A DNA stretch of 64,000 bases, taken from positions 2,927,614-2,991,613 of the forward strand of contig NZ_AP018290.1 in assembly GCF_002368415.1 (NCBI RefSeq), written 5' to 3'. A model generated the notes under the pieces. It was given only the letters and a program-made list of their open reading frames with translations. It did not search any database and was not told the DNA's origin. The position numbers were made by a program, and so were the translations under genes. Within the stretch, counting starts at the first letter, position 1, and each line of letters opens with the position of its first letter. Below, one piece after another: positions 1 to 64,000 of this stretch. This DNA is from Calothrix sp. NIES-4105. Its GTDB lineage: Bacteria; Cyanobacteriota; Cyanobacteriia; Cyanobacteriales; Nostocaceae.

Positions 1-55
1 TTTACTATCCTCGCATATATATGCGCTTTCTTATGGCTGTATTTTAGATGCAGGC

Positions 56-74
56 GCCTAGAGTAGCTCTAGGC
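56..74. repeat. Small perfect hairpin
   Basis: An 8-bp perfect stem (GCCTAGAG / CTCTAGGC) closes a 3-nt loop. No T-run follows on either strand, so it is not a clear terminator. Whatever gene it belongs to would lie left of the window. Confidence 0.4.
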
Positions 75-266
75 ACGGAGAAGAAAATGGTGCTTTATAA
101 TGCAATTAATACAAGTTCATGAATCTTTTTTGATACTCAATAGCTTCACCAATTCTGTAGAGAAATATTTTTTTATTGGTGTTTTCAACAAGTTGCGAAT
201 TTCTCAACCTGATAGTCAGTCACATCTAATTACAATTCGCTAACTCAAAAGTTTTGGAGATATATA

Positions 267-552
267 TTTACCACAGAGACTTCTAGTACACAGAGAGGTT
301 TAGAAGTGGCGCCAAACTTTCCAGAATTAATGACATAGACCAAAGCGTGGTTCATGTCATTAAATTTGGGGTGTTGGAGGAATGAACCACAAAGACACAA
401 AGGACACAAAGAAAGAATTTTTAATAAGTGAACCTACCAAAACTATTGACATAGACTACTAGTTCAAAAAGTTTTGGGAAGTTCTCTCTTCTTACCTCTT
501 GCTTTATGGTTCATCCCTCTTTACTCTGCGTACTCTGTGTCTCTGTGGTAAA
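267..552. repeat. Inverted-repeat element with a second repeat nested inside
   Basis: A 14-bp arm TTTACCACAGAGAC at 267-280 is perfectly complementary to 539-552, and the similarity continues imperfectly inward (ACACAGAG-type words). Related words occur at about 3775-3805 and 52430-52462, so this is a dispersed family. A second element (353-455) lies inside it. No coding capacity. Bases 1-676 hold nothing else I recognise. Confidence 0.6.
353..455. repeat. MITE-like repeat, copy A
   Basis: It begins CATGTCATTAAATTTGG and ends CCAAAACTATTGACATAG, imperfect inverted termini. The core is the motif AACCACAAAGACACAAAGGA followed by an A-rich stretch. The same architecture occurs twice in tandem at 42121-42339. 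It is too short to encode a transposase, so any mobility would be in trans. Confidence 0.55.
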
Positions 553-676
553 AAAACTACATCCTGAAATCGGTCTTTCCTGACAGAGCGTGTGAAAAGG
601 GCAGGGAAGCAAGAAATTATTAAGAAGCTCTAAATAACTTAAAATATGATTCTCATAAATTTAAGGTGTTAGCTTT

Positions 677-1132
677 TTACCCAAGAAAAAATTCTTCAAA
701 CAATGTGTAAAACTTCGGCGCCAGAAACTCAAATTTATCTCCAATACAATCAGGAGTAGTGATTTTATAGCCTTTCCCATTGAACCAATTCCAAGTCTTG
801 TATGGCGTGTGAATGAGATGAGCCATTCCTTGAGAATAGTAACCGGATAAAGTTACAGCCTTAATTTTTGGGAAGAAGCAGACACTGAAATTAATGTTTT
901 TGCCTATGTGTTTTTCTTTTTTGAAAGTTATAGACAAGTTGTTACAACCAATTTCTGGAGCTAGAAACTCATACTCGTTTGAAGGAAATATAAAAGCTAT
1001 ATCGGAACAGGTTGCTTGTCGATACAATAATTTGAACTCTGTTTCCGGGAACACTAAAGCCGCAATGTTAGCAGCTTCTACCTGCAAATCTGCTTGTATA
1101 CTATAAATTACTTTGATGGCATCACAAGACAT
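677..1132 (-). CDS. Hypothetical protein, 151 aa
   Basis: I do not recognise this protein. The start is supported by an AAGGAT ribosome-binding site 7-8 nt before the ATG. It has no signal peptide or membrane segment and no repeats. It is rich in aromatic residues (Phe, Tyr, Trp), with a near-repeated phrase EFLAPE / EFLAPK around residues 54-60 and 134-140, so it may contain two related halves. It stands alone on the minus strand, divergent from the ATPase gene at 1451 and flanked by palindromic repeats. The clean ribosome-binding site and normal composition suggest a real gene. Function unknown. Confidence 0.6.
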   Translation of the reverse strand: MSCDAIKVIYSIQADLQVEAANIAALVFPETEFKLLYRQATCSDIAFIFPSNEYEFLAPEIGCNNLSITFKKEKHIGKNINFSVCFFPKIKAVTLSGYYSQGMAHLIHTPYKTWNWFNGKGYKITTPDCIGDKFEFLAPKFYTLFEEFFLG

Positions 1133-1398
1133 TTTTTTATCCTTAAATTACTGTGGTATATATCATTTTCTTCCTTTTGCCGTTATTTTAACAACTGCTT
1201 AATAAATTAATTTCATATCAACTTCATATAAATCTCATATAAATTTTTGTCGCATCATAACATTTTGTATAAAAAAATACTTTTATTTTATGCGTGATAG
1301 TGGCAAAACAATACTTTCATCAAGTTAATTTATAACCAAGCATAGTCAGCGCTCTGAATTTGGAAAACATCTAAAAAATGTTCAAATTTGTGTTCTGT

Positions 1399-1447
1399 AG
1401 CTACGGTATATTTAAAAACATGAAGTTCAACCACAGGAACCGTAGCT
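1399..1447. promoter_or_regulatory. Inverted repeat just upstream of the start codon of the 1451 gene
   Basis: AGCTACGGT (1399-1407) and ACCGTAGCT (1439-1447) are exact complements. The right arm sits between the AGGA ribosome-binding site (about 1435) and the ATG at 1451. It could be an operator, or an mRNA hairpin that hinders initiation. The rest of 1133-1398 is AT-rich with no other structure I can see. Confidence 0.35.
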
Positions 1448-1450
1448 TCT

Positions 1451-2824
1451 ATGAACCTCGATTCTCTGCTTGAAATTGTTAATAGCAAGCTGCTGACCAT
1501 GCAAAGCCGCCCTCTAAGCTGGGCAGAACGTTTGATTTTGCGGGGAATCTGGGACGATTGTACTTATAACCAAATGGCTCAAGAAGGTGGTTATAGTCCT
1601 GGATATCTTTCTAATGTCGTGGCGCCGGAGTTGTGCCAAAGACTGTCTATGCTAATTGACAGGCGTGTTAACAAAAGAAATTGTCGTGGGCTGCTAGAGC
1701 AATATGCTGCTTGTTTGAATACAGAAAAATTGCCTTCTGAGCAATTTCCTGCTAATTTCTATTCCAATGTCAGCTATTCTCATGTCAGCCAAGATATGTT
1801 GCCTTGCTTCCCTAGTGGCTCGGTTCCTCTCGGCTCTCCTTTTTATATTGAAGACTCTGCCCTAAAAGCTATTATTCGTGAAGAGATTACTAAAGGAGGC
1901 GCCTTAGTCAGAATTAGAGCTCCTAGGGAAAATGGGAAAACGTCACTATTGCTGAGAATTTTAGATTATGCCAATTCGATCAATTACCGCACAGCTAGCT
2001 TAAACCTAGAGCAAGTTGACTCAACAATTTTGAGCGAACCAAATCGGTTCTTGCGCTGGTTGTGTGCCAATGTGACCCGCCAGTTGCAGCTTCAATCAAA
2101 CCTAGACGAATATTGGGACGAAGACTTGGGCGCCAAAGTCAGTTGCACCCTCTATTTTCAAGACTATTTGTTAGAGCATATTAATTCTCCCCTCGTGTTG
2201 GCTTTGGATGAGGTAAATCAAATATTTGAGTATCCTGGCGTGGCAAAAGATTTTTTACCTTTATTGCGCTCGTGGTACGAAGAAGCGAAAAGACTACCTA
2301 TTTGGCAAAAGCTGCGCTTAATTGTAGTCAAGTCAACCGAAATTTATGTCCCTCTACAGTTGAACCAGTCGCCTTTTAATGTGGGACTTCCAGTTGTTTT
2401 GAATGAGTTCAATTTGCAGCAGGTACAGCAGTTAGCCCAACGTTATAGACTTAACTGGAATTCGGGGCAGGAAGCAAAACTTTTGATGGCAATGGTTGGA
2501 GGACACCCGTCACTAATACATACAGCAATTTATCATCTTAGTCGTGGGGAGATTACTTTAGCGCAACTTTTGGAAACTGCTCCTACATCCACTGGAATTT
2601 ATTGCCATCATTTACAGCGTCTTTGGGCTACTTTGCAAGAACAACCAAATTTGGCGATAGCTCTAAGTCAAGTTATTAATGCCTCCCAACCTGTACAATT
2701 AGAACCGATTTTGGCTTATAAGTTAAAAAGTATGGGGCTGATTAAGTTAGATGGAAATAAAGCCACGCTTAGTTATCAGTTGTATCAAAACTATTTTAAT
2801 AATTGCGTTTATCTTGCATCATAA
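1451..2824 (+). CDS. AAA-like (STAND-type) ATPase with N-terminal HTH, 457 aa
   Basis: Residues about 1-95 look like the helix-turn-helix module found at the N terminus of many cyanobacterial vWA-MoxR-associated and NB-ARC proteins (helical, ending in the K-x-N-x-R-x-L-L-E pattern). Residues about 140-430 are an AAA-like (AAA_35 type) NTPase: P-loop APRENGKTS, Walker B LVLALDEVNQ, and a winged C-terminal part beginning FNVGLPVVLNEFN. The usual C-terminal WD40 or TPR sensor repeats are missing; the protein stops after the NTPase, so it is either a short family member or a partner subunit. The start is preceded by AGGA. Likely role, by family: a signalling or conflict-system switch ATPase. Its substrate is unknown. 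Confidence 0.7.
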   Translation: MNLDSLLEIVNSKLLTMQSRPLSWAERLILRGIWDDCTYNQMAQEGGYSPGYLSNVVAPELCQRLSMLIDRRVNKRNCRGLLEQYAACLNTEKLPSEQFPANFYSNVSYSHVSQDMLPCFPSGSVPLGSPFYIEDSALKAIIREEITKGGALVRIRAPRENGKTSLLLRILDYANSINYRTASLNLEQVDSTILSEPNRFLRWLCANVTRQLQLQSNLDEYWDEDLGAKVSCTLYFQDYLLEHINSPLVLALDEVNQIFEYPGVAKDFLPLLRSWYEEAKRLPIWQKLRLIVVKSTEIYVPLQLNQSPFNVGLPVVLNEFNLQQVQQLAQRYRLNWNSGQEAKLLMAMVGGHPSLIHTAIYHLSRGEITLAQLLETAPTSTGIYCHHLQRLWATLQEQPNLAIALSQVINASQPVQLEPILAYKLKSMGLIKLDGNKATLSYQLYQNYFNNCVYLAS

Positions 2825-2866
2825 TCTTTTTCAAAAATCAAGCTATTTATGGAGTTAAGAGGAATG

Positions 2867-3013
2867 AACCACAAAGACACAAAGGACACAAAGAAAGAAA
2901 TAAATATTTTTACCATATTTCTCGTGGAGATTAGTTTTGTTTGTATAGAGAGATTTTAAGGAAAGGCGCCAACTTAACAATTCTTCCTTTGTGCCCTTTG
3001 TGCCTTTGTGGTT
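2867..3013. repeat. Long inverted repeat of the 'CACAAAG' family
   Basis: Left arm 2867-2893 (AACCACAAAGACACAAAGGA...) and right arm 2987-3013 are near-complementary 27-mers enclosing about 90 bp that contain one GGCGCC. It is the same core word as in the elements at 353-455, 42121-42339, 45811-45838 and 61849-61930. The transcript would fold into a long stem, and it may act as terminator for the ATPase gene. Confidence 0.6.
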
Positions 3014-3070
3014 CTTTTTTTCCAATATCCCAAATTTTATGACGTAAACAATAATCTAGTTGAGCATTGA

Positions 3071-3765
3071 TTGAATATGGATATTTTGGGTTACGAATGT
3101 AGGGAAATTATCTACCAAAGCGAACGTTCGTTAGTTCAAGCTTTTCGTTCTTTAATTCAACAATTATTTACAGAAAGTCAAGTAAAAATAGATACTTGGC
3201 GAGAGAAGCTGTTAGCTGCATTCGGCGCTTCGGGGCAAGTGATAATTGATGTGATACCTGAAGTCGAACTGATTATTGGGTCACAACCAGCAGTGCCAGA
3301 ACTGCCAGCAGCAGAAGCTCAAAACCGCTTCAACTTGGTTTTTCAAAACTTTATCCAAGTATTTACCCAGGCAGAGCATCCACTTGTTCTATTTTTAGAT
3401 GATTTACAATGGAGCGATGGCGCCTCATTTCTACGAATCAAGAAGCCGAGTGGGTTGAAAACTTAGTGCAGACTAAAATTTTAGATAACTGGGAATCCCA
3501 AGACCAACCGGAGCATCTAGCAACTATTCGCGACCGCATCCTTAGAAGTGAACATCAACCTGCTCGGTTACTGGAGATTTATAAACAAATTTTGCAACAA
3601 GGGGAAGTTGCCGCAGTTGACAGTCCAGAACAAAGGGAATTACTCTTATCAGGGTTAGTGATTAAGCACCAAGCTTGTTTAAAAGTGCATAACCGTATTT
3701 ATAAATCTATCTTTAACAATAATTGGGTTGATTCTTGTAGCATGGGCGTCTCGCCTGTGCAGTGA
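3071..3765 (+). pseudogene. Chimeric remnant of two ATPase genes
   Basis: Two overlapping short frames carry pieces of different proteins. Frame 3071-3466 matches the middle of an AAA_16 ATPase of the kind found in cyanobacterial Ser/Thr kinase-multisensor proteins: it reaches the Walker B phrase LVLFLDDLQWSD and breaks off. Frame 3409-3765 carries the C-terminal part of an AAA-like (AAA_35) protein (phrases AEWVENLVQTKI, PEHLATIRDRIL, LLSGLVIKHQ). Neither has its own N-terminal or P-loop region. The switch occurs around 3420-3440, at a GGCGCC. I read this as decayed fragments joined by deletion or recombination, probably not functional. The product names come from my memory of the families. 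Confidence 0.6.
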
Positions 3766-3865
3766 TATATTTTTTACCACGCCCGACACAGAGTACACAG
3801 AGGAGAGAGTTAGAGAAGTTTAAAGTTGGCGCCTACCTATTAAAATTAAGTTTATCCTTATTAAA

Positions 3866-3890
3866 AGCCCTCGATACCAAAGCGAGGGCT
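3866..3890 (-). terminator. Rho-independent-like terminator for the Rpn-family gene
   Basis: An 8-bp stem AGCCCTCG / CGAGGGCT closes a 9-nt loop, 15 bp beyond the stop codon of the minus-strand gene at 3906. On the minus strand it is followed by TTTTAAT. Confidence 0.6.
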
Positions 3891-3905
3891 GCGCGAAAAT
3901 GAGAT

Positions 3906-4730
3906 TTATTGAGTTTCTAACCAAGGTTGTAAATCGGCTAAGGAAGTAAAATCTAATAAATCCTCAGTCAACTTGTGGAGAGCAGGTAAGGGTAAACTTT
4001 CTATTTGTGCGCGCGTTTCTTCAGATAAGTCTTGCCCAAATCTTTTCTTCAACTGCCGGAAGATAACATCAGCAGTTGCCTCCTCTGTAGCTTCTTGATA
4101 AACTCGTGTTTGCTTCAGTGTTATGCCTAACATAGTATCTATATCCCTTCTACTCAGTTGTTCAAATTTATAAACCATTATTGACGTAACCATTTCAAGT
4201 ATGGCATCACTTGAAACTTCCGGTTCTTGCCGTGAGCGTTCGAGTAAATATCTGGCTTCTTTTGGCGCCACTTTTTCGCTTAGTGTCGTAAGTACCATTA
4301 GTGCCACCCAAATAGGGAGTTTGCGAATAGTCCCTAGTTTATTCAAATATACCCTATGTACTTGCCCTCCATTAAGTAGCGAACGGTGTGGATGAATATC
4401 ACTTTGCTCTAAGCTTTTCGATGGATAAATTATAACAGCTTGCCAGTCACTGAATTTTACACGGTTACGGTAAAAGTACAGATGAGCTTCAGCAAATAAT
4501 CTTTCATACAGCATCTCATCTTTCTGAAACTGGACTTCACAAAAATACACAGTCCCAGGTTTATCAGTTTCTGGTGGTAAGAATACGCCATCAATTTCAA
4601 ATTTAGGTTCTTTTACTACGACACAATCAAATTTGTAATCATCTGCATTTGGTGGTGGTGTTTTGAGTAGTTGAAACAATACAGATGGATATTGTTGGAA
4701 AAGTTTGTAAAATATGGAATCTCGTTTCAT
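3906..4730 (-). CDS. Rpn-family recombination-promoting nuclease / putative transposase (DUF2887-DUF4351 type), 274 aa
   Basis: The N-terminal about 190 residues are the Rpn/DUF2887 fold: opening KRDSIFYKLFQQYPSVLFQLL, then the PD-(D/E)XK core with the Asp in FEIDGVFLP and the E-x-Q pair in TVYFCEVQFQKD. The C-terminal part, including the phrase LKKRFGQDLSEETRAQIESL, is a DUF4351 tail. The length is normal for the family. Characterised relatives (E. coli Rpn proteins) are DNA endonucleases that raise RecA-independent recombination. Cyanobacteria carry many copies, often annotated as transposases. It stands alone, with its own terminator. Confidence 0.85.
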   Translation of the reverse strand: MKRDSIFYKLFQQYPSVLFQLLKTPPPNADDYKFDCVVVKEPKFEIDGVFLPPETDKPGTVYFCEVQFQKDEMLYERLFAEAHLYFYRNRVKFSDWQAVIIYPSKSLEQSDIHPHRSLLNGGQVHRVYLNKLGTIRKLPIWVALMVLTTLSEKVAPKEARYLLERSRQEPEVSSDAILEMVTSIMVYKFEQLSRRDIDTMLGITLKQTRVYQEATEEATADVIFRQLKKRFGQDLSEETRAQIESLPLPALHKLTEDLLDFTSLADLQPWLETQ

Positions 4731-5011
4731 ACATTACCCTGGTGACAATATGTTTGGCGCCTAAATATCAAGGCAAAGCTTAAGCTTTTTACAGCTTTAT
4801 TATTAATATAATAATCCGAGTAATTATTATATTGAAAAGCATTTATGACAGTATTTATACTGGCACTTTAATAAAGTTATCTTATTTAAAATTTGCTTCG
4901 ATATTTGAAAAGTAGTGATAAAAATTAATCAATTTAAAACAAGCCAATTTTATTGAGATATTTTAATTTTCTCAAGAGCATATCATTGACTAGGTTTAAA
5001 TATATCTTTGA

Positions 5012-5093
5012 AATCCCCCCCTGCCCCCCCTTAATAAGGGGGGAAAGAAAGTAGTTAAAGCCCTCCTTCCAGGCGGGGGGGTTTGGGGGGATT
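5012..5093. repeat. C/G-tract palindromic repeat
   Basis: It starts AATCCCCCC and ends GGGGGGATT, with an inner palindrome around CCTTAATAAGG. A related copy, split by an insertion, lies at 61760-62031. The rest of the 620-bp gap 4731-5352 is AT-rich with no gene seen. The promoter of the flavodiiron operon presumably lies in its right half. Confidence 0.6.
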
Positions 5094-5352
5094 ATTACGC
5101 CGTTTAGAAAAGAAAATGATAAAGTTTGAAATAATTTAATATATGTTTGGATTGAACATTGCTAGAATGTGTACCGTTTTGAAGTTCTCTACACTAACTG
5201 TTTTGAAGTAAGAAAAGTTGCTGAAAATTTGCATCATTTATTACAAGTTGACTTTTTGAAAATATAAGCTTTTGAACAACTTTACAAAAATATTTATGAG
5301 CAAAATAGAGACAGTAAAAACTTAACTATATTAGGTGCTTCGGAGAGAACGC

Positions 5353-7071
5353 ATGGTAGCCATCACAGAGAACGTCCAACGTCGGCTAACAGTACAGACA
5401 GTTGAAATTGCTCCAAATATTACGGCTATTCGTTCGCTTGATTGGGACCGCGACCGCTTTGATATTGAGTTCGGTCTGCAAAATGGTACGACTTATAACT
5501 CGTATCTAATCAAGGGCGATAGAATTACGTTAGTGGACACTTCACACGTTAAGTTCCGCGATTTATATCTGGAAACGCTAAAGAAACTTGTTAACCCCAA
5601 AGCTATAGACTATATTATCGTCAGCCACACTGAACCTGACCATAGTGGGTTAGTGGAAGACGTTCTCCAGTTGGCGCCGCGCGCTACGGTGTTAGCATCG
5701 AAAGTGGCGCTACAGTTTTTGGATAATTTAGTCCATGACCCGTTTAGTAAAAGAATCGTCAAATCTGGAGACCGTGTTGATTTAGGGGATGGACACGAAA
5801 TCGAGTTCATATCAGCTCCTAATTTACACTGGCCTGATACTATTTTCAGTTTTGACCACAAAACCAAAACGCTATTTACCTGTGATGCGTTTGGGATGCA
5901 CTATTGTAGTGATGATACTTTTGATGTAGATTTGGAAGCGATTGAACCTGACTTCCGTTTTTACTACGATTGTTTGATGGGTCCTAACGCGCGCTCATTG
6001 TTGAACGCAATGAAGAAAATGAGCGAACTTGGCGAAATCAAGATTATTGCGAATGGACACGGGCCACTACTTTATCATCACCTTGAATTTTTGAAAGAAA
6101 GGTATCAAAACTGGAGCCAAGTACAAGCAAAAGCTGACACCACAGTTGGTTTATTTTTTGTAGGTGGCTATGGGTATAGTGATAAACTTGGTCATGCGAT
6201 TTCGCACGGTCTTCTTAAAACAGGTGTTGGTGTAGAAGCTCTTGACTTGAGTACTGCTGATGTTCAAGAAATTCAAGGACTTGCCGGACGCGCAGCAGGT
6301 ATAGTAATTGGTATGCCTCCTAGCACGAGTGTTACTGCCCAAGCTGGTATTAGTTCACTTTTAGCTGTTGCCAAAGAAAAGCAATTTGTTGGTTTCTTTG
6401 AATCCTTCGGTGGTGATGATGAACCAATTGATTCGTTGCGGAGACAGTTTACTGAACAAGGTATTAAAGAAGCTTTTCCTGCAATCAAAATCAAAGAAAC
6501 ACCAAGTCCTGCAACTTACCAACTTTGTGAAGAAGCAGGTATTGATATTGGACAGATGTTAGTTCGCGACCGTAACATCAAGCAAGTTAAATCGCTTGAT
6601 GTCAACATGGAAAAAGCCCTTGGTCGTATTAGCAGCGGTTTGTACATCATTACTAGTCAAAAACACGGAGTTAAAAGTGCAATGCTCGCTTCGTGGGTTG
6701 CACAGGCAAGTATGCAACCACTAGGTTTTACCGTTGCTGTTGCTAAAGACCGCGCGATAGAGTCGTTTATGCAAGTTGGTGACAAAATAGTCCTCAACGT
6801 TTTGGAAGAAGGTAATTACAAAGAATTAAAGAGACACTTCCTGAAGCGCTTACATCCTGGCGCCGATAGATTTGCTGATGTCAAAACCCAAACAGCGAAG
6901 AACGGTTGTCCAATTCTGACTGACGCACTCGCATATATTGAATGTGAAATTGCTGACAGTATGGAATGTAGCGACCACTGGATTATGTATTGCACTGTGA
7001 AAGATGGTCGCGTCGCCAAACACGAGGCTGTTACCGCAGTTCGCCACCGTAAAGTCGGAAATTACTACTAA
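5353..7071 (+). CDS. flv3: Flavodiiron protein, Flv3 type (canonical diiron ligands), 572 aa
   Basis: A cyanobacterial class C flavodiiron protein that reduces O2 to water with electrons from the photosynthetic chain. Order: metallo-beta-lactamase-like diiron domain (about 30-250), flavodoxin domain (about 255-400), C-terminal flavin-reductase domain (about 415-572). The first ligand motif is intact, H92-x-E94-x-D96-H97, with later ligands in LHWPDT, TCDAFGMHY and NGHGP. This marks a Flv3- or Flv4-like subunit. I place the start at the ATG at 5353, preceded by GGAGAG, rather than the upstream GTG at 5335. It lies directly before an Flv1-like gene with nothing between them, which resembles the heterocyst-specific flv3B-flv1B pair of Anabaena. 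The 3B assignment is inference from gene order. Confidence 0.88.
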   Translation: MVAITENVQRRLTVQTVEIAPNITAIRSLDWDRDRFDIEFGLQNGTTYNSYLIKGDRITLVDTSHVKFRDLYLETLKKLVNPKAIDYIIVSHTEPDHSGLVEDVLQLAPRATVLASKVALQFLDNLVHDPFSKRIVKSGDRVDLGDGHEIEFISAPNLHWPDTIFSFDHKTKTLFTCDAFGMHYCSDDTFDVDLEAIEPDFRFYYDCLMGPNARSLLNAMKKMSELGEIKIIANGHGPLLYHHLEFLKERYQNWSQVQAKADTTVGLFFVGGYGYSDKLGHAISHGLLKTGVGVEALDLSTADVQEIQGLAGRAAGIVIGMPPSTSVTAQAGISSLLAVAKEKQFVGFFESFGGDDEPIDSLRRQFTEQGIKEAFPAIKIKETPSPATYQLCEEAGIDIGQMLVRDRNIKQVKSLDVNMEKALGRISSGLYIITSQKHGVKSAMLASWVAQASMQPLGFTVAVAKDRAIESFMQVGDKIVLNVLEEGNYKELKRHFLKRLHPGADRFADVKTQTAKNGCPILTDALAYIECEIADSMECSDHWIMYCTVKDGRVAKHEAVTAVRHRKVGNYY

Positions 7072-7079
7072 AAGTTAAA

Positions 7080-7203
7080 AGTGCGCTCGTGCTGAGTGAG
7101 TGCTAAGTACTGAGTGCTGAGTGCTGAGTAAAGAGTTTTAATTTATACTCTTTACTTCTTACTATTAATCTACTCAGCACTTCCTACTCAGCACGAGCGC
7201 ACT
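7080..7203. repeat. MITE-like inverted repeat with heptamer repeats, between flv genes
   Basis: Perfect 18-bp arms, AGTGCGCTCGTGCTGAGT at 7080-7097 and its complement at 7186-7203. Inside the left half are copies of the heptamer TGCTGAG, the same unit (other strand) as the array at 45864-45905. It occupies almost the whole spacer between two genes expected to be co-transcribed, so the mRNA would carry a long hairpin there. Confidence 0.7.
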
Positions 7204-7237
7204 CATCACTCTTTTTATCTCACCCTTCACATAAACT

Positions 7238-8947
7238 ATGAGCGAAAATCCTCGTGACGTGCAAGTGTTGCCAATTGCAACAGACACTACAGTTTTACGC
7301 GCGCGCAGTTGGACACGGCAACGTTTTGAAATTGAATATGCGCTTTCTAGGGGCACAACAGTAAATTCGTTTGTAATTCAAGCTGACAAAGTTGCCATTA
7401 TTGACCCTCCTCCTGAAACTTTTACTGAAGTATACAAAGAAGCTATTAAGCGGTGTTTGGAATTAAAGAGCTTTGATTATGTAATCATTGGTCACTTTAG
7501 CCCAAACCGTATGACTACGCTACGGGCATTACTCGAAATTTGTCCTGATTTAACTTTTGTTACATCAGTACCAGGCGCCACATATTTAAAGGCAGCATTT
7601 ACTAACCCGAATTTAAAAGTGTTAACGATGCGGGGTAAGGAAACCCTCGATTTGGGTAAGGGTCACGTATTGAAATTTATACCGACTCCAAGCCCTAGAT
7701 GGCCTGAAGGACTTTGCACTTACGACCAGCAAACTCAAATTCTTTACACTGACAAACTATTTAGCGCGCATGTTTGTGGTGATGAAATCTTTGATGAAGA
7801 TTGGGGTAAATTTAAAGAAGACCAACGCTATTATTACGATAGCGTTATGGCGCCGAATGCAAGTCATATTAAACCAGCACTTGAAAAGATTTCAGATTAC
7901 CAAGTTAGGATGTTAGCCTGTGGGCACGGGCCTTTGGTACGCTACGGCTTGATGGAACTGATAAAATCTTACGATGAGTGGAGCCGTTCGCTTGGACAGC
8001 GGGAGATTAAAGTAGCGTTATTATACGCTTCTGCTTATGGCAATACCGCGACTTTAGCACAAGCAATTGCATTAGGTTTAACTAAAGGTGGTGTTGCAGT
8101 CGAGTTGATAAACTGTGAATTTACCGAACCTGAAGCGATAAAAGACGCAGTGCAAAAATCGGAAGGATTTATTATTGGTTCTCCTACTATTGGAGGTCAT
8201 GCTCCTACACCTATCCATACAGCCCTTGGTACAGTTTTATCTGTCGGTAATACTAATAAACTTGCAGGAGTTTTTGGTTCCTACGGTTGGAGTGGCGAAG
8301 CTTTCGATTTAATTGAAGGTAAGCTTAAAGAAGCAGGATTTAAATTTGGGTTTGAAACAATACGTGCCAGATTTAAGCCATCCGATAAAGTACTGAAAGA
8401 ATGTGAAGAAGCAGCTATCGACTTTGCTCAATCTTTAAAACGCGCGCGTAAAATGCGTTTACCTCAACCTGCTGCTAGTCCAGTTGAACAAGCTGTTGGT
8501 CGCATCGTTGGTTCGGTATGCGTTCTGACTGCAAAAGTTGGTGAAGTTTCAACAGCAATGATGGGCGCCTGGGTGTCACAAGCTACATTTAACCCACCTG
8601 GTATAACTGTTGGCATCGCAAAAGACCGCGCGATAGAGTCGCTGTTACATTCCGGAAATAAATTTGTTTTGAATATCTTGGCAGAAAATAACTACCAAGA
8701 GTATATGAAACACTTCCGTAAAAACTTTGCACCAGGTGAAGAACGCTTTAATGGTTTTGAAACAACCACTGCTGATAATGGCTGTACAGTTTTAGGAGAT
8801 GCCATTGCGTATTTAGAGTGCAGCGTCAACAAACGCATGGAATGTGGTGACCACTGGGTAATCTACGCAACCGTTGATAATGGCACCGTCATGCAGCCAA
8901 ATGCCGTCACCGCAGTTCACCACCGCAAATCAGGAAGTCATTATTAA
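7238..8947 (+). CDS. flv1: Flavodiiron protein, Flv1 type (substituted diiron ligands), 569 aa
   Basis: It has the same three-domain layout as its upstream neighbour, with a C-terminal flavin-reductase domain ending AVTAVHHRKSG. The usual H-x-E-x-D-H ligand set is replaced by H86-F-S-P-N-R91, so the canonical diiron site cannot form. Loss of ligands is typical of Flv1 and Flv2, which work as heteromers with Flv3 or Flv4. The flavodoxin segment is intact (ASAYGNTATLAQAIALGL, IIGSPTIGG). It follows flv3 after a 166-bp spacer filled by a palindromic element. The ribosome-binding site is weak. Likely role: partner in O2 photoreduction, perhaps in heterocysts. Confidence 0.85.
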   Translation: MSENPRDVQVLPIATDTTVLRARSWTRQRFEIEYALSRGTTVNSFVIQADKVAIIDPPPETFTEVYKEAIKRCLELKSFDYVIIGHFSPNRMTTLRALLEICPDLTFVTSVPGATYLKAAFTNPNLKVLTMRGKETLDLGKGHVLKFIPTPSPRWPEGLCTYDQQTQILYTDKLFSAHVCGDEIFDEDWGKFKEDQRYYYDSVMAPNASHIKPALEKISDYQVRMLACGHGPLVRYGLMELIKSYDEWSRSLGQREIKVALLYASAYGNTATLAQAIALGLTKGGVAVELINCEFTEPEAIKDAVQKSEGFIIGSPTIGGHAPTPIHTALGTVLSVGNTNKLAGVFGSYGWSGEAFDLIEGKLKEAGFKFGFETIRARFKPSDKVLKECEEAAIDFAQSLKRARKMRLPQPAASPVEQAVGRIVGSVCVLTAKVGEVSTAMMGAWVSQATFNPPGITVGIAKDRAIESLLHSGNKFVLNILAENNYQEYMKHFRKNFAPGEERFNGFETTTADNGCTVLGDAIAYLECSVNKRMECGDHWVIYATVDNGTVMQPNAVTAVHHRKSGSHY

Positions 8948-8990
8948 TTATATAGTACTTAAGTTCTAAATAGTTCAGTCCTTACATCCC

Positions 8991-9016
8991 ACCCTGCTTT
9001 CAGACTAAGGCAGGGT
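8991..9016 (+). terminator. Terminator after the flavodiiron operon
   Basis: Stem ACCCTGC / GCAGGGT about 45 bp after the flv1 stop, followed by a T-rich tract (TATTTATTGTTTTA). The remaining gap to 9591 holds three GGCGCC sites (about 9308, 9402, 9424) but no gene that I can support. Confidence 0.7.
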
Positions 9017-9591
9017 TATTTATTGTTTTAATATTCTGTTTGCATGTAGTCTAGTAATTATTTAGCGATAAGTAAAAATTCTAGTGTAAAGTAAAAATTT
9101 TGACATTATTGATTAAAATACTATGCCCCAAGTAAGTCTTCTACAACGTTCAAAACAAGTCGATACTTTTAATAAATAGGAAAAAAGAGGTATTGGAACC
9201 GCCAGTATTTTTAAGTATAAAAAGTATAGTAGCGGAGAGGAATAGGAAGCTTTAAATGGTAGGTATAAAATATATGTAGTACTATTAGACTGCTGATTAT
9301 TAGAAGTGGCGCCCCTTAAAAACTACGATGATTAGGCTTAGGGCGTGAGTTTTGTTTAGCTGCCCTGTTATAAATAAAGATAACTGGTCAATGGGGCAAT
9401 TGGCGCCGTTTTATTTGGGAGGGGCGCCTGTGTTGCGCGTTAAGAATTTTGATGACGATATAGGGAACGCACATCGTAGGGAAAGCTGAACGTATTGAAT
9501 CGAAATATATGCATTTTTCTTGTGTGGTGGTCTGATTTTAAGTATAAAATAACGAAACTAAGCTGTTAATTGTATTGAACTAAATTTAGAG

Positions 9592-10173
9592 ATGAGTTTC
9601 TTCAGCAGTCATCCGCAAAACATCCTATTTCTCGCTGCCAATCCTAAAGACACCACACGTTTACGGCTCGATCAAGAGTTGCGGGACATTGGGGAAGGAC
9701 TGCAACGCGCTCAAAAGCGCGACCAATTTCAGCTAGAGCAACGGTTGGCGGTTCGTCCTCGTGATATTCAACGGGCTATACTCGATATAAGTCCACAAAT
9801 TATCCATTTCTCAGGACACGGGACGGGCGATCAAGGGCTAGTCTTTGAAGATGAAATCGGCAACAGTTTTCTTGTGAATGGAGAAGCATTAGCAGGGCTG
9901 TTTGAACTATTCGCTGACCAAATTCGCTGTGTTGTACTCAACGGCTGTTATTCAGAAGTGCAAGCTAAGGTAATCGCTAATTACATTGACTATGTGATTG
10001 GCATGAACCAGGCAATAGGAGAGCAAGCGGCGATTGAGTTTGCGGTAGGGTTTTATGACGCAATCGGGGCAGGTCGTCCGATTGAGTTCGCTTATAAGCT
10101 AGGGTGTGCGGCAATTCGGATGGCAGGCATTGCAGAACACTTGACCCCAGTGCTGCTAAAAAAATCCACATAA
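9592..10173 (+). CDS. Stand-alone CHAT-domain protease, 193 aa
   Basis: The whole protein is one CHAT (caspase-like) domain. The catalytic dyad is visible: H76 in HFSGHG and C119 in VVLNGCYSE. It opens with the LFLAANP strand common to short cyanobacterial CHAT proteins and closes with an ATPVL-like strand (HLTPVLL). No sensor or effector domain is attached. It is the first gene of a tight series: the coiled-coil/inactive STAND gene starts 9 bp after its stop, followed by MoxR, vWA and FGE-like genes. By family it should be the protease effector of an NTP-dependent conflict system, activated when the partners sense a trigger. A paralogue fused to the coiled coil lies at 16526. Confidence 0.85.
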   Translation: MSFFSSHPQNILFLAANPKDTTRLRLDQELRDIGEGLQRAQKRDQFQLEQRLAVRPRDIQRAILDISPQIIHFSGHGTGDQGLVFEDEIGNSFLVNGEALAGLFELFADQIRCVVLNGCYSEVQAKVIANYIDYVIGMNQAIGEQAAIEFAVGFYDAIGAGRPIEFAYKLGCAAIRMAGIAEHLTPVLLKKST

Positions 10174-10182
10174 GGAGAACAT

Positions 10183-11205
10183 ATGCCTTCGCTTAAGCAT
10201 TTAAAGTCAAAACATGAAGACTTGGAAGAAGAATATGAGGAAGTTCGCAAAAAGTTGAAATGGTTCAAGAAAGAAGAAAAGACCAAAAGCGACTCGGAAG
10301 CAAAATATGAGCTAAGGCAACGAATTGAGGAGTACGAAGCGAGATTAGAAGAAATAGAAGAAGAACTCGAAGAGTTAGAAGAAAAAATTAACCAATCTGA
10401 ACAAGCGGGAGACTCTAATTTAGAAAATCCCCAAACCTTTGATTTTTTATATAAATCACTATTGAAGTTAGGATACTGGGAACAGCACAACCGTTTTGAA
10501 GAGATTGCTGGAAAATACTCTCATGGTGTATTCTTGATACAAGGCAATTCTAAGGACTATGGTCAAAGATGGTTGCTCAATCGGTTAGCTTCAATTATTC
10601 CCAGGATTTTGGAGGGAAAAAAAATTATTATTGATTTAAATCGAACTTCATCAAGAACAGATATTTTAGCTATTTGGGATGAATTTGCGGGTCGAGTTGG
10701 TTTAGCCGAAAAGAGTTTGCCTTCTCAAATAGCAGATAAAATTTGTGAACTACGAAAATCACAAAATGTGTTAATTGTGTTTAACAACGTTGATGAAACG
10801 GTCAAAGAAAATCTATGTGATTTACTTAATGATTTTTGGGTATCACTTACTACAAAAATAATAGAAGACAATCAGCAAAATCTATTTAAATTACTTATAT
10901 TTTTCTTAGATTATCAAAATGTGGTAACTCAATGGAATGTCGGTTTCGTTGATAATTATAATTCAGATTGGCAACCGAATTACCCTCTTGAACTACCTAC
11001 AATCAATCCATTTTCAAATGAAGATTTAAGGGATTGGTTGAATTATCAAAATGATTTCTTACCTTCAGCGATGTGTGCTAATAAGGCAGAAACCATTAGG
11101 ATGCTTTTAGAGAAGCAAGGGATTCCAATGCCAACATTACGAAAAATTTGCGATATTTGTGGTTGTAATTGGTTTGAGCAGGAGGGCAAATGGTTACGTA
11201 TCTAA
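10183..11205 (+). CDS. Coiled-coil plus inactive STAND (iSTAND) protein, 340 aa
   Basis: Residues 1-75 form a highly charged coiled coil (repeated E-E-L-E-E heptads). From about residue 85 there is a STAND-like domain whose P-loop position reads GVFLIQGNSKDYGQRWLLNRL, lacking the GKT/S signature, as in the 'inactive STAND' domains of vWA-MoxR systems. The start has AAGGAG 8 nt upstream. It overlaps the MoxR gene by 16 bp, so translation is likely coupled. The coiled coil is nearly the same as the C-terminal 65 residues of the CHAT protein at 16526 and probably docks onto CHAT. Family assignment is from motif memory. Confidence 0.7.
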   Translation: MPSLKHLKSKHEDLEEEYEEVRKKLKWFKKEEKTKSDSEAKYELRQRIEEYEARLEEIEEELEELEEKINQSEQAGDSNLENPQTFDFLYKSLLKLGYWEQHNRFEEIAGKYSHGVFLIQGNSKDYGQRWLLNRLASIIPRILEGKKIIIDLNRTSSRTDILAIWDEFAGRVGLAEKSLPSQIADKICELRKSQNVLIVFNNVDETVKENLCDLLNDFWVSLTTKIIEDNQQNLFKLLIFFLDYQNVVTQWNVGFVDNYNSDWQPNYPLELPTINPFSNEDLRDWLNYQNDFLPSAMCANKAETIRMLLEKQGIPMPTLRKICDICGCNWFEQEGKWLRI

Positions 11206-12143
11206 ATTCTGAGCGCCTTGAATATACAGGCACTAAGCAACCCAAACCAGGAGAAACCTACAAAGGAAGGCTCATCTACCCTTACTTACCCAGTGAAAAA
11301 TTAAAGGATGTTGTGAATCTAGCGATTTACCTGGGCCGTCCACTGCTACTAAAAGGGGAACCCGGATGTGGCAAGACTCAACTAGCTTTTGCAGTTGCCT
11401 ATGAGTTAGGGCTAGCTTTTGAAGCTTGGTACGTAAAATCCACAAGTCGAGCCAAAGATGGATTATATAGTTATGACACAATTGGGCGATTGCGTGATGC
11501 CCAATTAGCTGCATCTGGCTCCTTGACACCAGAAGAAAAGAAACGTTTTGATGACCCAACATCCTACATCCGTTTAGGACCATTGGGTCGAGCATTCACA
11601 AATCCACACAGAACAGTAGTTTTAATCGATGAGATTGACAAAGCTGACATCGATTTTCCAAATGATTTATTGCTAGAACTCGATGAGCAACTAATCAAAA
11701 TTGAGGAGGTGCGAGAAGACGGCAGGGAGAAGGAGATTAAAGCGGTTAATCCACCCATCGTCTTCATCACGAGTAACGATGAGAAAGATTTACCTGATGC
11801 CTTTTTGCGTCGGTGTTTATTCTACTACATTCATTTTCCAAGCTACGAACAAATTGTTCAAATCGTAAAATATCGCTTCCCTAATATTGCAGATGGTTTG
11901 GTAGACAAAGCTGTTTCCCGCTTCACAGAATTACGAGAAATGCTAGAGGGTGAAACAGGTAAGTTTAGCAAGAATGTGAGTACCAGTGAGTTGCTCGATT
12001 GGGTCAAGGCAATGCAGCGAGATTCATTAGAAGATATATTAAATAGATTATCGGGGGAAAACCAACTGCCTTACTTAGAAGTATTACTTAAAAGTTGGGA
12101 TGCCCATATGAATTATTTGAGGTTAAGTAGCGATCGTGAATGA
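11190..12143 (+). CDS. MoxR-family AAA+ ATPase, 317 aa
   Basis: The MoxR-type AAA+ core is complete: Walker A GEPGCGKT (56-63), Walker B VVLIDEIDKAD (about 142-152), sensor 1 in FITSNDE, arginine finger in DAFLRRC. The length is normal. The start overlaps the end of the iSTAND gene and has its ribosome-binding site (GGAGGG) inside it. The stop overlaps the GTG of the vWA gene (GTGAATGA). Such ATPases remodel partner proteins together with a vWA-domain protein, here the very next gene. It is the ATP-driven core of the cluster. Confidence 0.92.
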   Translation: MVTYLNSERLEYTGTKQPKPGETYKGRLIYPYLPSEKLKDVVNLAIYLGRPLLLKGEPGCGKTQLAFAVAYELGLAFEAWYVKSTSRAKDGLYSYDTIGRLRDAQLAASGSLTPEEKKRFDDPTSYIRLGPLGRAFTNPHRTVVLIDEIDKADIDFPNDLLLELDEQLIKIEEVREDGREKEIKAVNPPIVFITSNDEKDLPDAFLRRCLFYYIHFPSYEQIVQIVKYRFPNIADGLVDKAVSRFTELREMLEGETGKFSKNVSTSELLDWVKAMQRDSLEDILNRLSGENQLPYLEVLLKSWDAHMNYLRLSSDRE

Positions 12144-13839
12144 GCCAGCACTACTAGAGCTATTTAACTGTTTGAGGAAAGCAGGTTTGTCACTGGGATT
12201 GGCAGAGTATAATTTGCTTCTTCAGGCTATTAATGCAGGTTTTGGAACTCGCGATCGCGATGCACTTGCTCAACTTTGCCGTGCCCTTTGGGTTAAATCA
12301 CAGCGAGAAGAGCAAATTTTTCAGGATTATTTTGATCAGATTATTCCAAGTAAACTGGAACAAATTTATTTTCCGAACGAAACAGAGGACGCTGGCTCAA
12401 CAAAGAATCGAGAGGCGCCAGTAGCTTCAAGCCAACGGGGAACATTCCAAATCCCACGTTTGCTGCTACGAGGATTAGCGACTTGTATTGTTGTCTTTGG
12501 CAGCGTGTTGCTCCTACAACATTTTACTCCAAAGCCAAAAAAGGAAAGTAATTTAGCATTCAGCAGCCTTCCTTTTTTGCATCCTACCTTTATCGTCAAT
12601 ACAAACGAAAAATTAGCACATATCAAAATTACCCGTACTGGTGATAAGCATGGGGTAATTAAAGCAAAATTAAATATTGGAAAGAAATGCTTACCAAAAG
12701 ATTCCAATGATACTCCCCAAGATACTGATACTCCCCTTGTCATAGATACTACCCAAAATGTTGAATTTAAGAATGGCGAAGGTGAAATTACAATCCCAAT
12801 TACGCTTCTCGACAACGATAAAGCTAATTTTTATCAGAAATTTGTTGAATTGTGCTTGAGTGATCCTCAAGGTGGAGTTAATCTTGATGCTCGAAGCAAA
12901 GCGACTTTAATTATCCAAAAGAACGAATATTTGAGTAAAATATTCCGTCAAGATATTATTGAGCCATTATTAATTATTTCTACCTGCATTATTCTGCTAC
13001 TTGTTGCTTGGAAAATGCGGAAAATTAGACAGACTCAAGCCTCTGAAGATAAAGCTATTCCTCCCGACCCTTACATTAACTTACCCAAAACGGCGCTGTC
13101 TGCTGAAGTCATTCGGACAATGACTGACGAGATTCAAGTTGCTAAAGCAATTAGGCAATCTCCTCACAACCAAAAGAGCGAAATTTTCCCCCTCATCGTT
13201 AACGATTTGCCTATCACCCATCGACAAATGAAGCAAGGGTGGCGTTATCTGCGTCAGTTTAGTCGTGAGGGCGCACCTATCGAGCTAGATATAGAAGCTA
13301 CGATTCAACAAGTTGCCCAGCAGGGGATTCTACTCAATCCTATATTAGTACCACAACGTACTAACCGAATCGAACTCTTACTTCTAATTGATCGGGATGG
13401 TTCGATGGTTCCGTTTCACCACCTTTCCCAAGAGTTGGCAGACACAGCATTGCGTGGGGGACGCTTCAGCAAAGTTAAGGTTTACTACTTTCACAACTGC
13501 CCAAATGAATACCTGTATCGCGACCCCTATCATTTAAATGCGGAAACTATCGATGATTGTTTATCGAGCTTGCCTAAAACAAGAACAGTTTGCTTGATTT
13601 TTAGCGATGCCGGAGCAGCCCGTGGTAGATTTAGTTCTAAGCGACGAAGGTTAACCAAATTTTTTTTAAAGGAGTTAGGACAGTATGTACGTTATACTGC
13701 TTGGCTCAATCCGGTTCCTCGCTCCCGCTGGGAAACTACAACCGCCCATGACATTGCTGCTTTAGTGCCCATGTTTGAGGTAAATCGTCACTCATTTTAC
13801 ACGGCAATCGATGTCCTACGCGGACGATATCAACCGTAG
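12136..13839 (+). CDS. Membrane vWA protein with a Calx-beta-like domain between two TM helices, 567 aa
   Basis: Residues 1-75 are the helical domain seen before vWA in MoxR partners (LCRALWVKSQREEQIF). A TM helix spans about 110-131. Residues about 145-265 resemble a Calx-beta sandwich (GEGEITIPITLLDND, then VELCLSDPQGG). A second TM helix lies at about 273-294. The C-terminal half has a vWA domain with MIDAS D419-R-D421-G-S423. The two TM helices put the Calx-beta-like domain outside the membrane and the vWA in the cytoplasm, so the protein could carry an outside signal to the ATPase. GTG start, overlapping the MoxR stop. The Calx-beta assignment is tentative. Confidence 0.75.
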   Translation: MNEPALLELFNCLRKAGLSLGLAEYNLLLQAINAGFGTRDRDALAQLCRALWVKSQREEQIFQDYFDQIIPSKLEQIYFPNETEDAGSTKNREAPVASSQRGTFQIPRLLLRGLATCIVVFGSVLLLQHFTPKPKKESNLAFSSLPFLHPTFIVNTNEKLAHIKITRTGDKHGVIKAKLNIGKKCLPKDSNDTPQDTDTPLVIDTTQNVEFKNGEGEITIPITLLDNDKANFYQKFVELCLSDPQGGVNLDARSKATLIIQKNEYLSKIFRQDIIEPLLIISTCIILLLVAWKMRKIRQTQASEDKAIPPDPYINLPKTALSAEVIRTMTDEIQVAKAIRQSPHNQKSEIFPLIVNDLPITHRQMKQGWRYLRQFSREGAPIELDIEATIQQVAQQGILLNPILVPQRTNRIELLLLIDRDGSMVPFHHLSQELADTALRGGRFSKVKVYYFHNCPNEYLYRDPYHLNAETIDDCLSSLPKTRTVCLIFSDAGAARGRFSSKRRRLTKFFLKELGQYVRYTAWLNPVPRSRWETTTAHDIAALVPMFEVNRHSFYTAIDVLRGRYQP

Positions 13840-13852
13840 GAGAATTGCTAAT

Positions 13853-15496
13853 ATGAATAACTCTAATGCTTTACTGCCCGAAAACCCGTCTCACAAAATT
13901 GAGCAGATGATCGCATCATTCCAGAGACAATTTAGCGAAGCCCATCTCTATTTAGCCTATCACGCTGCCTTGCCAGTTGCCCTCACACCTCATTTGACCT
14001 ACTGTCTATGGGCAAATTTTCAGACGGATATTAGAAACCAAGGCTTGAAGGCGCCGTGGATCGCAGTGGCGGATTTGCTACTCTCTCCGCTGTGCCAAGA
14101 GGTAGGACATGAGCTATATGAGATGGATGCAGATTTACGCAATTACCTAATAGAACAAATGATTCATCATCCTAGCTTCGGTCAGAAGCGTGTTGAGGAA
14201 TTAGCCCATTTTTTACTGTCCTACGTGCAGCGAGACTTAAATCACTCTAAACCATCGATACAAACTCTAGCTCAGGCTCAACGTTGGACGGCACTAGCTT
14301 ATGTCTATCCTGAAGCTGCTGCCCATGAGTTAGCTACCAAGCTTACCAACTTAAAGCTTAGTGAAAAAACTGAATGGCTCCGGATGACATCGTTAACGGA
14401 AACTATAGCAAGTCCTTTGCGTCAGGCTCATTTTGAATCCCTGTTAGTTTATCTTCAAGGGATGCGCGAAGTGGCTCGTGGCAACCAGGTTCAAGCTGAA
14501 TCAACCCTAAAATCCTTGCCAGCACATAATAATAGAACAGTCGTAGCAGGAGTAAGTTTACCCATTCCTGAGTTTCAAGACGCTAATTGGAATATCAGAT
14601 CAATTATATCCGAAGCCGCCTCTCTAAAGTCATTTAATTTTCAGACAGCTAAACTGATTCGTCAACCCCGGTTTATGAACTTGGGATCGCGCTGGGTAAT
14701 CGATCGACGCGAACAACAAGCAACCCTGTTTTATGAGAGATTGGATAAACAAGTTACCCTAGAAATGGTGCGTGTATCGAGGGGCAATTACTGGATGGGA
14801 GCTGCAAATAACGAGGGAGACTATCGCGAACGCCCTCAACATTCGGTCACCATTTCGTCCTTCTTTATGAGCCGTTTTCCTGTGACGCAAGCCCAATGGC
14901 GGGCAATTGCCAAGACTACCAAAGTCCGGATTGACCTAAATCCTGACCCCTCCGAATTTAAGGGTGATAATTTACCTGTAGAACACATTACCTGGTTTGA
15001 AGCGATTGAGTTTTGCGAGCGCTTGCAGTTACAGACCGGGAAACCTTATCGTTTGCCCAGCGAAGCAGAGTGGGAATATGCTTGTCGTGCAGGGACAGAA
15101 ACCCCATTCTACTTTGGCGATACTATTTCTCTTCAACTTGCTACTTATGATGGAAGCAAACGATATCGTTCTGGTCCGAAAGGGCTATCAAGCGAACAAA
15201 CCAGTGAAGTAGGTTCCCATAGCGCAGCGAATGCCTTTGGGTTAGATGAGATGCATGGCAACGTGTGGGAATGGTGTGCTGACCATTGGTACGACGACTA
15301 TATAAATGCACCAAAAGACGGAAGTGTCCGAGTTACTAACAACCGGGTTTCACCCAGAGTTATACGGGGTGGTTCCTGGATAAATGAACCTAGTATATGT
15401 CGTTCTACCTATCGTAACGGGATTCCACCTAAAAACAAAGTACTTACAATCGGCTTTCGCGTAGCAGTATCATTACACAAGGTAAATCTCAAATGA
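13853..15496 (+). CDS. FGE-sulfatase (SUMF1/EgtB-like) domain protein of the vWA-MoxR system, 547 aa
   Basis: The C-terminal about 245 residues (from about 300) are a formylglycine-generating-enzyme-like fold: EMVRVSRGNYWMGA, MSRFPVTQAQW, YRLPSEAEWEYACRAGTE, GNVWEWCADHW, VIRGGSW, IGFRVA. The N-terminal about 280 residues are helical, a cyanobacterial module common next to vWA-MoxR genes, which I cannot name. I choose the ATG at 13853, with AGGAG 10 nt upstream, over the in-frame ATG at 13811 inside the vWA gene. In conflict systems this fold is thought to bind or recognise rather than make formylglycine. Whether the catalytic cysteines are present needs alignment. Confidence 0.8.
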   Translation: MNNSNALLPENPSHKIEQMIASFQRQFSEAHLYLAYHAALPVALTPHLTYCLWANFQTDIRNQGLKAPWIAVADLLLSPLCQEVGHELYEMDADLRNYLIEQMIHHPSFGQKRVEELAHFLLSYVQRDLNHSKPSIQTLAQAQRWTALAYVYPEAAAHELATKLTNLKLSEKTEWLRMTSLTETIASPLRQAHFESLLVYLQGMREVARGNQVQAESTLKSLPAHNNRTVVAGVSLPIPEFQDANWNIRSIISEAASLKSFNFQTAKLIRQPRFMNLGSRWVIDRREQQATLFYERLDKQVTLEMVRVSRGNYWMGAANNEGDYRERPQHSVTISSFFMSRFPVTQAQWRAIAKTTKVRIDLNPDPSEFKGDNLPVEHITWFEAIEFCERLQLQTGKPYRLPSEAEWEYACRAGTETPFYFGDTISLQLATYDGSKRYRSGPKGLSSEQTSEVGSHSAANAFGLDEMHGNVWEWCADHWYDDYINAPKDGSVRVTNNRVSPRVIRGGSWINEPSICRSTYRNGIPPKNKVLTIGFRVAVSLHKVNLK

Positions 15497-15771
15497 TTTT
15501 GTTAAGATTAAGTATCTTTCATTAATAGGTAAGTTAAAATATTTATAGGATGCCTCTACACCAATAACCATTGTTGAATGGGTGTCTTGTCTTCGAGACG
15601 CGGCGCCTACGCCTCTCCTGTCTTATATTTAATTCCAACCACCTACTTACTTTTTATCAAGTAAAATTTTGTAAATTTTTACTCATTACTACCCTGATAA
15701 GTAATGTTAAAATTAAGTAAAACTTCTATACTGTTGCGTTTGGCTATATTGACAATGAGAGGATATGCTCT

Positions 15772-16485
15772 ATGAGTATGCTTTCTGACCTTCAGAATAA
15801 AAAACTTGGATTGTTTGAATTAATAGCAATGGGTTTCGATTTATATCTAAATAATTTCAGAATTTTTGTTAGCCTTTTATGCGCTACTATTTTGCCTTTC
15901 TTAATTATTATAAATATTATTCAGCCATACATCTCTTTTAATCCTATTTTATTAATTTTATATTTTCCCATATTTCTGTTTTATCTTATATTTGTGCTTG
16001 TATTCTACACCAGTGCTTCTGCTATTCTTACAGAAAGTTTTATCATAGCAGAAAAACCTCAACTTCAAGTTGTATTTAAGCGAATTTGGCATCGTATTTT
16101 ACCCTTGACCAGTTTAAATATAAGATTCACTATCATTTTTTATCTAAAACTTTTGTTACTAATTGTTCCAGGTATTATTTATTCGGTGGATAACGGTTTT
16201 TATGCTCTAGCCTTTATTCTCCGAGATCAAAGAGGTAAAGCAGCATTTCAATATAGCGAATCCTTAGTTACAGGAAATTGGTGGAGAGTTTTTTCCTTTA
16301 ACTTATTAAGTCTTATACCTATTTACGGCTTACAGGTAATTCTAAACAAAGTTTTAAGTAGTGTTATTGTAAACTCTCCAACATTAATTGCTATTGTTTC
16401 CAATACATTAGGGTTATTAATTAATCTTGGGTTTGTAATTAGTGGAGTTTTGCTTTTTCTTAACTTAGATTATCAAAAACGCTAA
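15772..16485 (+). CDS. Multi-pass membrane protein, 237 aa
   Basis: Very hydrophobic, with five to six predicted TM helices (about 25-50, 55-85, 115-135, 175-195, 205-232). It resembles the broad group of uncharacterised membrane proteins often labelled DUF975 or glycerophosphodiester-phosphodiesterase membrane domain (phrases YALAFILRDQRGKAAFQYSESLV and GNWWRVF), but I would not name a family firmly. It lies between two parts of the CHAT cluster on the same strand, 275 bp after the FGE-like gene and 40 bp before the second CHAT gene. It could be a membrane partner or pore, but that is position-based speculation. GAGAGGA precedes the ATG at a slightly long distance. Confidence 0.7.
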   Translation: MSMLSDLQNKKLGLFELIAMGFDLYLNNFRIFVSLLCATILPFLIIINIIQPYISFNPILLILYFPIFLFYLIFVLVFYTSASAILTESFIIAEKPQLQVVFKRIWHRILPLTSLNIRFTIIFYLKLLLLIVPGIIYSVDNGFYALAFILRDQRGKAAFQYSESLVTGNWWRVFSFNLLSLIPIYGLQVILNKVLSSVIVNSPTLIAIVSNTLGLLINLGFVISGVLLFLNLDYQKR

Positions 16486-16525
16486 TAAGAGCGAATCTTC
16501 TTAAGTTCAAACTTATAATGTAAAT

Positions 16526-17398
16526 ATGGTTGCCCCATCTGCCCTAACTATTTTATTTTTAGCAGCAAATCCATCAGGGAATTCTCAGTCGCGTCTAGAG
16601 CAGGAAGCGCGAGATATTAGTGAAGGGTTACTAAGATCACAACATCGCGATAACTTCAGATTTGAGCAACGATGGGCAGTACGTCCTAGAGATATTCGAC
16701 TTGCCCTTCTAGAGTGCAATCCTCAAATTGTTCATTTCGGTGGACATCGTAAACAAGACAGGACATTAGAAAACCAAGAAGCGATAAATCAAGAGTTTAG
16801 TACTGATACAGAACCAAAAGCCGAACAAGAGGAAGGGTTGGTATTTCAAGATAATACCGGACATATTAGTCTCATCCCTGCCAACGCCCTAGCAGATTTA
16901 TTTAAATTATTTTCAGATCAAGTCAACTGTATTTTATTGAATGGTTGTTACACTGAGGAGCAAGCGAAGGTAATTGCACAACATATTCCCTATGTTATTG
17001 GCATGAAGCAATCTATTACCGATAAAGCGGCTCTAGATTTTGCCTTGGGATTTTATGATGCATTAGGCGCTGGTCGATCAATCGAGTTTGCCTATAATCT
17101 GGGTCGTACAGCAATTCAAATGTCGGGTTTGCCTGAGCATTTGACTCCTGTTCTATATAAATTTTCTGCATTAGGTACTAATATACCTAATGGTACGCCT
17201 CCCAAGCGACGTGTTCAAGAAAAACGTGAAGACTTAGAAGAAGAATATCAGGACATTCGTAAGAAGTTGAAATATTTGAAGAAAGAATGGACAATTAAAA
17301 CTGATTCGGAAGCTAAATACGAGCTTTCACAGCGAATTGAGCAGTATGAAGTTCAGCTGCAAAATCTTGAAGAGTTGCTTGAGCAATTAGAGTCATAG
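16526..17398 (+). CDS. CHAT domain fused to coiled coil, 290 aa
   Basis: Paralogue of the CHAT gene at 9592. The cysteine is kept (LLNGCYTEEQA), but the His motif reads HFGGHRK instead of HFSGHG: the His (H74) is present while the following Gly is replaced by Arg, and a charged insert of about 30 residues follows before the next strand (GLVFQDNTG). From about residue 225 the protein runs into a coiled coil (EDLEEEYQDIRKKLKYLKK) that matches the first 70 residues of the iSTAND protein at 10183. So what is two genes there is one gene here. It may compete with, dock onto or regulate that system. Activity is uncertain because of the altered His loop. Confidence 0.8.
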   Translation: MVAPSALTILFLAANPSGNSQSRLEQEARDISEGLLRSQHRDNFRFEQRWAVRPRDIRLALLECNPQIVHFGGHRKQDRTLENQEAINQEFSTDTEPKAEQEEGLVFQDNTGHISLIPANALADLFKLFSDQVNCILLNGCYTEEQAKVIAQHIPYVIGMKQSITDKAALDFALGFYDALGAGRSIEFAYNLGRTAIQMSGLPEHLTPVLYKFSALGTNIPNGTPPKRRVQEKREDLEEEYQDIRKKLKYLKKEWTIKTDSEAKYELSQRIEQYEVQLQNLEELLEQLES

Positions 17399-17857
17399 CG
17401 TCAACAAACCCAATGCTATATCCACTACCAAATCTCATAAATTCCTGGACTGTAAAAAGTAAAAGTAGCAGCTTGGACTGGATTCTCTTTAAGTATTGCA
17501 ACACTTAGGTATAAATTCGCTCATCGGAGTGTTGTGTGCGCGTCGTCAAGTCCAAAACCCTGATTTTATAAGCTTTTTACGCTGGCGCCACTCCTACACA
17601 AAATCTGTATGAAAAAATATTTTTCCTAAACCATCACTCGTCTTCACTCTACCTTGGCGCCAACGCGAGATTGTTCGCACATTTACAAAAATGTTTAATT
17701 CAACCATTGATGTTGTAGAAACTGAAATATTCCGCAATTGCCACCAAGACAGTTGTAAGCAGAATGTGTAATGTTTGACTTGTATATTCAGTGGTCGGTA
17801 TTCATAATTACCAATCGAACACTGTTATAACATATAACCACTCTGCTTGCTTTTTAT

Positions 17858-18028
17858 ATGACTCCAGAACAAATCAACATAAAATTCCCGCTTTGGCAGT
17901 ATTTAAACCAGCCTCTGCTTGGCGAAAAACCGGCTATACTCAATCCCAGACGTTTTGCTAACGTTTACCGAATTGAACTGTTACAGCGATGTTGGGAGAA
18001 GCATTGCGATGCTAAGGGGCAATATTAA
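17858..18028 (+). CDS. Possible small hypothetical protein, 56 aa
   Basis: Open frame starting MTPEQINIKFPLWQ and ending EKHCDAKGQY. There is no strong ribosome-binding site and no family I recognise. The composition is protein-like (balanced, with Trp, Pro and charged residues) and unlike the AT-rich surroundings, so it may be a real small gene or the tail of a degraded one. Confidence 0.3.
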   Translation: MTPEQINIKFPLWQYLNQPLLGEKPAILNPRRFANVYRIELLQRCWEKHCDAKGQY

Positions 18029-18094
18029 TATGCGTATTATTACGGGTGCAATATTTTTATTTGAGTTGTAACACGTATATACATAATATTAAGA

Positions 18095-18120
18095 GGGGAA
18101 AGGGAAAATAATCTTTCCCC
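18095..18120. terminator. Hairpin GGGGAAAG/CTTTCCCC
   Basis: 8-bp perfect stem with a 10-nt loop, about 50 bp past the stop of the minus-strand remnant at 18169. No strong T-run follows, so it is either a weak terminator or a repeat. Confidence 0.35.
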
Positions 18121-18168
18121 CAACCCCAAGACCCTTGGACGCTCTTTCAAATTATTTTGCGCTGCTGT

Positions 18169-18513
18169 TTAATTAGCCACACAAACCTGTCGTAACTTGT
18201 TTATTTCTAGTTGGACTGCTTTCAATCCTTGGTTGCTATAGATAATGAACAATCGTTCGGCTGATAAGTAACTCAAAACTGGGTTACGGAATTTTGTATT
18301 GTAAGTGCTTATATCTTCGACATTGTAGCCAAAAGACGGCGCCACTGCTTTGAGAATTTCTTGGTCGATAGTGGACGGCTTTTTAAGATGAGTACAGTAC
18401 TCACCGTTCAGTATAAACGCAGCGTTCGGCGCTTCTTCAGTAACAGGCGCCCTAAAGAAAGAAAAAATTAAACGCGCCTTCTTTAGCCCTACCTTGCATA
18501 TTTTCTCTAACTT
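18169..18513 (-). pseudogene. Open frame without a start: probable gene remnant
   Basis: The minus frame is open for about 115 codons and reads like protein (for example EYCTHLKKPSTIDQEILKAV, then LSYLSAERLFIIYSN and a C terminus LRQVCVAN). It has no ATG, and no GTG or TTG start in its N-terminal part, so it seems to be the 3' end of a truncated gene. I do not recognise the family. Two GGCGCC sites lie in it. The rest of 17399-18623 shows nothing else I can support. Confidence 0.35.
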
Positions 18514-18623
18514 CTAACCTATAGAGTATAAAGACGTAAGACCAACTATAAACAGTGGGTGAAACAAATATACTACTTATTGTCTATTAATACCTAATTA
18601 CTATTTAGAGAGAACAAGGTAAT

Positions 18624-20231
18624 ATGTTGAATTTTACGAATAGGAAGAACATTCCGGCACTACCTAAGCGTGAGAACAATACTCACAAATTTTTTACATA
18701 TCTTATACTGAATAACAAAACAAGATTTTCTTCGCTGCAATGGAAAAATCAGCCGACTTTACAACGCAATATTAAGTTGTATGAACAAATGCATTCAGAA
18801 TTTCATAATTTATGCAATCAGCAAGATAAAGGAAATGGAATAGCACACTTTTGGCGCTCTTTGGCACTAAATGAACAAACACCTGTTTCTTGGGAACCGA
18901 CTAATAAAACGCAGTTAGCATGGGAACATTTAGCTAGTTATTTTGAAGAAAAGTGTTATTGGACAGCTAAAGATTTGTGTAGGGACTCTAATCTAGAGGC
19001 TTGGGAAGAATTTTTGTGTTTAGCAAGATTACTAATTTATAATCCTCTTAAATTAAGAGAGGTTTTAGTTCGGTATGACCCTTCTAGAAGTAACATAGAT
19101 GCCTATGTGTCTGAAGCTTTAACTAACTATGTCAAAAGCGAAACTGCCCAAAATAAATTTTCGCGATGGCGCCTTCTTTACAACAAAAGTGATAAAGAAT
19201 TGAAAGAAGCACTACAAGTGTTAGGACGTAATCAACCAGAAATTTCACAGTTTATCTTTGCTAGGAAATATTTTAAACAAGTTTATCTCATCAATAAAGT
19301 AAAGAATCCTGCTAGAAAGACTGGTCAGAAATGGTTGAATCCTGATGCACAAGATTTTGAGCAGTCTGCACAGTGCTATAATGCAGAAAAATTAAGTAAG
19401 TCGGCGCCACACGAAGTATCAATTTCGACTAACGTTACTGGTACAGAAATTCAGCAGTGGATGGAGGTTTGCATTCAAGCATTAGAACAGTATCCAAATT
19501 CAATTTTGCCTCAGTTCTCACTTGAAGCATTACAGTCTGCAGGATTTGAAGCTAAATCTGAATCTGTACAAACAATTGAAGAAATTGAATGCCAGAATGC
19601 ATTCGATATTGAAGAAATTAGTAAAGAAGAATTTTATTTGTCAGAAAAAATTAATTCAGCTTTGTCTGACCATTTAATTACCTTAAAACCAGATGTTCAA
19701 AAAATACTGTTTCTTTATTATGGATTCAAACTCAACCAAAAACAACTAGCTGAGATATTGAATATGAATCAAAGTAGTATTTCTCGTTCTATAGCAAAAT
19801 CTACGCTCAGTTTACTAGATAAGATTTCAGCAATTTCACAACCGCAGCTTTGGACACGTGATTATGTAAAAAGATGGTTAAAACAAAGTTACCAAGCACC
19901 AACTCACTCAGATGTAATTCAAGCCAGCTTAGTATCTGCTGTCAAGAATTTTTCAGTAGAAGAACGAGAACTTTTACAGAATTATTCTAGTCAGCAAGTT
20001 AATCAAAGTCAGTTGAATGAAGTAGTTAGTAAACTCCAAGATAATTTACTACTAGATATTAACAACTTGACAAAAAAATATATTGATAAATGGTTGACGA
20101 ATTATTATAAATCTCTTACTATAACTATTCTTAGGAATACTAATTACCCACGTAACGAGAGGCTTGAAACAAAAACAATAGTTTCTTTAGTTGAAGCACA
20201 TCTTAAACATTCACTCGTCTGTTGCCATTAA
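18624..20231 (+). CDS. Sigma-70-like factor of the cyanobacterial CHAT/DUF1822 cluster, 535 aa
   Basis: A large mainly helical protein. Residues about 345-395 are a sigma-region-4-like HTH (LKPDVQKILFLYYGFKLNQKQLAEIL, then MNQSSISRSIAKS). The N-terminal 220 residues are related to the sigma-like proteins that precede DUF1822 genes in filamentous cyanobacteria (LKLREVLVRYDPSRSNIDAY, resembling sigma region 2). The start has AAGGTAAT just upstream. It is first in a four-gene plus-strand operon. It may transcribe this operon or the adhesin operon facing it, but no promoter motif is visible to prove this. Length is typical of these divergent sigma-like proteins, as far as I recall. Confidence 0.7.
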   Translation: MLNFTNRKNIPALPKRENNTHKFFTYLILNNKTRFSSLQWKNQPTLQRNIKLYEQMHSEFHNLCNQQDKGNGIAHFWRSLALNEQTPVSWEPTNKTQLAWEHLASYFEEKCYWTAKDLCRDSNLEAWEEFLCLARLLIYNPLKLREVLVRYDPSRSNIDAYVSEALTNYVKSETAQNKFSRWRLLYNKSDKELKEALQVLGRNQPEISQFIFARKYFKQVYLINKVKNPARKTGQKWLNPDAQDFEQSAQCYNAEKLSKSAPHEVSISTNVTGTEIQQWMEVCIQALEQYPNSILPQFSLEALQSAGFEAKSESVQTIEEIECQNAFDIEEISKEEFYLSEKINSALSDHLITLKPDVQKILFLYYGFKLNQKQLAEILNMNQSSISRSIAKSTLSLLDKISAISQPQLWTRDYVKRWLKQSYQAPTHSDVIQASLVSAVKNFSVEERELLQNYSSQQVNQSQLNEVVSKLQDNLLLDINNLTKKYIDKWLTNYYKSLTITILRNTNYPRNERLETKTIVSLVEAHLKHSLVCCH

Positions 20232-20257
20232 ATAATTGAATCTGTGAGGAAAATACT

Positions 20258-21478
20258 ATGTTGAGATTACCTGACTTTATGTCGATTGACACAACGCACT
20301 TATGGCTAAATATTTCGCGAGAAGAACAAGAAAAAACATGGCAACTAACTAAGCGCTATTCTAATCCGACTGCTTGTTACAATGCTTATTTAAATCGGAT
20401 TTGTTTATATCAGTTTTTAAACTGGTTTCAAGATTGGTTAAGCGAAGAATATAACGATAGCGCTTCCGTTTTTCCTTGTGAGCAAAGTCTTGCGAATATT
20501 TGGGAAGTTGTAAATGGTGCAGCTATTCAATTTGGTGACACTCGATTAGTATTAATTCCCACAGAAACTCTAGACTTAGACGTTTTGTGCGTACCTCAAG
20601 AATGGGTAGATATTAAAAGATGGGCAGCAGATTACTACGTTGGAGTACAAATAAATTTAGATGGTGATGACGATTGTTGGATGCGAGTATGTGGTTTTAC
20701 GACGCACCGTCAGCTTAAAAATCAAGGTGTTTATGACCAAGATTGCCGTACTTACTCTTTACCACAAGAAGCATTAGCTGACAATATTATCTCTTTGTTT
20801 GCGACATTAGAATTGAATTCTCAAGTCGAAGTACCTTCAGAAGTTAACTTATCTGAAGCTGAAGCAACAAATTTGATACATATTTTAGGTTCCGCATCAG
20901 TTTATACTCCAAGATTGTTTGATATACCGTTTACAAAATGGGCAGCGTTAATTTCTAATGAACAGTGGCGCCAACAACTTTACAATCAGCGTAATGGTAT
21001 AGTTAAAGCTGCGTCTTCATTAAAACAATCTTCATCAATCAATCTGAATCGATGGTTTGAAAAGTGTTTTGAAGAAGGTTGGCAGTCTCTTGATGCACTT
21101 ATTAATACAAAAGCATTAAACTTAGCGATTGAGTGTAGAAGTTCCTGCAGTCAAGAACTTACACAAAAAGGCGCCAAGTTAATTGACTTAGGAATGCAAA
21201 TCAATGGAAAATCTGTAGCTCTACTACTTGCTATTTCTAATGAAGCAGAAGGAAAAACAGGAGTTATTGTACAAGTTCATCCTACTGGTAATAATGGCTA
21301 CCTACCACAGAATCTAAAAATGTCGCTTTTAGAATCTGGTAACGTTTTACAAGAAATACAATCTCGTAGTCGGGATTGCTATATTCAGTTAAATCGTTTT
21401 AAAGTATTACCTGGTGCTAATTTTAGTATAAGATTAGTCTTAGGCGAATTTAGTATCACCGAAGATTTTGTGATTTAA
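20258..21478 (+). CDS. DUF1822 family protein, 406 aa
   Basis: Recognised by the DUF1822 layout: a helical N terminus (YSNPTACYNAYLNRICLYQFL), then the beta-rich segment GDTRLVLIPTETLDLDVLCVPQEWVD and the core YYVGVQINLDGDDDCWMRVCGFTTH. The C-terminal domain (about 290-406; IDLGMQINGKSVALLLAIS, then GVIVQVHPTG) resembles the Ig-like half of the family. Soluble, function unknown. It lies 26 bp after the sigma-like gene and 31 bp before the CHAT-CHASE2 gene, with GAGGAA before the start. The fixed neighbourhood across cyanobacteria suggests that it links the sigma-like factor and the CHAT sensor. Confidence 0.85.
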   Translation: MLRLPDFMSIDTTHLWLNISREEQEKTWQLTKRYSNPTACYNAYLNRICLYQFLNWFQDWLSEEYNDSASVFPCEQSLANIWEVVNGAAIQFGDTRLVLIPTETLDLDVLCVPQEWVDIKRWAADYYVGVQINLDGDDDCWMRVCGFTTHRQLKNQGVYDQDCRTYSLPQEALADNIISLFATLELNSQVEVPSEVNLSEAEATNLIHILGSASVYTPRLFDIPFTKWAALISNEQWRQQLYNQRNGIVKAASSLKQSSSINLNRWFEKCFEEGWQSLDALINTKALNLAIECRSSCSQELTQKGAKLIDLGMQINGKSVALLLAISNEAEGKTGVIVQVHPTGNNGYLPQNLKMSLLESGNVLQEIQSRSRDCYIQLNRFKVLPGANFSIRLVLGEFSITEDFVI

Positions 21479-21509
21479 CAATAAACTTCATTAAATCGAG
21501 CAATTACCG

Positions 21510-23882
21510 ATGAGTAAGTTAGTTGTAATTAAGTTAGACAAAGGTAGCTTAAGTGAGGGGTTTTCTCTAGTTACTGCACAATATTGGGAGACTAGCAATT
21601 CTCGTCCAACACAGTTTACAGGTAGTCTACCATCGGCGCCAGAAATTGCTGAAATTTATAAGCGCTTTCAATTAATGTATGAATCACTTCATGGGCGGAT
21701 GGTAAAACGCTCGATGATTGAAATAGATTCTGGAGGGTTAAATAATGTTAGCGAAGTTGATTTTGGGGAGGTTCAACAGCAATTACACGATTCACTCAAC
21801 AATTGGTTAAATTGTAACTCATTTCGCCCAATCGACCAACAGTTAAGGGCACGACTGGCTTTAGATGACGAGCTTCAAGTCATCTTTGAAACTAATAATC
21901 ATCTATTACGACAGTTGCCTTGGCATTTGTGGAATTTTTTTGAAGATTATCAAAGAGCAGAAGTTGGATTAAGTTCTCCTAAGTACGAGCGAGTCAAGCC
22001 GTTAATAAAAAAGTCTAATAGAAACAAAGTTAGAATTTTGGCAATATTAGGCAATAGCACAGGAATCGATGTTCAAGAAGATAAGAAGGTTTTGGAAGAA
22101 TTACCAGATTCTTCTACTATTTTTTTAGTCGAACCTTCTCGTCAAGAACTAGATAAGTACTTATGGGATGAACAGGGTTGGGATATTCTCTTTTTTGCCG
22201 GTCATAGTGAAAGTGAAAATAATAAAGGTAAAATACATATCAATCAAAAGAACAGTTTGACGATTGCTGAGTTGAGAAACGCGCTAAAATTTGCAATTGG
22301 TCGTGGTTTAAAGTTAGCTATTTTCAATTCTTGTGATGGTTTAGGATTGACGCAGCAGTTAGCCGATTTGCAAATTCCGCAAATTATAGTCATGCGTCAT
22401 AATATACCTGATTTTGTTGCCCAAGAGTTTTTGAAATATTTCCTCACATATGCAGCTAACGGTGAACCTTTTTATTTAGCGATGCGTTACGCGCGCGAAA
22501 GGTTGCAAGGTTTAGAGGATGACTACCCAGGTGTATCTTGGCTACCCGTTGTTTGTCAAAATCCAGCCGAAGAACCTGCGACTTGGCTTTCGTTGCGCGG
22601 TCAAACCAATACAATTTCATTATCTCACTCTTCAAATAATAAATTTCAAATTCTTTTACTCGCCAGTGTTGTTATCACCAGTCTATTAATGGGAATACGT
22701 TCGCTCTCGATATTGCAGTATTGGGAACTTTCGTTATTCGATGTGATGACACGAATGCGACCTGCTGAAAAACCTGACCCTAGAATTATAGTTGTTACCG
22801 TTACAGAAGCAGATATTCAAGCACAAAAACAAAGACAAAAATCTTCTTTATCGGATGAAACGTTACAAAAACTCTTGCAAAAATTGCAATCATTCAAACC
22901 AGCAGTTATTGGATTTGATATTTATCGGGACTTTGCAGTAGACAAAAAATATCCTTTTTTAAAGACACATTTACAGTCAGATGATAATTTTATAGCAGTT
23001 TGTCAAGCTGCTGGTGGCAAAATACAGTCACCTGGTGTTTCACCTCCTCCTGAAATTCCCAAAGAGCGCACAGCTTTTAGCGATGTTTCGGTAGATGATT
23101 ATTCTGTAGTTCGTCGTCATCTGCTTTCAATGACCTCTGGGAGTGATTCACAATGTAAATCAGAATACTCATTAAGCTTGAAAATAGCACAACAGTACCT
23201 TGCTAGTAAAGGAATTCCACTTGAAACAACAGAAGAAGGTTTATTTAAACTAGGTAATATTGTATTTAATCCAATAGATACTCCCACAGGTGGATATCAA
23301 AAATTTAGTTCAGCAGGCTATCAAATACTGCTTAATTATCGTGCCTCAAAAGATGTTGGCACACAAGTTACTCTTGGAGAAGTTTTAAGCGGTCGGTTTA
23401 ATCCTGAATTATTCCAAGATAAAATCGTTTTGATAGGTGTAGATTCTGATAGTGCCAAAGATTTTTTCTTAACACCATATAGTATAGTAAATTCTGCACG
23501 ACAAGAAGTTCCGGGAGTATCAATTCATGCTCACATGGTCAGTCAAATCATTAGTGCAGTATTAGATAAACGTCCTTTACTTTTGGTTCTACCTGCATGG
23601 GCAGAAATCATTTGTGTTTGGGGATGTTCAATATTAGGTTGTATATTAGCTTTATATGCAAAATCTAACTTAAAATTTGTAATTTTTATAAGTACTGCCT
23701 TGATTATCCTGTATGCTAGCTGCTTAATTTTATTAATTCGAGGATGTTGGGCGCCGTTTTTACCTTCGTCACTAGTATTGATAACTTCCGGCGTTGCTAT
23801 CAAAGTTTTTAAACAAAAACAAAAACAAGATTTTCAATTTCTCTTAGAAGTTGGCAATCTCAATGTCAAAAAAGTAAGCTAA
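21510..23882 (+). CDS. CHAT-CHASE2 membrane sensor protease, 790 aa
   Basis: Residues about 165-355 are a CHAT domain with H232 (FFAGHS) and C275 (IFNSCDG). A TM helix at about 375-395 leads into an extracytoplasmic CHASE2 sensor domain (LQYWELSLFDVMTRMRP, DPRIIVVTVTEADI, PAVIGFDIYRDF, up to KIVLIGVDSDSAKD). Three TM helices follow at about 690-770. So an outside sensor is joined to an inside caspase-like protease. The usual CHASE2 outputs (adenylate cyclase, kinase) are replaced by CHAT at the N terminus. Third gene of the sigma-DUF1822-CHAT operon. Confidence 0.9.
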   Translation: MSKLVVIKLDKGSLSEGFSLVTAQYWETSNSRPTQFTGSLPSAPEIAEIYKRFQLMYESLHGRMVKRSMIEIDSGGLNNVSEVDFGEVQQQLHDSLNNWLNCNSFRPIDQQLRARLALDDELQVIFETNNHLLRQLPWHLWNFFEDYQRAEVGLSSPKYERVKPLIKKSNRNKVRILAILGNSTGIDVQEDKKVLEELPDSSTIFLVEPSRQELDKYLWDEQGWDILFFAGHSESENNKGKIHINQKNSLTIAELRNALKFAIGRGLKLAIFNSCDGLGLTQQLADLQIPQIIVMRHNIPDFVAQEFLKYFLTYAANGEPFYLAMRYARERLQGLEDDYPGVSWLPVVCQNPAEEPATWLSLRGQTNTISLSHSSNNKFQILLLASVVITSLLMGIRSLSILQYWELSLFDVMTRMRPAEKPDPRIIVVTVTEADIQAQKQRQKSSLSDETLQKLLQKLQSFKPAVIGFDIYRDFAVDKKYPFLKTHLQSDDNFIAVCQAAGGKIQSPGVSPPPEIPKERTAFSDVSVDDYSVVRRHLLSMTSGSDSQCKSEYSLSLKIAQQYLASKGIPLETTEEGLFKLGNIVFNPIDTPTGGYQKFSSAGYQILLNYRASKDVGTQVTLGEVLSGRFNPELFQDKIVLIGVDSDSAKDFFLTPYSIVNSARQEVPGVSIHAHMVSQIISAVLDKRPLLLVLPAWAEIICVWGCSILGCILALYAKSNLKFVIFISTALIILYASCLILLIRGCWAPFLPSSLVLITSGVAIKVFKQKQKQDFQFLLEVGNLNVKKVS

Positions 23883-23901
23883 TAATTTCTGTGTGTTAAA
23901 T

Positions 23902-24681
23902 ATGAAAAAAATTTATGCTTTGAGCAAAACGCTATTAATCAGTGTTATTGTTATCATTGGGTTAAATCCACAACAAACAGTCCAATCACAACAAAACAAC
24001 CAAACAGTACGCTTTGTCCAACCAATTCTACGAAGACCGCCAATTAATCGAGGCGCCCCCACTGATAGAAGAGGAGCAGGAACTCGTGGTGAGTGTCCAG
24101 CAGTGAGTATGGCATCTACAGGTTTAGTGCCAATAGTATCATCAAACAATTCAAAATACGTTATAGGTAACACCGCAACAGAATATCCTACCTTTTGGTT
24201 TTATATTCCTTATAATGCACAAAACATTAACTCAGTCAAATTTGCAGTCATAGATGACAAAGATCAATCACTAACCAAAGAACCAATACCTGTTAATATA
24301 TCTGGAACACCAGGAATCATCAGTTTTACCCTTCCGAAAACAGAGCAACCTCTAAAACCAGGACAGGATTATCATTGGTATTTATTAATTGATTGTAATC
24401 CACAAAGCCGTTCCGAAGATGTTGCAATCGAAGGACTAGTGCGACTTGAACCACCAGACGCTGAATTTAAAAAGCGTTTAGAAGTAGCAACAGAACGCGA
24501 AAAAGCTGCACTTTATGCTCAACAAGGTTATTGGTATGATACTATTACGACTTTAGGTATACTCAGGCGCCAGCAACCAAAAGATACAACTTTAATAGAA
24601 GATTGGAAAACATTATTAAACTCACAAGAATTAACAGATATTGCAGCAGAGCCTATATCACCTTGCTGTATATCGAATTAG
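23902..24681 (+). CDS. DUF928 secreted protein, 259 aa
   Basis: The ATG at 23902 gives a clean signal peptide (KKIYALSKTLLISVIVIIGL, cleavage likely near VQSQ), so I prefer it to the upstream GTG. DUF928 landmarks: PINRGAPTDRRGAGTRGEC, a conserved TGLVPIV strand, YPTFWFYIPYN, DYHWYLLIDC, and the C-terminal helix with GYWYDTITTLGIL. A periplasmic or surface protein of unknown function found next to CHAT and TPS adhesin genes in cyanobacteria. Last gene of the plus-strand operon. Confidence 0.88.
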   Translation: MKKIYALSKTLLISVIVIIGLNPQQTVQSQQNNQTVRFVQPILRRPPINRGAPTDRRGAGTRGECPAVSMASTGLVPIVSSNNSKYVIGNTATEYPTFWFYIPYNAQNINSVKFAVIDDKDQSLTKEPIPVNISGTPGIISFTLPKTEQPLKPGQDYHWYLLIDCNPQSRSEDVAIEGLVRLEPPDAEFKKRLEVATEREKAALYAQQGYWYDTITTLGILRRQQPKDTTLIEDWKTLLNSQELTDIAAEPISPCCISN

Positions 24682-24735
24682 ACTAAAATCCCCCCTAGGC
24701 TTAAATATACAGCAGTCAAAGAAATAAATTCTCAC

Positions 24736-24762
24736 GTAGGATAGGTGGGATACCTATCCTAC
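24736..24762. terminator. Hairpin between convergent genes
   Basis: Perfect 11-bp stem (GTAGGATAGGT / ACCTATCCTAC) with a 5-nt loop, lying between the ends of the DUF928 gene (+) and the small secreted protein gene (-). Probably a two-way terminator, though the T-runs are short. Confidence 0.6.
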
Positions 24763-24803
24763 AATTGTTAATGATTTTAAAGTAGAATGCGTTTGCTGAA
24801 GTC

Positions 24804-25106
24804 TTAGTATCTAACAATTATTCCTTGGGTTGCTTCCACACAATTTGTAGAAATATTTGCATAATAATAACGCCTATATCTATAGTTATAACTCAATATT
24901 TTCAGTCCTCTTTGACCGTTTCTAAACTTTATAAATCCCACAATAGGATATAAGTCATTAACTTTCAAACGTACAATCTGGCGTCCACTATTATCGTAAC
25001 CTACGCAATTTTGGACAAGACGAACACGGTTATTAACAGCAAAAGCTGACATAGCAGATAACGAAAGAGTTCCAGTCAGAACAGTAGCAATAAACTTGTT
25101 AAACAT
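24804..25106 (-). CDS. Small secreted hypothetical protein, 100 aa
   Basis: The start is taken at 25106: AAGGAG lies 5 nt upstream, and this ATG gives a signal peptide (FNKFIATVLTGTLSLSAMSAFA) ending at an Ala-x-Ala site. The 77-residue mature part is basic and Tyr-rich, with YNYRYRRYYYAN, and has two Cys (VQNCVGY, STNCVEA) that could form a disulfide. I do not recognise a family. It has its own upstream region and lies downstream of the adhesin operon on the same strand. Confidence 0.7.
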   Translation of the reverse strand: MFNKFIATVLTGTLSLSAMSAFAVNNRVRLVQNCVGYDNSGRQIVRLKVNDLYPIVGFIKFRNGQRGLKILSYNYRYRRYYYANISTNCVEATQGIIVRY

Positions 25107-25380
25107 TTGGCTCCTTATCATTTCATAAACGTTTATTCCTATTTGTGAAAGCAATTATTTGACTGCCTTCTATACATACTCTTAGAAAGATCAAATTAGA
25201 ATTATGCATTGCTTTATAAAAAACCTAAAACCTAACCCCCTTCGCTACTAGTACAACAAGGCAAAGTCAAAAGTCAAAACAAAGAAAGCCTATTTTACGA
25301 GCTTTCTAGCTAGAAGTAGGTTGGGTGGAGGAACATTAACGTAATTATCTATAAACGGAGTTTTCTTAAATTGCACAAGG

Positions 25381-25412
25381 CAACTTAAGCAAGTTAAGAT
25401 CAACTTAAGCAA
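25381..25412. promoter_or_regulatory. Direct repeats CAACTTAAGCAA, possible operator
   Basis: CAACTTAAGCAA occurs at 25381-25392 and again at 25401-25412, 20 bp apart (about two helix turns), with an inverted half-site AAGTTAAG between. They lie in the 450-bp gap between the adhesin operon end and the small secreted protein gene, about 275 bp upstream of the latter. The rest of the gap (25107-25559) shows nothing else. Confidence 0.3.
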
Positions 25413-25559
25413 AATTATCAGATAAATTGCACATTGTATCTTTGAGTAGGAGGTACTCAGCATCGATTATGGACTTTTGGCGTTTAATTTGAAAAAAATT
25501 GTAGAGACGCGATTTAATAGTACCTCTACGTGGATACAATTCTTTACGCTAATTAAAAA

Positions 25560-28500
25560 CTAAAAATGGCACTGGGATAATATATGATTTTGAGATGGGC
25601 TAGCAGGATAAGCAGCAGTCAATATAACAGTACCATCAGAATCAATCACCCATCCCTGCGCTTCAATTATTTGATTAGAAGTAGGTGAGGAAGTAGAAGA
25701 TATAGGATTATTCTGGGTTGTTACACTCATGGGCTTTTGTTGTGATACTTGCGATAGGCGCCAGTCTTCCCAAGAAAAATTGCTAACTGCGGGATTATCT
25801 GGTGAGGAAGGAATACCACCACGTCCAGTAATTGTGAAACTACTGTTAGCAGTGCGAACACAAACATTTTCGTCTATGAGACGTGCGACATCTATAATAT
25901 CTACATTTAAACGAACTAACCCCTGAGTTGGGTCTGTATCTGGAGTGTTAATATTTGGTTCGTTGCTTAAATTGGGATTTTCTTGAGAAATAGCTGTGAT
26001 ATCGTTCGATAGAAGATTTCGTGGGTTTAGTTGTTCTACATTCTCACGTACTAAATCACTTCGGCTGCGAGATTGAATATTAAAAATATTTCTGGCATTG
26101 ATGTTGACCTGACCCCCCTTTCCTGTAAAAGCATTCGCGATGATATCAGTATTTTCGTTTTGACCTGCGACAATAAAACCATTCTTAGCATTGATAGTGA
26201 TGTTTCCACCATTACCACCTTTATTATCAGTACCAGCAGTGGCAGAAATGAAAGCTTCACGGCGTAATAAGAGTAAATTTGTAAGATTGAGAACGATGTT
26301 ACCACCATCACCAGATTGAGATTCGGCGGATAATCTTCCTGCCCTGTCTAAGGTAATTTTGGGTGAGTTTACTTCAATATCCCCTGCAATACCAGAACCT
26401 GTGGAACTAACAAACAAACCACTACTGGCGCCGATATTGAAAACGCGGTCGGGAAATTTAGCAACTCTGTCACTGTAATTTTGGTCGCTACCACTAGTAA
26501 TTACGTTCTGAGTAGCCTCGACTGTTATTTTACCAGCATATCCACCGCTTGCGCTAGTTGTGATCAGTTGTCCGCCATTGAGTACTTCTAATAGATTTGT
26601 TTTTACCGTAATATTGCCGCCTCTGTTATTATTTAGCGTGCGTGCATTTAAGATGGCGCCATCTCGTAACTTGAGCGAATCTGCATCGATGTAAATATTA
26701 CCCCCATTACCTTCTGTTCCTGTTTCGACACTGCTGCGAATTCCACTTGAAAATCCATCTCCCACACCAGCAATATCAACAGCACCTGTGACTTTTACAT
26801 TCACATTCCCCGCATCCCCCTTCCCTGCTGGTTGAGTCTCAGATGCTTCACGAGTAAGAGTTAGGAGTACGGCACCATTTTGTAGTGATAGAGTTGCAGC
26901 ATTGATATCGATATCGCCACCTTTTCCTACACCTCCTTCTTCAACTGTGCTGAAGATATAAGAATTATTCGCAAGGGAAATGGCATCAATAGCAGTTAAT
27001 TTCACATTCCCAGCATTTCCAGTACCGAAAGTTGAGGCACTAAGTCGGGCGCCGTCTTCTAGCTTGAAAGAACCTGCATCAATCGTAATATTACCCCCAT
27101 TCCCTTCTGCTGCTGTTCCCACGCTACTAATTATCCCGCTTCCGACTGTATCTTTTTTGCCAGCAATATCTACAAGACCTGTCACATTCACGTTTACATT
27201 CCCTGCATCCCCTTTTCCTCCCGGTTGATTATTATTTGCACGGATAGTAGCAGTTTGTAGTTGGGCGCCCGAACGTAGTGTCAGGTTCGCAGCATTAATA
27301 TCGATATTGCCACCTTTTCCTACACCTCCTTCTTCAACTGTGCTGAAGATAGAAGAATTATTCGCAAGATAAATGGCATCAATAGCTGTTACCTTTACAT
27401 TCCCTGCATCCCCAGTACCAAAAGTTGAGGCACTAAGAGCAGCGCCATCTTCTAGCTTGAAAGAACCTGCATCAATCGTAATATTACCCCCCGAACCTTC
27501 TGTTCCTGCTCCCACATCACTGCGAAACCCACTTGGAAATGTCTCTTTTTTGCCAGCAATATCAACAGCACCTGTGACTTTTACATTTATATCTCCCGCG
27601 TCACCCCTTCCTGCCGCTTGAGTCCCAGATGCTTCACGAGTAGCAGTCAATAGTTGGGCGCCCGAACGTAGTGTCAGGGTTGCAGCATTGATATGGATAT
27701 TGCCACCTTTTCCTACACCTCCTGCTTCGACTGTACTTAAGATCACCCCATCATCTTTTAGGGAAACGCCATCTTTTATAGTTAACCTCACATTCCCAGC
27801 ATTTCCAAGACCAGAAGTTGAAGCTTGAAGTTGGGCACCCGAACGTAGTGATAGCGTTGCAGCATTGATATCGATATTGCCACCTTTTCCTACACCTCCT
27901 TCTTCAACTGTGCTGAAGATATAAGAATTATTCGCAAGATAAATGGCATCAATAGCAGTTATACTTACATTTCCTGCATCCCCAGTACCAAAAGTTGAGG
28001 CACTAAGAGCAGCGCCATCTTCTAGCTTCAAAGAACCTGCATCAATCGTAATATTACCCCCCGAACCTTCTGTTCCTGCTCTAACATTGCTGCGAAACCC
28101 ACTTGGAAATGTCTCTTTTTTGCCAGCAATATCTACAAGACCTGTGACTTTTACATTTATATCTCCCGCGTCACCCCTTCCAGCCGCTTGAGTGCTAGAT
28201 GCTTTACTAGTAGCAGTCAATAGTTGGGCGCCCGAACGTAGTGTCAGGGTTGCAGCATTGATATCGATATTGCCACCTTTTCCTACACCTCCTGCTTCGA
28301 CTGTACTTAAGATCACCCCATCATCTTTTAGGGAAACGCCATCTTTTATAATTAACCTCACATTCCCAGCATTTCCAAGACCAGAAGTTGAAGCTTGAAG
28401 TTGGGCACCCGAACGTAGTGATAGCGTTGCAGCATTGATATCGATATCGCCACCTTTTCCTACACCTCCTTCTTCAACTGTGCTGAAGATATAAGAATTA

Positions 28501-30383
28501 TTCGCAAGGGAAATGGCATCAATAGCTGTTACCTTTACATTCCCTGCATCCCCAATACCAAAAGTTGAGGCACTGATTTGGGCGCCGTCTTCTAGCTTCA
28601 AAGAACCTGCATCAATCGTAATATTACCCCCCGAACCTTCTGTTCCTGCTCCCACATTGCTGCGAAACCCACTTGGAAATGTCTCTTTTTTGCCAGCAAT
28701 ATCTACAAGACCTGTGACTTTTACATTTATATCTCCCGCGTCACCCCTTCCTGCCGCTTGAGTGCTAGATGCTTCACGAGTAGCAGTCAATAGTTGGGCA
28801 CCCGAACGTAGTGTCAGGGTCGCAGCGTTGATATCGATATTGCCACCTTTTCCTACACCTCCTGCTTCGACTGTGCTGAAGATAGCCCCATCATCTTTTA
28901 GAGAAACAGCATCAATAGCAGTTATACTCACATTCCCCGCATTTCCAGTACCGAAAGTTGAAGCTATAAGTTGGGCACCGTCTTCTAGCTTGAAAGAACC
29001 TGCATCAATCGTAATATTACCCCCATTACCTTCTGCTGCTGTTCCCACGCTACTAATTATCCCGCTTCCGACTGTATCTTTTTTGCCAGCAATATCTACA
29101 AGACCTGTCACATTCACGTTTACATTCCCTGCATCCCCTTTTCCTCCCGGTTGATTATTATTTGCACGGATAGTAGCAGTTTGTAGTTGGGCGCCCGAAC
29201 GTAGTGTCAGGTTCGCAGCATTAATATCGATATTGCCACCTTTTCCTACACCTCCTTCTTCAACTGTGCTGAAGATGTTCCCATCTTTTAGGGAAATAGC
29301 ATCAATAACTGTTAACTTTACATTCCCCGCATTGCCAGTACCAAAAGTTGAGGCACTAAGTCGGGCGCCATCTTCTAACTTGAAAGAACCTGTGTCAATG
29401 GTAATATCACCCCCATTACCTTTTGAATTAAAGCGCACTTCATTAATAATTCCGCTATCAGAACCTGCAACTTTAATTTCCCCAGTTGCGTTCAGGGTAA
29501 TATCTCCTGCTAAGGCTTCAGTTGTCCCCAAATCTATCCCAATACCAGCAGAAAGAGTACTTCCTCCCGTAATTTCTATATTTCGAGCATAAGCAGCAAT
29601 ATTACCTCCACCAGCTGCTTCAACAGAAACTCTGGCATTATTAGTTAGCAATAAATCTGCACGTGCGATATTCTCAGGAAATCCTAACTTGGAATTATTA
29701 CCATTGATACCCAAAGTTACATTTCCTGCTTCCGTTTGTCCTCCTAACTCAATGCTGCCACCACTTGTTTTTAACTGCCCTCCATTCACACTCAAATTCC
29801 CACCAACAAGTGTTAAGCCTTTACCTGGCTTAACTTCTAGATTTGAACCATTGATTGAAATATCCCCAGGATTACTGCCAAATTGTAAACCAATTGGTAC
29901 ATTAATCGTCAACAAGGGTGTAGGCTGAGGATTTTTGGCATTAAATTCAAATCCATCGCTAAATTTCATACTATTGGCAGTTGTGGAAAAAAAGGAACCG
30001 CCAATAGCTAGCTTCGCATCTTTACCAAAGATAATCCCATTTGGGTTGATTAAAAATAAATTTGCTGTTCCGTCCGCTTTAATTAACCCATTGATATCAG
30101 AAATAGAATTGCCTGTTACCCTTGTTAATATATTTTGAATATTTATAGCATTTTGAAAATGTGCTGTACTACCATTTGGTACAGAAAACTCCTGAAAACT
30201 GTGGAATAAATTGCTACCTGCTTGCGTTCCACCTTCGATAAATAGGGTATTATTTTGCAATCTTACAGCCGAATTATTAGGCAATGTGGCATCTGGAGTG
30301 ATTTGGGCAAGGGCTTGATTTGATGTTAATACTATTACACTTGTTATGATAATTCTCAATTTTTTGAAACATTTTAAAAGCAT
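25560..30383 (-). CDS. Two-partner-secretion filamentous-haemagglutinin-type exoprotein, 1607 aa
   Basis: Signal peptide (LLKCFKKLRIIITSVIVLTS, then ALAQ) followed by the TPS secretion domain: ITPDATLPNNS, NLFHSFQEFSVPNGS, NILTRVTG, NLFLINPNGIIFG. The middle is a long beta-helix of about 190-residue tandem repeats (GGNITIDAGSFKLEDGA, then STVEEGGVGKGGNIDINAA), nearly identical at DNA level with a 570-bp period between about 27370 and 28810. The C terminus carries the block SSFTITGRGGIPSSPDNPAV, WEDWRL, IIEAQGWVID and a final Cys. The ATG at 30383 follows GAGGT. It is last in a minus-strand operon, 74-80 bp after the secreted CHAT gene. Role: surface adhesin or matrix fibre. Its TpsB transporter is not in the window. 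Confidence 0.9.
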   Translation of the reverse strand: MLLKCFKKLRIIITSVIVLTSNQALAQITPDATLPNNSAVRLQNNTLFIEGGTQAGSNLFHSFQEFSVPNGSTAHFQNAINIQNILTRVTGNSISDINGLIKADGTANLFLINPNGIIFGKDAKLAIGGSFFSTTANSMKFSDGFEFNAKNPQPTPLLTINVPIGLQFGSNPGDISINGSNLEVKPGKGLTLVGGNLSVNGGQLKTSGGSIELGGQTEAGNVTLGINGNNSKLGFPENIARADLLLTNNARVSVEAAGGGNIAAYARNIEITGGSTLSAGIGIDLGTTEALAGDITLNATGEIKVAGSDSGIINEVRFNSKGNGGDITIDTGSFKLEDGARLSASTFGTGNAGNVKLTVIDAISLKDGNIFSTVEEGGVGKGGNIDINAANLTLRSGAQLQTATIRANNNQPGGKGDAGNVNVNVTGLVDIAGKKDTVGSGIISSVGTAAEGNGGNITIDAGSFKLEDGAQLIASTFGTGNAGNVSITAIDAVSLKDDGAIFSTVEAGGVGKGGNIDINAATLTLRSGAQLLTATREASSTQAAGRGDAGDINVKVTGLVDIAGKKETFPSGFRSNVGAGTEGSGGNITIDAGSLKLEDGAQISASTFGIGDAGNVKVTAIDAISLANNSYIFSTVEEGGVGKGGDIDINAATLSLRSGAQLQASTSGLGNAGNVRLIIKDGVSLKDDGVILSTVEAGGVGKGGNIDINAATLTLRSGAQLLTATSKASSTQAAGRGDAGDINVKVTGLVDIAGKKETFPSGFRSNVRAGTEGSGGNITIDAGSLKLEDGAALSASTFGTGDAGNVSITAIDAIYLANNSYIFSTVEEGGVGKGGNIDINAATLSLRSGAQLQASTSGLGNAGNVRLTIKDGVSLKDDGVILSTVEAGGVGKGGNIHINAATLTLRSGAQLLTATREASGTQAAGRGDAGDINVKVTGAVDIAGKKETFPSGFRSDVGAGTEGSGGNITIDAGSFKLEDGAALSASTFGTGDAGNVKVTAIDAIYLANNSSIFSTVEEGGVGKGGNIDINAANLTLRSGAQLQTATIRANNNQPGGKGDAGNVNVNVTGLVDIAGKKDTVGSGIISSVGTAAEGNGGNITIDAGSFKLEDGARLSASTFGTGNAGNVKLTAIDAISLANNSYIFSTVEEGGVGKGGDIDINAATLSLQNGAVLLTLTREASETQPAGKGDAGNVNVKVTGAVDIAGVGDGFSSGIRSSVETGTEGNGGNIYIDADSLKLRDGAILNARTLNNNRGGNITVKTNLLEVLNGGQLITTSASGGYAGKITVEATQNVITSGSDQNYSDRVAKFPDRVFNIGASSGLFVSSTGSGIAGDIEVNSPKITLDRAGRLSAESQSGDGGNIVLNLTNLLLLRREAFISATAGTDNKGGNGGNITINAKNGFIVAGQNENTDIIANAFTGKGGQVNINARNIFNIQSRSRSDLVRENVEQLNPRNLLSNDITAISQENPNLSNEPNINTPDTDPTQGLVRLNVDIIDVARLIDENVCVRTANSSFTITGRGGIPSSPDNPAVSNFSWEDWRLSQVSQQKPMSVTTQNNPISSTSSPTSNQIIEAQGWVIDSDGTVILTAAYPASPSQNHILSQCHF
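27370..28810 (-). repeat. 570-bp near-identical tandem repeats inside the adhesin gene
   Basis: Blocks starting near 27373, 27943 and 28513 repeat every 570 bp with only scattered differences; shorter related copies lie at about 26980-27300 and 28900-29300. Each unit encodes about 190 residues of beta-helix. Such near-identity points to recent unequal crossing-over or gene conversion, and makes copy number prone to vary between strains and to misassembly. Confidence 0.75.
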
Positions 30384-30463
30384 AGGCACCTCTACATCAT
30401 ATATTTCAAATACTACAATATAATCCGGGTTTTACCCCTTGTATAAACCTCAATAAAATACCT

Positions 30464-33133
30464 TTACAACCAGTTACCTACTAAAACATATGGCGCCCAA
30501 TAAAATGGGTGTCCTTTTTGTTCTAATATATATTGTTGAGCGCGTCGTAAAGCTTCTGATTTGGTAATGTCGGGGTTTTTAGCTAATTCCTCGTAAAATT
30601 TACCCATTAGAACAGCAGTAGATTGATCATCGACTTGCCATAATGATGCAAGCGTACTGCGGGCGCCGGAACGTACTGCAACTCCAGCTAAACCTAGTGC
30701 TGCTCGTTTATCACCGACAGCGGTTTCACAAGCACTCAATACTAATAATTCGATTGGGTTTGGTACATTGTATGAGTTTCCAAGAATTTGTTCTCTACTT
30801 TGGAGCATATTACGTAACTCGTTAATATTTATTTTACCGTTCCAAGCCAAAATAAATGTTTCACCGAGTTGCGAGCTAAATTTACCGTGAGTAGCTAAGT
30901 GAACTACTCCATATGTGTCAGAACTTACTTTTTGTTCGATGGTTGTATCAGTAAATGCTTGATTAAGAAGGGATGTTGAGGGAAAAACAGATTTGATTTT
31001 ATTTATTTCGTTTTCGACGTTTGTTAAGGCACTAAAACCTTGAACTGATTTTGTTAACCCTCCAGCTAATGCTTCAAAACGTCGCTTTTTAGCTTTTGGT
31101 TGTATCAACCGTAAACCTGGTGATAATGCAACGCTATATTTCTCAATTAAATAATGCTTACCATCGTAAAGTGCTGCCATTGGAATATTTCGTAATGAAC
31201 CATCTAACACGAATACTAAATTTTTAACTTTTGAAAGCTCTAAGTCTTTCTCGGCGCCTTTAATTATCCAATTATAAACTTCGAGTGCAAGTTCATTACG
31301 GTCGCCGCGCGTGTAACGTTGTTGTAGCTTATCACGAAACTTTTCTATCTCATTTTCTACTTGAGATTTTGATATATCTGTAGTGTAATGTAATAAATCT
31401 TTTCGTTGTGGTAATTTAACAATAACGGATATGCGGTCTGGTAAAATAATTGGGTAGAAAACTGCTGTTGCTGGGTTGGCATTATCAACAACTTGGTCGA
31501 TAGGTGTTTGTTGAACGATATTACAAGCATCGCGGAAAAAGTTGTCTAATTCAGCTAACTGCAATGCTTCAATAACATCGCGCGCTTGAGTTAAGTTATT
31601 TTGATTATTTTTACCTTGTGCAGTGTCTTGACTTAATAGTAAACTTACTAGCTGACGATATACTGGCTCAACTTCATCACGAAAGTCAAATTGAGCTTCG
31701 GTATTAAGCGAAGCTAAATCATTACGTATCGATTTTAGAGTAGTAAATGCGTTTTGATATGCTGCTACTGCCCCTGAAAAATTTCTTTGTGCATTATGTA
31801 AGCGACCTAATTGCCACTGCCACTGGTAAGTAATATCCGGTGCATTAATCAATTGAGCAAGTCTTAAAGCAGACCCAGTATATTGTTGAGCAAGATCATA
31901 TTGTTTTAATTTCTCATACACTTGACCTAAATTACCTGTAGCAAAAGACTCCGCACGCATATCTTTGAGTTCTTGACTCTGTTGTATGGCGCCGTTTAAT
32001 AATTCTATAACTTCAGGGGGTGGGGTAGAGACCGAATTAATTCGGTCTGTACATACTAAATTACGAGCAAATTTGACTTTAGCATAAACTGCGGCTCGAC
32101 TGGGAGTTAAAGAGGCTATTTCTGATTTTATCGCTGCAACTTCTGATTGTACTGGTTGCTGCCCAAATTCTTGAAGTGCATTTAAACTATTGAGTTGTGC
32201 TTGGACTTTGGTTATTTCTGATGTAGATTTATTAATGCTCTTCTGATAAAAATCAATTGACTGAGCATAATCTTTTTTAGCGTTGTCTGGAATTGTAGTA
32301 GTTGCATTGCAGTGTAATGGTGTCGAATTTTCATCGCTGCCATTATTTTGTGGTAATTTTCTCTTCGCGTTTGCAAAATGTAGATTACCCAAACTTAGTA
32401 AAGTCGTGCTTTCTTCAGGAGAAGATTGTAACTGCTGTGCTACAATTAAACCCTGCTCTAACATTTTCTGCGATTGAACAAACTCACCCTTTGCTTGGAG
32501 CATATTTCCTAAACTTCGCAACCCAGCAGCTTTTAAGAGAGAATTTGATGAGGATAACAAATCTTTTTCTACTAATTTCAGTTCGGACTCAGAGCGTCGG
32601 TAAAATCCTAAAGCTTGGTAGGCATTAGCTTTGTTAATTAAACTACCAATACGACCAGTATCATCATTAATTTCAGTATAAATATTTACAGCTTTTTGCC
32701 AAGACTCAATAGCTTTTTCGGTTTGCCCAAGTGCTAGCTGTAAACTTCCTTGAGTATTAAAAGTTAGTGCTAGGACGTGTTTACTATCACGCGAGTTTAA
32801 ATTTAACTTATTTAATATATTAAGACTAGTTGTAATTGCTTCCGAAGCGCTATTCCAATCTCCAAGCTTTTGCTGAGTTAAAGAAACATAATTTAATGCT
32901 AAAGCTTGATTAACTAAATCTCCTTGTAATTGATAAGCGCGCGCTAATTGCTTTAAATTCCGCGCGGCATCAGCAAATTGTCCTTTTTGATATAAACTTT
33001 TACCCTGTTGCATTAAGTCTTGTACTGGTGTTTGTACTAAAGAGTCATTTGCCAAAGTGACATAAACAGGGAATATGTGAATACCCAAACTCAAAATTAG
33101 TCCTAACAGTACTAAGAAAATTTTTGATGCCAT
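30464..33133 (-). CDS. Secreted TPR-CHAT protein, 889 aa
   Basis: N-terminal signal peptide or anchor (ASKIFLVLLGLILSLGIHIF). Residues about 40-520 are TPR repeats (QKGQFADAARNLKQLARAYQ, GQTEKAIESWQKAVNIYTEI, ...). The C-terminal about 290 residues are a CHAT domain with both catalytic positions: His in VVHLATHGKF and Cys in LLVLSACETAVG, followed by the typical RSGARSTLASLWQVDDQST and HPFYWAPYVLVGNW end. It lies between two adhesin genes with 30-bp and about 75-bp gaps, so it is co-transcribed with them. CHAT-TPR proteins are regular neighbours of cyanobacterial TPS adhesins. A role as an adhesin-processing or quality-control protease is inference. Confidence 0.9.
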   Translation of the reverse strand: MASKIFLVLLGLILSLGIHIFPVYVTLANDSLVQTPVQDLMQQGKSLYQKGQFADAARNLKQLARAYQLQGDLVNQALALNYVSLTQQKLGDWNSASEAITTSLNILNKLNLNSRDSKHVLALTFNTQGSLQLALGQTEKAIESWQKAVNIYTEINDDTGRIGSLINKANAYQALGFYRRSESELKLVEKDLLSSSNSLLKAAGLRSLGNMLQAKGEFVQSQKMLEQGLIVAQQLQSSPEESTTLLSLGNLHFANAKRKLPQNNGSDENSTPLHCNATTTIPDNAKKDYAQSIDFYQKSINKSTSEITKVQAQLNSLNALQEFGQQPVQSEVAAIKSEIASLTPSRAAVYAKVKFARNLVCTDRINSVSTPPPEVIELLNGAIQQSQELKDMRAESFATGNLGQVYEKLKQYDLAQQYTGSALRLAQLINAPDITYQWQWQLGRLHNAQRNFSGAVAAYQNAFTTLKSIRNDLASLNTEAQFDFRDEVEPVYRQLVSLLLSQDTAQGKNNQNNLTQARDVIEALQLAELDNFFRDACNIVQQTPIDQVVDNANPATAVFYPIILPDRISVIVKLPQRKDLLHYTTDISKSQVENEIEKFRDKLQQRYTRGDRNELALEVYNWIIKGAEKDLELSKVKNLVFVLDGSLRNIPMAALYDGKHYLIEKYSVALSPGLRLIQPKAKKRRFEALAGGLTKSVQGFSALTNVENEINKIKSVFPSTSLLNQAFTDTTIEQKVSSDTYGVVHLATHGKFSSQLGETFILAWNGKININELRNMLQSREQILGNSYNVPNPIELLVLSACETAVGDKRAALGLAGVAVRSGARSTLASLWQVDDQSTAVLMGKFYEELAKNPDITKSEALRRAQQYILEQKGHPFYWAPYVLVGNWL

Positions 33134-33163
33134 AAAAAGTAAAGTGGTATGGTTAATTATAAT

Positions 33164-36100
33164 TTACGATTGACATTCAGACGTTAACAAGCTAGTTTGC
33201 AATGGAGTTGGTGCATAAGTAGTAAGATATATTTCACCTTGCTTATCAACAACCCATCCTTGTGCTTCGATAATTGAGTTTGATGGCAAGTCTTTATTAT
33301 GTTCTAATTTAGTAGATTGTCTTTTCCCGGATTGTGAATTACCTACTGTTGACAGGCGCCAATCTTCCCAGAAAGCATCAGTATTCAATGTATTATTAGG
33401 TGATACTGGTAAACCACCACGTCCTGTATAAGTGAAACTACTGCTTGCTGTACGCGCGCAAATATTATCATCAACAAGACGAGCAACATCGATTAAATCT
33501 AATGTTAAAGGAACTAATCCTTTACTAGGGTCAGTATCAGGAGTATTAATTTGCACATTTCCGCCTAAGTCTGGATTACGCCCTTTTGCAGTAATGCTAC
33601 TAATTTCTGGGAATGATGTTGTTTGAGATTGAAAGCCAAAGATGTTAGCTACGTTAATAGTGACATTACCACCACGAAAGTCTTGAGAGTCGGCACGAAT
33701 ATTACTATTTTCCTGTTTGACTGCAACAACAAAGCCATTCTTGCTATCAATTTTGATATTACCACCAGTAACATTGTCTCCAGAAGCCTTAGTCGTGATT
33801 TCACTATTACGACGCATTAATAATAAATCTTTAAAATTTAGATTTATGTTGCCTTGTCCTGCTATAGTATCGGCGGTAATTTTACCTTGATTATCAAGAC
33901 GAATCGAATTAGCATCTACCGTTAAATTTCCTGCTGCTCCATTTCCCTGACTGCTACTAGTTAATTCGGCGCCGTTAGTTACAAGAAGTGAGTTGGTTGT
34001 AATATTTACATCACCTCCATTACCGTAAGCATTATCTGCGACCCTACTTTCAATTGTACTATTTAATTCATTGCTCCTAGCTCCATCAATAGATACTGTA
34101 TCGCGAGCAATAATTTTGATTTTTCCCGCATTCCCTTCTCCTTCTGTACCCGCACGCAAATCCGCACCATTTCGCAAAATCAGCGAACCTGTAGTAATGT
34201 TAATATCATTTGCATTACCTATTCCTTTAGGCAATACAAGACTTTCGGCGCCACTTCTACGGTCATTACTGCCTACACCATCAAATAAAACAAAATCAGT
34301 TGCATTGATATTGACACTGCCAGCATTCCCATTACCATTTGTACGAGTCGCCAAAAGGGCGCCATTAGTAGCAGAAACTGACTTAGCTGTAATATTTATA
34401 TTGCCTCCATTACCTGGTTCACTGGTCGCAACTTCGCTATAAATGCCTCCCGCAAAGTCTTTTTTGTTGACTCCACTGAGATTAACAGAATTAGCTGCAT
34501 TAATAGTTACACTGCCAGAATTTCCTTGTCCTAAAGTACTTGTTGCCATAAAGGAGCCATCGTTAATAAATAAAGAATTCGCTGTAATATTTATATTGCC
34601 CCCATTACCAATAGCACCAAATTCTCCTCTAGTATAAGCTCCTCCCTCAGTTACAAAAGATACATTATCTCGTGCTTGAATATTAATATTACCAGCGTCT
34701 CCTATACCGTAAGTATCAGCGTTGAGCGCGGAACCACTACCGACTGAAAGCGAACCTGTAGTAATGTTGATATTACCTGCTTTACCCTTTATTTGCCCTC
34801 CTAATTGGCTAAATATATAACTTTCATCTGATAAAGAGACTCCGGAGCGCGCATCAATGATAATATTACCTGCATTGCCTTGTTTCCCGTAGGCATTTGT
34901 AATTAATTTACCTTGGTTGGTAAGGAATAGCGAACCTGTAGAAATTTTAACTGTGCCTGCGTCGCCTAATCCAACATTGTATCCTTCTAAACCAACACTA
35001 CTTGAAGCATAACTTCTACCATCTAATTGAACAGAATCTTTAGCATCAATGATTACATTACCTGCTTTTCCTTCACCGAAAGTACTTGCCGTTAAAACCG
35101 ACCCATCCGTAAGCGAAACTGACCTTGCTTGAATTAATAGGTCATTTCCATTTCCTTTGGCGCCTTCTTCTACTGTAGTAAATGCTTCACTATTGCCCGC
35201 AAAGGATACCGTATCAGCTTGTATTTTCACACTCCCCGCATCTCCTTTTGCACGAGTACTCGCACTAAGAAACGAATTATTACTTAATTTTAATACTCCT
35301 GTATCGATACTAATAATACCGCCATTACCTTCTCCTTGTTCAACTTGGCTGAAAGCAAATGCATTATTATCAAATTCAACGCTATCACGAGCATTAATTG
35401 TTAAATTTCCAGAATTTCCCTTACCTAAAGTACTTACCTTAAATTGAGAGCCATTAGCAACTAATAGAGAATTAGCTTGAATTTGTAAATCTCCACTTTT
35501 TCCTACACCACCAGGTTCTAAAGTAGTCCAGACAAAACTTCCATTCAGAAACGAAACTTCACGAGCATTTATATTGATATTGCCTGCATTACCTTGACCA
35601 AGGGAACTAGTATAAATTTTAGCTGCTTCTTTTACCGATAATGAACCAGTACTAATATTAATATCACCAGCATTTCCGATGCCAGTCGGTTGCACCTGAT
35701 TTTTAACTTGGCTTTGCTCTATTTTAATTGCTTGGGTGGCGCCAAGAGTAATGTCTCCTGATTTTGCTGTTGCTGTTCCCAACCCCCGCTCAACACCTGC
35801 ATTAATTTGACTTCCTTTCAAATCTATATTGCGCGCGTTGACTGCAATACTACCACCCTTTGCATAAGCGACATTAGCAATTGCTCCATTATTTAAAAAT
35901 ACATCACTTCGTATTGATTGGGGTACTTGAGTACTAAAAGTACTACCATCGGTAATAAGATTAATATTTCCCCCAGCAGAAGCGCCTGTTAATTCAATTC
36001 GTCCACCAAAAGCATTTAATTGCCCGCCATCCATTATTACATCACCACCGACTAATAGTAAGCTTTTACCATCAGGTACTCGTAAACCATATGTTTCAAA

Positions 36101-36670
36101 ATTTGCTAAATGAAGTCCAGCGGCTGCAACCGAGTTATTTTGAATCGGTGCTGTAGTAATTTGGTTGTATAAAAAAGCTGAAGGATTTATCGTTAATAAT
36201 GGTGAAGGTGCCTCTGGATTTGTAGCACTAAATCTACCTAGATTACCAAATTGTAGAGCATTAGCTGTTGTAGCAACGAAAGAACCGCGAATATCCAAGC
36301 TACCAGTTGCTCCAAATACTATTCCATTGGGGTTGATTAAAAATAGATTTGTTGCAATACCGTCTGCTTTAATTAGCCCGTTAATCTCGGAACGCGCGCT
36401 ACCTGTGACTCTTGTTATGATATTTTGAATATCTAAAGAATTATTAAAAAAAGCTGTACTGTTACTTGGTACGGAAAATTCGTTAAAACTGTGGAATAAA
36501 TTGTTACCAGCGCGCGTTCCACCTTCAATGAATCGCGTGTTGTCTTGCAAACGAACTGTGGATGGAGTTGTTAATGTGGCATCCGGCACGATTTGAGCAG
36601 TAGCAGTTTTACTAGTTAAAAATAATACATTGAGTATTGCAAATCCATATTGTAACCATTTAAGTTGCAT
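33164..36670 (-). CDS. Two-partner-secretion exoprotein, 1168 aa
   Basis: Signal peptide (QLKWLQYGFAILNVLFLTS, then ATAQ), then the TPS domain (IVPDATLTTPSTVRL, NLFHSFNEFSVPSNS, NLFLINPNGIVFG). The beta-helix repeats are more diverged than in the neighbouring genes (SGDITLGA, GNININAREVSFLNG, GNGGNINITAKSV). The C-terminal block is kept (SSFTYTGRGGLPVSPNNT, FWEDWRL, SIIEAQGWVVDKQGEIYLT, LLTSECQS). I choose the ATG at 36670 over the GTG two codons earlier; the same GTG-x-ATG arrangement precedes the adhesin at 30383. It lies 30 bp before the CHAT gene. Probably a secreted surface fibre. Confidence 0.9.
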   Translation of the reverse strand: MQLKWLQYGFAILNVLFLTSKTATAQIVPDATLTTPSTVRLQDNTRFIEGGTRAGNNLFHSFNEFSVPSNSTAFFNNSLDIQNIITRVTGSARSEINGLIKADGIATNLFLINPNGIVFGATGSLDIRGSFVATTANALQFGNLGRFSATNPEAPSPLLTINPSAFLYNQITTAPIQNNSVAAAGLHLANFETYGLRVPDGKSLLLVGGDVIMDGGQLNAFGGRIELTGASAGGNINLITDGSTFSTQVPQSIRSDVFLNNGAIANVAYAKGGSIAVNARNIDLKGSQINAGVERGLGTATAKSGDITLGATQAIKIEQSQVKNQVQPTGIGNAGDINISTGSLSVKEAAKIYTSSLGQGNAGNININAREVSFLNGSFVWTTLEPGGVGKSGDLQIQANSLLVANGSQFKVSTLGKGNSGNLTINARDSVEFDNNAFAFSQVEQGEGNGGIISIDTGVLKLSNNSFLSASTRAKGDAGSVKIQADTVSFAGNSEAFTTVEEGAKGNGNDLLIQARSVSLTDGSVLTASTFGEGKAGNVIIDAKDSVQLDGRSYASSSVGLEGYNVGLGDAGTVKISTGSLFLTNQGKLITNAYGKQGNAGNIIIDARSGVSLSDESYIFSQLGGQIKGKAGNINITTGSLSVGSGSALNADTYGIGDAGNINIQARDNVSFVTEGGAYTRGEFGAIGNGGNINITANSLFINDGSFMATSTLGQGNSGSVTINAANSVNLSGVNKKDFAGGIYSEVATSEPGNGGNINITAKSVSATNGALLATRTNGNGNAGSVNINATDFVLFDGVGSNDRRSGAESLVLPKGIGNANDINITTGSLILRNGADLRAGTEGEGNAGKIKIIARDTVSIDGARSNELNSTIESRVADNAYGNGGDVNITTNSLLVTNGAELTSSSQGNGAAGNLTVDANSIRLDNQGKITADTIAGQGNINLNFKDLLLMRRNSEITTKASGDNVTGGNIKIDSKNGFVVAVKQENSNIRADSQDFRGGNVTINVANIFGFQSQTTSFPEISSITAKGRNPDLGGNVQINTPDTDPSKGLVPLTLDLIDVARLVDDNICARTASSSFTYTGRGGLPVSPNNTLNTDAFWEDWRLSTVGNSQSGKRQSTKLEHNKDLPSNSIIEAQGWVVDKQGEIYLTTYAPTPLQTSLLTSECQS

Positions 36671-36755
36671 AAGCACCGCTTCAGTTAATAGGGACTAAAT
36701 TAACGTAGGGTAGAAAAAATAGAATTATGCAACAACCACAATTTTTACGAATTAT

Positions 36756-39700
36756 TTAGGACTGACATTGAGACAATACATTATTTTGGGGTAAACTAGC
36801 AGGCGCCGTAGCCGTCAACATAACAGTACCATCAAAATCAATCACCCATCCCTGTGCTTCGACAACTTGATTAGGAACAGGTGAGTTGTTATTTACTATA
36901 GAAGTATTTCGGACTGCTAAACCCGTTTGCTGTTGTTTTGATACTTCCAACATTCGCCAATCTTCCCAAGAAAAATTACTAACTGCGGGATTATCTGGTG
37001 AAGAAGCTATACCACCACGTCCTGTAACAGTAAAGCTACTCTGACTGCTAACTGCACAAATATCTTGATTAATTAATCGACTTGCATCAACAATACCTAG
37101 ATTTAATTCTACTAACCCTTGACTAGGGTCTACCAGGGTAGTAATGTTAACATTACCGCTTAATGCCCTAGTTGCTCCAGTGGCTGTAATACTGCTATCT
37201 AGACTGCGAAAAAGACCTTGAGTTTTGATATTAATATTACCACCACTAGAGTTAGCAGAGTCGGCGGCAATTCTGCTGGCTTCTAGTAAAGCTAATATGT
37301 CTGCGTTGATATTGATATTACCACCAATAACTTCAGAACCTCTAGCGTCAGTGGTAATTATGCTACCGCGACGTAGGATTAAATCTCTTGAGTTAATGTC
37401 AATTGTTGCTTGGTTTGCCTCAGCTCTATTACTGCGCGTGTTGGCAGTGAGTATGGCTTTATTATCTAGATTGATAGAACGAGCATCTATGGTTAATTTA
37501 CCAGCAGTTCCTGTTCCTAAACTCTCTACTGCTATTATCGCCCGATCTCGTACCAGCAATTCACCAGTCTTAATTGTTAAATTTCCTGCTTCCCCTAAAG
37601 CGCTTGAGTTAGCTTGAGCAGTTATACTACTACTAGAACCATCACTTGATGCACCTATTACTTTTATTGTGCTTGCATCAATGTTCAAATCTCCACCCCG
37701 ACCGGCACCACCTGTACTTGCACTAACAGTCGCTCCACCCAGAACTTGTAACAAAGGCGTATTAATTGTTAAAGTTCCTGCATTCCCCGTTGCATCTTCA
37801 GTTTCCTGTGTCACAAACAAACCACTGGGAAAGCTACTATCAACAGTATTTCGACCATTCAATTCGACTTTTGATGTCGCATTAACTGTTAAATTCCCAC
37901 CTTCACCCGCACCAGATGTACTAGCACTGACATTTGCTCCATCTATGACTCGCAATAATGGCGTATTAATTATTAAATTTCCCGCATTTCCTGTTGCAGC
38001 TTCGGTTCCCTGTTGAACAAACAAACCACTAGGAGTACTATCAACAGTATTTACACCAATCAATTCGACTTTTGATGTCGCATCAATTTTCAAATCTCCA
38101 CCCTGACCGGCGCCATCTGTACTCGCACTAATTTGTCCTCCATCTTGTGCGATCAACTCACGAGTCTTAATTGTCAAATTTCCTGCTGCTCCTGTTGCGG
38201 TTAAATCAGTATCAGTAACTATCTGACTACTATAACCATCGCTTGATGCACCAATTACTTGTATTGTGCTTGCATCAATATTCAAATTTCCACCCCGACC
38301 GACGCCATCTGTACTCGCACTAACAATCGCTCCACCCAGAACTTGCAGCAAAGGCGTATTAATTGTTAAAGTTCCTGCATTCCCTGTTGCATCCTCAGTT
38401 TCCTGTGTCACAAACAAACCACTGGGAAAGCTACTATCAACAGTATTTCGACCATTCAATTCGACTTTTGATGTCGCATTAACTGTTAAATTCCCACCTT
38501 GACCCGAACCAGATGTACTAGCACTGACATTTGCTCCATCTATGACTCGCAACAAAGGCGTATTAATTATTAAACTTCCCGCATTTCCTGTTGCAGCTTC
38601 GGTTCCCTGTTGAGCAAACAAACCACTAGGAGTACTATCAACAGTATTTACACCAATCAATTCGACTTTTGATGTCGCATCAATTTTCAAATCTCCACCC
38701 TGACCGGCGCCATCTGTACTCGCACTAATTTGTCCTCCATCTTGTGCGATCAACTGGTCAGTCTTAATTGTCAAATTTCCTGCTGCTCCTGTTGCGGTTA
38801 AATCAGTATCAGTAACTATTTGACTACTAGAACCATCGCTTGATGCACCAATTACTTGTATTGTGCTTGCATCAATATTCAAATTTCCACCCCGACCGGC
38901 GCCATCTGTACTCGCACTAACAATCGCTCCACCCAGAACTTGCAACAAAGGCGTATTAATTGTTAAAGTTCCTGCATTCCCTGTTGCATCCTCAGTTTCC
39001 TGTTTAACAAACAAACCACTGGGAAAGCTACTATCAACAGTATTTCGACCATTCAATTCGACTTTTGATGTCGCATCAATTTTCAAATCTCCACCCTGAC
39101 CTGAACCTAATGTACTAGCTCTAATTTGTCCCCCATCTCTTGCTATCAAATCATCAGTTTTAATTGTTAAATTTCCTGCTGCTCCTGTTGCGGTTTGGTT
39201 AGCTTCAGCAGTTATACTACTACCAGATTCATTGCTTGATGCACCAATTACTTCTATTTTACCTGTATTGATTTTCAAATCTCCACCCCGACCCGCACCA
39301 TCTGTACTCGCACTAACAGTCGCTCCATTTAGAACTTGCAACAAAGGCGTATTAATTGTTAAAGTTCCTGCATTCCCTGTTGCATCCTCAGTTTCCTGTG
39401 TAACAAACAAACCACTGGGAAAGCTACTATCAACAGTATTTCGACCATTCAATTCGACTTTTGATGTCGCATCAATTTTCAAATCTCCACCCTGACCGAT
39501 GCCAAATGTACTAGCACTAATTTGTCCCCCATCTCGCACGATCAACTGGCCAGTCTTAATTGCCAAATTTCCTGCTTCCCCTAGAGCGGTTGAGTTAGCT
39601 TGAGCAGCTATACGACTACCAGAACCGTTGCTTGATGCACCAATTACTTCTATTGTGCTTGCATCAATGTTCAAATTTCCACCTCGACCGATGCCATTTG

Positions 39701-41777
39701 TACTCCCGCTAACAGTCGCTCCATTTAGAACTTGCAATAAAGGGGTATTAATTGTTAAAGTTCCTGCATTCCCTGTTGCATCCTCAGTTTCCTGTGTAAC
39801 AAACAAACCACTGGGAAAGCTACTATCAACAGTATTTCGACCATTCAATTCGACTTTTGATGTCGCATCAATTTTCAAATCTCCGCCCTGACCAATGCCA
39901 AATGTACTAGCACTAATTTGCCCCCCATCTCGCGCGATCAACTGGTCGGTTTTTATTGTCAAATTTCCTGCTTCCCCTAGAGCGGTTAAGTCAGCTTGAG
40001 CAGCTATACGACTACCAGAACCGTTGCTTGATGTACCAATTACTTCTATTGTGCTTGCATCAATGTTCAAATTTCCACCCCGACCAGCACCATCTGTACT
40101 CGCACTAACGGTCGCTCCATTTAGGACTTGCAACACAGGGGTATTAATTGTTAAAGTTCCTGCATTCCCTGTTGCATCCTCGGTTTCCTGTGTAACAAAC
40201 AAACCACTGGGAAAGCTACTATCAAAAGTATTTCGACCATTCAATTCGACTTTTGATGTCGCATCAATTTTCAAATCTCCACCCTGACCCGCACCAAATG
40301 TACTAGCACTAATTTGCCCCCCATCTCGCGCGATCAACTGGTCAGTTTTTATTGTCAAATTTCCTGCTTCCCCTAGAGCGGTTGAGTCAGCTTGAGCAGC
40401 TATACGACTACCAGAACCGTTACTTGATGTACCAATTACTTCTATTGTGCTTGCATCAATGTTCAAATTTCCACCCCGACCAGCGCCATTTGTACTAGCA
40501 CTAACAGTCGCTCCACCTAAAATTTTCAACCAAGGGGTAGTAATTGTTGAACTTCCCGCATTCCCTGTTGCATCTGAGGTACGCTGTCGAGTAAACAAAC
40601 CACTGGGGTTGCCATTAGTAGTATTTACACCACTTAATTCCACTTCATAGCTTGCATTAACCGTTAAATTTCCACCCTGGCCTGCACTAAATGTGCTAGC
40701 GCTAATTTGTCCTCCCTCTGTTAACTTCAGGCTGTTAGCTCTGATATTAACATTGCCCCCCTGTCCTGAAGCATTCGCTCGTACATCATTAAAAATGTCG
40801 CTTTTCTGAATAGAAATTGTTCCCGTTGCATTAATATCAATATTTCCCGCTTTACTATTATCAGAACCTAGTCTGCTCTCAATTCCAGCCAATATCTGAC
40901 TGTCACCTGTCATTTCTAAATTACGAGCATTAACAGCAACACTTCCACCATTACCAGCGCGCACATTTACCCTAGCATTATTACTAAGGGAAACATCACT
41001 TCTTTGTATCCCATCCGTCCAAGTCAAACTAAAATTACCATCATCCCCATTTAAGCCAACTGTCCCTATACCTGCTAAACCACCCAACTCTACTCGTCCA
41101 CCAAAAGCATATAATCCCCCATCACTTATACTGACATCACCGCCAACTAACAGCAAACTATATCCATCTTCTACGCGCAAACCTCTTGCAGTAAATGTGT
41201 CTGACGGATTTCTACCATCAGGTGCAACTGAGCTATTTTGAATCTTACCAGTTTGAATTTGATTAAATAACAACGCCGAAGGATTTATTGTTAATAAAGG
41301 CGATGGCGCCTCTGGGTTCGTTGCGCTAAAATTACCATTACTTCCAAATCCAATTGCGTTTGCTGTACTTCCAACAAAAGAACCACCAATATCAAGACGC
41401 GCGTTTTGACCAAATATAATCCCATTCGGGTTGATTAAAAATAAATTGGCGCCCACATTGGCTTTTATAATTCCATCTATATTAGAAACTGATTGACCTG
41501 TGACTCTTGTAATGATATTACGGATATCAACAGCGTTATTAAAGAATGCTTCGCTACGAGTATTTACAGAAAAATCTCTAAAGCTGTGAAAAAGATTACC
41601 TCCTACTGTTGTTCCACCTTCAATAGTACTTATATTATTTTCAAACCTGACGCTGGAGTTAGTAGGTAAAGTTGTATCTGGGGTAATTTGAGCAACTGCT
41701 TTGATAGTAAAGCTGCTTACTGTAATACAACTAATAAAAGCTAAGTGAAAACATTTAATTATAAAGTTATTAATCAT
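36756..41777 (-). CDS. Two-partner-secretion exoprotein with 396-bp repeats, 1673 aa
   Basis: Start at 41777 (INNFIIKCFHLAFISCITVS signal peptide, ending KAVAQ). TPS domain: ITPDTTLPTNSSVRFENN, NLFHSFRDFSVNTRS, NLFLINPNGIIFG. The passenger consists of near-identical repeats (VELNGRNTVDSSFPSGLFV, then QETEDATGNAGTLTINTPLL) with DNA periods of 396 bp (39232, 39628, 40024) and 597 bp (37669, 38266, 38863). The C-terminal block is conserved (SSFTVTGRGGIASSPDNPAV, WEDWRM, VVEAQGWVIDFDG, LSQCQS). First gene of the four-gene adhesin/CHAT operon. Role: secreted surface fibre or adhesin. Confidence 0.9.
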   Translation of the reverse strand: MINNFIIKCFHLAFISCITVSSFTIKAVAQITPDTTLPTNSSVRFENNISTIEGGTTVGGNLFHSFRDFSVNTRSEAFFNNAVDIRNIITRVTGQSVSNIDGIIKANVGANLFLINPNGIIFGQNARLDIGGSFVGSTANAIGFGSNGNFSATNPEAPSPLLTINPSALLFNQIQTGKIQNSSVAPDGRNPSDTFTARGLRVEDGYSLLLVGGDVSISDGGLYAFGGRVELGGLAGIGTVGLNGDDGNFSLTWTDGIQRSDVSLSNNARVNVRAGNGGSVAVNARNLEMTGDSQILAGIESRLGSDNSKAGNIDINATGTISIQKSDIFNDVRANASGQGGNVNIRANSLKLTEGGQISASTFSAGQGGNLTVNASYEVELSGVNTTNGNPSGLFTRQRTSDATGNAGSSTITTPWLKILGGATVSASTNGAGRGGNLNIDASTIEVIGTSSNGSGSRIAAQADSTALGEAGNLTIKTDQLIARDGGQISASTFGAGQGGDLKIDATSKVELNGRNTFDSSFPSGLFVTQETEDATGNAGTLTINTPVLQVLNGATVSASTDGAGRGGNLNIDASTIEVIGTSSNGSGSRIAAQADLTALGEAGNLTIKTDQLIARDGGQISASTFGIGQGGDLKIDATSKVELNGRNTVDSSFPSGLFVTQETEDATGNAGTLTINTPLLQVLNGATVSGSTNGIGRGGNLNIDASTIEVIGASSNGSGSRIAAQANSTALGEAGNLAIKTGQLIVRDGGQISASTFGIGQGGDLKIDATSKVELNGRNTVDSSFPSGLFVTQETEDATGNAGTLTINTPLLQVLNGATVSASTDGAGRGGDLKINTGKIEVIGASSNESGSSITAEANQTATGAAGNLTIKTDDLIARDGGQIRASTLGSGQGGDLKIDATSKVELNGRNTVDSSFPSGLFVKQETEDATGNAGTLTINTPLLQVLGGAIVSASTDGAGRGGNLNIDASTIQVIGASSDGSSSQIVTDTDLTATGAAGNLTIKTDQLIAQDGGQISASTDGAGQGGDLKIDATSKVELIGVNTVDSTPSGLFAQQGTEAATGNAGSLIINTPLLRVIDGANVSASTSGSGQGGNLTVNATSKVELNGRNTVDSSFPSGLFVTQETEDATGNAGTLTINTPLLQVLGGAIVSASTDGVGRGGNLNIDASTIQVIGASSDGYSSQIVTDTDLTATGAAGNLTIKTRELIAQDGGQISASTDGAGQGGDLKIDATSKVELIGVNTVDSTPSGLFVQQGTEAATGNAGNLIINTPLLRVIDGANVSASTSGAGEGGNLTVNATSKVELNGRNTVDSSFPSGLFVTQETEDATGNAGTLTINTPLLQVLGGATVSASTGGAGRGGDLNIDASTIKVIGASSDGSSSSITAQANSSALGEAGNLTIKTGELLVRDRAIIAVESLGTGTAGKLTIDARSINLDNKAILTANTRSNRAEANQATIDINSRDLILRRGSIITTDARGSEVIGGNININADILALLEASRIAADSANSSGGNINIKTQGLFRSLDSSITATGATRALSGNVNITTLVDPSQGLVELNLGIVDASRLINQDICAVSSQSSFTVTGRGGIASSPDNPAVSNFSWEDWRMLEVSKQQQTGLAVRNTSIVNNNSPVPNQVVEAQGWVIDFDGTVMLTATAPASLPQNNVLSQCQS

Positions 41778-42120
41778 GCCAGTATTAATAATACAATGTA
41801 GATGCTGCACTAGTATACAAGTCAAATATAATACATACCTACAACAATTTGAATGATTTCAAGCCTGACGGGGTGACCTTCAAGATTGCCATTTTCTATA
41901 GTAATAGCAAATAGCAACATCGAGCCAGATTGCAGCACCCAAATAGTCTGTGGGTCATCTAATTACTTCTAAACCCATTCTTACATTTTGTAACGCGGTT
42001 AAGCTGTTATGCAAGTTATGTGATTGAAAAATATAAGTTACTAGACATGATATTACTTGGCAATTGGCGCCTGCATTCCCTTTCGTCAATTCACACAGTA
42101 ACTTATAAAAGGGTGGTACT

Positions 42121-42339
42121 CCATGTCATTAATTTTGATAGGTTGGATTAACGAACCGCTAAGAACGCAAAGGACGCGCTTGAGAAGAATAAGAAGAAAG
42201 AACCTTCCAAAACTTTTGACATGGAGCAGTAGTAGTCCGTGTCATTAATTTTGGGGAGTTGGAAAAAAGAACCACAAAGGCACAAAGGACACAAAGGAAG
42301 AATTTTTAAGAAGTGAACCTTCCAAAACTTTTGACATGG
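42121..42339. repeat. Two tandem MITE-like repeats, copies B and C
   Basis: Copy B (42121-42224) and copy C (about 42239-42339) each run from ATGTCATTAATTTTG to CCAAAACTTTTGACATGG, with a CACAAAG-type core, and end in the same GAGCAGTAGT flank. They belong to the family at 353-455. The rest of the 570-bp gap 41778-42347, between trpD and the adhesin operon, holds a further GGCGCC and no gene. Confidence 0.6.
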
Positions 42340-42347
42340 AGCAGTAG

Positions 42348-43457
42348 TTACTTGAGAAATTGTGCTAGTTTTTCAAGCTTTGTCCATGCCTCCCCGCTAT
42401 GGAGAACTTTTTTGGCTAATAAAACGCCTTTTAGACAACGCTCTGTAAAATCGGGTGTATCATCGAATATTTCTGAGACTTCAAGAGCTAAAGCTGCATT
42501 TAAGGCAACTACGTCTTGTTGCGCTTGCGTACCTTTACCTTGTAGCACCGCTTTTAATATTTCAGCATTCTCTTGGACTTCTCCACCACACAGAGCTTCG
42601 GTTGGTGCAGGGGATAAACCTATTTCTTGTGGATTCAGTACGCCTGAACTGACTTGTGAGTTTTGTAATATTGCTAAGTCTGTAACATCAGCTAAACCAG
42701 CTTCATCTAATCTTTCACGTCCATGAAGCACTAGCGCGCGTCTGGTTCCTAATTGTGATAATGTTTTGGCTACTGTTTCTAGCAATAACGGATTGTATAC
42801 ACCGATTATTTGCCCAGTGGGATGCATCGGGTTTACTAAAGGACCAAGCAAGTTAAAAACTGTACGTATCTTGAGGGATTTGCGTAAAGAAGCTACTGAC
42901 TTAAGTGCAGGATGCCAACCAGGAGCAAACAAAAATGTAATGCCTACCTCGTTTACAGCCGCTTTTACTTTTGCTTCAGAAGCGTTAAGATTAATACCTA
43001 AATATTCGAGAACATCAGCCGAACCAGTTTTACTCGAAGCCGAACGACTGCCGTGTTTAGCAACTTTTACTCCTGCTGCTGCGGTAACAAATGCAACTGC
43101 AGTGGAAATATTAAACGTTGAGGCGCCATCACCACCCGTTCCACAGGTATCGATAACGGTATCATCAAAATTTTTGGTAACACTGTCTAAGCTTGATGAA
43201 GCACCTTTTGACTGCGCTTGCAAAACTTGCGCCATACCCACCAGTTCATCAGCAGATACACCCTTAGCTTGAATAGCGGTGAGAATGGCGCCTGATAATT
43301 CTGGAGGAATTGCTTCTCTTAACCAACCATGCATAAGGTCAGCAGATTGGGTTATAGACAGCGACTGGTAATTAAGTAACTGTTTTAATATTCCTGACCA
43401 ATTAGAATCAGGAATAACGGGCAAACTAGAAGTGGAGACTTGTGTAACTGCAACCAT
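42348..43457 (-). CDS. trpD: Anthranilate phosphoribosyltransferase, 369 aa
   Basis: Transfers phosphoribose from PRPP to anthranilate. The signature is intact: [17 protein letters not shown] (PRPP and metal site) and [18 protein letters not shown]. The start is set at 43457, where CAGGAATCC precedes the ATG. An upstream ATG at 43544 would translate a duplicated intergenic repeat and is unlikely. Last of trpC-trpA-trpB-trpD on the minus strand, 91 bp after trpB. In cyanobacteria the primary trp genes are usually scattered; clustered copies are known beside indole-alkaloid pathways (scytonemin, hapalindoles), so this may be a dedicated set. Confidence 0.95.
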
Positions 43458-43485
43458 TATAGGATTCCTGTTTAATTTTTGAAAT

Positions 43486-43548
43486 ACCATGTAGGGTGGG
43501 CACTGCCTACTACTGAAATACCATGTAGGGTGGGCACTGCCCACCTTA
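43486..43548. repeat. Short tandem duplication in the trpB-trpD spacer
   Basis: The phrase GAAATACCATGTAGGGTGGG followed by CACTGCC occurs twice in a row. It creates in-frame ATGs (CCATGTAG on the plus strand, and the false upstream trpD start on the minus strand). Confidence 0.6.
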
Positions 43549-44790
43549 CTAAATGTTTAAAACTTTAGCTACAGTCTGCACATCTTTATCTCCTCTACCC
43601 GAACAATTAATTACAATACGTGGACTACCTTCAAGTTCTGGACAGAGTTTTTCTAAATAAGCTATAGCGTGGGAAGTTTCCAAAGCCGGAATAATACCTT
43701 CAAGTTTGGAGAGACGTTGAAATGCCGCTAAAGCTTCTTCATCAGTAATACTGTAATATTCTACTCGCCCAATATCTTTCAAATAGCTATGTTCGGGGCC
43801 AACTCCGGGATAATCTAAACCAGCACTTATCGAGTGTGCTTCAATTACCTGACCGTCGCTATCTTGCAATAGGTAACTCATGGCACCGTGCAAAACTCCT
43901 ACACGTCCATATGTTAAAGTTGCAGCATGTTTATCTGTGTCAACTCCTTCACCAGCTGCTTCGACACCAATTATACGTACAGTAGGTTCATTAACGAATT
44001 CACTAAATAATCCAATCGCGTTAGAACCTCCACCTACACAAGCAACTAAGATATCAGGTATTCCACCCCATTTTTCCTGAGACTGAACGCGCGTTTCCTT
44101 ACCAATTACAGCGTGAAAATCGCGTACAATCATTGGATAGGGATGAGGACCAGCAACTGAACCTAAGATATAATGTGTTGTTTCAACATTCGTTACCCAA
44201 TCGCGAATTGCTTCTGATGTTGCATCTTTGAGAGTTCCAGTCCCAGCTTTGACAGGACGTACCTCGGCGCCCATCAACCGCATCCGAAACACGTTTAGCG
44301 CTTGCCGCTCCATGTCATGAACACCCATGTAAATGACGCAATCAAGCCCGAAACGCGCACACACTGTAGCAGTTGCAACTCCGTGCTGTCCTGCCCCAGT
44401 TTCTGCAATAATCCTTTGTTTGCCCATGCGTTTAGCAAGTAATACCTGTGCCAACGCATTATTTATTTTGTGGGCGCCTGTATGATTTAAATCTTCACGT
44501 TTTAGATAAATTTGCGGACCTGTACCATCGGGTCGGGCATAATGAGCAGTGAAACGTTCAGCAAAATATAAAGGGCTAGGTCTACCAACATAGTCACGCA
44601 GTAAATTTTGCAGTTCGGCTTGGAAGTCTTGGTCATCACGGTACTGATAAAATGCCGTTTCAAGTTCCGCAAGGGCAGGCATTAAAGTTTCGGGAACGTA
44701 TTTACCACCGAATTTTCCAAATCTACCTAGCGAGTCAGGGAGTTGTGTTTTTGATGTGAATTGAATTTGGATATCTGGAGTATTAACCAT
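43549..44790 (-). CDS. trpB: Tryptophan synthase beta chain, 413 aa
   Basis: PLP enzyme that joins indole and serine. The PLP lysine is K108 (HTGAHKIN); the catalytic Glu is in AETGAGQHG; the phosphate loop is GGGSNA. The length is typical. It lies 44 bp after trpA on the same strand, so the two subunits are made together. It opens [15 protein letters not shown], as in cyanobacterial TrpB1 proteins. Confidence 0.97.
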
Positions 44791-44834
44791 GATTTTAAAT
44801 CCTATATAAATTGTTAGCGGTCAGATTCTTAAAA

Positions 44835-45656
44835 TTAAGCAACTTGCTCAAGAGATTTACTAGAAGTAATTGCAGTTTTGAGTTCGCGACAAAGTTTTTC
44901 GAGAGCTTGAAGTCCTTCAGAGGGAGTTCCTAGCGCAAGTTTTTTAACAAAAGCGCTACCCACAATTACAGCGTCTGCACCCCAGTCACTTACTTGCCGA
45001 GCTTGTTCTGCATCAGAAATACCAAAGCCAACACCGATAGGTTTATCAGTTACACTTCGCATATCCTGAAGTAAGTTTTGCACTCGGTCTTGAATTTGGT
45101 TTCGCATTCCTGTTACACCTGTAACACTCACCAAATAAATAAATCCTTGTGATTGGTGTGCTATGGCTTCTATTCTTTGTTTAGAACTTGTAGGCGCCAC
45201 TAGTAAAATTACCTCAATTCCAAGCATTGAGGCTGTTTCTATTAAATGCGAAGCTTCTTCAAGTGGTAAATCTGGAACAACTAAACCCTTGACTCCAACA
45301 CTCGCAGCTTCTAGCAAAAATAAATGAATTCCCAAATTCAAAATCGGATTGTAGTATGTAAATAAAATTATCGGCGCCTGCAAGTTGGGGCTGACTTCTG
45401 CTACCATTTCTAACACTTGCGCTAATTTTGTTCCTCGCTGTAGCGCGCGCGTTGCAGCTGCTTGAATTACAGGGCCATCCGCAAGAGGGTCAGAATAGGG
45501 AACACCCAACTCGATAAAATCTGCACCATTACTATCTAAGATACGGAGTGCAGCAGCAGTAGTTTCTAAATCGGGATCGCCAGCAGTGATAAAAGGAATC
45601 AGCGCGCATTGATTGCGGTTTCTTAAAGATTGAAAGCGTTTAGATATGCAAGTCAT
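44835..45656 (-). CDS. trpA: Tryptophan synthase alpha chain, 273 aa
   Basis: Splits indole-3-glycerol phosphate to indole. Catalytic residues E49 and D60 stand at the same numbers as in E. coli TrpA ([16 protein letters not shown]). The phosphate site [12 protein letters not shown] and the GVTGMRN loop are present. It is followed by trpB after 44 bp and separated from trpC by a repeat-bearing spacer of about 240 bp. Confidence 0.97.
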
Positions 45657-45810
45657 GTTGATTTTAGATTTTAGATTTTGGATTTTGCTAGGGCGGGTTT
45701 ATGTAGATTTTAAATTAATAATTAGGATATCTGTTAACCCGCCCTTACAGGATATGGGGATTTTAGTTTACTTCAATAACAATTTTGCTTCAAGTTGTCG
45801 ATGTTTAATG

Positions 45811-45838
45811 AACCACAAAGACACAAAGAACACAAAGA
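45811..45838. repeat. CACAAAG-family repeat in the trpC-trpA spacer
   Basis: AACCACAAAGACACAAAGAA followed by CACAAAG, a single arm of the dispersed family (no matching inverted arm nearby). Confidence 0.6.
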
Positions 45839-45863
45839 AAAGATGCTTTATTAGATTCTTCTA

Positions 45864-45905
45864 CTCAGCACTCAGCACTCAGCACTCAGCACTCAGCACT
45901 CAGCA
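45864..45905. repeat. Heptanucleotide tandem repeat (STRR), six CTCAGCA units
   Basis: Six perfect copies of CTCAGCA. This type of short tandem heptamer is a known feature of heterocystous cyanobacteria. The array overlaps the 3' end of trpC: the stop codon TGA and the last Cys codon come from the repeat unit. The same unit occurs at about 7091-7130. Confidence 0.85.
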
Positions 45906-46730
45906 CTTTATACTTAATAAAGTTTGTACTGCTTGTCCGATGTTATTTTGCTTAACTAGTGACTCTCCTACTAAAACCGCGCGCGCACCTGATGAAGCCA
46001 CAAGCGATAAATCGGCTGGTGTATGTAAACCAGATTCGCTAACGATGGTTATGTTTAAGTTTTGTATTTGTTGTTTTCTCTCGTTGAGTAATTGTTGGGT
46101 TATGTAAATATCTACTGTGAAGTCTTCCAAATTGCGATTGTTGATGCCAATTAAAGATACTCCCTCAATTTTAAGCGCGCGGTCGAGTTCTTCTAAAGTA
46201 TGTACTTCTACTAATGCTGTCATTCCTAAATTACGGATTATTAAAGAGAATGTTTGAAGTTCGGTATCTTTTAAAATAGCAGCTATTAGTAATACTGCGT
46301 CTGCACCATTTTTTCGGGCAAGGTAAATTTGGTAGGGGTCAATAATAAATTCTTTGCATAGTAGGGGTATTTTTACTGCTGCACGAATGTTACGAAGGTT
46401 GTTAAAGCTTCCTTGAAAGAACTTTTGGTCTGTAAGAACAGAGATGCAAGCGGTGCCACTCTGTTCATATGCGCGCGCAATTTCTACAGCGTCAAAATGT
46501 TTTTTGATTACTCCTTTGCTTGGTGAAGCTTTTTTTACTTCCGCGATTAAACTTGGTCGATGGGAATTTTGCTGTAATGCAAAAAGAAAATTTTGCGTTT
46601 CAGGTGTATTTACATTTAATTGTTGTTGTAAATAAGTTAATGGCAGTTCTTGGTGCATTTGCGCCACTTCTGCTTTTTTATGCACCACAATTTCATTGAG
46701 AATATGACTTTTACAAATGTCTATTTTCAT
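45900..46730 (-). CDS. trpC: Indole-3-glycerol phosphate synthase, 276 aa
   Basis: TIM-barrel enzyme closing the indole ring. Signatures: [75 protein letters not shown]. The last two codons before the end (Lys-Cys) and the stop run into the heptamer array at 45864-45905, so the C terminus was probably reset by repeat expansion. It lies about 70 bp downstream of the adhesin gene at 46803 on the same strand, so readthrough from that gene is possible. First gene of trpC-A-B-D. Confidence 0.96.
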
Positions 46731-46802
46731 ACGAGTGCAACGAAATTTTGTTTACCTATATATACTGTTTGGGAACTAGTTAGATACTTTATGCACAGGA
46801 TA

Positions 46803-49800
46803 TCACTTGTCCATTGGCGCCTGACAATCGAATGATGAATCTACTTTATTGAGTGTCGTTGTGGGAGCTTTTGCTATAAGCGTCACTTCACCCTTGTTAT
46901 TAATTATCCACCCCTGCGCTTCTACAATTTGAGTAGAGCGTGAGGAATTATTCGCCGAGTTCCCCCTATCTCTTTTTGCCTCTGTTGGGTTTGGTACACT
47001 AGTAAGGCGCCAATCTTCCCACATTGCATCACTATTAAGTGTGTTGTTAGGAGAGGGGGGTAAACCACCACGTCCGGTATAAGTGAAACTACTGTTTTTA
47101 TCAGTCTTCGCGCAGATGTTATTGTCCACTAAACGCGCGACATCCACTACATCTATTGTTAAGGGAACTAATCCTTTACTAGGGTCAACATCCGGGTTAT
47201 TAATTTGCACTGTACCACTTAAGTCAGGAGTTTTCCCTGTGGCAGTAATATCACTTTGTAGAGAAGTTTCTTTCCTGGGTTGAATACCAAAGATACCAGC
47301 ACTATTGTTAATGGTGACATTCCCGCCACGAGAGTCTTGAGAATTAGCACTAATATCGCTATTTTCCTTTTCGACAGCAATGATGAAACCATTTTTAGCA
47401 TCAATGGTAATATTACCACCAGCAATATTGTCTCCACTAGCGTTAGTCGTGATACTACTACCACGACGCAGTAATAACAAAGGTGAATTGAGAAAAATAT
47501 TTCCCCCTCCACCTGTGGTGTTAGCGCTAAAGCTTGCCTCGTTATCTAAAAGGATAGAATTAGATGTAGCTTTTATGGTGCCTGCATTTCCTGACCCTTG
47601 ACTGTTCCCAGTTACTTCAGCATTATCTCGGATAGTCAACGAGCCACTAGTGATATTAATGTCTCCTCCTTTACCTGTGGAGCCTTTGAAGGAGTTAGCA
47701 AATACACCACTGGCAGCTCCTGTTTCGGTAAAATTGTTAGCAATCGATGATAATCGGAAGGAAGTACGAACTGGATCTGTGCGGATACGTTCTTCATTCG
47801 CCTGAACTTGGGCAATGCGAGTGTTGTATTTCTGGTCAATACCAGAAATAATCACCCGATCTTTTGCATTAATCTGGATATTACCTGCTTGTCCGTTACC
47901 TGTTGTTGTTGTAACCAGTTGTCCACCGTTCATTGCCTCAAAATATCTGGTATTCACCGTAATATTGCCACCCTGCCCATCACCTCGGCTGCGAGCGCTC
48001 AAACCCGCTGAGTCTGCAATTTGGAATTTTTCAGTGTTAATAATGATGTTGCCAGCATTAAAAGAACCATCGGTGCTTGTAAATAATCCGCTAGCTAATC
48101 CACTAATCGGACTACTACCTGAGATATCAACAACATTAGTAGTAATATTGATATTTCCTGCATCACCTTCTCCCTGAGTACTGGCTTTAATCAAAGCACC
48201 GTCTTTTAGCACTAAAGAATTAGCTTTAATTGTCAGGTTTCCACCAGGACCTTTTCCCCCTGGCAGCAGTCCTAATGTAATTCTCGTCGATTCTCCAGTA
48301 GGAGCAGTAAGAGCTTCAGTCTTGCCTCCAATAAGCGAGATGGAACCATCGACTATTAAATTGATGTTTCCTCCCTTTAATGCTGTTCCGCCTATGTCTA
48401 AATCCGCTCTCAAAGCAGCATTACTCGTCATCGAGAACTCTCCTGCTTGAATGTTGATGTTGCCCGAATTGCCCTGCCCTTGGGTGTTGACCGCTATTTG
48501 ACTAGTTCCTGCCGCAGAAAACGACCCAGTTTTAATTGTGATGTTGCCTGCGTTGCCTACCGAGTTATTTAGAGCTTGAGCATAAACCCCGGCTCCATTA
48601 TCAAGAGAGACAGAGTTGGCTGTGATATCAATATTACCCTCAACCCCTTCGTCCCTCGCTAGTGGTTGCAAGCTGGCAGACAGTTGAGCGCCATCAGTTA
48701 AAGACAACGAACCTGCGGAGATATTAATGTTTCCCCTATTACCAGTCGCCCCTATACCTACATCGCTGAAAATTGCACTGGGATATATTCCATCCTTATT
48801 AGTATTAGTGCCTTCAATCTTTAGCGCACCTGTAACATTAACGTTGACATTTCCTGCATTTCCTCTTCCTGCTGGCTTACCATTAGAGGCTTCACGCACT
48901 AAGGTTAAGATTTGGGCGCCATCTTTTAGGGATAGTGAAGCTGCGTTAATTTCAACCTTGCCTCCATTAGCAACTGCTCCTGATTCCACAGTGCTGAAGA
49001 TGATTCCGTTGACAAGAGACACAGAGTCGCTTGCTTTCACAAACACACTGCCTGCATCCCCTTGTCCAAAAGTACTAGCACTTAGTTTAGCACCATCAGT
49101 TAAGGACAGTGAGCCAGTGACAATATTAATGTCTCCTCCTTTACTTGAACCATAAGTAGTGGTGCTGATGTAGTCGTCAACCTGAACTTCTCCATTTTTA
49201 CTAACCAGGGTAATATCTCCACCGCGAGCTAGTTTGTCTGACAAGCTATTATTTGAGATAATATTACGTGTCCTAATCTTATTTAAGGCTTGAAGCTGAA
49301 TATTAGCAGTATTCCCATTTTTGGAGTCAGTGTATAAAGTTCCTTTGGTTGTATTAATTTCTCCATTCGTGCTACTAAGTTGAATGCTGCCACTATTTCC
49401 TTGTTCGGCACTAGCATCTAATAAAGCGGTTTGAATATTATCTAGGGCTGTAAAAACAATTGTTCCTGCATTCCCAGTTCCATTGGAACCTTCGCGAATT
49501 TGGGATGTGACATCTCCCGACGTTGTATCAATAGTGGATGCGTTACTGGTAAGGATGATGTTCCCGCCGTTGCCAATATCCCCTGCTTCTGAGATGATGC
49601 GACCTGTTGTAATATTGTTTAAGGCAGAGAGAAAAATGGCACCACTATTCCGACTTTTAGAATCCGTCGCTAAATCTCCTCTAGTGGTATTAATCGCTCC
49701 ATTAGTGGCAGTAAGTTGAATGTTGCCACCATTTCCTTGTTCGGCACTAGCATTTAATAAAGCGGTTTGAATATTATCTAGGGCTGTAAAAACAATTTTT

Positions 49801-52283
49801 CCTGCACGCCCAGTTCCATTTGAACCTTCGCGAATTTGGGATGTGACATCTCCCGACGTTGTATCGATAGTGGATGCGTTACTGGTAAGGGTAATGTCCC
49901 CACTGTTGCCTGTATCACCTGCTTCTGAGTTGATACCTTTAGTGATAATGGCGCCATTGGCAGTAACCGTTATTGCCCCACCATTACCTCCACCGCCAAC
50001 AGGAGAGAATGACAAAGATAACAAATCGCCAATGGTGATGCTGCCGTTATTGGCTTCAAGGTTAATTATGCCCCCCGAACCCGCATTCCCAGAACGAGAG
50101 TCCGAGACAGAGTATAAATTGCCTGCGGTAATGCTACCGTTGTTAGTTTTTAGGCTAATGGCGCCACCCGAAGCCACATTATCAGATGTTGAGTACGAGT
50201 AAGAGTTCAAATTGCCCGTTGTAATATTGTTAAAGGCAGAAAGGGAAATGGCGCCACCATTCCCATTTGTCGAGTCAGTATATAAAGTTCCTTTGCTTGT
50301 ATCAATTTTTCCATTAGTGCTAGTGAGTTGAATGTTGCCACCATCTCCTTTTTCGGCACCAGCATTTAACGAAGCGGTTTGAATATTATCTAGGGCTGTA
50401 AAAAGAATTATTCCTGCACGCCCAGTTCCATTGGAACCAGAGCGAATTTGGGATGTGACATCTCCCGACGTTGTATCAATAGTAGATGCATTACTGCTAA
50501 GGGTGATGTCCCCACTGTTGCCTGTATCCCCTGCTTCTGAGTTCATACCGCCGGTGATAATCGCGCCATTGGCTGTAACCTTTATTGCCCCACCATTTCC
50601 CCCACCGCCAACGGGAGAGAATGAGAAAGATAACAAATCGCCAATGGTAATGCTGTCATTGTTGGCTTCAAGGTTAATTATGCCCCCCGAACCCGCATTC
50701 CCAGAACGAGAGTTTGAGAAGGAGTACAAATTGCCAGTGGTGATCCTACCGTTATTAGCTTGTAAACTAATGGCGCCCCCCAACCCCGTACTGCCCGATG
50801 TAGAGAACGAGTAAGACTCTAAATTGCCAGTAGTAATGTTGCCATTGTTAGCTTTTAGGCTAATGGCGCCTCCATTGAGAGCGTCATTACTAGTATTTAG
50901 CGTTTGTGCATTAGTGGTAATTGCTCCAGCACTGTTAATATCAATCCCACCCCCATTAGTTGTAATTGCTTTACTACTCACATCCCCAGATGCTGTTGTT
51001 AAACTAACTATCCCCCCAACACCATTAAATGGTTCTAAGCGTACATTTCCACCTAAAGTAATTCCCTCTGGCACCGGAACACTCTTCAACGGAGGAACTG
51101 AGCCATAATTAACACCACCATAAGCCAGAGTATTTTGCCCAGAACGCATTATTAATGCCGTACTGTTGCTTAAAGTTGCAGTATCTTGTCCAGCAGGCGC
51201 GCTAGTATCCGGTCTAATAATATTTATATCACCTTGAAAGCGAATATTACCCTTGCTTTCAACTAATAACGATGCTCCTGTATAGTTAGCTGCAACATCC
51301 ACATCACTATTACTGCTAATTATTGGGTCATATCTACTCACAATGTTTGCTAGCCCTGATACACTATGAATCGTAAAACTCCCACCACTTTTAAAACGAG
51401 CATCAAGAGAAATGATTCCATCACTAATTAAGCTCAAATTACCCCCACTCACAAAAGGCGCCTGCGTTGGGTGAAAGGGCGCTAAAATATCAATTCCTTG
51501 ATTTCCTGCAATTGTCAGATTAGCACCTGAAGTAGCTAAAAATGGAGTCGTTACACTGTCGCGCACCCGAATTGTATCAGCAGCAAGCAATGTTAAATCT
51601 CCACCTGCTACTAGTTTTCCCTGCAAATCAAGTTTGTTAGCGACTAGTGTTAGGTCTTGCTGGGATGTTAAATTTCCAGTATTAGTAATAGTCGCCCCTG
51701 GCTGACTTGCTCCATACTGCAATCCTGGCGTAATACTTACCGTTAGTAATGGTGGTGGAAGAGGATTAATAGCACTAAAGGTACTGCCATTAGCAAACTT
51801 GAAACTGTTTGCCGTAGTTGCAGAAAACGAGCCACCAATGTCTAAGCGGGCATTTGGTCCAAAAATAATCCCATTGGGATTGAGCAGGAATAAGTTTGCT
51901 GTGCCTATGCTGCGAATTAAGCCATCAATATTAGAAATTGACTTACCCGTTACTCGTGTCAGAATGTTTTGAATATCCAGTGCATTATTGAAGAAAGCAG
52001 TACTACCATTGGGAACAGAAAACTCCTCAAAGCTGTGGAAGAGATTAACGCCTCTTGTGGTTCCACCCTCTATAATTCTGGTGTTGTTTTCTAATTTGAC
52101 ATTAGAATTATTCGGCAGAGTGGCATCCGGCGTAATTTGGGCGATTGCACAGTTAGCAAACAATATTATTGCAGTAGCTAACTGATAAGTTAGGGCTTGC
52201 GCTAGAAGCTTGGCGCCGTGCGAGTATGCGCTCGCAATTCCTATACCTTTGAGGCGCCCCAAATTTATATTTTTGCTCAACAT
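46803..52283 (-). CDS. Two-partner-secretion exoprotein, 1826 aa (tandem paralogue 1)
   Basis: A long signal region (about 48 residues, ending NCAIAQ), then the TPS domain (ITPDATLPNNSNVKLENNTR, NLFHSFEEFSVPNGS, NLFLLNPNGIIFG). The first 450 residues and the last 220 closely match the next adhesin upstream (52532-57391), while the middles differ; this one has repeats such as STIDTTSGDVTSQIR and SEAGDTGNSGDITL, then a GNINI-type beta-helix. C terminus SSFTYTGRGGLPPSPNNT, MWEDWRL, QIVEAQGWIINNKGEV. GAGGGATGC precedes the start, the same leader as in the paralogue. Its stop is about 70 bp before trpC. Confidence 0.9.
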   Translation of the reverse strand: MLSKNINLGRLKGIGIASAYSHGAKLLAQALTYQLATAIILFANCAIAQITPDATLPNNSNVKLENNTRIIEGGTTRGVNLFHSFEEFSVPNGSTAFFNNALDIQNILTRVTGKSISNIDGLIRSIGTANLFLLNPNGIIFGPNARLDIGGSFSATTANSFKFANGSTFSAINPLPPPLLTVSITPGLQYGASQPGATITNTGNLTSQQDLTLVANKLDLQGKLVAGGDLTLLAADTIRVRDSVTTPFLATSGANLTIAGNQGIDILAPFHPTQAPFVSGGNLSLISDGIISLDARFKSGGSFTIHSVSGLANIVSRYDPIISSNSDVDVAANYTGASLLVESKGNIRFQGDINIIRPDTSAPAGQDTATLSNSTALIMRSGQNTLAYGGVNYGSVPPLKSVPVPEGITLGGNVRLEPFNGVGGIVSLTTASGDVSSKAITTNGGGIDINSAGAITTNAQTLNTSNDALNGGAISLKANNGNITTGNLESYSFSTSGSTGLGGAISLQANNGRITTGNLYSFSNSRSGNAGSGGIINLEANNDSITIGDLLSFSFSPVGGGGNGGAIKVTANGAIITGGMNSEAGDTGNSGDITLSSNASTIDTTSGDVTSQIRSGSNGTGRAGIILFTALDNIQTASLNAGAEKGDGGNIQLTSTNGKIDTSKGTLYTDSTNGNGGAISLSAFNNITTGNLNSYSYSTSDNVASGGAISLKTNNGSITAGNLYSVSDSRSGNAGSGGIINLEANNGSITIGDLLSLSFSPVGGGGNGGAITVTANGAIITKGINSEAGDTGNSGDITLTSNASTIDTTSGDVTSQIREGSNGTGRAGKIVFTALDNIQTALLNASAEQGNGGNIQLTATNGAINTTRGDLATDSKSRNSGAIFLSALNNITTGRIISEAGDIGNGGNIILTSNASTIDTTSGDVTSQIREGSNGTGNAGTIVFTALDNIQTALLDASAEQGNSGSIQLSSTNGEINTTKGTLYTDSKNGNTANIQLQALNKIRTRNIISNNSLSDKLARGGDITLVSKNGEVQVDDYISTTTYGSSKGGDINIVTGSLSLTDGAKLSASTFGQGDAGSVFVKASDSVSLVNGIIFSTVESGAVANGGKVEINAASLSLKDGAQILTLVREASNGKPAGRGNAGNVNVNVTGALKIEGTNTNKDGIYPSAIFSDVGIGATGNRGNINISAGSLSLTDGAQLSASLQPLARDEGVEGNIDITANSVSLDNGAGVYAQALNNSVGNAGNITIKTGSFSAAGTSQIAVNTQGQGNSGNINIQAGEFSMTSNAALRADLDIGGTALKGGNINLIVDGSISLIGGKTEALTAPTGESTRITLGLLPGGKGPGGNLTIKANSLVLKDGALIKASTQGEGDAGNINITTNVVDISGSSPISGLASGLFTSTDGSFNAGNIIINTEKFQIADSAGLSARSRGDGQGGNITVNTRYFEAMNGGQLVTTTTGNGQAGNIQINAKDRVIISGIDQKYNTRIAQVQANEERIRTDPVRTSFRLSSIANNFTETGAASGVFANSFKGSTGKGGDINITSGSLTIRDNAEVTGNSQGSGNAGTIKATSNSILLDNEASFSANTTGGGGNIFLNSPLLLLRRGSSITTNASGDNIAGGNITIDAKNGFIIAVEKENSDISANSQDSRGGNVTINNSAGIFGIQPRKETSLQSDITATGKTPDLSGTVQINNPDVDPSKGLVPLTIDVVDVARLVDNNICAKTDKNSSFTYTGRGGLPPSPNNTLNSDAMWEDWRLTSVPNPTEAKRDRGNSANNSSRSTQIVEAQGWIINNKGEVTLIAKAPTTTLNKVDSSFDCQAPMDK

Positions 52284-52531
52284 TGCATCCCTCTAAAGAA
52301 GTAGAAAAAGTTTTTCCATCTGTCCGAATACTCTATGCCCCTGTTAAAGAATACAACACTCGGCGCGAGCTTCGGTAGAAATATTTTCCAATTCCATAGA
52401 ACGTGTTAATTGATCGTAGTGATGATTTTTATTACCACGGAGCCACAGAGAACACAGAGGTAAGAGATATTAAAAATAAACGATTCCGCATTTTATTGCA
52501 AGCTATTACTGCCTGTGTCTCTTAGTGCCTA

Positions 52532-55500
52532 TTACTTGACAATTGGCGCCTGACATTCTAATGATGAATCTACTTTATTGAGTGCCGTTGTGGGAGCATA
52601 AGCTATAAGTGTCACTTCGCCCTTGTTATTAATTATCCACCCCTGCGCTTCTACAATTTGAGTAGAGCGTGAGGAATTATTCTGCGAGTTCCCCCTCCCT
52701 CTATCTCTTTTTGCCTCTGTTGGGTTTGGTACAGTAGTAAGGCGCCAATCTTCCCACATCGCATTACTATTAAGTGTGTTGTTAGGAGAGGGGGGTAAAC
52801 CACCACGTCCGGTATAAGTGAAACTACTATTAGCTGTTCTCGCACAGATGTTATCGTCTACTAAACGCGCGACATCCACTACATCTGTTGTTAGGGGAAC
52901 TAATCCTTTATCAGGATCAACATCGGGGTTATTAATTTGCACTGTGCCAGGAGTTTTCCCTGTGGCAGTAATATCACTTTGTAAAGAAGTTTCTTTCCTA
53001 GGTTGAATACCAAAGATACCAGCACTATTGTTAATGGTGACATTCCCGCCACGAGAGTCTTGAGAATTAGCACTAATATCGCTATTTTCTTTTTCGACAG
53101 CAATGATGAAACCATTTTTAGCATCAATCGTAATATTACCACCAGCAATATTGTTTCCAGTAGCGTTAGTCGTGATACTACTACCACGACGCAGTAATAA
53201 CAAAGGTGAATTGAGAAAAATATTTCCCTCTCCTCCAGTAGTGTCCGCGTTAATTTTGGCGCCGTTATTCAACTCGATAGAGTTAGCATTTACAATTAAA
53301 TTACCAGCGCTTCCAGATTTTGTACTGCTGACACTGACTTTTGCATTGTTTTCTACTCTCAACTTTCCTGTACTTAGAGTTAAATTACCACCTGTGCCAT
53401 TTCCAGAAGTTTCTGCAGAAACAATCGAACCATTGCCAGTCAGAGTAACTGACTCAGGAGCTTTGATTGTTATCGCTCCTCCTTTACCACTACTACTGGT
53501 GGATGCGGATATTTGCGCTCCTTCTTGGAAATTAACCGTTAAACTTTGTCCATTGCTACGGGGTTGAATAGTTAAATTCCCTGCATTCCCGGCGCCTGAA
53601 GTTGAGGTGAGAATCTGTCCACCTTTGTCAACACTCAAAGTATTAGCGCTGACTGTAATATCGCCTCCTGTTGAGTTAGTTACAGTTGTCGCATCTAAAA
53701 CAGCTCCATCAGTTACCTCTAAGTTGTTAGCTGTAACGCTGATATTACCGCCTTGTCCAATACGACTGCTAGATGTTTCTCCTGATAGCTCATTAGTGCT
53801 ACCACTAGCAGAGCGTAAAGCGCTATCTTTTCCAGAAATACTGACTGTATCAGCATCTACCGCTATCTCTCCTGCAAATCCATTTCCTAAAGTCTGGGTT
53901 TGTACAATTCCAGAATTGGTTATGGAAACTCTAGGAGTACTAAGTTCAACTCTACCACTGTTACCAATTGCTCCTGGAGCTACCCCGCTTAATATTGAGC
54001 CATTGTCGATTGTTATTGAATCACGCGTGTTAATGGAAACGTTACCTGCATTACTATTTTTTCCAAAGCTGGTTGTAGCGATGGCAGCACCATTATTAAC
54101 GATTAGTCTTCCGGTATTAATTGTCAAGTTGCCTGCACTACCTGTAGAGTTGGTAGTTGTTTGGGAAAACACACCAGAAGGAAATACAGTTCCAAAGGGT
54201 GCGGAAGTAGTTCCATTTGGAATATAACCGCCAAGGTATGTATCTGGTGAAAGTCCTATGATGTTACTAGAATCTAGTGGAACAAAAATACCTTGGGGTG
54301 TGTTGGTTGTTTTACCACCTAGCTCTATTGTACCATTAGTAGTTAAAGTGATGTTTCCTCCTGCTCCTGTGCCGTGAGTGGAAGCGGATATTTGTCCACC
54401 GTTAGTGAGGGAAATTGAAGTCGCGCTGATTTGAATATCTCCGGCTTTGCCAGAACCAAATATATCGCTCGATATTGCACCATTATTTAAAACAAAAGGA
54501 GCATTGCTGTTAATAGTGATGTTTCCTGAACCTTTTGCTCCAGAGGAGGTTATTGAAGTTAGATTGATGGTATCTGTGGCGCTCAATGTTACCGCTCCCC
54601 CTGTACCTGAAGCTCCACCTGCTGCTCCAGCTCGAGGGGGCGCGGCGTAGGAGAAAGAATCCAGAGACAGTGTATTAATATTAGCTCCAGCGCTCAATGT
54701 TATCGCTCCCCCTGTACCTGCTATTCCCACACCTGCTCCACCTGTGTAGGCGATGGATGTGGAATTTAGTTTTTTTGTATCAATATTAGCTCCAGATCTC
54801 AGTGTTATTGCTCCCCCTGTACCTGCTTCACTTCTCTGGGAGAGCGAGTAAGAGTCTAGGGATTGTGTCTTAATATTAGCTCCAGCGCTCAGTGTTATCG
54901 CTCCCCCTGTACTTGCGTCTAAACGGGAACCATTGGAGGAGTTCAGAGATTCTGTATTAATATTAGCTCCAGCGTTCAGTGTTATCGCTCCCCCTGTACC
55001 TGTACCTGCAAAACCGTAGGTAGAAGAGTCTAGAGTTAGTGTATTAATATCAGCTCCAGCGTTCAGTGTTATCGTTCCTCCTGTACCTGCTGTACCTGTC
55101 TGGATAGAAAGGGAGGAAGATTTCAGGTCTTGTGTATTAATGTTGCCATTAACGGCACTAATGGTAATGGCGCCGCCATTCCCACCTTCTGCGGCGTTGA
55201 AGCCTGAGTTAGATGCTAAAGAACCAGTTGTAATGTCTCCCAAGCCAGCAGTTAGGCGAATCTCACCCCCATTTTTGTTGATACCGATACTTTGTTCAGA
55301 AGAAGAAGAGTTCAAATTTGCTGTGGTAATGCTAGCCAAAGCTTTTAGACTAATGGCGCCACCATTCCCATTTTTGGAGTTAGTATATAAAGTTCCTTTA
55401 GTTGTATCAATTTTTCCATTAGTGCTAGTGAGTTGAATGTTGCCACCATCTCCTTTTTCGGCACTAGCATCTAATGAAGCGGTTTGAATATTATCTAGGG

Positions 55501-57391
55501 CTGTAAAAACAATTTTTCCTGCACGCCCAGTTCCGTTTGAACCTTCGCGAATTTGGGATGTGACAGTGAGCAACGTTGTATCAATAGTGGATGCATTACT
55601 TGTAAGGGTGATGTCCCCACTGTTACCTGTATCCCCTGCTTCTGAGTTGATACCTTTAGTGATAATGGCGCCATCGGCAGTAACCTTTATTGCCCCACCA
55701 TTTCTTCCACCGCCAACAGGAGAGAATGAGAAAGAGAACAAATTGCCAATGGTAATACTGCCATTGTTGGCTTCAAGGTTTATTATGCCCCCTGAACCTG
55801 CATTGCCAGAACGAGAGTTTGAGAGGGAGTACAAATCGCCAGTGGTAATGCTACCGTTGTTAGCTTGTAGACTAATGGCGCCACCCAAACTCGTGCTACC
55901 CGATGTAGAGAACGAGTAAGACTCCAAATCGCCAGTAGTAATGTTGCCGTTGTTAGCTTTTAAGCTAATTTCACCACCATTGAGAGCGCCATTACTAGTG
56001 TTTAGCGTTTGTCCATTCGTAGTGATTGCTTTTGCACTGTTAATATCAATGGCGCCTCCATTAGTTGTAATTTCTTTAGTACTTACGTCCCCGGATGCTG
56101 TTGTTAAGCTAACTACTCCCCCAACACCATTAAATGGCTCTAGGCGTACATTTCCACCTAAAGTAATTCCTTCCGGCACCAGAACACCAGTTAACCCAGG
56201 TAAATCGCCATAATTAATACCACCATTAGCCAGAGTATTCTGCCCAGAACGCATTATTAATGCCGTACTGTTGCTTAAAGTTGCAGTATCTTGTCCAGCA
56301 GGTACGGTAGTATCCGGTGTTGTGATGTTTATATCACCTTGAAAGCGAATATTACCCTTGCTTTCAACTAACAACGATGCTCCTGTATAGTTAGCTGCAA
56401 CATCCACATCGCCATTACTGCTAATTATTGGGTCATACAAGCTGACAAAGTTTGCCAGTCCCCCTGATACACTATGAATCGAAAAATTCCTACCACTTGC
56501 AAAACGAGCATCAAGAGAAATGATTCCATCACTGATTAAGCTCAAATTGCCCCCACTCACAAAAGCCGCCTGCGTTGGGTGAAAGAGCGCTAAAATATCA
56601 ATTCCTTGATTTCCTGCAATTGTCAGATTAGTACCTGAAGTAGCTAAAAATGGAGTCGTCACACTGTCGCGCACCCGAATTGTATCAGCAGCTTGCAATG
56701 TTAAGTCTCTGCCTGCTACTAGCTGTCCCTGCAAATCAAGTTTATTAGCGACTAGTGTTAGGTCTTGCTGGGATGTTAAATTTCCGGTGTTAGTAATAGT
56801 CGCACCTGCCTGACTTGCTCCATACTGCAACCCTGGTGTAATACTTACCGTCAGTAGTGGTGGTGCTTGGGGATTAATAGCACTAAAGGTACTGCCATCA
56901 GCAAACTTGAAACTGTTTGCCGTAGTTGCAGAAAACGAGCCGCCAATGTCTAAGCGGGCATTTTGTCCAAAAATAATACCATTAGGATTGAGCAGGAATA
57001 AGTTTGCTGTGCCTATGCTGCGAATTAAGCCATCAATATTAGAAATTGACTTACCCGTTACTCGTGTCAGAATGTTCTGAATATCCAGTGCATTATTGAA
57101 GAAAGCAGCACTGCCATTGGGAACAGAAAATTCGGTAAAACTATGGAATAAATTACTACCTGCGCGCGTTCCACCCTCAATAATTCTGGTGTTGTTTTCT
57201 AATTTGACATTAGAATTATTCGGGAGAGTGCTATCCGGTATAATTTGGGCTATGGCGCCATTAGCAGATAATATTATTGCACTCGCAAACTGACAAATCA
57301 GGGCTTGCGCTAGAAGCTTGGCGCCGCGCGTGTACGCATTTGCAATTCTTATACCTTTGAAGCACCCAAGATGTATATTTTTGTCCAACAT
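52532..57391 (-). CDS. Two-partner-secretion exoprotein, 1619 aa (tandem paralogue 2)
   Basis: Signal region ending NGAIAQ, then the TPS domain (IIPDSTLPNNSNVKLENN, NLFHSFTEFSVPNGS, NLFLLNPNGIIFG). Specific to this copy is a central stretch of short repeats (GAGANINTLSLDS, TGGAITLSAGANI, about residues 780-960) and a later NGAAIATTSFGKNSNAGNV region. The N and C termini match paralogue 1. Ribosome-binding leader GAGAGGGATGCAATG. About 250 bp separate it from paralogue 1, and it diverges from the halogenase cluster across a 1.2-kb gap. Surface adhesin or fibre. Confidence 0.9.
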   Translation of the reverse strand: MLDKNIHLGCFKGIRIANAYTRGAKLLAQALICQFASAIILSANGAIAQIIPDSTLPNNSNVKLENNTRIIEGGTRAGSNLFHSFTEFSVPNGSAAFFNNALDIQNILTRVTGKSISNIDGLIRSIGTANLFLLNPNGIIFGQNARLDIGGSFSATTANSFKFADGSTFSAINPQAPPLLTVSITPGLQYGASQAGATITNTGNLTSQQDLTLVANKLDLQGQLVAGRDLTLQAADTIRVRDSVTTPFLATSGTNLTIAGNQGIDILALFHPTQAAFVSGGNLSLISDGIISLDARFASGRNFSIHSVSGGLANFVSLYDPIISSNGDVDVAANYTGASLLVESKGNIRFQGDINITTPDTTVPAGQDTATLSNSTALIMRSGQNTLANGGINYGDLPGLTGVLVPEGITLGGNVRLEPFNGVGGVVSLTTASGDVSTKEITTNGGAIDINSAKAITTNGQTLNTSNGALNGGEISLKANNGNITTGDLESYSFSTSGSTSLGGAISLQANNGSITTGDLYSLSNSRSGNAGSGGIINLEANNGSITIGNLFSFSFSPVGGGRNGGAIKVTADGAIITKGINSEAGDTGNSGDITLTSNASTIDTTLLTVTSQIREGSNGTGRAGKIVFTALDNIQTASLDASAEKGDGGNIQLTSTNGKIDTTKGTLYTNSKNGNGGAISLKALASITTANLNSSSSEQSIGINKNGGEIRLTAGLGDITTGSLASNSGFNAAEGGNGGAITISAVNGNINTQDLKSSSLSIQTGTAGTGGTITLNAGADINTLTLDSSTYGFAGTGTGGAITLNAGANINTESLNSSNGSRLDASTGGAITLSAGANIKTQSLDSYSLSQRSEAGTGGAITLRSGANIDTKKLNSTSIAYTGGAGVGIAGTGGAITLSAGANINTLSLDSFSYAAPPRAGAAGGASGTGGAVTLSATDTINLTSITSSGAKGSGNITINSNAPFVLNNGAISSDIFGSGKAGDIQISATSISLTNGGQISASTHGTGAGGNITLTTNGTIELGGKTTNTPQGIFVPLDSSNIIGLSPDTYLGGYIPNGTTSAPFGTVFPSGVFSQTTTNSTGSAGNLTINTGRLIVNNGAAIATTSFGKNSNAGNVSINTRDSITIDNGSILSGVAPGAIGNSGRVELSTPRVSITNSGIVQTQTLGNGFAGEIAVDADTVSISGKDSALRSASGSTNELSGETSSSRIGQGGNISVTANNLEVTDGAVLDATTVTNSTGGDITVSANTLSVDKGGQILTSTSGAGNAGNLTIQPRSNGQSLTVNFQEGAQISASTSSSGKGGAITIKAPESVTLTGNGSIVSAETSGNGTGGNLTLSTGKLRVENNAKVSVSSTKSGSAGNLIVNANSIELNNGAKINADTTGGEGNIFLNSPLLLLRRGSSITTNATGNNIAGGNITIDAKNGFIIAVEKENSDISANSQDSRGGNVTINNSAGIFGIQPRKETSLQSDITATGKTPGTVQINNPDVDPDKGLVPLTTDVVDVARLVDDNICARTANSSFTYTGRGGLPPSPNNTLNSNAMWEDWRLTTVPNPTEAKRDRGRGNSQNNSSRSTQIVEAQGWIINNKGEVTLIAYAPTTALNKVDSSLECQAPIVK

Positions 57392-57768
57392 TGCATCCCT
57401 CTCAAGAAGTATAATTTTTCGCGTATCAGTATAAAATCAAGGAAATACTAGTAATTTGGTTAAAAAAGCAACAGCAGTTGAAGTAAAAATAATGACATTT
57501 AAAATCTACATAATATTGGCCCTTATATTATTTATTGGGAACAGCGTAGTTTTTTTATGCAACCTGTTTAATTAAGCAACACCTCATATAAGTTTTGAAC
57601 ACTAGCGTAGAGACGCGAAGAACATAGCATCTGTACATTACTATTTTCATACCCTTTATTAAATAGGTTTGGTTTTATAAAATTATTCAGAAAAATCTCA
57701 TAATTTTTTAAAAAATACAGTCAATTAGACAAAAGTCTTATTTTATGCGCGAATCCACACTCCTAACT

Positions 57769-57869
57769 ACTCCCTTCCCGCTCAAAGAATATCGAATACT
57801 AATTCGGAATTAACCGCAAAGGACGTGAAGGAAGATGGAAGATAGGTAATCTTCTACCGGGAAGGGAGT
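57769..57869. repeat. 12-bp inverted repeat in the gap before the alkaloid cluster
   Basis: ACTCCCTTCCCG (57769-57780) and CGGGAAGGGAGT (57858-57869), perfect complements 77 nt apart. It could be a small mobile repeat or an RNA stem. Confidence 0.5.
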
Positions 57870-58073
57870 AACACATTCCATAATCCATATATAGCAAGGG
57901 AGGTAGCATCCGCAGCGAGCTTGTAATGCTTGTTTTTGCTCCGGTTCGTCACTGACGACCTTACTTTTGTTGAGAAGGTGCATTCCGGTGAGTTAACCGA
58001 GCAGTATTGGCATCCGCAGATAGTTCAGGGCAAAGCTTTTCAGTCTACTAAGCTATTTTGCGTCTGGTCATAT

Positions 58074-58500
58074 GCATAATTCAACTACGCCTCCCCTAGT
58101 AATGTTTTTAGAACTCCTTCAGAGATTGTTGAAAAAATGATGAGATTGAAAAGCCTGTTCAATTAGGATTTCGCTTGAAGTCATTTTCAACATTTAAACA
58201 GGATTCCTACGGTATGTTGAGAACCTCTTCCCCTGCATAAAGGAATTTACAAGGAGAGGAGAGTAAATGTACTCAGGAATTCCCTACCAGGGAACTTTGT
58301 TGGAGGCTTAGGGCGAGCGTTTTTCCACATGACACGAAAAGTCAAATTTTGTTTCTGGTAACACGCATAATTTAACTAAGCCTTTTCCAATAGTTTTTTT
58401 AGAACTCCTTCAAAGATTGTTGAAAAAATGATGAAACTGAAAAGTCTGTTCAATTAGGATTTCATCTAAAGTCATTTTCAACAATTAAATAGGATTTCTG
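58074..58500. repeat. Duplicated about 135-bp hairpin-forming repeat upstream of the glycosyltransferase
   Basis: Two direct copies, about 58074-58212 and 58366-58500, share phrases such as TTTAGAACTCCTTCA, GATTGTTGAAAAAATGATGA and GTCTGTTCAATTAGGATTTC (or GCCTGTTC). Within each, GTTGAAAAAATGA can pair with TCATTTTCAAC about 55 nt later. This is the only strong structure in the divergent gap 57392-58623 next to the alkaloid cluster, so it may be regulatory or a mobile repeat. Confidence 0.6.
58267..58311 (+). CDS. Possible 14-residue leader peptide
   Basis: MYSGIPYQGTLLEA, preceded by an unusually strong AAGGAGAGGAG and lying between the two direct repeats upstream of the glycosyltransferase. 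It contains the hairpin TTCCCT-ACC-AGGGAA. It could be a leader or chance; it has no Trp codons, so it is not a classical trp attenuator. Confidence 0.25.
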   Translation: MYSGIPYQGTLLEA

Positions 58501-58623
58501 TAGGAAAATCTGAATCTCAATGTAATATTGTGATTTTTTAGTAGTATTTCAAAGGAAATTGCCAAACGAATCAAAAAAAAATCATGATTGAAGAACTTTG
58601 TTTGTATTTTGTGGACAATTTCA

Positions 58624-59922
58624 ATGGCTCGTTTTCTAATAAGTACGATTCCTTCTATCGGACATGTAAAACCAATCTTACCAATTGCTCGTAAACTAGT
58701 AGAAAGAGAACATGAAGTATGGTGGTATACTGGCAATGGGTTCAAATATGATGTTGAAAAAACAGGCGCCGTTTACGTCCCTATACGTACAGGCTTTGAT
58801 ATTTCAGAACCAAAAACTCTTCCGAAGCATTTGATACAAGGAAACTCTTCTTTAAAAGGCTTAGAATGGTTTAAGTTTATTCTTAAGCACCTTTTTATAG
58901 ATTCTGCTGTATCGCAGTTAAAAGATTTATCTAATATTTTGCAAGAGTTTCCCGCAGATGCTCATTTATGCGATTTACTTTTTCTAGGAGCAGCTTGGAT
59001 TCATGAAAAAGGAGGACCTCCTTGGGCTGCAGTAGGTACAACTGGCTTACCTTTTAGTAGTTCTGAAACCGCTCCTTTTGGATTAGGGATACAACCAAAC
59101 GCTTCAGTGTTTGGAAATTTTCGGAATCGTTGTTTAAATTGGATATCTCAGGAAGTAGCCTTAAAAGATGTAACTTTATACTTAAACAAAGTTCGAGCTG
59201 GCGTAGCGTTATCATCTGTTGATAAAAGTTTTTTTGACGCTGCTTTATCACCTTTTCTTCATTTACAAGCAACAGTTCCAAGCATTGAATACTCGCGTAG
59301 TGACTTACCATCACAAGTGCATTTTGTTGGTACACTTTTGTCACCTAATGACTCTTTTACTACTCCTAATTGGTGGAACGATTTAAGAAGCGGTAAGCAA
59401 GTCATTTATGTTGCACAGGAAGAAACATCGGTCAAAGGAGATGATATAGTTTTGGCTACTATCAAAGCATTTGCCGATACAGATGTGTTAGTTGTTGTCA
59501 AAATGGATCAAAAGCAGATTAATAGTCTTCATTTGAATTCTATTCCTGCAAATGTCAAATTTGACAATTCTAACTTGAGTCACAAAATAATGCCTTACGT
59601 TAATGTCATGGTAACAAATGGTGGCTACGATGATGTATATACGGCTTTGGCTTATGGTGTACCGTTGGTAACTATAGGTCAAACTGAAGATAAACCGGAA
59701 CTTTGCGCTAGAATGGAATGGGCTGGAGTAAGTATGAATTTAAAAACTAAACGATTGACCTTAAGGCAGATTAAAGATGCTGTAAACAAGGTTTTAGAAT
59801 CACCTCAATATCAACAGAAAGCTCAATTTTTTAAAGATGAAATTGCTTGTCATGATGCAGCAACTACAAGCGTTGAACTACTTGAAGAATTAGCATCAAC
59901 AAAACAACCAATTTTGAAGTGA
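58624..59922 (+). CDS. UDP-glycosyltransferase (GT1/MGT family), 432 aa
   Basis: GT-B fold. The N-terminal acceptor domain opens ARFLISTIPSIGHVKPIL with the likely catalytic base H14. The C-terminal donor domain has VIYVAQEE (usual VxVSxGS strand) and the motif region TNGGYDDVYTALAYGVPLV followed by QTEDKPELCARMEWAG, equivalent to the sugar-nucleotide-binding signature of macrolide and indolocarbazole glycosyltransferases. I choose the ATG at 58624; an upstream TTG would add 12 residues that do not fit the family. First gene of the plus-strand cluster ahead of the tryptophan halogenase, so a bisindole or chlorotryptophan product is a plausible acceptor. The sugar is unknown. Confidence 0.85.
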   Translation: MARFLISTIPSIGHVKPILPIARKLVEREHEVWWYTGNGFKYDVEKTGAVYVPIRTGFDISEPKTLPKHLIQGNSSLKGLEWFKFILKHLFIDSAVSQLKDLSNILQEFPADAHLCDLLFLGAAWIHEKGGPPWAAVGTTGLPFSSSETAPFGLGIQPNASVFGNFRNRCLNWISQEVALKDVTLYLNKVRAGVALSSVDKSFFDAALSPFLHLQATVPSIEYSRSDLPSQVHFVGTLLSPNDSFTTPNWWNDLRSGKQVIYVAQEETSVKGDDIVLATIKAFADTDVLVVVKMDQKQINSLHLNSIPANVKFDNSNLSHKIMPYVNVMVTNGGYDDVYTALAYGVPLVTIGQTEDKPELCARMEWAGVSMNLKTKRLTLRQIKDAVNKVLESPQYQQKAQFFKDEIACHDAATTSVELLEELASTKQPILK

Positions 59923-60126
59923 TATTTAAGTAAGTTAGAAGTAAATGATGAGGAGGCTTCTACTACGAATGTATCAACATTAAGCTTTTGAATGCAACTA
60001 TTGCAAAGGAGAATGAATGAAGACTTAAGTTTACATTCAGCACAATCACTCGATTTCTCAAAGTCAAATCCTTGACTATCAACCTCGATTATCACAAATT
60101 GAACATTAACAATTAGGAGACAAGTC

Positions 60127-61737
60127 ATGAACTTCGACACAAAAATTCAGAGTATAGCTATTGTTGGGGGTGGTTCAACTGGTTGGATGGCTGCTGCCTA
60201 CCTCGCAAAAGCACTGCAAGGGAGTGTTAAGATCACACTAATTGAGTCGGATAGAATTCCTACCGTAGGTGTAGGAGAGGCAACAGTACCAAGCATACAA
60301 CCAGATTTGTTCGGTTTCTTAGGAATTCCCGAATCAGAGTGGATGCCAGAATGTAAGGCAACGTTCAAAATTGGTATTAAATACGTGAATTGGGCTTATC
60401 AACCATCTGTAACTGAGAACAATACATTCTATCACATTTTTGGAGAAGCTAAAGATTGTGATGGTATTCCACTCACTCACTATTGGCTTAAAAAACGGCT
60501 CGAAGGCTATCAAAATCCAATGGCATCTAGCTGCTATTCAAGTCCAGCCCTATGCCAAAATTATAAATCTCCGAAATATTTAAATGGAGATATGGCAGCT
60601 AATTATGCATACCACTTTGATGCTAGTTTAGTTGCTAAATTCCTAACTCGTTGGTCTACTGAACGGGGGGTAGTGCATGTAATAGATGATGTCAGCGATG
60701 TTATTTTAGATGATACTGGCGCCATCAGTTATTTAAAAACGCAAAAAGGCGATACTTATACAGCAGATTTATATTTGGATTGTTCTGGTTTCCGAGGTTT
60801 ACTGATTAATCAGGCACTTAAAGAACCGTTCTTATCCTATTCAGATAATTTGTTGTGTGACAGTGCCGTTGCAACAGCAATTCCAACGGACGATAATGAC
60901 GATAATTTTAGACCCTATACAACAGCAACAGCTTTGAGTTCAGGATGGGTATGGGAAATTCCACTATATGGAAGAGTTGGGACAGGTTATGTCTATTCTC
61001 AAAAATTCCTAGACCCAGAAGCAGCAGAACAAGAGTTTAGAGACTTCCACGGTTTAGCCAAAGATTTTCCAGTCAAGCACTTGAAGATGAGAGTGGGTAG
61101 AACTGAGCGAGCTTGGGTTAAAAACTGCGTTAGTCTTGGACTTGCTAGCGGATTTATCGAACCTCTGGAATCAACAGGTATTTACTTTATTTACTCTGCA
61201 TTAAAGCAATTAGTGAGATATTTCCCCGACAAGACTATGAGTCCAGCTTTGAGGGACAAGTTTAACGAAAGAATTGCCTACATGGTTGATGATGTTCGAG
61301 ATTTCATTGTATTGCACTACTGCACAACTTCTAGAGAGGATACCCCATTCTGGAAAGCTAATAAGTACGACCTCAAGATTCCTGAATCGTTACAAGAGCT
61401 TTTAGAAGTATACCTCGCTGGCGCCCCTATTAATATCCCTTACTCAGATGATGATGGATATAACCGAATCTTTGACGCTGGTTTCGATAGATTCTGGACT
61501 AACAGTAATTATATGGCTATTCTAGCTGGAGTCAATTACTTGCCCAATTCAGTTTTACCTTCTCTCAACCATAAACCACAATCATTGGAAAAAGCGGAGA
61601 AAATATTTAAGAACGTGGAAAATACCACCAAAAATCTCTTGCAAGAATTACCTTCTCATTATGAATATATTAGGAGTTTGAATGTAAAAGCACAACCATC
61701 TCGAATCAAGTTACCTCTTGAAGCTGTTCTGCACTAA
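60127..61737 (+). CDS. FADH2-dependent tryptophan halogenase (RebH/PrnA type), 536 aa
   Basis: Uses FADH2, O2 and chloride or bromide to halogenate free tryptophan. FAD loop GGGSTG (14-19), catalytic lysine K81 (ATFKIGIKY), halogenase motif W273-V-W-E-I-P278, and the active-site E347-S348-T349 (EPLESTGIYF). Length and the order of conserved phrases (DCSGFRGLLINQAL, GTGYVYSQKF, FWTNSNYMAILAGV) follow RebH, a 7-halogenase, closely from memory, more than PyrH-type 5-halogenases. Regiochemistry remains inference. AGGAG 9 nt before the ATG. No flavin reductase is seen nearby. It stands between the glycosyltransferase and the amino-acid oxidase. Confidence 0.93.
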   Translation: MNFDTKIQSIAIVGGGSTGWMAAAYLAKALQGSVKITLIESDRIPTVGVGEATVPSIQPDLFGFLGIPESEWMPECKATFKIGIKYVNWAYQPSVTENNTFYHIFGEAKDCDGIPLTHYWLKKRLEGYQNPMASSCYSSPALCQNYKSPKYLNGDMAANYAYHFDASLVAKFLTRWSTERGVVHVIDDVSDVILDDTGAISYLKTQKGDTYTADLYLDCSGFRGLLINQALKEPFLSYSDNLLCDSAVATAIPTDDNDDNFRPYTTATALSSGWVWEIPLYGRVGTGYVYSQKFLDPEAAEQEFRDFHGLAKDFPVKHLKMRVGRTERAWVKNCVSLGLASGFIEPLESTGIYFIYSALKQLVRYFPDKTMSPALRDKFNERIAYMVDDVRDFIVLHYCTTSREDTPFWKANKYDLKIPESLQELLEVYLAGAPINIPYSDDDGYNRIFDAGFDRFWTNSNYMAILAGVNYLPNSVLPSLNHKPQSLEKAEKIFKNVENTTKNLLQELPSHYEYIRSLNVKAQPSRIKLPLEAVLH

Positions 61738-61759
61738 ATAGTGGAAGCAGTACTAATTG

Positions 61760-62031
61760 ATCCCCCCTAACCCCCCTTGATAAGCTACCGTGTACACACA
61801 AGTCTTTCAAAGTTGCTGTTGTACGAGATAACCCTTGACTTTCCTTTCTTTCTTTCTTTCTTTGTGACCTTTGTGACCTTTGTGGTTCATTAAAGGAATA
61901 AACCACAAAGACACAAAGAACACAAAGGGGGAATATAAGGAAAGTTAAAAGATGTGTGTACACGGTAGCCTTGATAAGGGGGAAAAGAGAAGGGATTCTT
62001 AGCCCCCCGCGTGGAAGGGGGTTGGGGGGAT
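61760..62031. repeat. C/G-tract palindromic repeat interrupted by an insertion
   Basis: Outer ends ATCCCCCC (61760-61767) and GGGGGGAT (62024-62031) match the element at 5012-5093. It is split by the small insertion at 61785-61968. Confidence 0.65.
61785..61968. mobile_element. 184-bp MITE with 16-bp terminal inverted repeats and 10-bp target duplication
   Basis: Termini CTACCGTGTACACACA (61785-61800) and its exact complement (61953-61968), flanked on both sides by CCTTGATAAG (61775-61784 and 61969-61978), a clean target-site duplication. The interior is another inverted repeat of the CACAAAG family. It has no coding capacity, so it must have moved in trans. It interrupts an older C/G-tract repeat between the halogenase and oxidase genes. 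Confidence 0.85.
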
Positions 62032-62087
62032 TAAAATCATTAACCAAGTAGTATTAAGACATTATCTAAATCATATAAAAGGTAATT

Positions 62088-63566
62088 ATGGAAAAAATTT
62101 GGAATAGAGACTTTAAGAAAGTCAGGTCATATCTTTCAGATATATACGCTCTTAATCAAAATAAAATGCCTAAGAATATAACTATTTTAGGTGCTGGCAT
62201 TTCAGGTTTAGTAGCTGCTCATGAATTAAAAAAGCTGAATCATAATGTTCGAGTTATAGAAGCTAGTAACAGAATTGGAGGTAGAATATGGACTTATAGG
62301 TTTGGAGATAAAAATGGAATGCACTATGGAGAATTAGGCGCCATGCGTATTCCTTTCAATCATGAGTTTACCCATTACTACGTACATCAAATGGGGCTTC
62401 AGCATAAACTTAGAAAATTTATTACTGTTCTTCAAAATAGTGAGTGTTTAATCGATGTTAATAATAAAGTCTGTCGTTTAAAAGATGCAATAGATGATAT
62501 TTATCCCAGATATGAACTTTCCAAAAACAGAAACTTTCGGTCTAAATATACTGAACCTTTTGCAGCTGGTCTTAAAACAGTAGTAGATGTAATGTCTCCA
62601 CGAGAGATTCGCGAAGTTTTTGCAGCAGATTTGAATAATCACTTGTTAGATACGATTGATACCCTTTTTTATGAAAAAAATATTCAGTTAAAAGAGGATG
62701 ATTTATCTCTTAGTAATATACTACCAATGCTTTCTAAATTAAAAGGTAATTTTAAAAATGTCTTAAATACTTATATTAAACATATTATTCTTGAATCTGG
62801 TAGTGAATTGTATCAAATCGTAGGAGGTATGGATCAACTCCCTCATAATATAGCAAAAGATTTGCAAGAAGAGATTAGATTGAATGCTGAGGTTACGGGA
62901 ATAAAGCTTGAAGATAATCGGGTTAAAATAACGATTAATGACAACGAGCAAATATATAGCGATATCGTACTTTGTACAATACCATTTAGCGTATTGCGTG
63001 AGATGAAATTAGAAGGATTTTCTGAAGAAAAACTAGATGTTATTAATAACCTGACTTATATGGGTGCTAGTAAGGTACTGTTTTATTGCAAAGATAGATT
63101 TTGGGAAAATGATAAATATCAGATTAAAGAAGGAGCTTCTGTAAGCGATCAGTTTATTCGTCAAACTTATTATCCTATTACATTAGACGGCGCATCAAAT
63201 AATAAAGAAAATCCAGGTGTTTTACTTGCAAGTTATGTAATTGGTGAAGATTCAGATTATGTTGCTAGTTTAAATTCTAATGAACAAATCAATATGATTA
63301 AAAAAAGCGTTGGTCGATTTCATCCAGAAATTGAGGATAAAGATATGATTCAAGATATTGCTGTTGTTTCGTGGGAAAAGCAGAAATGGACTCGCGGATG
63401 TAGTGGTGTGATGTGGATTGGTAGAAAGAAATATAATCTCGAAGCTGTTATTAAGTCAGAAAAACAAATGTTTTTCGCTGGTGAACACTGCTCTCCAGAT
63501 AATGCCTGGATAGAAGGAGCAATCACATCTGCTTTAAGCCAAGTTGCAAAAATTATTCAGCTTTAA
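62088..63566 (+). CDS. FAD-dependent L-amino-acid (probably tryptophan) oxidase, RebO/StaO/VioA-type role, 492 aa
   Basis: Flavin monoamine-oxidase fold: GAGISG (35-40), E58 for the FAD ribose, RIGGRI (62-67), ELGAMRIP with R87 as likely carboxylate-binding Arg, and the C-terminal FAD block FFAGEHCSPDNAWIEGAITSA. Closer to L-amino-acid oxidases such as RebO and StaO than to Chromobacterium VioA, as far as I recall. Expected reaction: tryptophan or chlorotryptophan to the indole-3-pyruvate imine. AAAAGG lies 7 nt before the ATG; an N-terminal stretch of 26 residues precedes the core. It is 38 bp before the VioE-like gene, so they are co-transcribed. Confidence 0.85.
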   Translation: MEKIWNRDFKKVRSYLSDIYALNQNKMPKNITILGAGISGLVAAHELKKLNHNVRVIEASNRIGGRIWTYRFGDKNGMHYGELGAMRIPFNHEFTHYYVHQMGLQHKLRKFITVLQNSECLIDVNNKVCRLKDAIDDIYPRYELSKNRNFRSKYTEPFAAGLKTVVDVMSPREIREVFAADLNNHLLDTIDTLFYEKNIQLKEDDLSLSNILPMLSKLKGNFKNVLNTYIKHIILESGSELYQIVGGMDQLPHNIAKDLQEEIRLNAEVTGIKLEDNRVKITINDNEQIYSDIVLCTIPFSVLREMKLEGFSEEKLDVINNLTYMGASKVLFYCKDRFWENDKYQIKEGASVSDQFIRQTYYPITLDGASNNKENPGVLLASYVIGEDSDYVASLNSNEQINMIKKSVGRFHPEIEDKDMIQDIAVVSWEKQKWTRGCSGVMWIGRKKYNLEAVIKSEKQMFFAGEHCSPDNAWIEGAITSALSQVAKIIQL

Positions 63567-63604
63567 CATTTATCGTCTATTGATGAAACTCAGGAGTGAA
63601 ATAA

Positions 63605-64000
63605 ATGAAAACTAACAAAAGTCAACCACCCTTACTACCAAAACAATGGTTTGCATCATACGTCACTTTTTGGGCGCCAATGAAAAAGGAAAATTTTATT
63701 TCCTCTGGGTGCGTATGGTTTGACTACGAATTAGAAGTTTATAGGATAGATGGGATTTTTAATCCTTGGGATGTTGAAAAAACTGGTCATCAATTATGGA
63801 TGTCAGAAATCACTTCTTACGGACAAGGAAAAAGTAAAATTTTCAAGCTTCCCTACCATGTTAAAAACCTATCTAACAAAAATGAATCTTTTGAATATGA
63901 AGTTGGTAACTTAACAAATGATGTAGTCGAAAGGCATAATTCGATTGTACCAAGAGATATTTTGATTTCTGGTAATGCAAAATTTCAAGGGAATGAAAAA
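63605..64000 (+). CDS. vioE: VioE-like violacein biosynthesis enzyme, N-terminal 132 aa (cut by window end)
   Basis: VioE converts the short-lived IPA-imine dimer made by VioA and VioB into prodeoxyviolacein-type skeletons through a 1,2-indole shift. Residues 8-68 align without a gap to Chromobacterium violaceum VioE as I remember it: PPLLP, WFDYE, RIDG, FNPW, TG, LWMSE are shared. Proposed active-site residues fall in register: Y17 to Y19, E66 to E68, and S19 to T21 (conservative). A second block PRDIL near residue 119 also fits. AGGAG lies 8-9 nt before the ATG. The last about 60 residues lie outside the window. Confidence 0.85.
   Translation, partial: MKTNKSQPPLLPKQWFASYVTFWAPMKKENFISSGCVWFDYELEVYRIDGIFNPWDVEKTGHQLWMSEITSYGQGKSKIFKLPYHVKNLSNKNESFEYEVGNLTNDVVERHNSIVPRDILISGNAKFQGNEK

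Follow-up and report, generated by a model that had tools for sequence, protein, structure and literature searches.

Calothrix sp. NIES-4105 likely has the capacity to produce a halogenated, possibly glycosylated violacein-type pigment from a complete and probably working gene cluster, in which a violacein pathway drawn from at least three sources is joined by genes for a halogenase, a glycosyltransferase, export, and tryptophan supply. The cluster comprises 16 genes, all on the plus strand, and extends from 58624 to near 80584 in a numbering continued past the end of the window, the whole 64,000-nucleotide stretch of DNA that was analysed.

Gene content of the cluster

The first-pass annotation had placed four plus-strand genes at the end of the window, and all four were recovered at these positions with a Pfam match for each. 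A GT1/UGT-type glycosyltransferase (EryCIII/macrolide-glycosyltransferase-like, 58624–59922) is followed by a flavin-dependent, PrnA-like halogenase of the tryptophan type (60127–61737), an FAD amino-acid oxidase of the L-amino-acid-oxidase type (oxidase 1, 62088–63566; PF01593, E 4.2e-57), and vioE (63605–64192), of which 132 of 195 codons lie inside the window ending at 64000. The expected continuation of the pathway was read downstream in the same cluster, with vioB-N (64134–66299), vioB-C (66274–67524), three genes of a DevB/C/A-type exporter (67539–70714), an MFS pump (70771–71994), vioC (71996–73285), and vioD (73258–74403). Further genes encode oxidase 2 (74803–76350), an FMN (flavin) reductase (76430–77026), a DAHP synthase (77098–78222), and TrpE-G (78260–80584). 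From vioE through vioD, adjacent genes overlap or are separated by at most 56 bp.

Among the 13 of 16 cluster genes tested (DevC, DevA, and the FMN reductase were left out), every pair that allowed an estimate of dS shows a lower dN than dS; dS is saturated for oxidase 2 in all three pairs and for vioB-N in one of two. A promoter and terminator scan gave 25 promoter-like sites compared to 23.4 expected and six terminator-like sites compared to 3.6 expected.

Mosaic origin from type A and type B clusters

Genes, protein families, open frames, and conserved residues can be read from the DNA itself, and by the same reading the cluster is a mosaic of at least three sources. VioE, the split VioB, oxidase 1, the halogenase, and the glycosyltransferase match rare clusters (type A) of Mojavia pulchra JT2-VF2 and Nostoc sp. 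XA010, which are undescribed as far as we found in the literature. Identity to these relatives is 79–81% for the halogenase, 70–71% for oxidase 1, 66% for VioE, 65–70% for the split VioB, and 60–61% for the glycosyltransferase; in both, the halogenase lies ~14 kb from vioE. In contrast to the Calothrix cluster, type A clusters contain no VioC or VioD but a P450, methyltransferases, and an acyl-CoA-dehydrogenase-like flavoprotein. This flavoprotein had no match in the Calothrix genome, an empty result that shows little given a search run without positive control.

A second group of cyanobacterial clusters, of violacein type and termed type B (Anabaena azotica FACHB-119, Nostoc flagelliforme FACHB-838, and G538), resembles the Calothrix cluster in VioC (76–78%), VioD (76–82%), and the MFS pump (67–71%). 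These clusters also have DevBCA-type exporter genes, some of them incomplete or located at the end of a contig in two of the three clusters. However, they carry neither halogenase nor glycosyltransferase in the stretches examined; where present, their VioE is only ~41% identical to that of Calothrix, and their VioB is unsplit and 36–47% identical. Oxidase 2, in turn, clusters in the tree with clusters devoid of VioE.

VioE and a putative two-piece VioB

Full-length VioE matches PF18234 with 169 bits (E 1.6e-49, cut-off 25) and the crystal-structure sequence 2zf3 (PDB) far beyond chance (E 2.5e-30), and scores below the NCBIfam equivalog cut-off (TIGR03650, 155 versus 177). The VioE fold proposed for this protein was corroborated via a model of the 66%-identical Mojavia VioE, whose 13 best PDB matches are all VioE chains (2zf3, 2zf4, 3bmz), the top one with an E of 3.8e-19 and a TM of 0.85. 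Of the five pocket residues, which we take to be Y17, S19, N51, E66, and R172, only S19 is exchanged (to T). In a tree of 29 of the 58 extracted sequences, type A VioE forms a deep branch, separated from the remaining 26 VioE by ~2.6 changes per column, and it retains 32 of 39 columns that are otherwise invariant; L033, L035, L036, and L044 were removed as duplicates ahead of the VioE, VioC, and VioD trees. The type A VioE is the only one in the genome, and a search for VioE on plasmids gave no match. VioE was found in one of 386 sampled genomes of the phylum and nine of 217 of the family; thus, a cluster common across the phylum was rejected.

A bisindole-forming gene had been predicted within ~10 kb downstream, and a VioB-type pair indeed adjoins vioE. 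The putative VioB dimer synthase is encoded by two overlapping genes directly after vioE (TIGR04492, E 1.8e-136 and 2.1e-113). The halves score 456 and 380 bits, each less than the cut-off of 1250, which is set for the unsplit protein; their best stretches span positions 1–456 and 598–987 of the 1003-position profile and cover its domains over their full length. We rejected an assembly frameshift as origin of the split, since in each of three genomes both parts are open and are divided at the same position, and vioB-C has its own AAGGAG site in Calothrix. The single VioB C-part of the genome is of type A; no PDB relatives were found for it. The VioB tree was a quick tree, for which the program warned of long branches meeting.

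VioC and VioD

The VioC/VioD-like monooxygenases anticipated downstream are present ~8–9 kb further along the cluster. Each has its own family as best match, with 735 bits for VioC and 616 bits for VioD, narrowly below the NCBIfam cut-offs of 760 and 620. Both form a clade with the Anabaena azotica proteins, which pass both cut-offs, and are nested in cyanobacterial type B clades with a support of 100/99 each (trees of 23 of 52 extracted VioC and 22 of 51 extracted VioD sequences). VioC retains 138 of 144 and VioD 96 of 97 columns that are invariant elsewhere; together with dN below dS, this suggests that both enzymes are in use. As VioE and the VioB C-part each occur once in the genome, in type A form, VioC and VioD must be supplied by these. 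Moreover, the presence of both monooxygenases points to violacein rather than deoxyviolacein, a refinement of the chlorinated, possibly glycosylated deoxyviolacein-type product proposed initially.

Halogenase, oxidases, and glycosyltransferase

The halogenase, first annotated as RebH-like, belongs to the tryptophan-halogenase family (PF04820, E 1.4e-161) but is closer to PrnA (639 bits, 52.5% identity) than to Thal and its variants (562–569 bits) or RebH (559 bits); RebH orthology was therefore rejected. The catalytic Lys79 and Glu346 (PrnA numbering) are retained. Their roles are described in the available part of PMC8407142, where the glutamate is numbered via the mutant E346D. Gly stands in place of PrnA Glu450 and Asn in place of Tyr444; Gly also occupies position 450 in the five nearest relatives, one of them read in part. 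In Thal, the equivalent Glu461 contacts the amino group of tryptophan, according to the accessible text of PMC12247023. The substrate-amine site thus appears altered, and free tryptophan is only a possible substrate. Further, the halogenase carries the letters EST and NSNY, as does Thal-RebH5, whereas Thal has ESS and NGSY; this bears only indirectly on chlorination at C7. Close relatives (66–78%) occur in three genomes with no vio gene on their short contigs. In all three genomes having the type A set, the halogenase co-occurs with the split VioB, VioE, and oxidase 1.

Both oxidases are L-amino-acid-oxidase types that score only 41 (oxidase 1) and 54 bits (oxidase 2) against the VioA model (cut-off 600), and neither is a VioA ortholog. 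Oxidase 1 forms a clade with the oxidases of Mojavia and Nostoc sp. XA010 (support 100/100; L144 and L146 entered the tree as partial sequences). Anabaena azotica, with full VioC and VioD, also has no VioA ortholog, its oxidase reaching 59 bits. Judging by these scores, the VioA-unrelated oxidase looks like a cyanobacterial replacement in a variant that would work like the violacein pathway.

The C-terminal domain of the glycosyltransferase is EryCIII-like (PF06722, E 1.3e-15), and its best PDB relative is 10zg (E 6.8e-18); for the Pfam, NCBIfam, and PDB searches, the protein was read from one codon upstream of the ATG. Sugar transfer to the bisindole is possible.

Discussion

A candidate gene for every step of a halogenated violacein pathway lies within one plus-strand run. 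The same reaction order as in the violacein operon is expected from the available text of PMC7869524. DAHP synthase and TrpE-G would raise the tryptophan supply, and the halogenase, supplied by the flavin reductase, would place chlorine (or bromine), probably at C7, onto tryptophan or a near derivative. The two oxidases would then form indole-pyruvate imines, as we infer for oxidase 1, and the two-piece VioB would couple two of them. VioE would convert the dimer to the protodeoxyviolaceinic-acid skeleton, for VioD and VioC to oxidize into a product of violacein type. A sugar may be attached by the glycosyltransferase, and export would proceed via DevBCA and the MFS pump. Chemical steps, halogen and its position, sugar, and expression are all inferred.

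Homologs of VioB, VioE, VioC, and VioD likewise stand together in the violacein operon vioABCDE of Chromobacterium, Janthinobacterium, Pseudoalteromonas, and others, from which Calothrix differs in its two-piece VioB and its oxidases. Within flanks of up to 10 kb, beyond which a more distant gene would be missed, none of 56 named VioE loci has a halogenase nearby and two, both of type A, have a glycosyltransferase. In halogenase, oxidase, and dimer synthase, the cluster also resembles rebeccamycin and tjipanazole clusters. The rebeccamycin cluster includes a glycosyltransferase, and its route proceeds through a P450 and an FAD monooxygenase and is not known to use VioE. For the tjipanazole route, the available part of PMC10300848 lists a tryptophan halogenase, a tryptophan oxidase, a chromopyrrolic-acid-synthase-like protein, a P450, and an FAD monooxygenase, but, unlike the Calothrix cluster, no VioE. 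An ordinary indolocarbazole cluster was rejected because VioE, VioC, and VioD are present. A route via chromopyrrolic acid to a chlorinated, glycosylated indolocarbazole would fit the halogenase, oxidase, dimer synthase, glycosyltransferase, and the cyanobacterial source of tjipanazoles, but we regard it as extremely improbable: neither a P450 nor a RebC/StaC-type flavoprotein is among the 16 genes, all P450 matches of the genome lie elsewhere, and spontaneous formation of chromopyrrolic acid faces competition from VioE (PMC7869524, as far as available).

It is rather unlikely that the type A set makes a halogenated bisindole unlike violacein, with VioC and VioD tailoring another skeleton or left without proper substrate. 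Both type A relatives do have tailoring enzymes other than VioC and VioD, their VioE is remote from all others, and VioC/VioD differ in origin from VioE/VioB. However, four VioE pocket residues and nearly all invariant VioC/VioD columns persist, dN stays below dS, and the type A flavoprotein is unmatched in Calothrix (in the search without positive control). That the product is ordinary violacein or its glycoside, the halogenase acting elsewhere or being silent, seems improbable to us; its altered substrate-amine site and its relatives on short contigs without vio genes are set against retained Lys79 and Glu346, a place in the same plus-strand run, and constant type A partners. Chlorine, moreover, is tolerated by the violacein pathway, since 7-chloroviolacein is obtained from E. 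coli engineered to carry vio genes together with RebH (PMC7179595, available part). That system embodies the same idea, a tryptophan halogenase feeding the violacein pathway, but is man-made and, in the text available, described without glycosyltransferase, whereas the Calothrix combination is natural.

More tentatively, the type A set might represent a separate bisindole class that halogenates indole-pyruvate or a later intermediate instead of free tryptophan. Grafted onto VioC/VioD and an oxidase 2 of different preference, it could couple a chlorinated indole to a plain one and so yield a glycosylated chloroviolacein that is asymmetric. Two or three bisindole pathways would then be combined in nature, as in combinatorial biosynthesis.

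Our literature search turned up no publication about a violacein cluster in cyanobacteria. If correct, the likely assignment to a halogenated violacein-type pigment would place violacein-type chemistry in a filamentous cyanobacterium and add a naturally halogenated member to a bioactive pigment class. In the literature, we found halogenated violacein only as an engineered product, 7-chloroviolacein, which has an IC50 of 0.42 µM against malaria parasites (PMC7179595, available part). The halogenase, the alternative VioE, and the two-piece VioB would then presumably reflect selection for joint function. The mosaic amounts to a natural swap experiment, in which VioC and VioD of one cluster type now rely on VioB and VioE of another. 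Thus, Mojavia and Nostoc sp. XA010 are predicted to build a violacein core with their type A clusters as well.

Layout of the cluster and identity of the violacein enzymes

The cluster comprises 16 plus-strand genes in one run from 58624 to 80584 (numbering continued past the window end), located in a host genome of 12.04 Mb in 8 contigs. Sequence read beyond 64000 is identical to the window where both overlap. The run starts with a glycosyltransferase at 58624, followed by a tryptophan-type halogenase, amino-acid oxidase 1, VioE, the VioB N-part and the VioB C-part. Further downstream lie DevB-, DevC-, and DevA-type exporter genes, an MFS pump, VioC, VioD, amino-acid oxidase 2, an SsuE-type FMN reductase, DAHP synthase, and a fused TrpE-G, which ends the run at 80584. 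From vioE to vioD, adjacent genes overlap or are separated by at most 56 bp. Family models gave an assignment for 12 of the 16 genes; DevC, DevA, DAHP synthase, and TrpE-G carry names that we presume from their sequence.

The 350-bp gap between the halogenase and oxidase 1 contains short tandem repeats (window 61839–61927, units of 4 and 9 bp), and a 113-aa minus-strand frame in this gap seems to be repeat sequence and not a gene. Two long tandem paralogues on the minus strand (window 46803–52283, 1826 aa, and 52532–57391, 1619 aa) lie shortly upstream of the cluster; we take them to resemble filamentous-haemagglutinin-type secreted adhesins.

The first-pass annotation had anticipated a VioB-type gene within 10 kb downstream and VioC- and VioD-type monooxygenases past 64000, all of which are present. 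The VioB-type sequence starts inside the end of vioE and consists of two genes that match TIGR04492 (E 1.8e-136 and 2.1e-113); VioC and VioD follow with 735 bits (cut-off 760) and 616 bits (cut-off 620), respectively; the Anabaena azotica homologs pass both cut-offs with 768 and 634. The proposed VioE fold is corroborated by the match of full-length window VioE to 2zf3 (E 2.5e-30) and by a model of its Mojavia relative (66% identical, mean pLDDT 85), whose first 13 PDB matches are VioE chains. Pointing the other way, window VioE scores 155, below the NCBIfam equivalog cut-off of 177, and the two oxidases are not VioA orthologs, at 41 and 54 bits with a cut-off of 600.

Three arrangements of cyanobacterial VioE loci

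VioE was detected by its Pfam model in 1 of 386 genomes of the phylum, Calothrix sp. NIES-4105 itself, by protein search in 9 of 217 family genomes, and at 56 loci in the named genome collection. The cyanobacterial loci fall into three arrangements. Type A clusters (Mojavia pulchra JT2-VF2, L015/L016; Nostoc sp. XA010, L013/L014) contain halogenase, glycosyltransferase, split VioB, VioE, oxidase 1, TrpE-G, and DAHP synthase together with a P450, methyltransferases, and an acyl-CoA-dehydrogenase-like flavoprotein; VioC and VioD are absent from both. Type B clusters (Anabaena azotica, Nostoc flagelliforme, and genome G538) carry VioC, VioD, an oxidase, MFS, and DevBCA-type genes, and their VioE differs from that of the window (about 41%). 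VioB is unsplit in A. azotica and N. flagelliforme, and no VioB was found in the 40 kb around VioE in G538, in which VioD and VioE form a single 571-aa open frame, a natural VioD-VioE fusion (L017/L018, joined coordinates 19374–21089). TrpE-G and DAHP synthase are no markers of type A, since the A. azotica type B cluster has both. The third arrangement consists of three Calothrix loci with VioE and an oxidase, one of which has VioB.

In N. flagelliforme (L019, 4476–7500) and G538 (L017/L018, 23459–26382), the vio genes have two further neighbours, a type III polyketide synthase (79% alike) and a protein with a cytochrome-b5 domain (73%), which suggests an acylated or otherwise extended violacein for these two type B clusters. 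VioE-less VioB/RebD-like dimer synthases are frequent in the family (E 8e-113 or better in 41 of 217 genomes, three split). Among ten such second VioB loci (L137–L146; G436, G406, G300, G432, G548, G411, G538, G410, G540, and G412), five have an oxidase-2-like gene and six a P450 match nearby, and in A. azotica the locus further includes an FAD monooxygenase along with trp genes. These loci are probably undescribed indolocarbazole-type clusters.

Mosaic origin of the cluster

Phylogenies place the parts of the cluster with different relatives. Window VioE groups with the two type A VioE (support 100/100), about 2.6 changes per column away from the other 26 rows, and oxidase 1 likewise groups with type A (100/100). 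In a quick tree, the split VioB shares one clade with type A, while type B cluster VioB falls among VioE-less cyanobacterial VioB. VioC and VioD are nested within type B cyanobacteria (100/99 in each), and oxidase 2 groups with oxidases of VioE-less VioB loci (5 rows, 100/100), not with those of type B clusters.

Of the columns that do not vary among all the other sequences examined, VioC retains 138 of 144 (51 rows) and VioD 96 of 97 (50 rows). In all pairs with estimable dS, dN is below dS (13 of 16 genes tested); dS was saturated for oxidase 2 in 3/3 pairs and for vioB-N in 1/2. Judged from these kept columns and the dN values, VioC and VioD appear to be in use. As the whole genome encodes one VioE and one VioB C-part, their substrate would come only from type A VioB and VioE. 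From this, our strongest argument, we infer that type A VioE supplies the precursor of violacein.

G431 and G436, two genomes of the same genus, have blocks in common with the host from about 81415 onward, just past TrpE-G. On the cluster side, the 20 kb of these two genomes gave no blastn match (E 1e-15) longer than 100 bp to window or cluster; the cluster is thus absent from that side in both siblings checked, as expected of an acquired block. Among the seven genomes of the genus, VioE occurs in two, the second being Calothrix sp. PCC 7103 (G432) with a type B-like VioE, and the halogenase (E 1e-60) in Calothrix sp. NIES-4105 only.

Halogenase and predicted chemistry

The window halogenase is 52.5% identical to PrnA and keeps Lys79, His101, Phe103, Glu346, Tyr443, Phe454, and Trp455, while Tyr444 is changed to Asn and Glu450 to Gly. 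Its five nearest relatives agree (one read in its C-part only), and a gap stands there in twelve cyanobacterial halogenases that are less closely related. The equivalent of Glu450 in Thal, Glu461, is described as touching the tryptophan amino group, and PrnA E450 and F454 mutants as altered in substrate scope (PMC12247023). Free tryptophan is a likely candidate substrate. At C-terminal positions separating Thal from its RebH5 variants, recognized from a table in a review that has Thal modified towards position 7 (PMC8407142), the window halogenase carries the RebH5 letters EST and NSNY, which hints at C7 halogenation. Halogenases of the same Gly450 subfamily (66–78%) occur at L134, L135, and L136 (G410, G540, and G475), with no vio genes around them on their short contigs; the G475 copy is broken by another open frame.

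In the violacein pathway as described, the oxidase VioA yields the imine and VioB the dimer; VioE then forms protodeoxyviolaceinic acid, competing with a spontaneous conversion to chromopyrrolic acid, and VioD and VioC act afterwards (PMC7869524). Chlorine is tolerated, as Escherichia coli with vio genes and RebH produces 7-chloroviolacein (PMC7179595). For tjipanazole, a known chlorinated cyanobacterial bisindole route, the enzymes described include a P450 and an FAD monooxygenase but no VioE (PMC10300848), whereas the Calothrix sp. NIES-4105 cluster has VioE. A full-text search, judged on titles and abstract openings and with most subscription papers outside its coverage, returned no report of a violacein cluster from a cyanobacterium or of a halogenated violacein of natural origin. 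The enzyme classes are already known; their combination and mosaic origin appear to be new.
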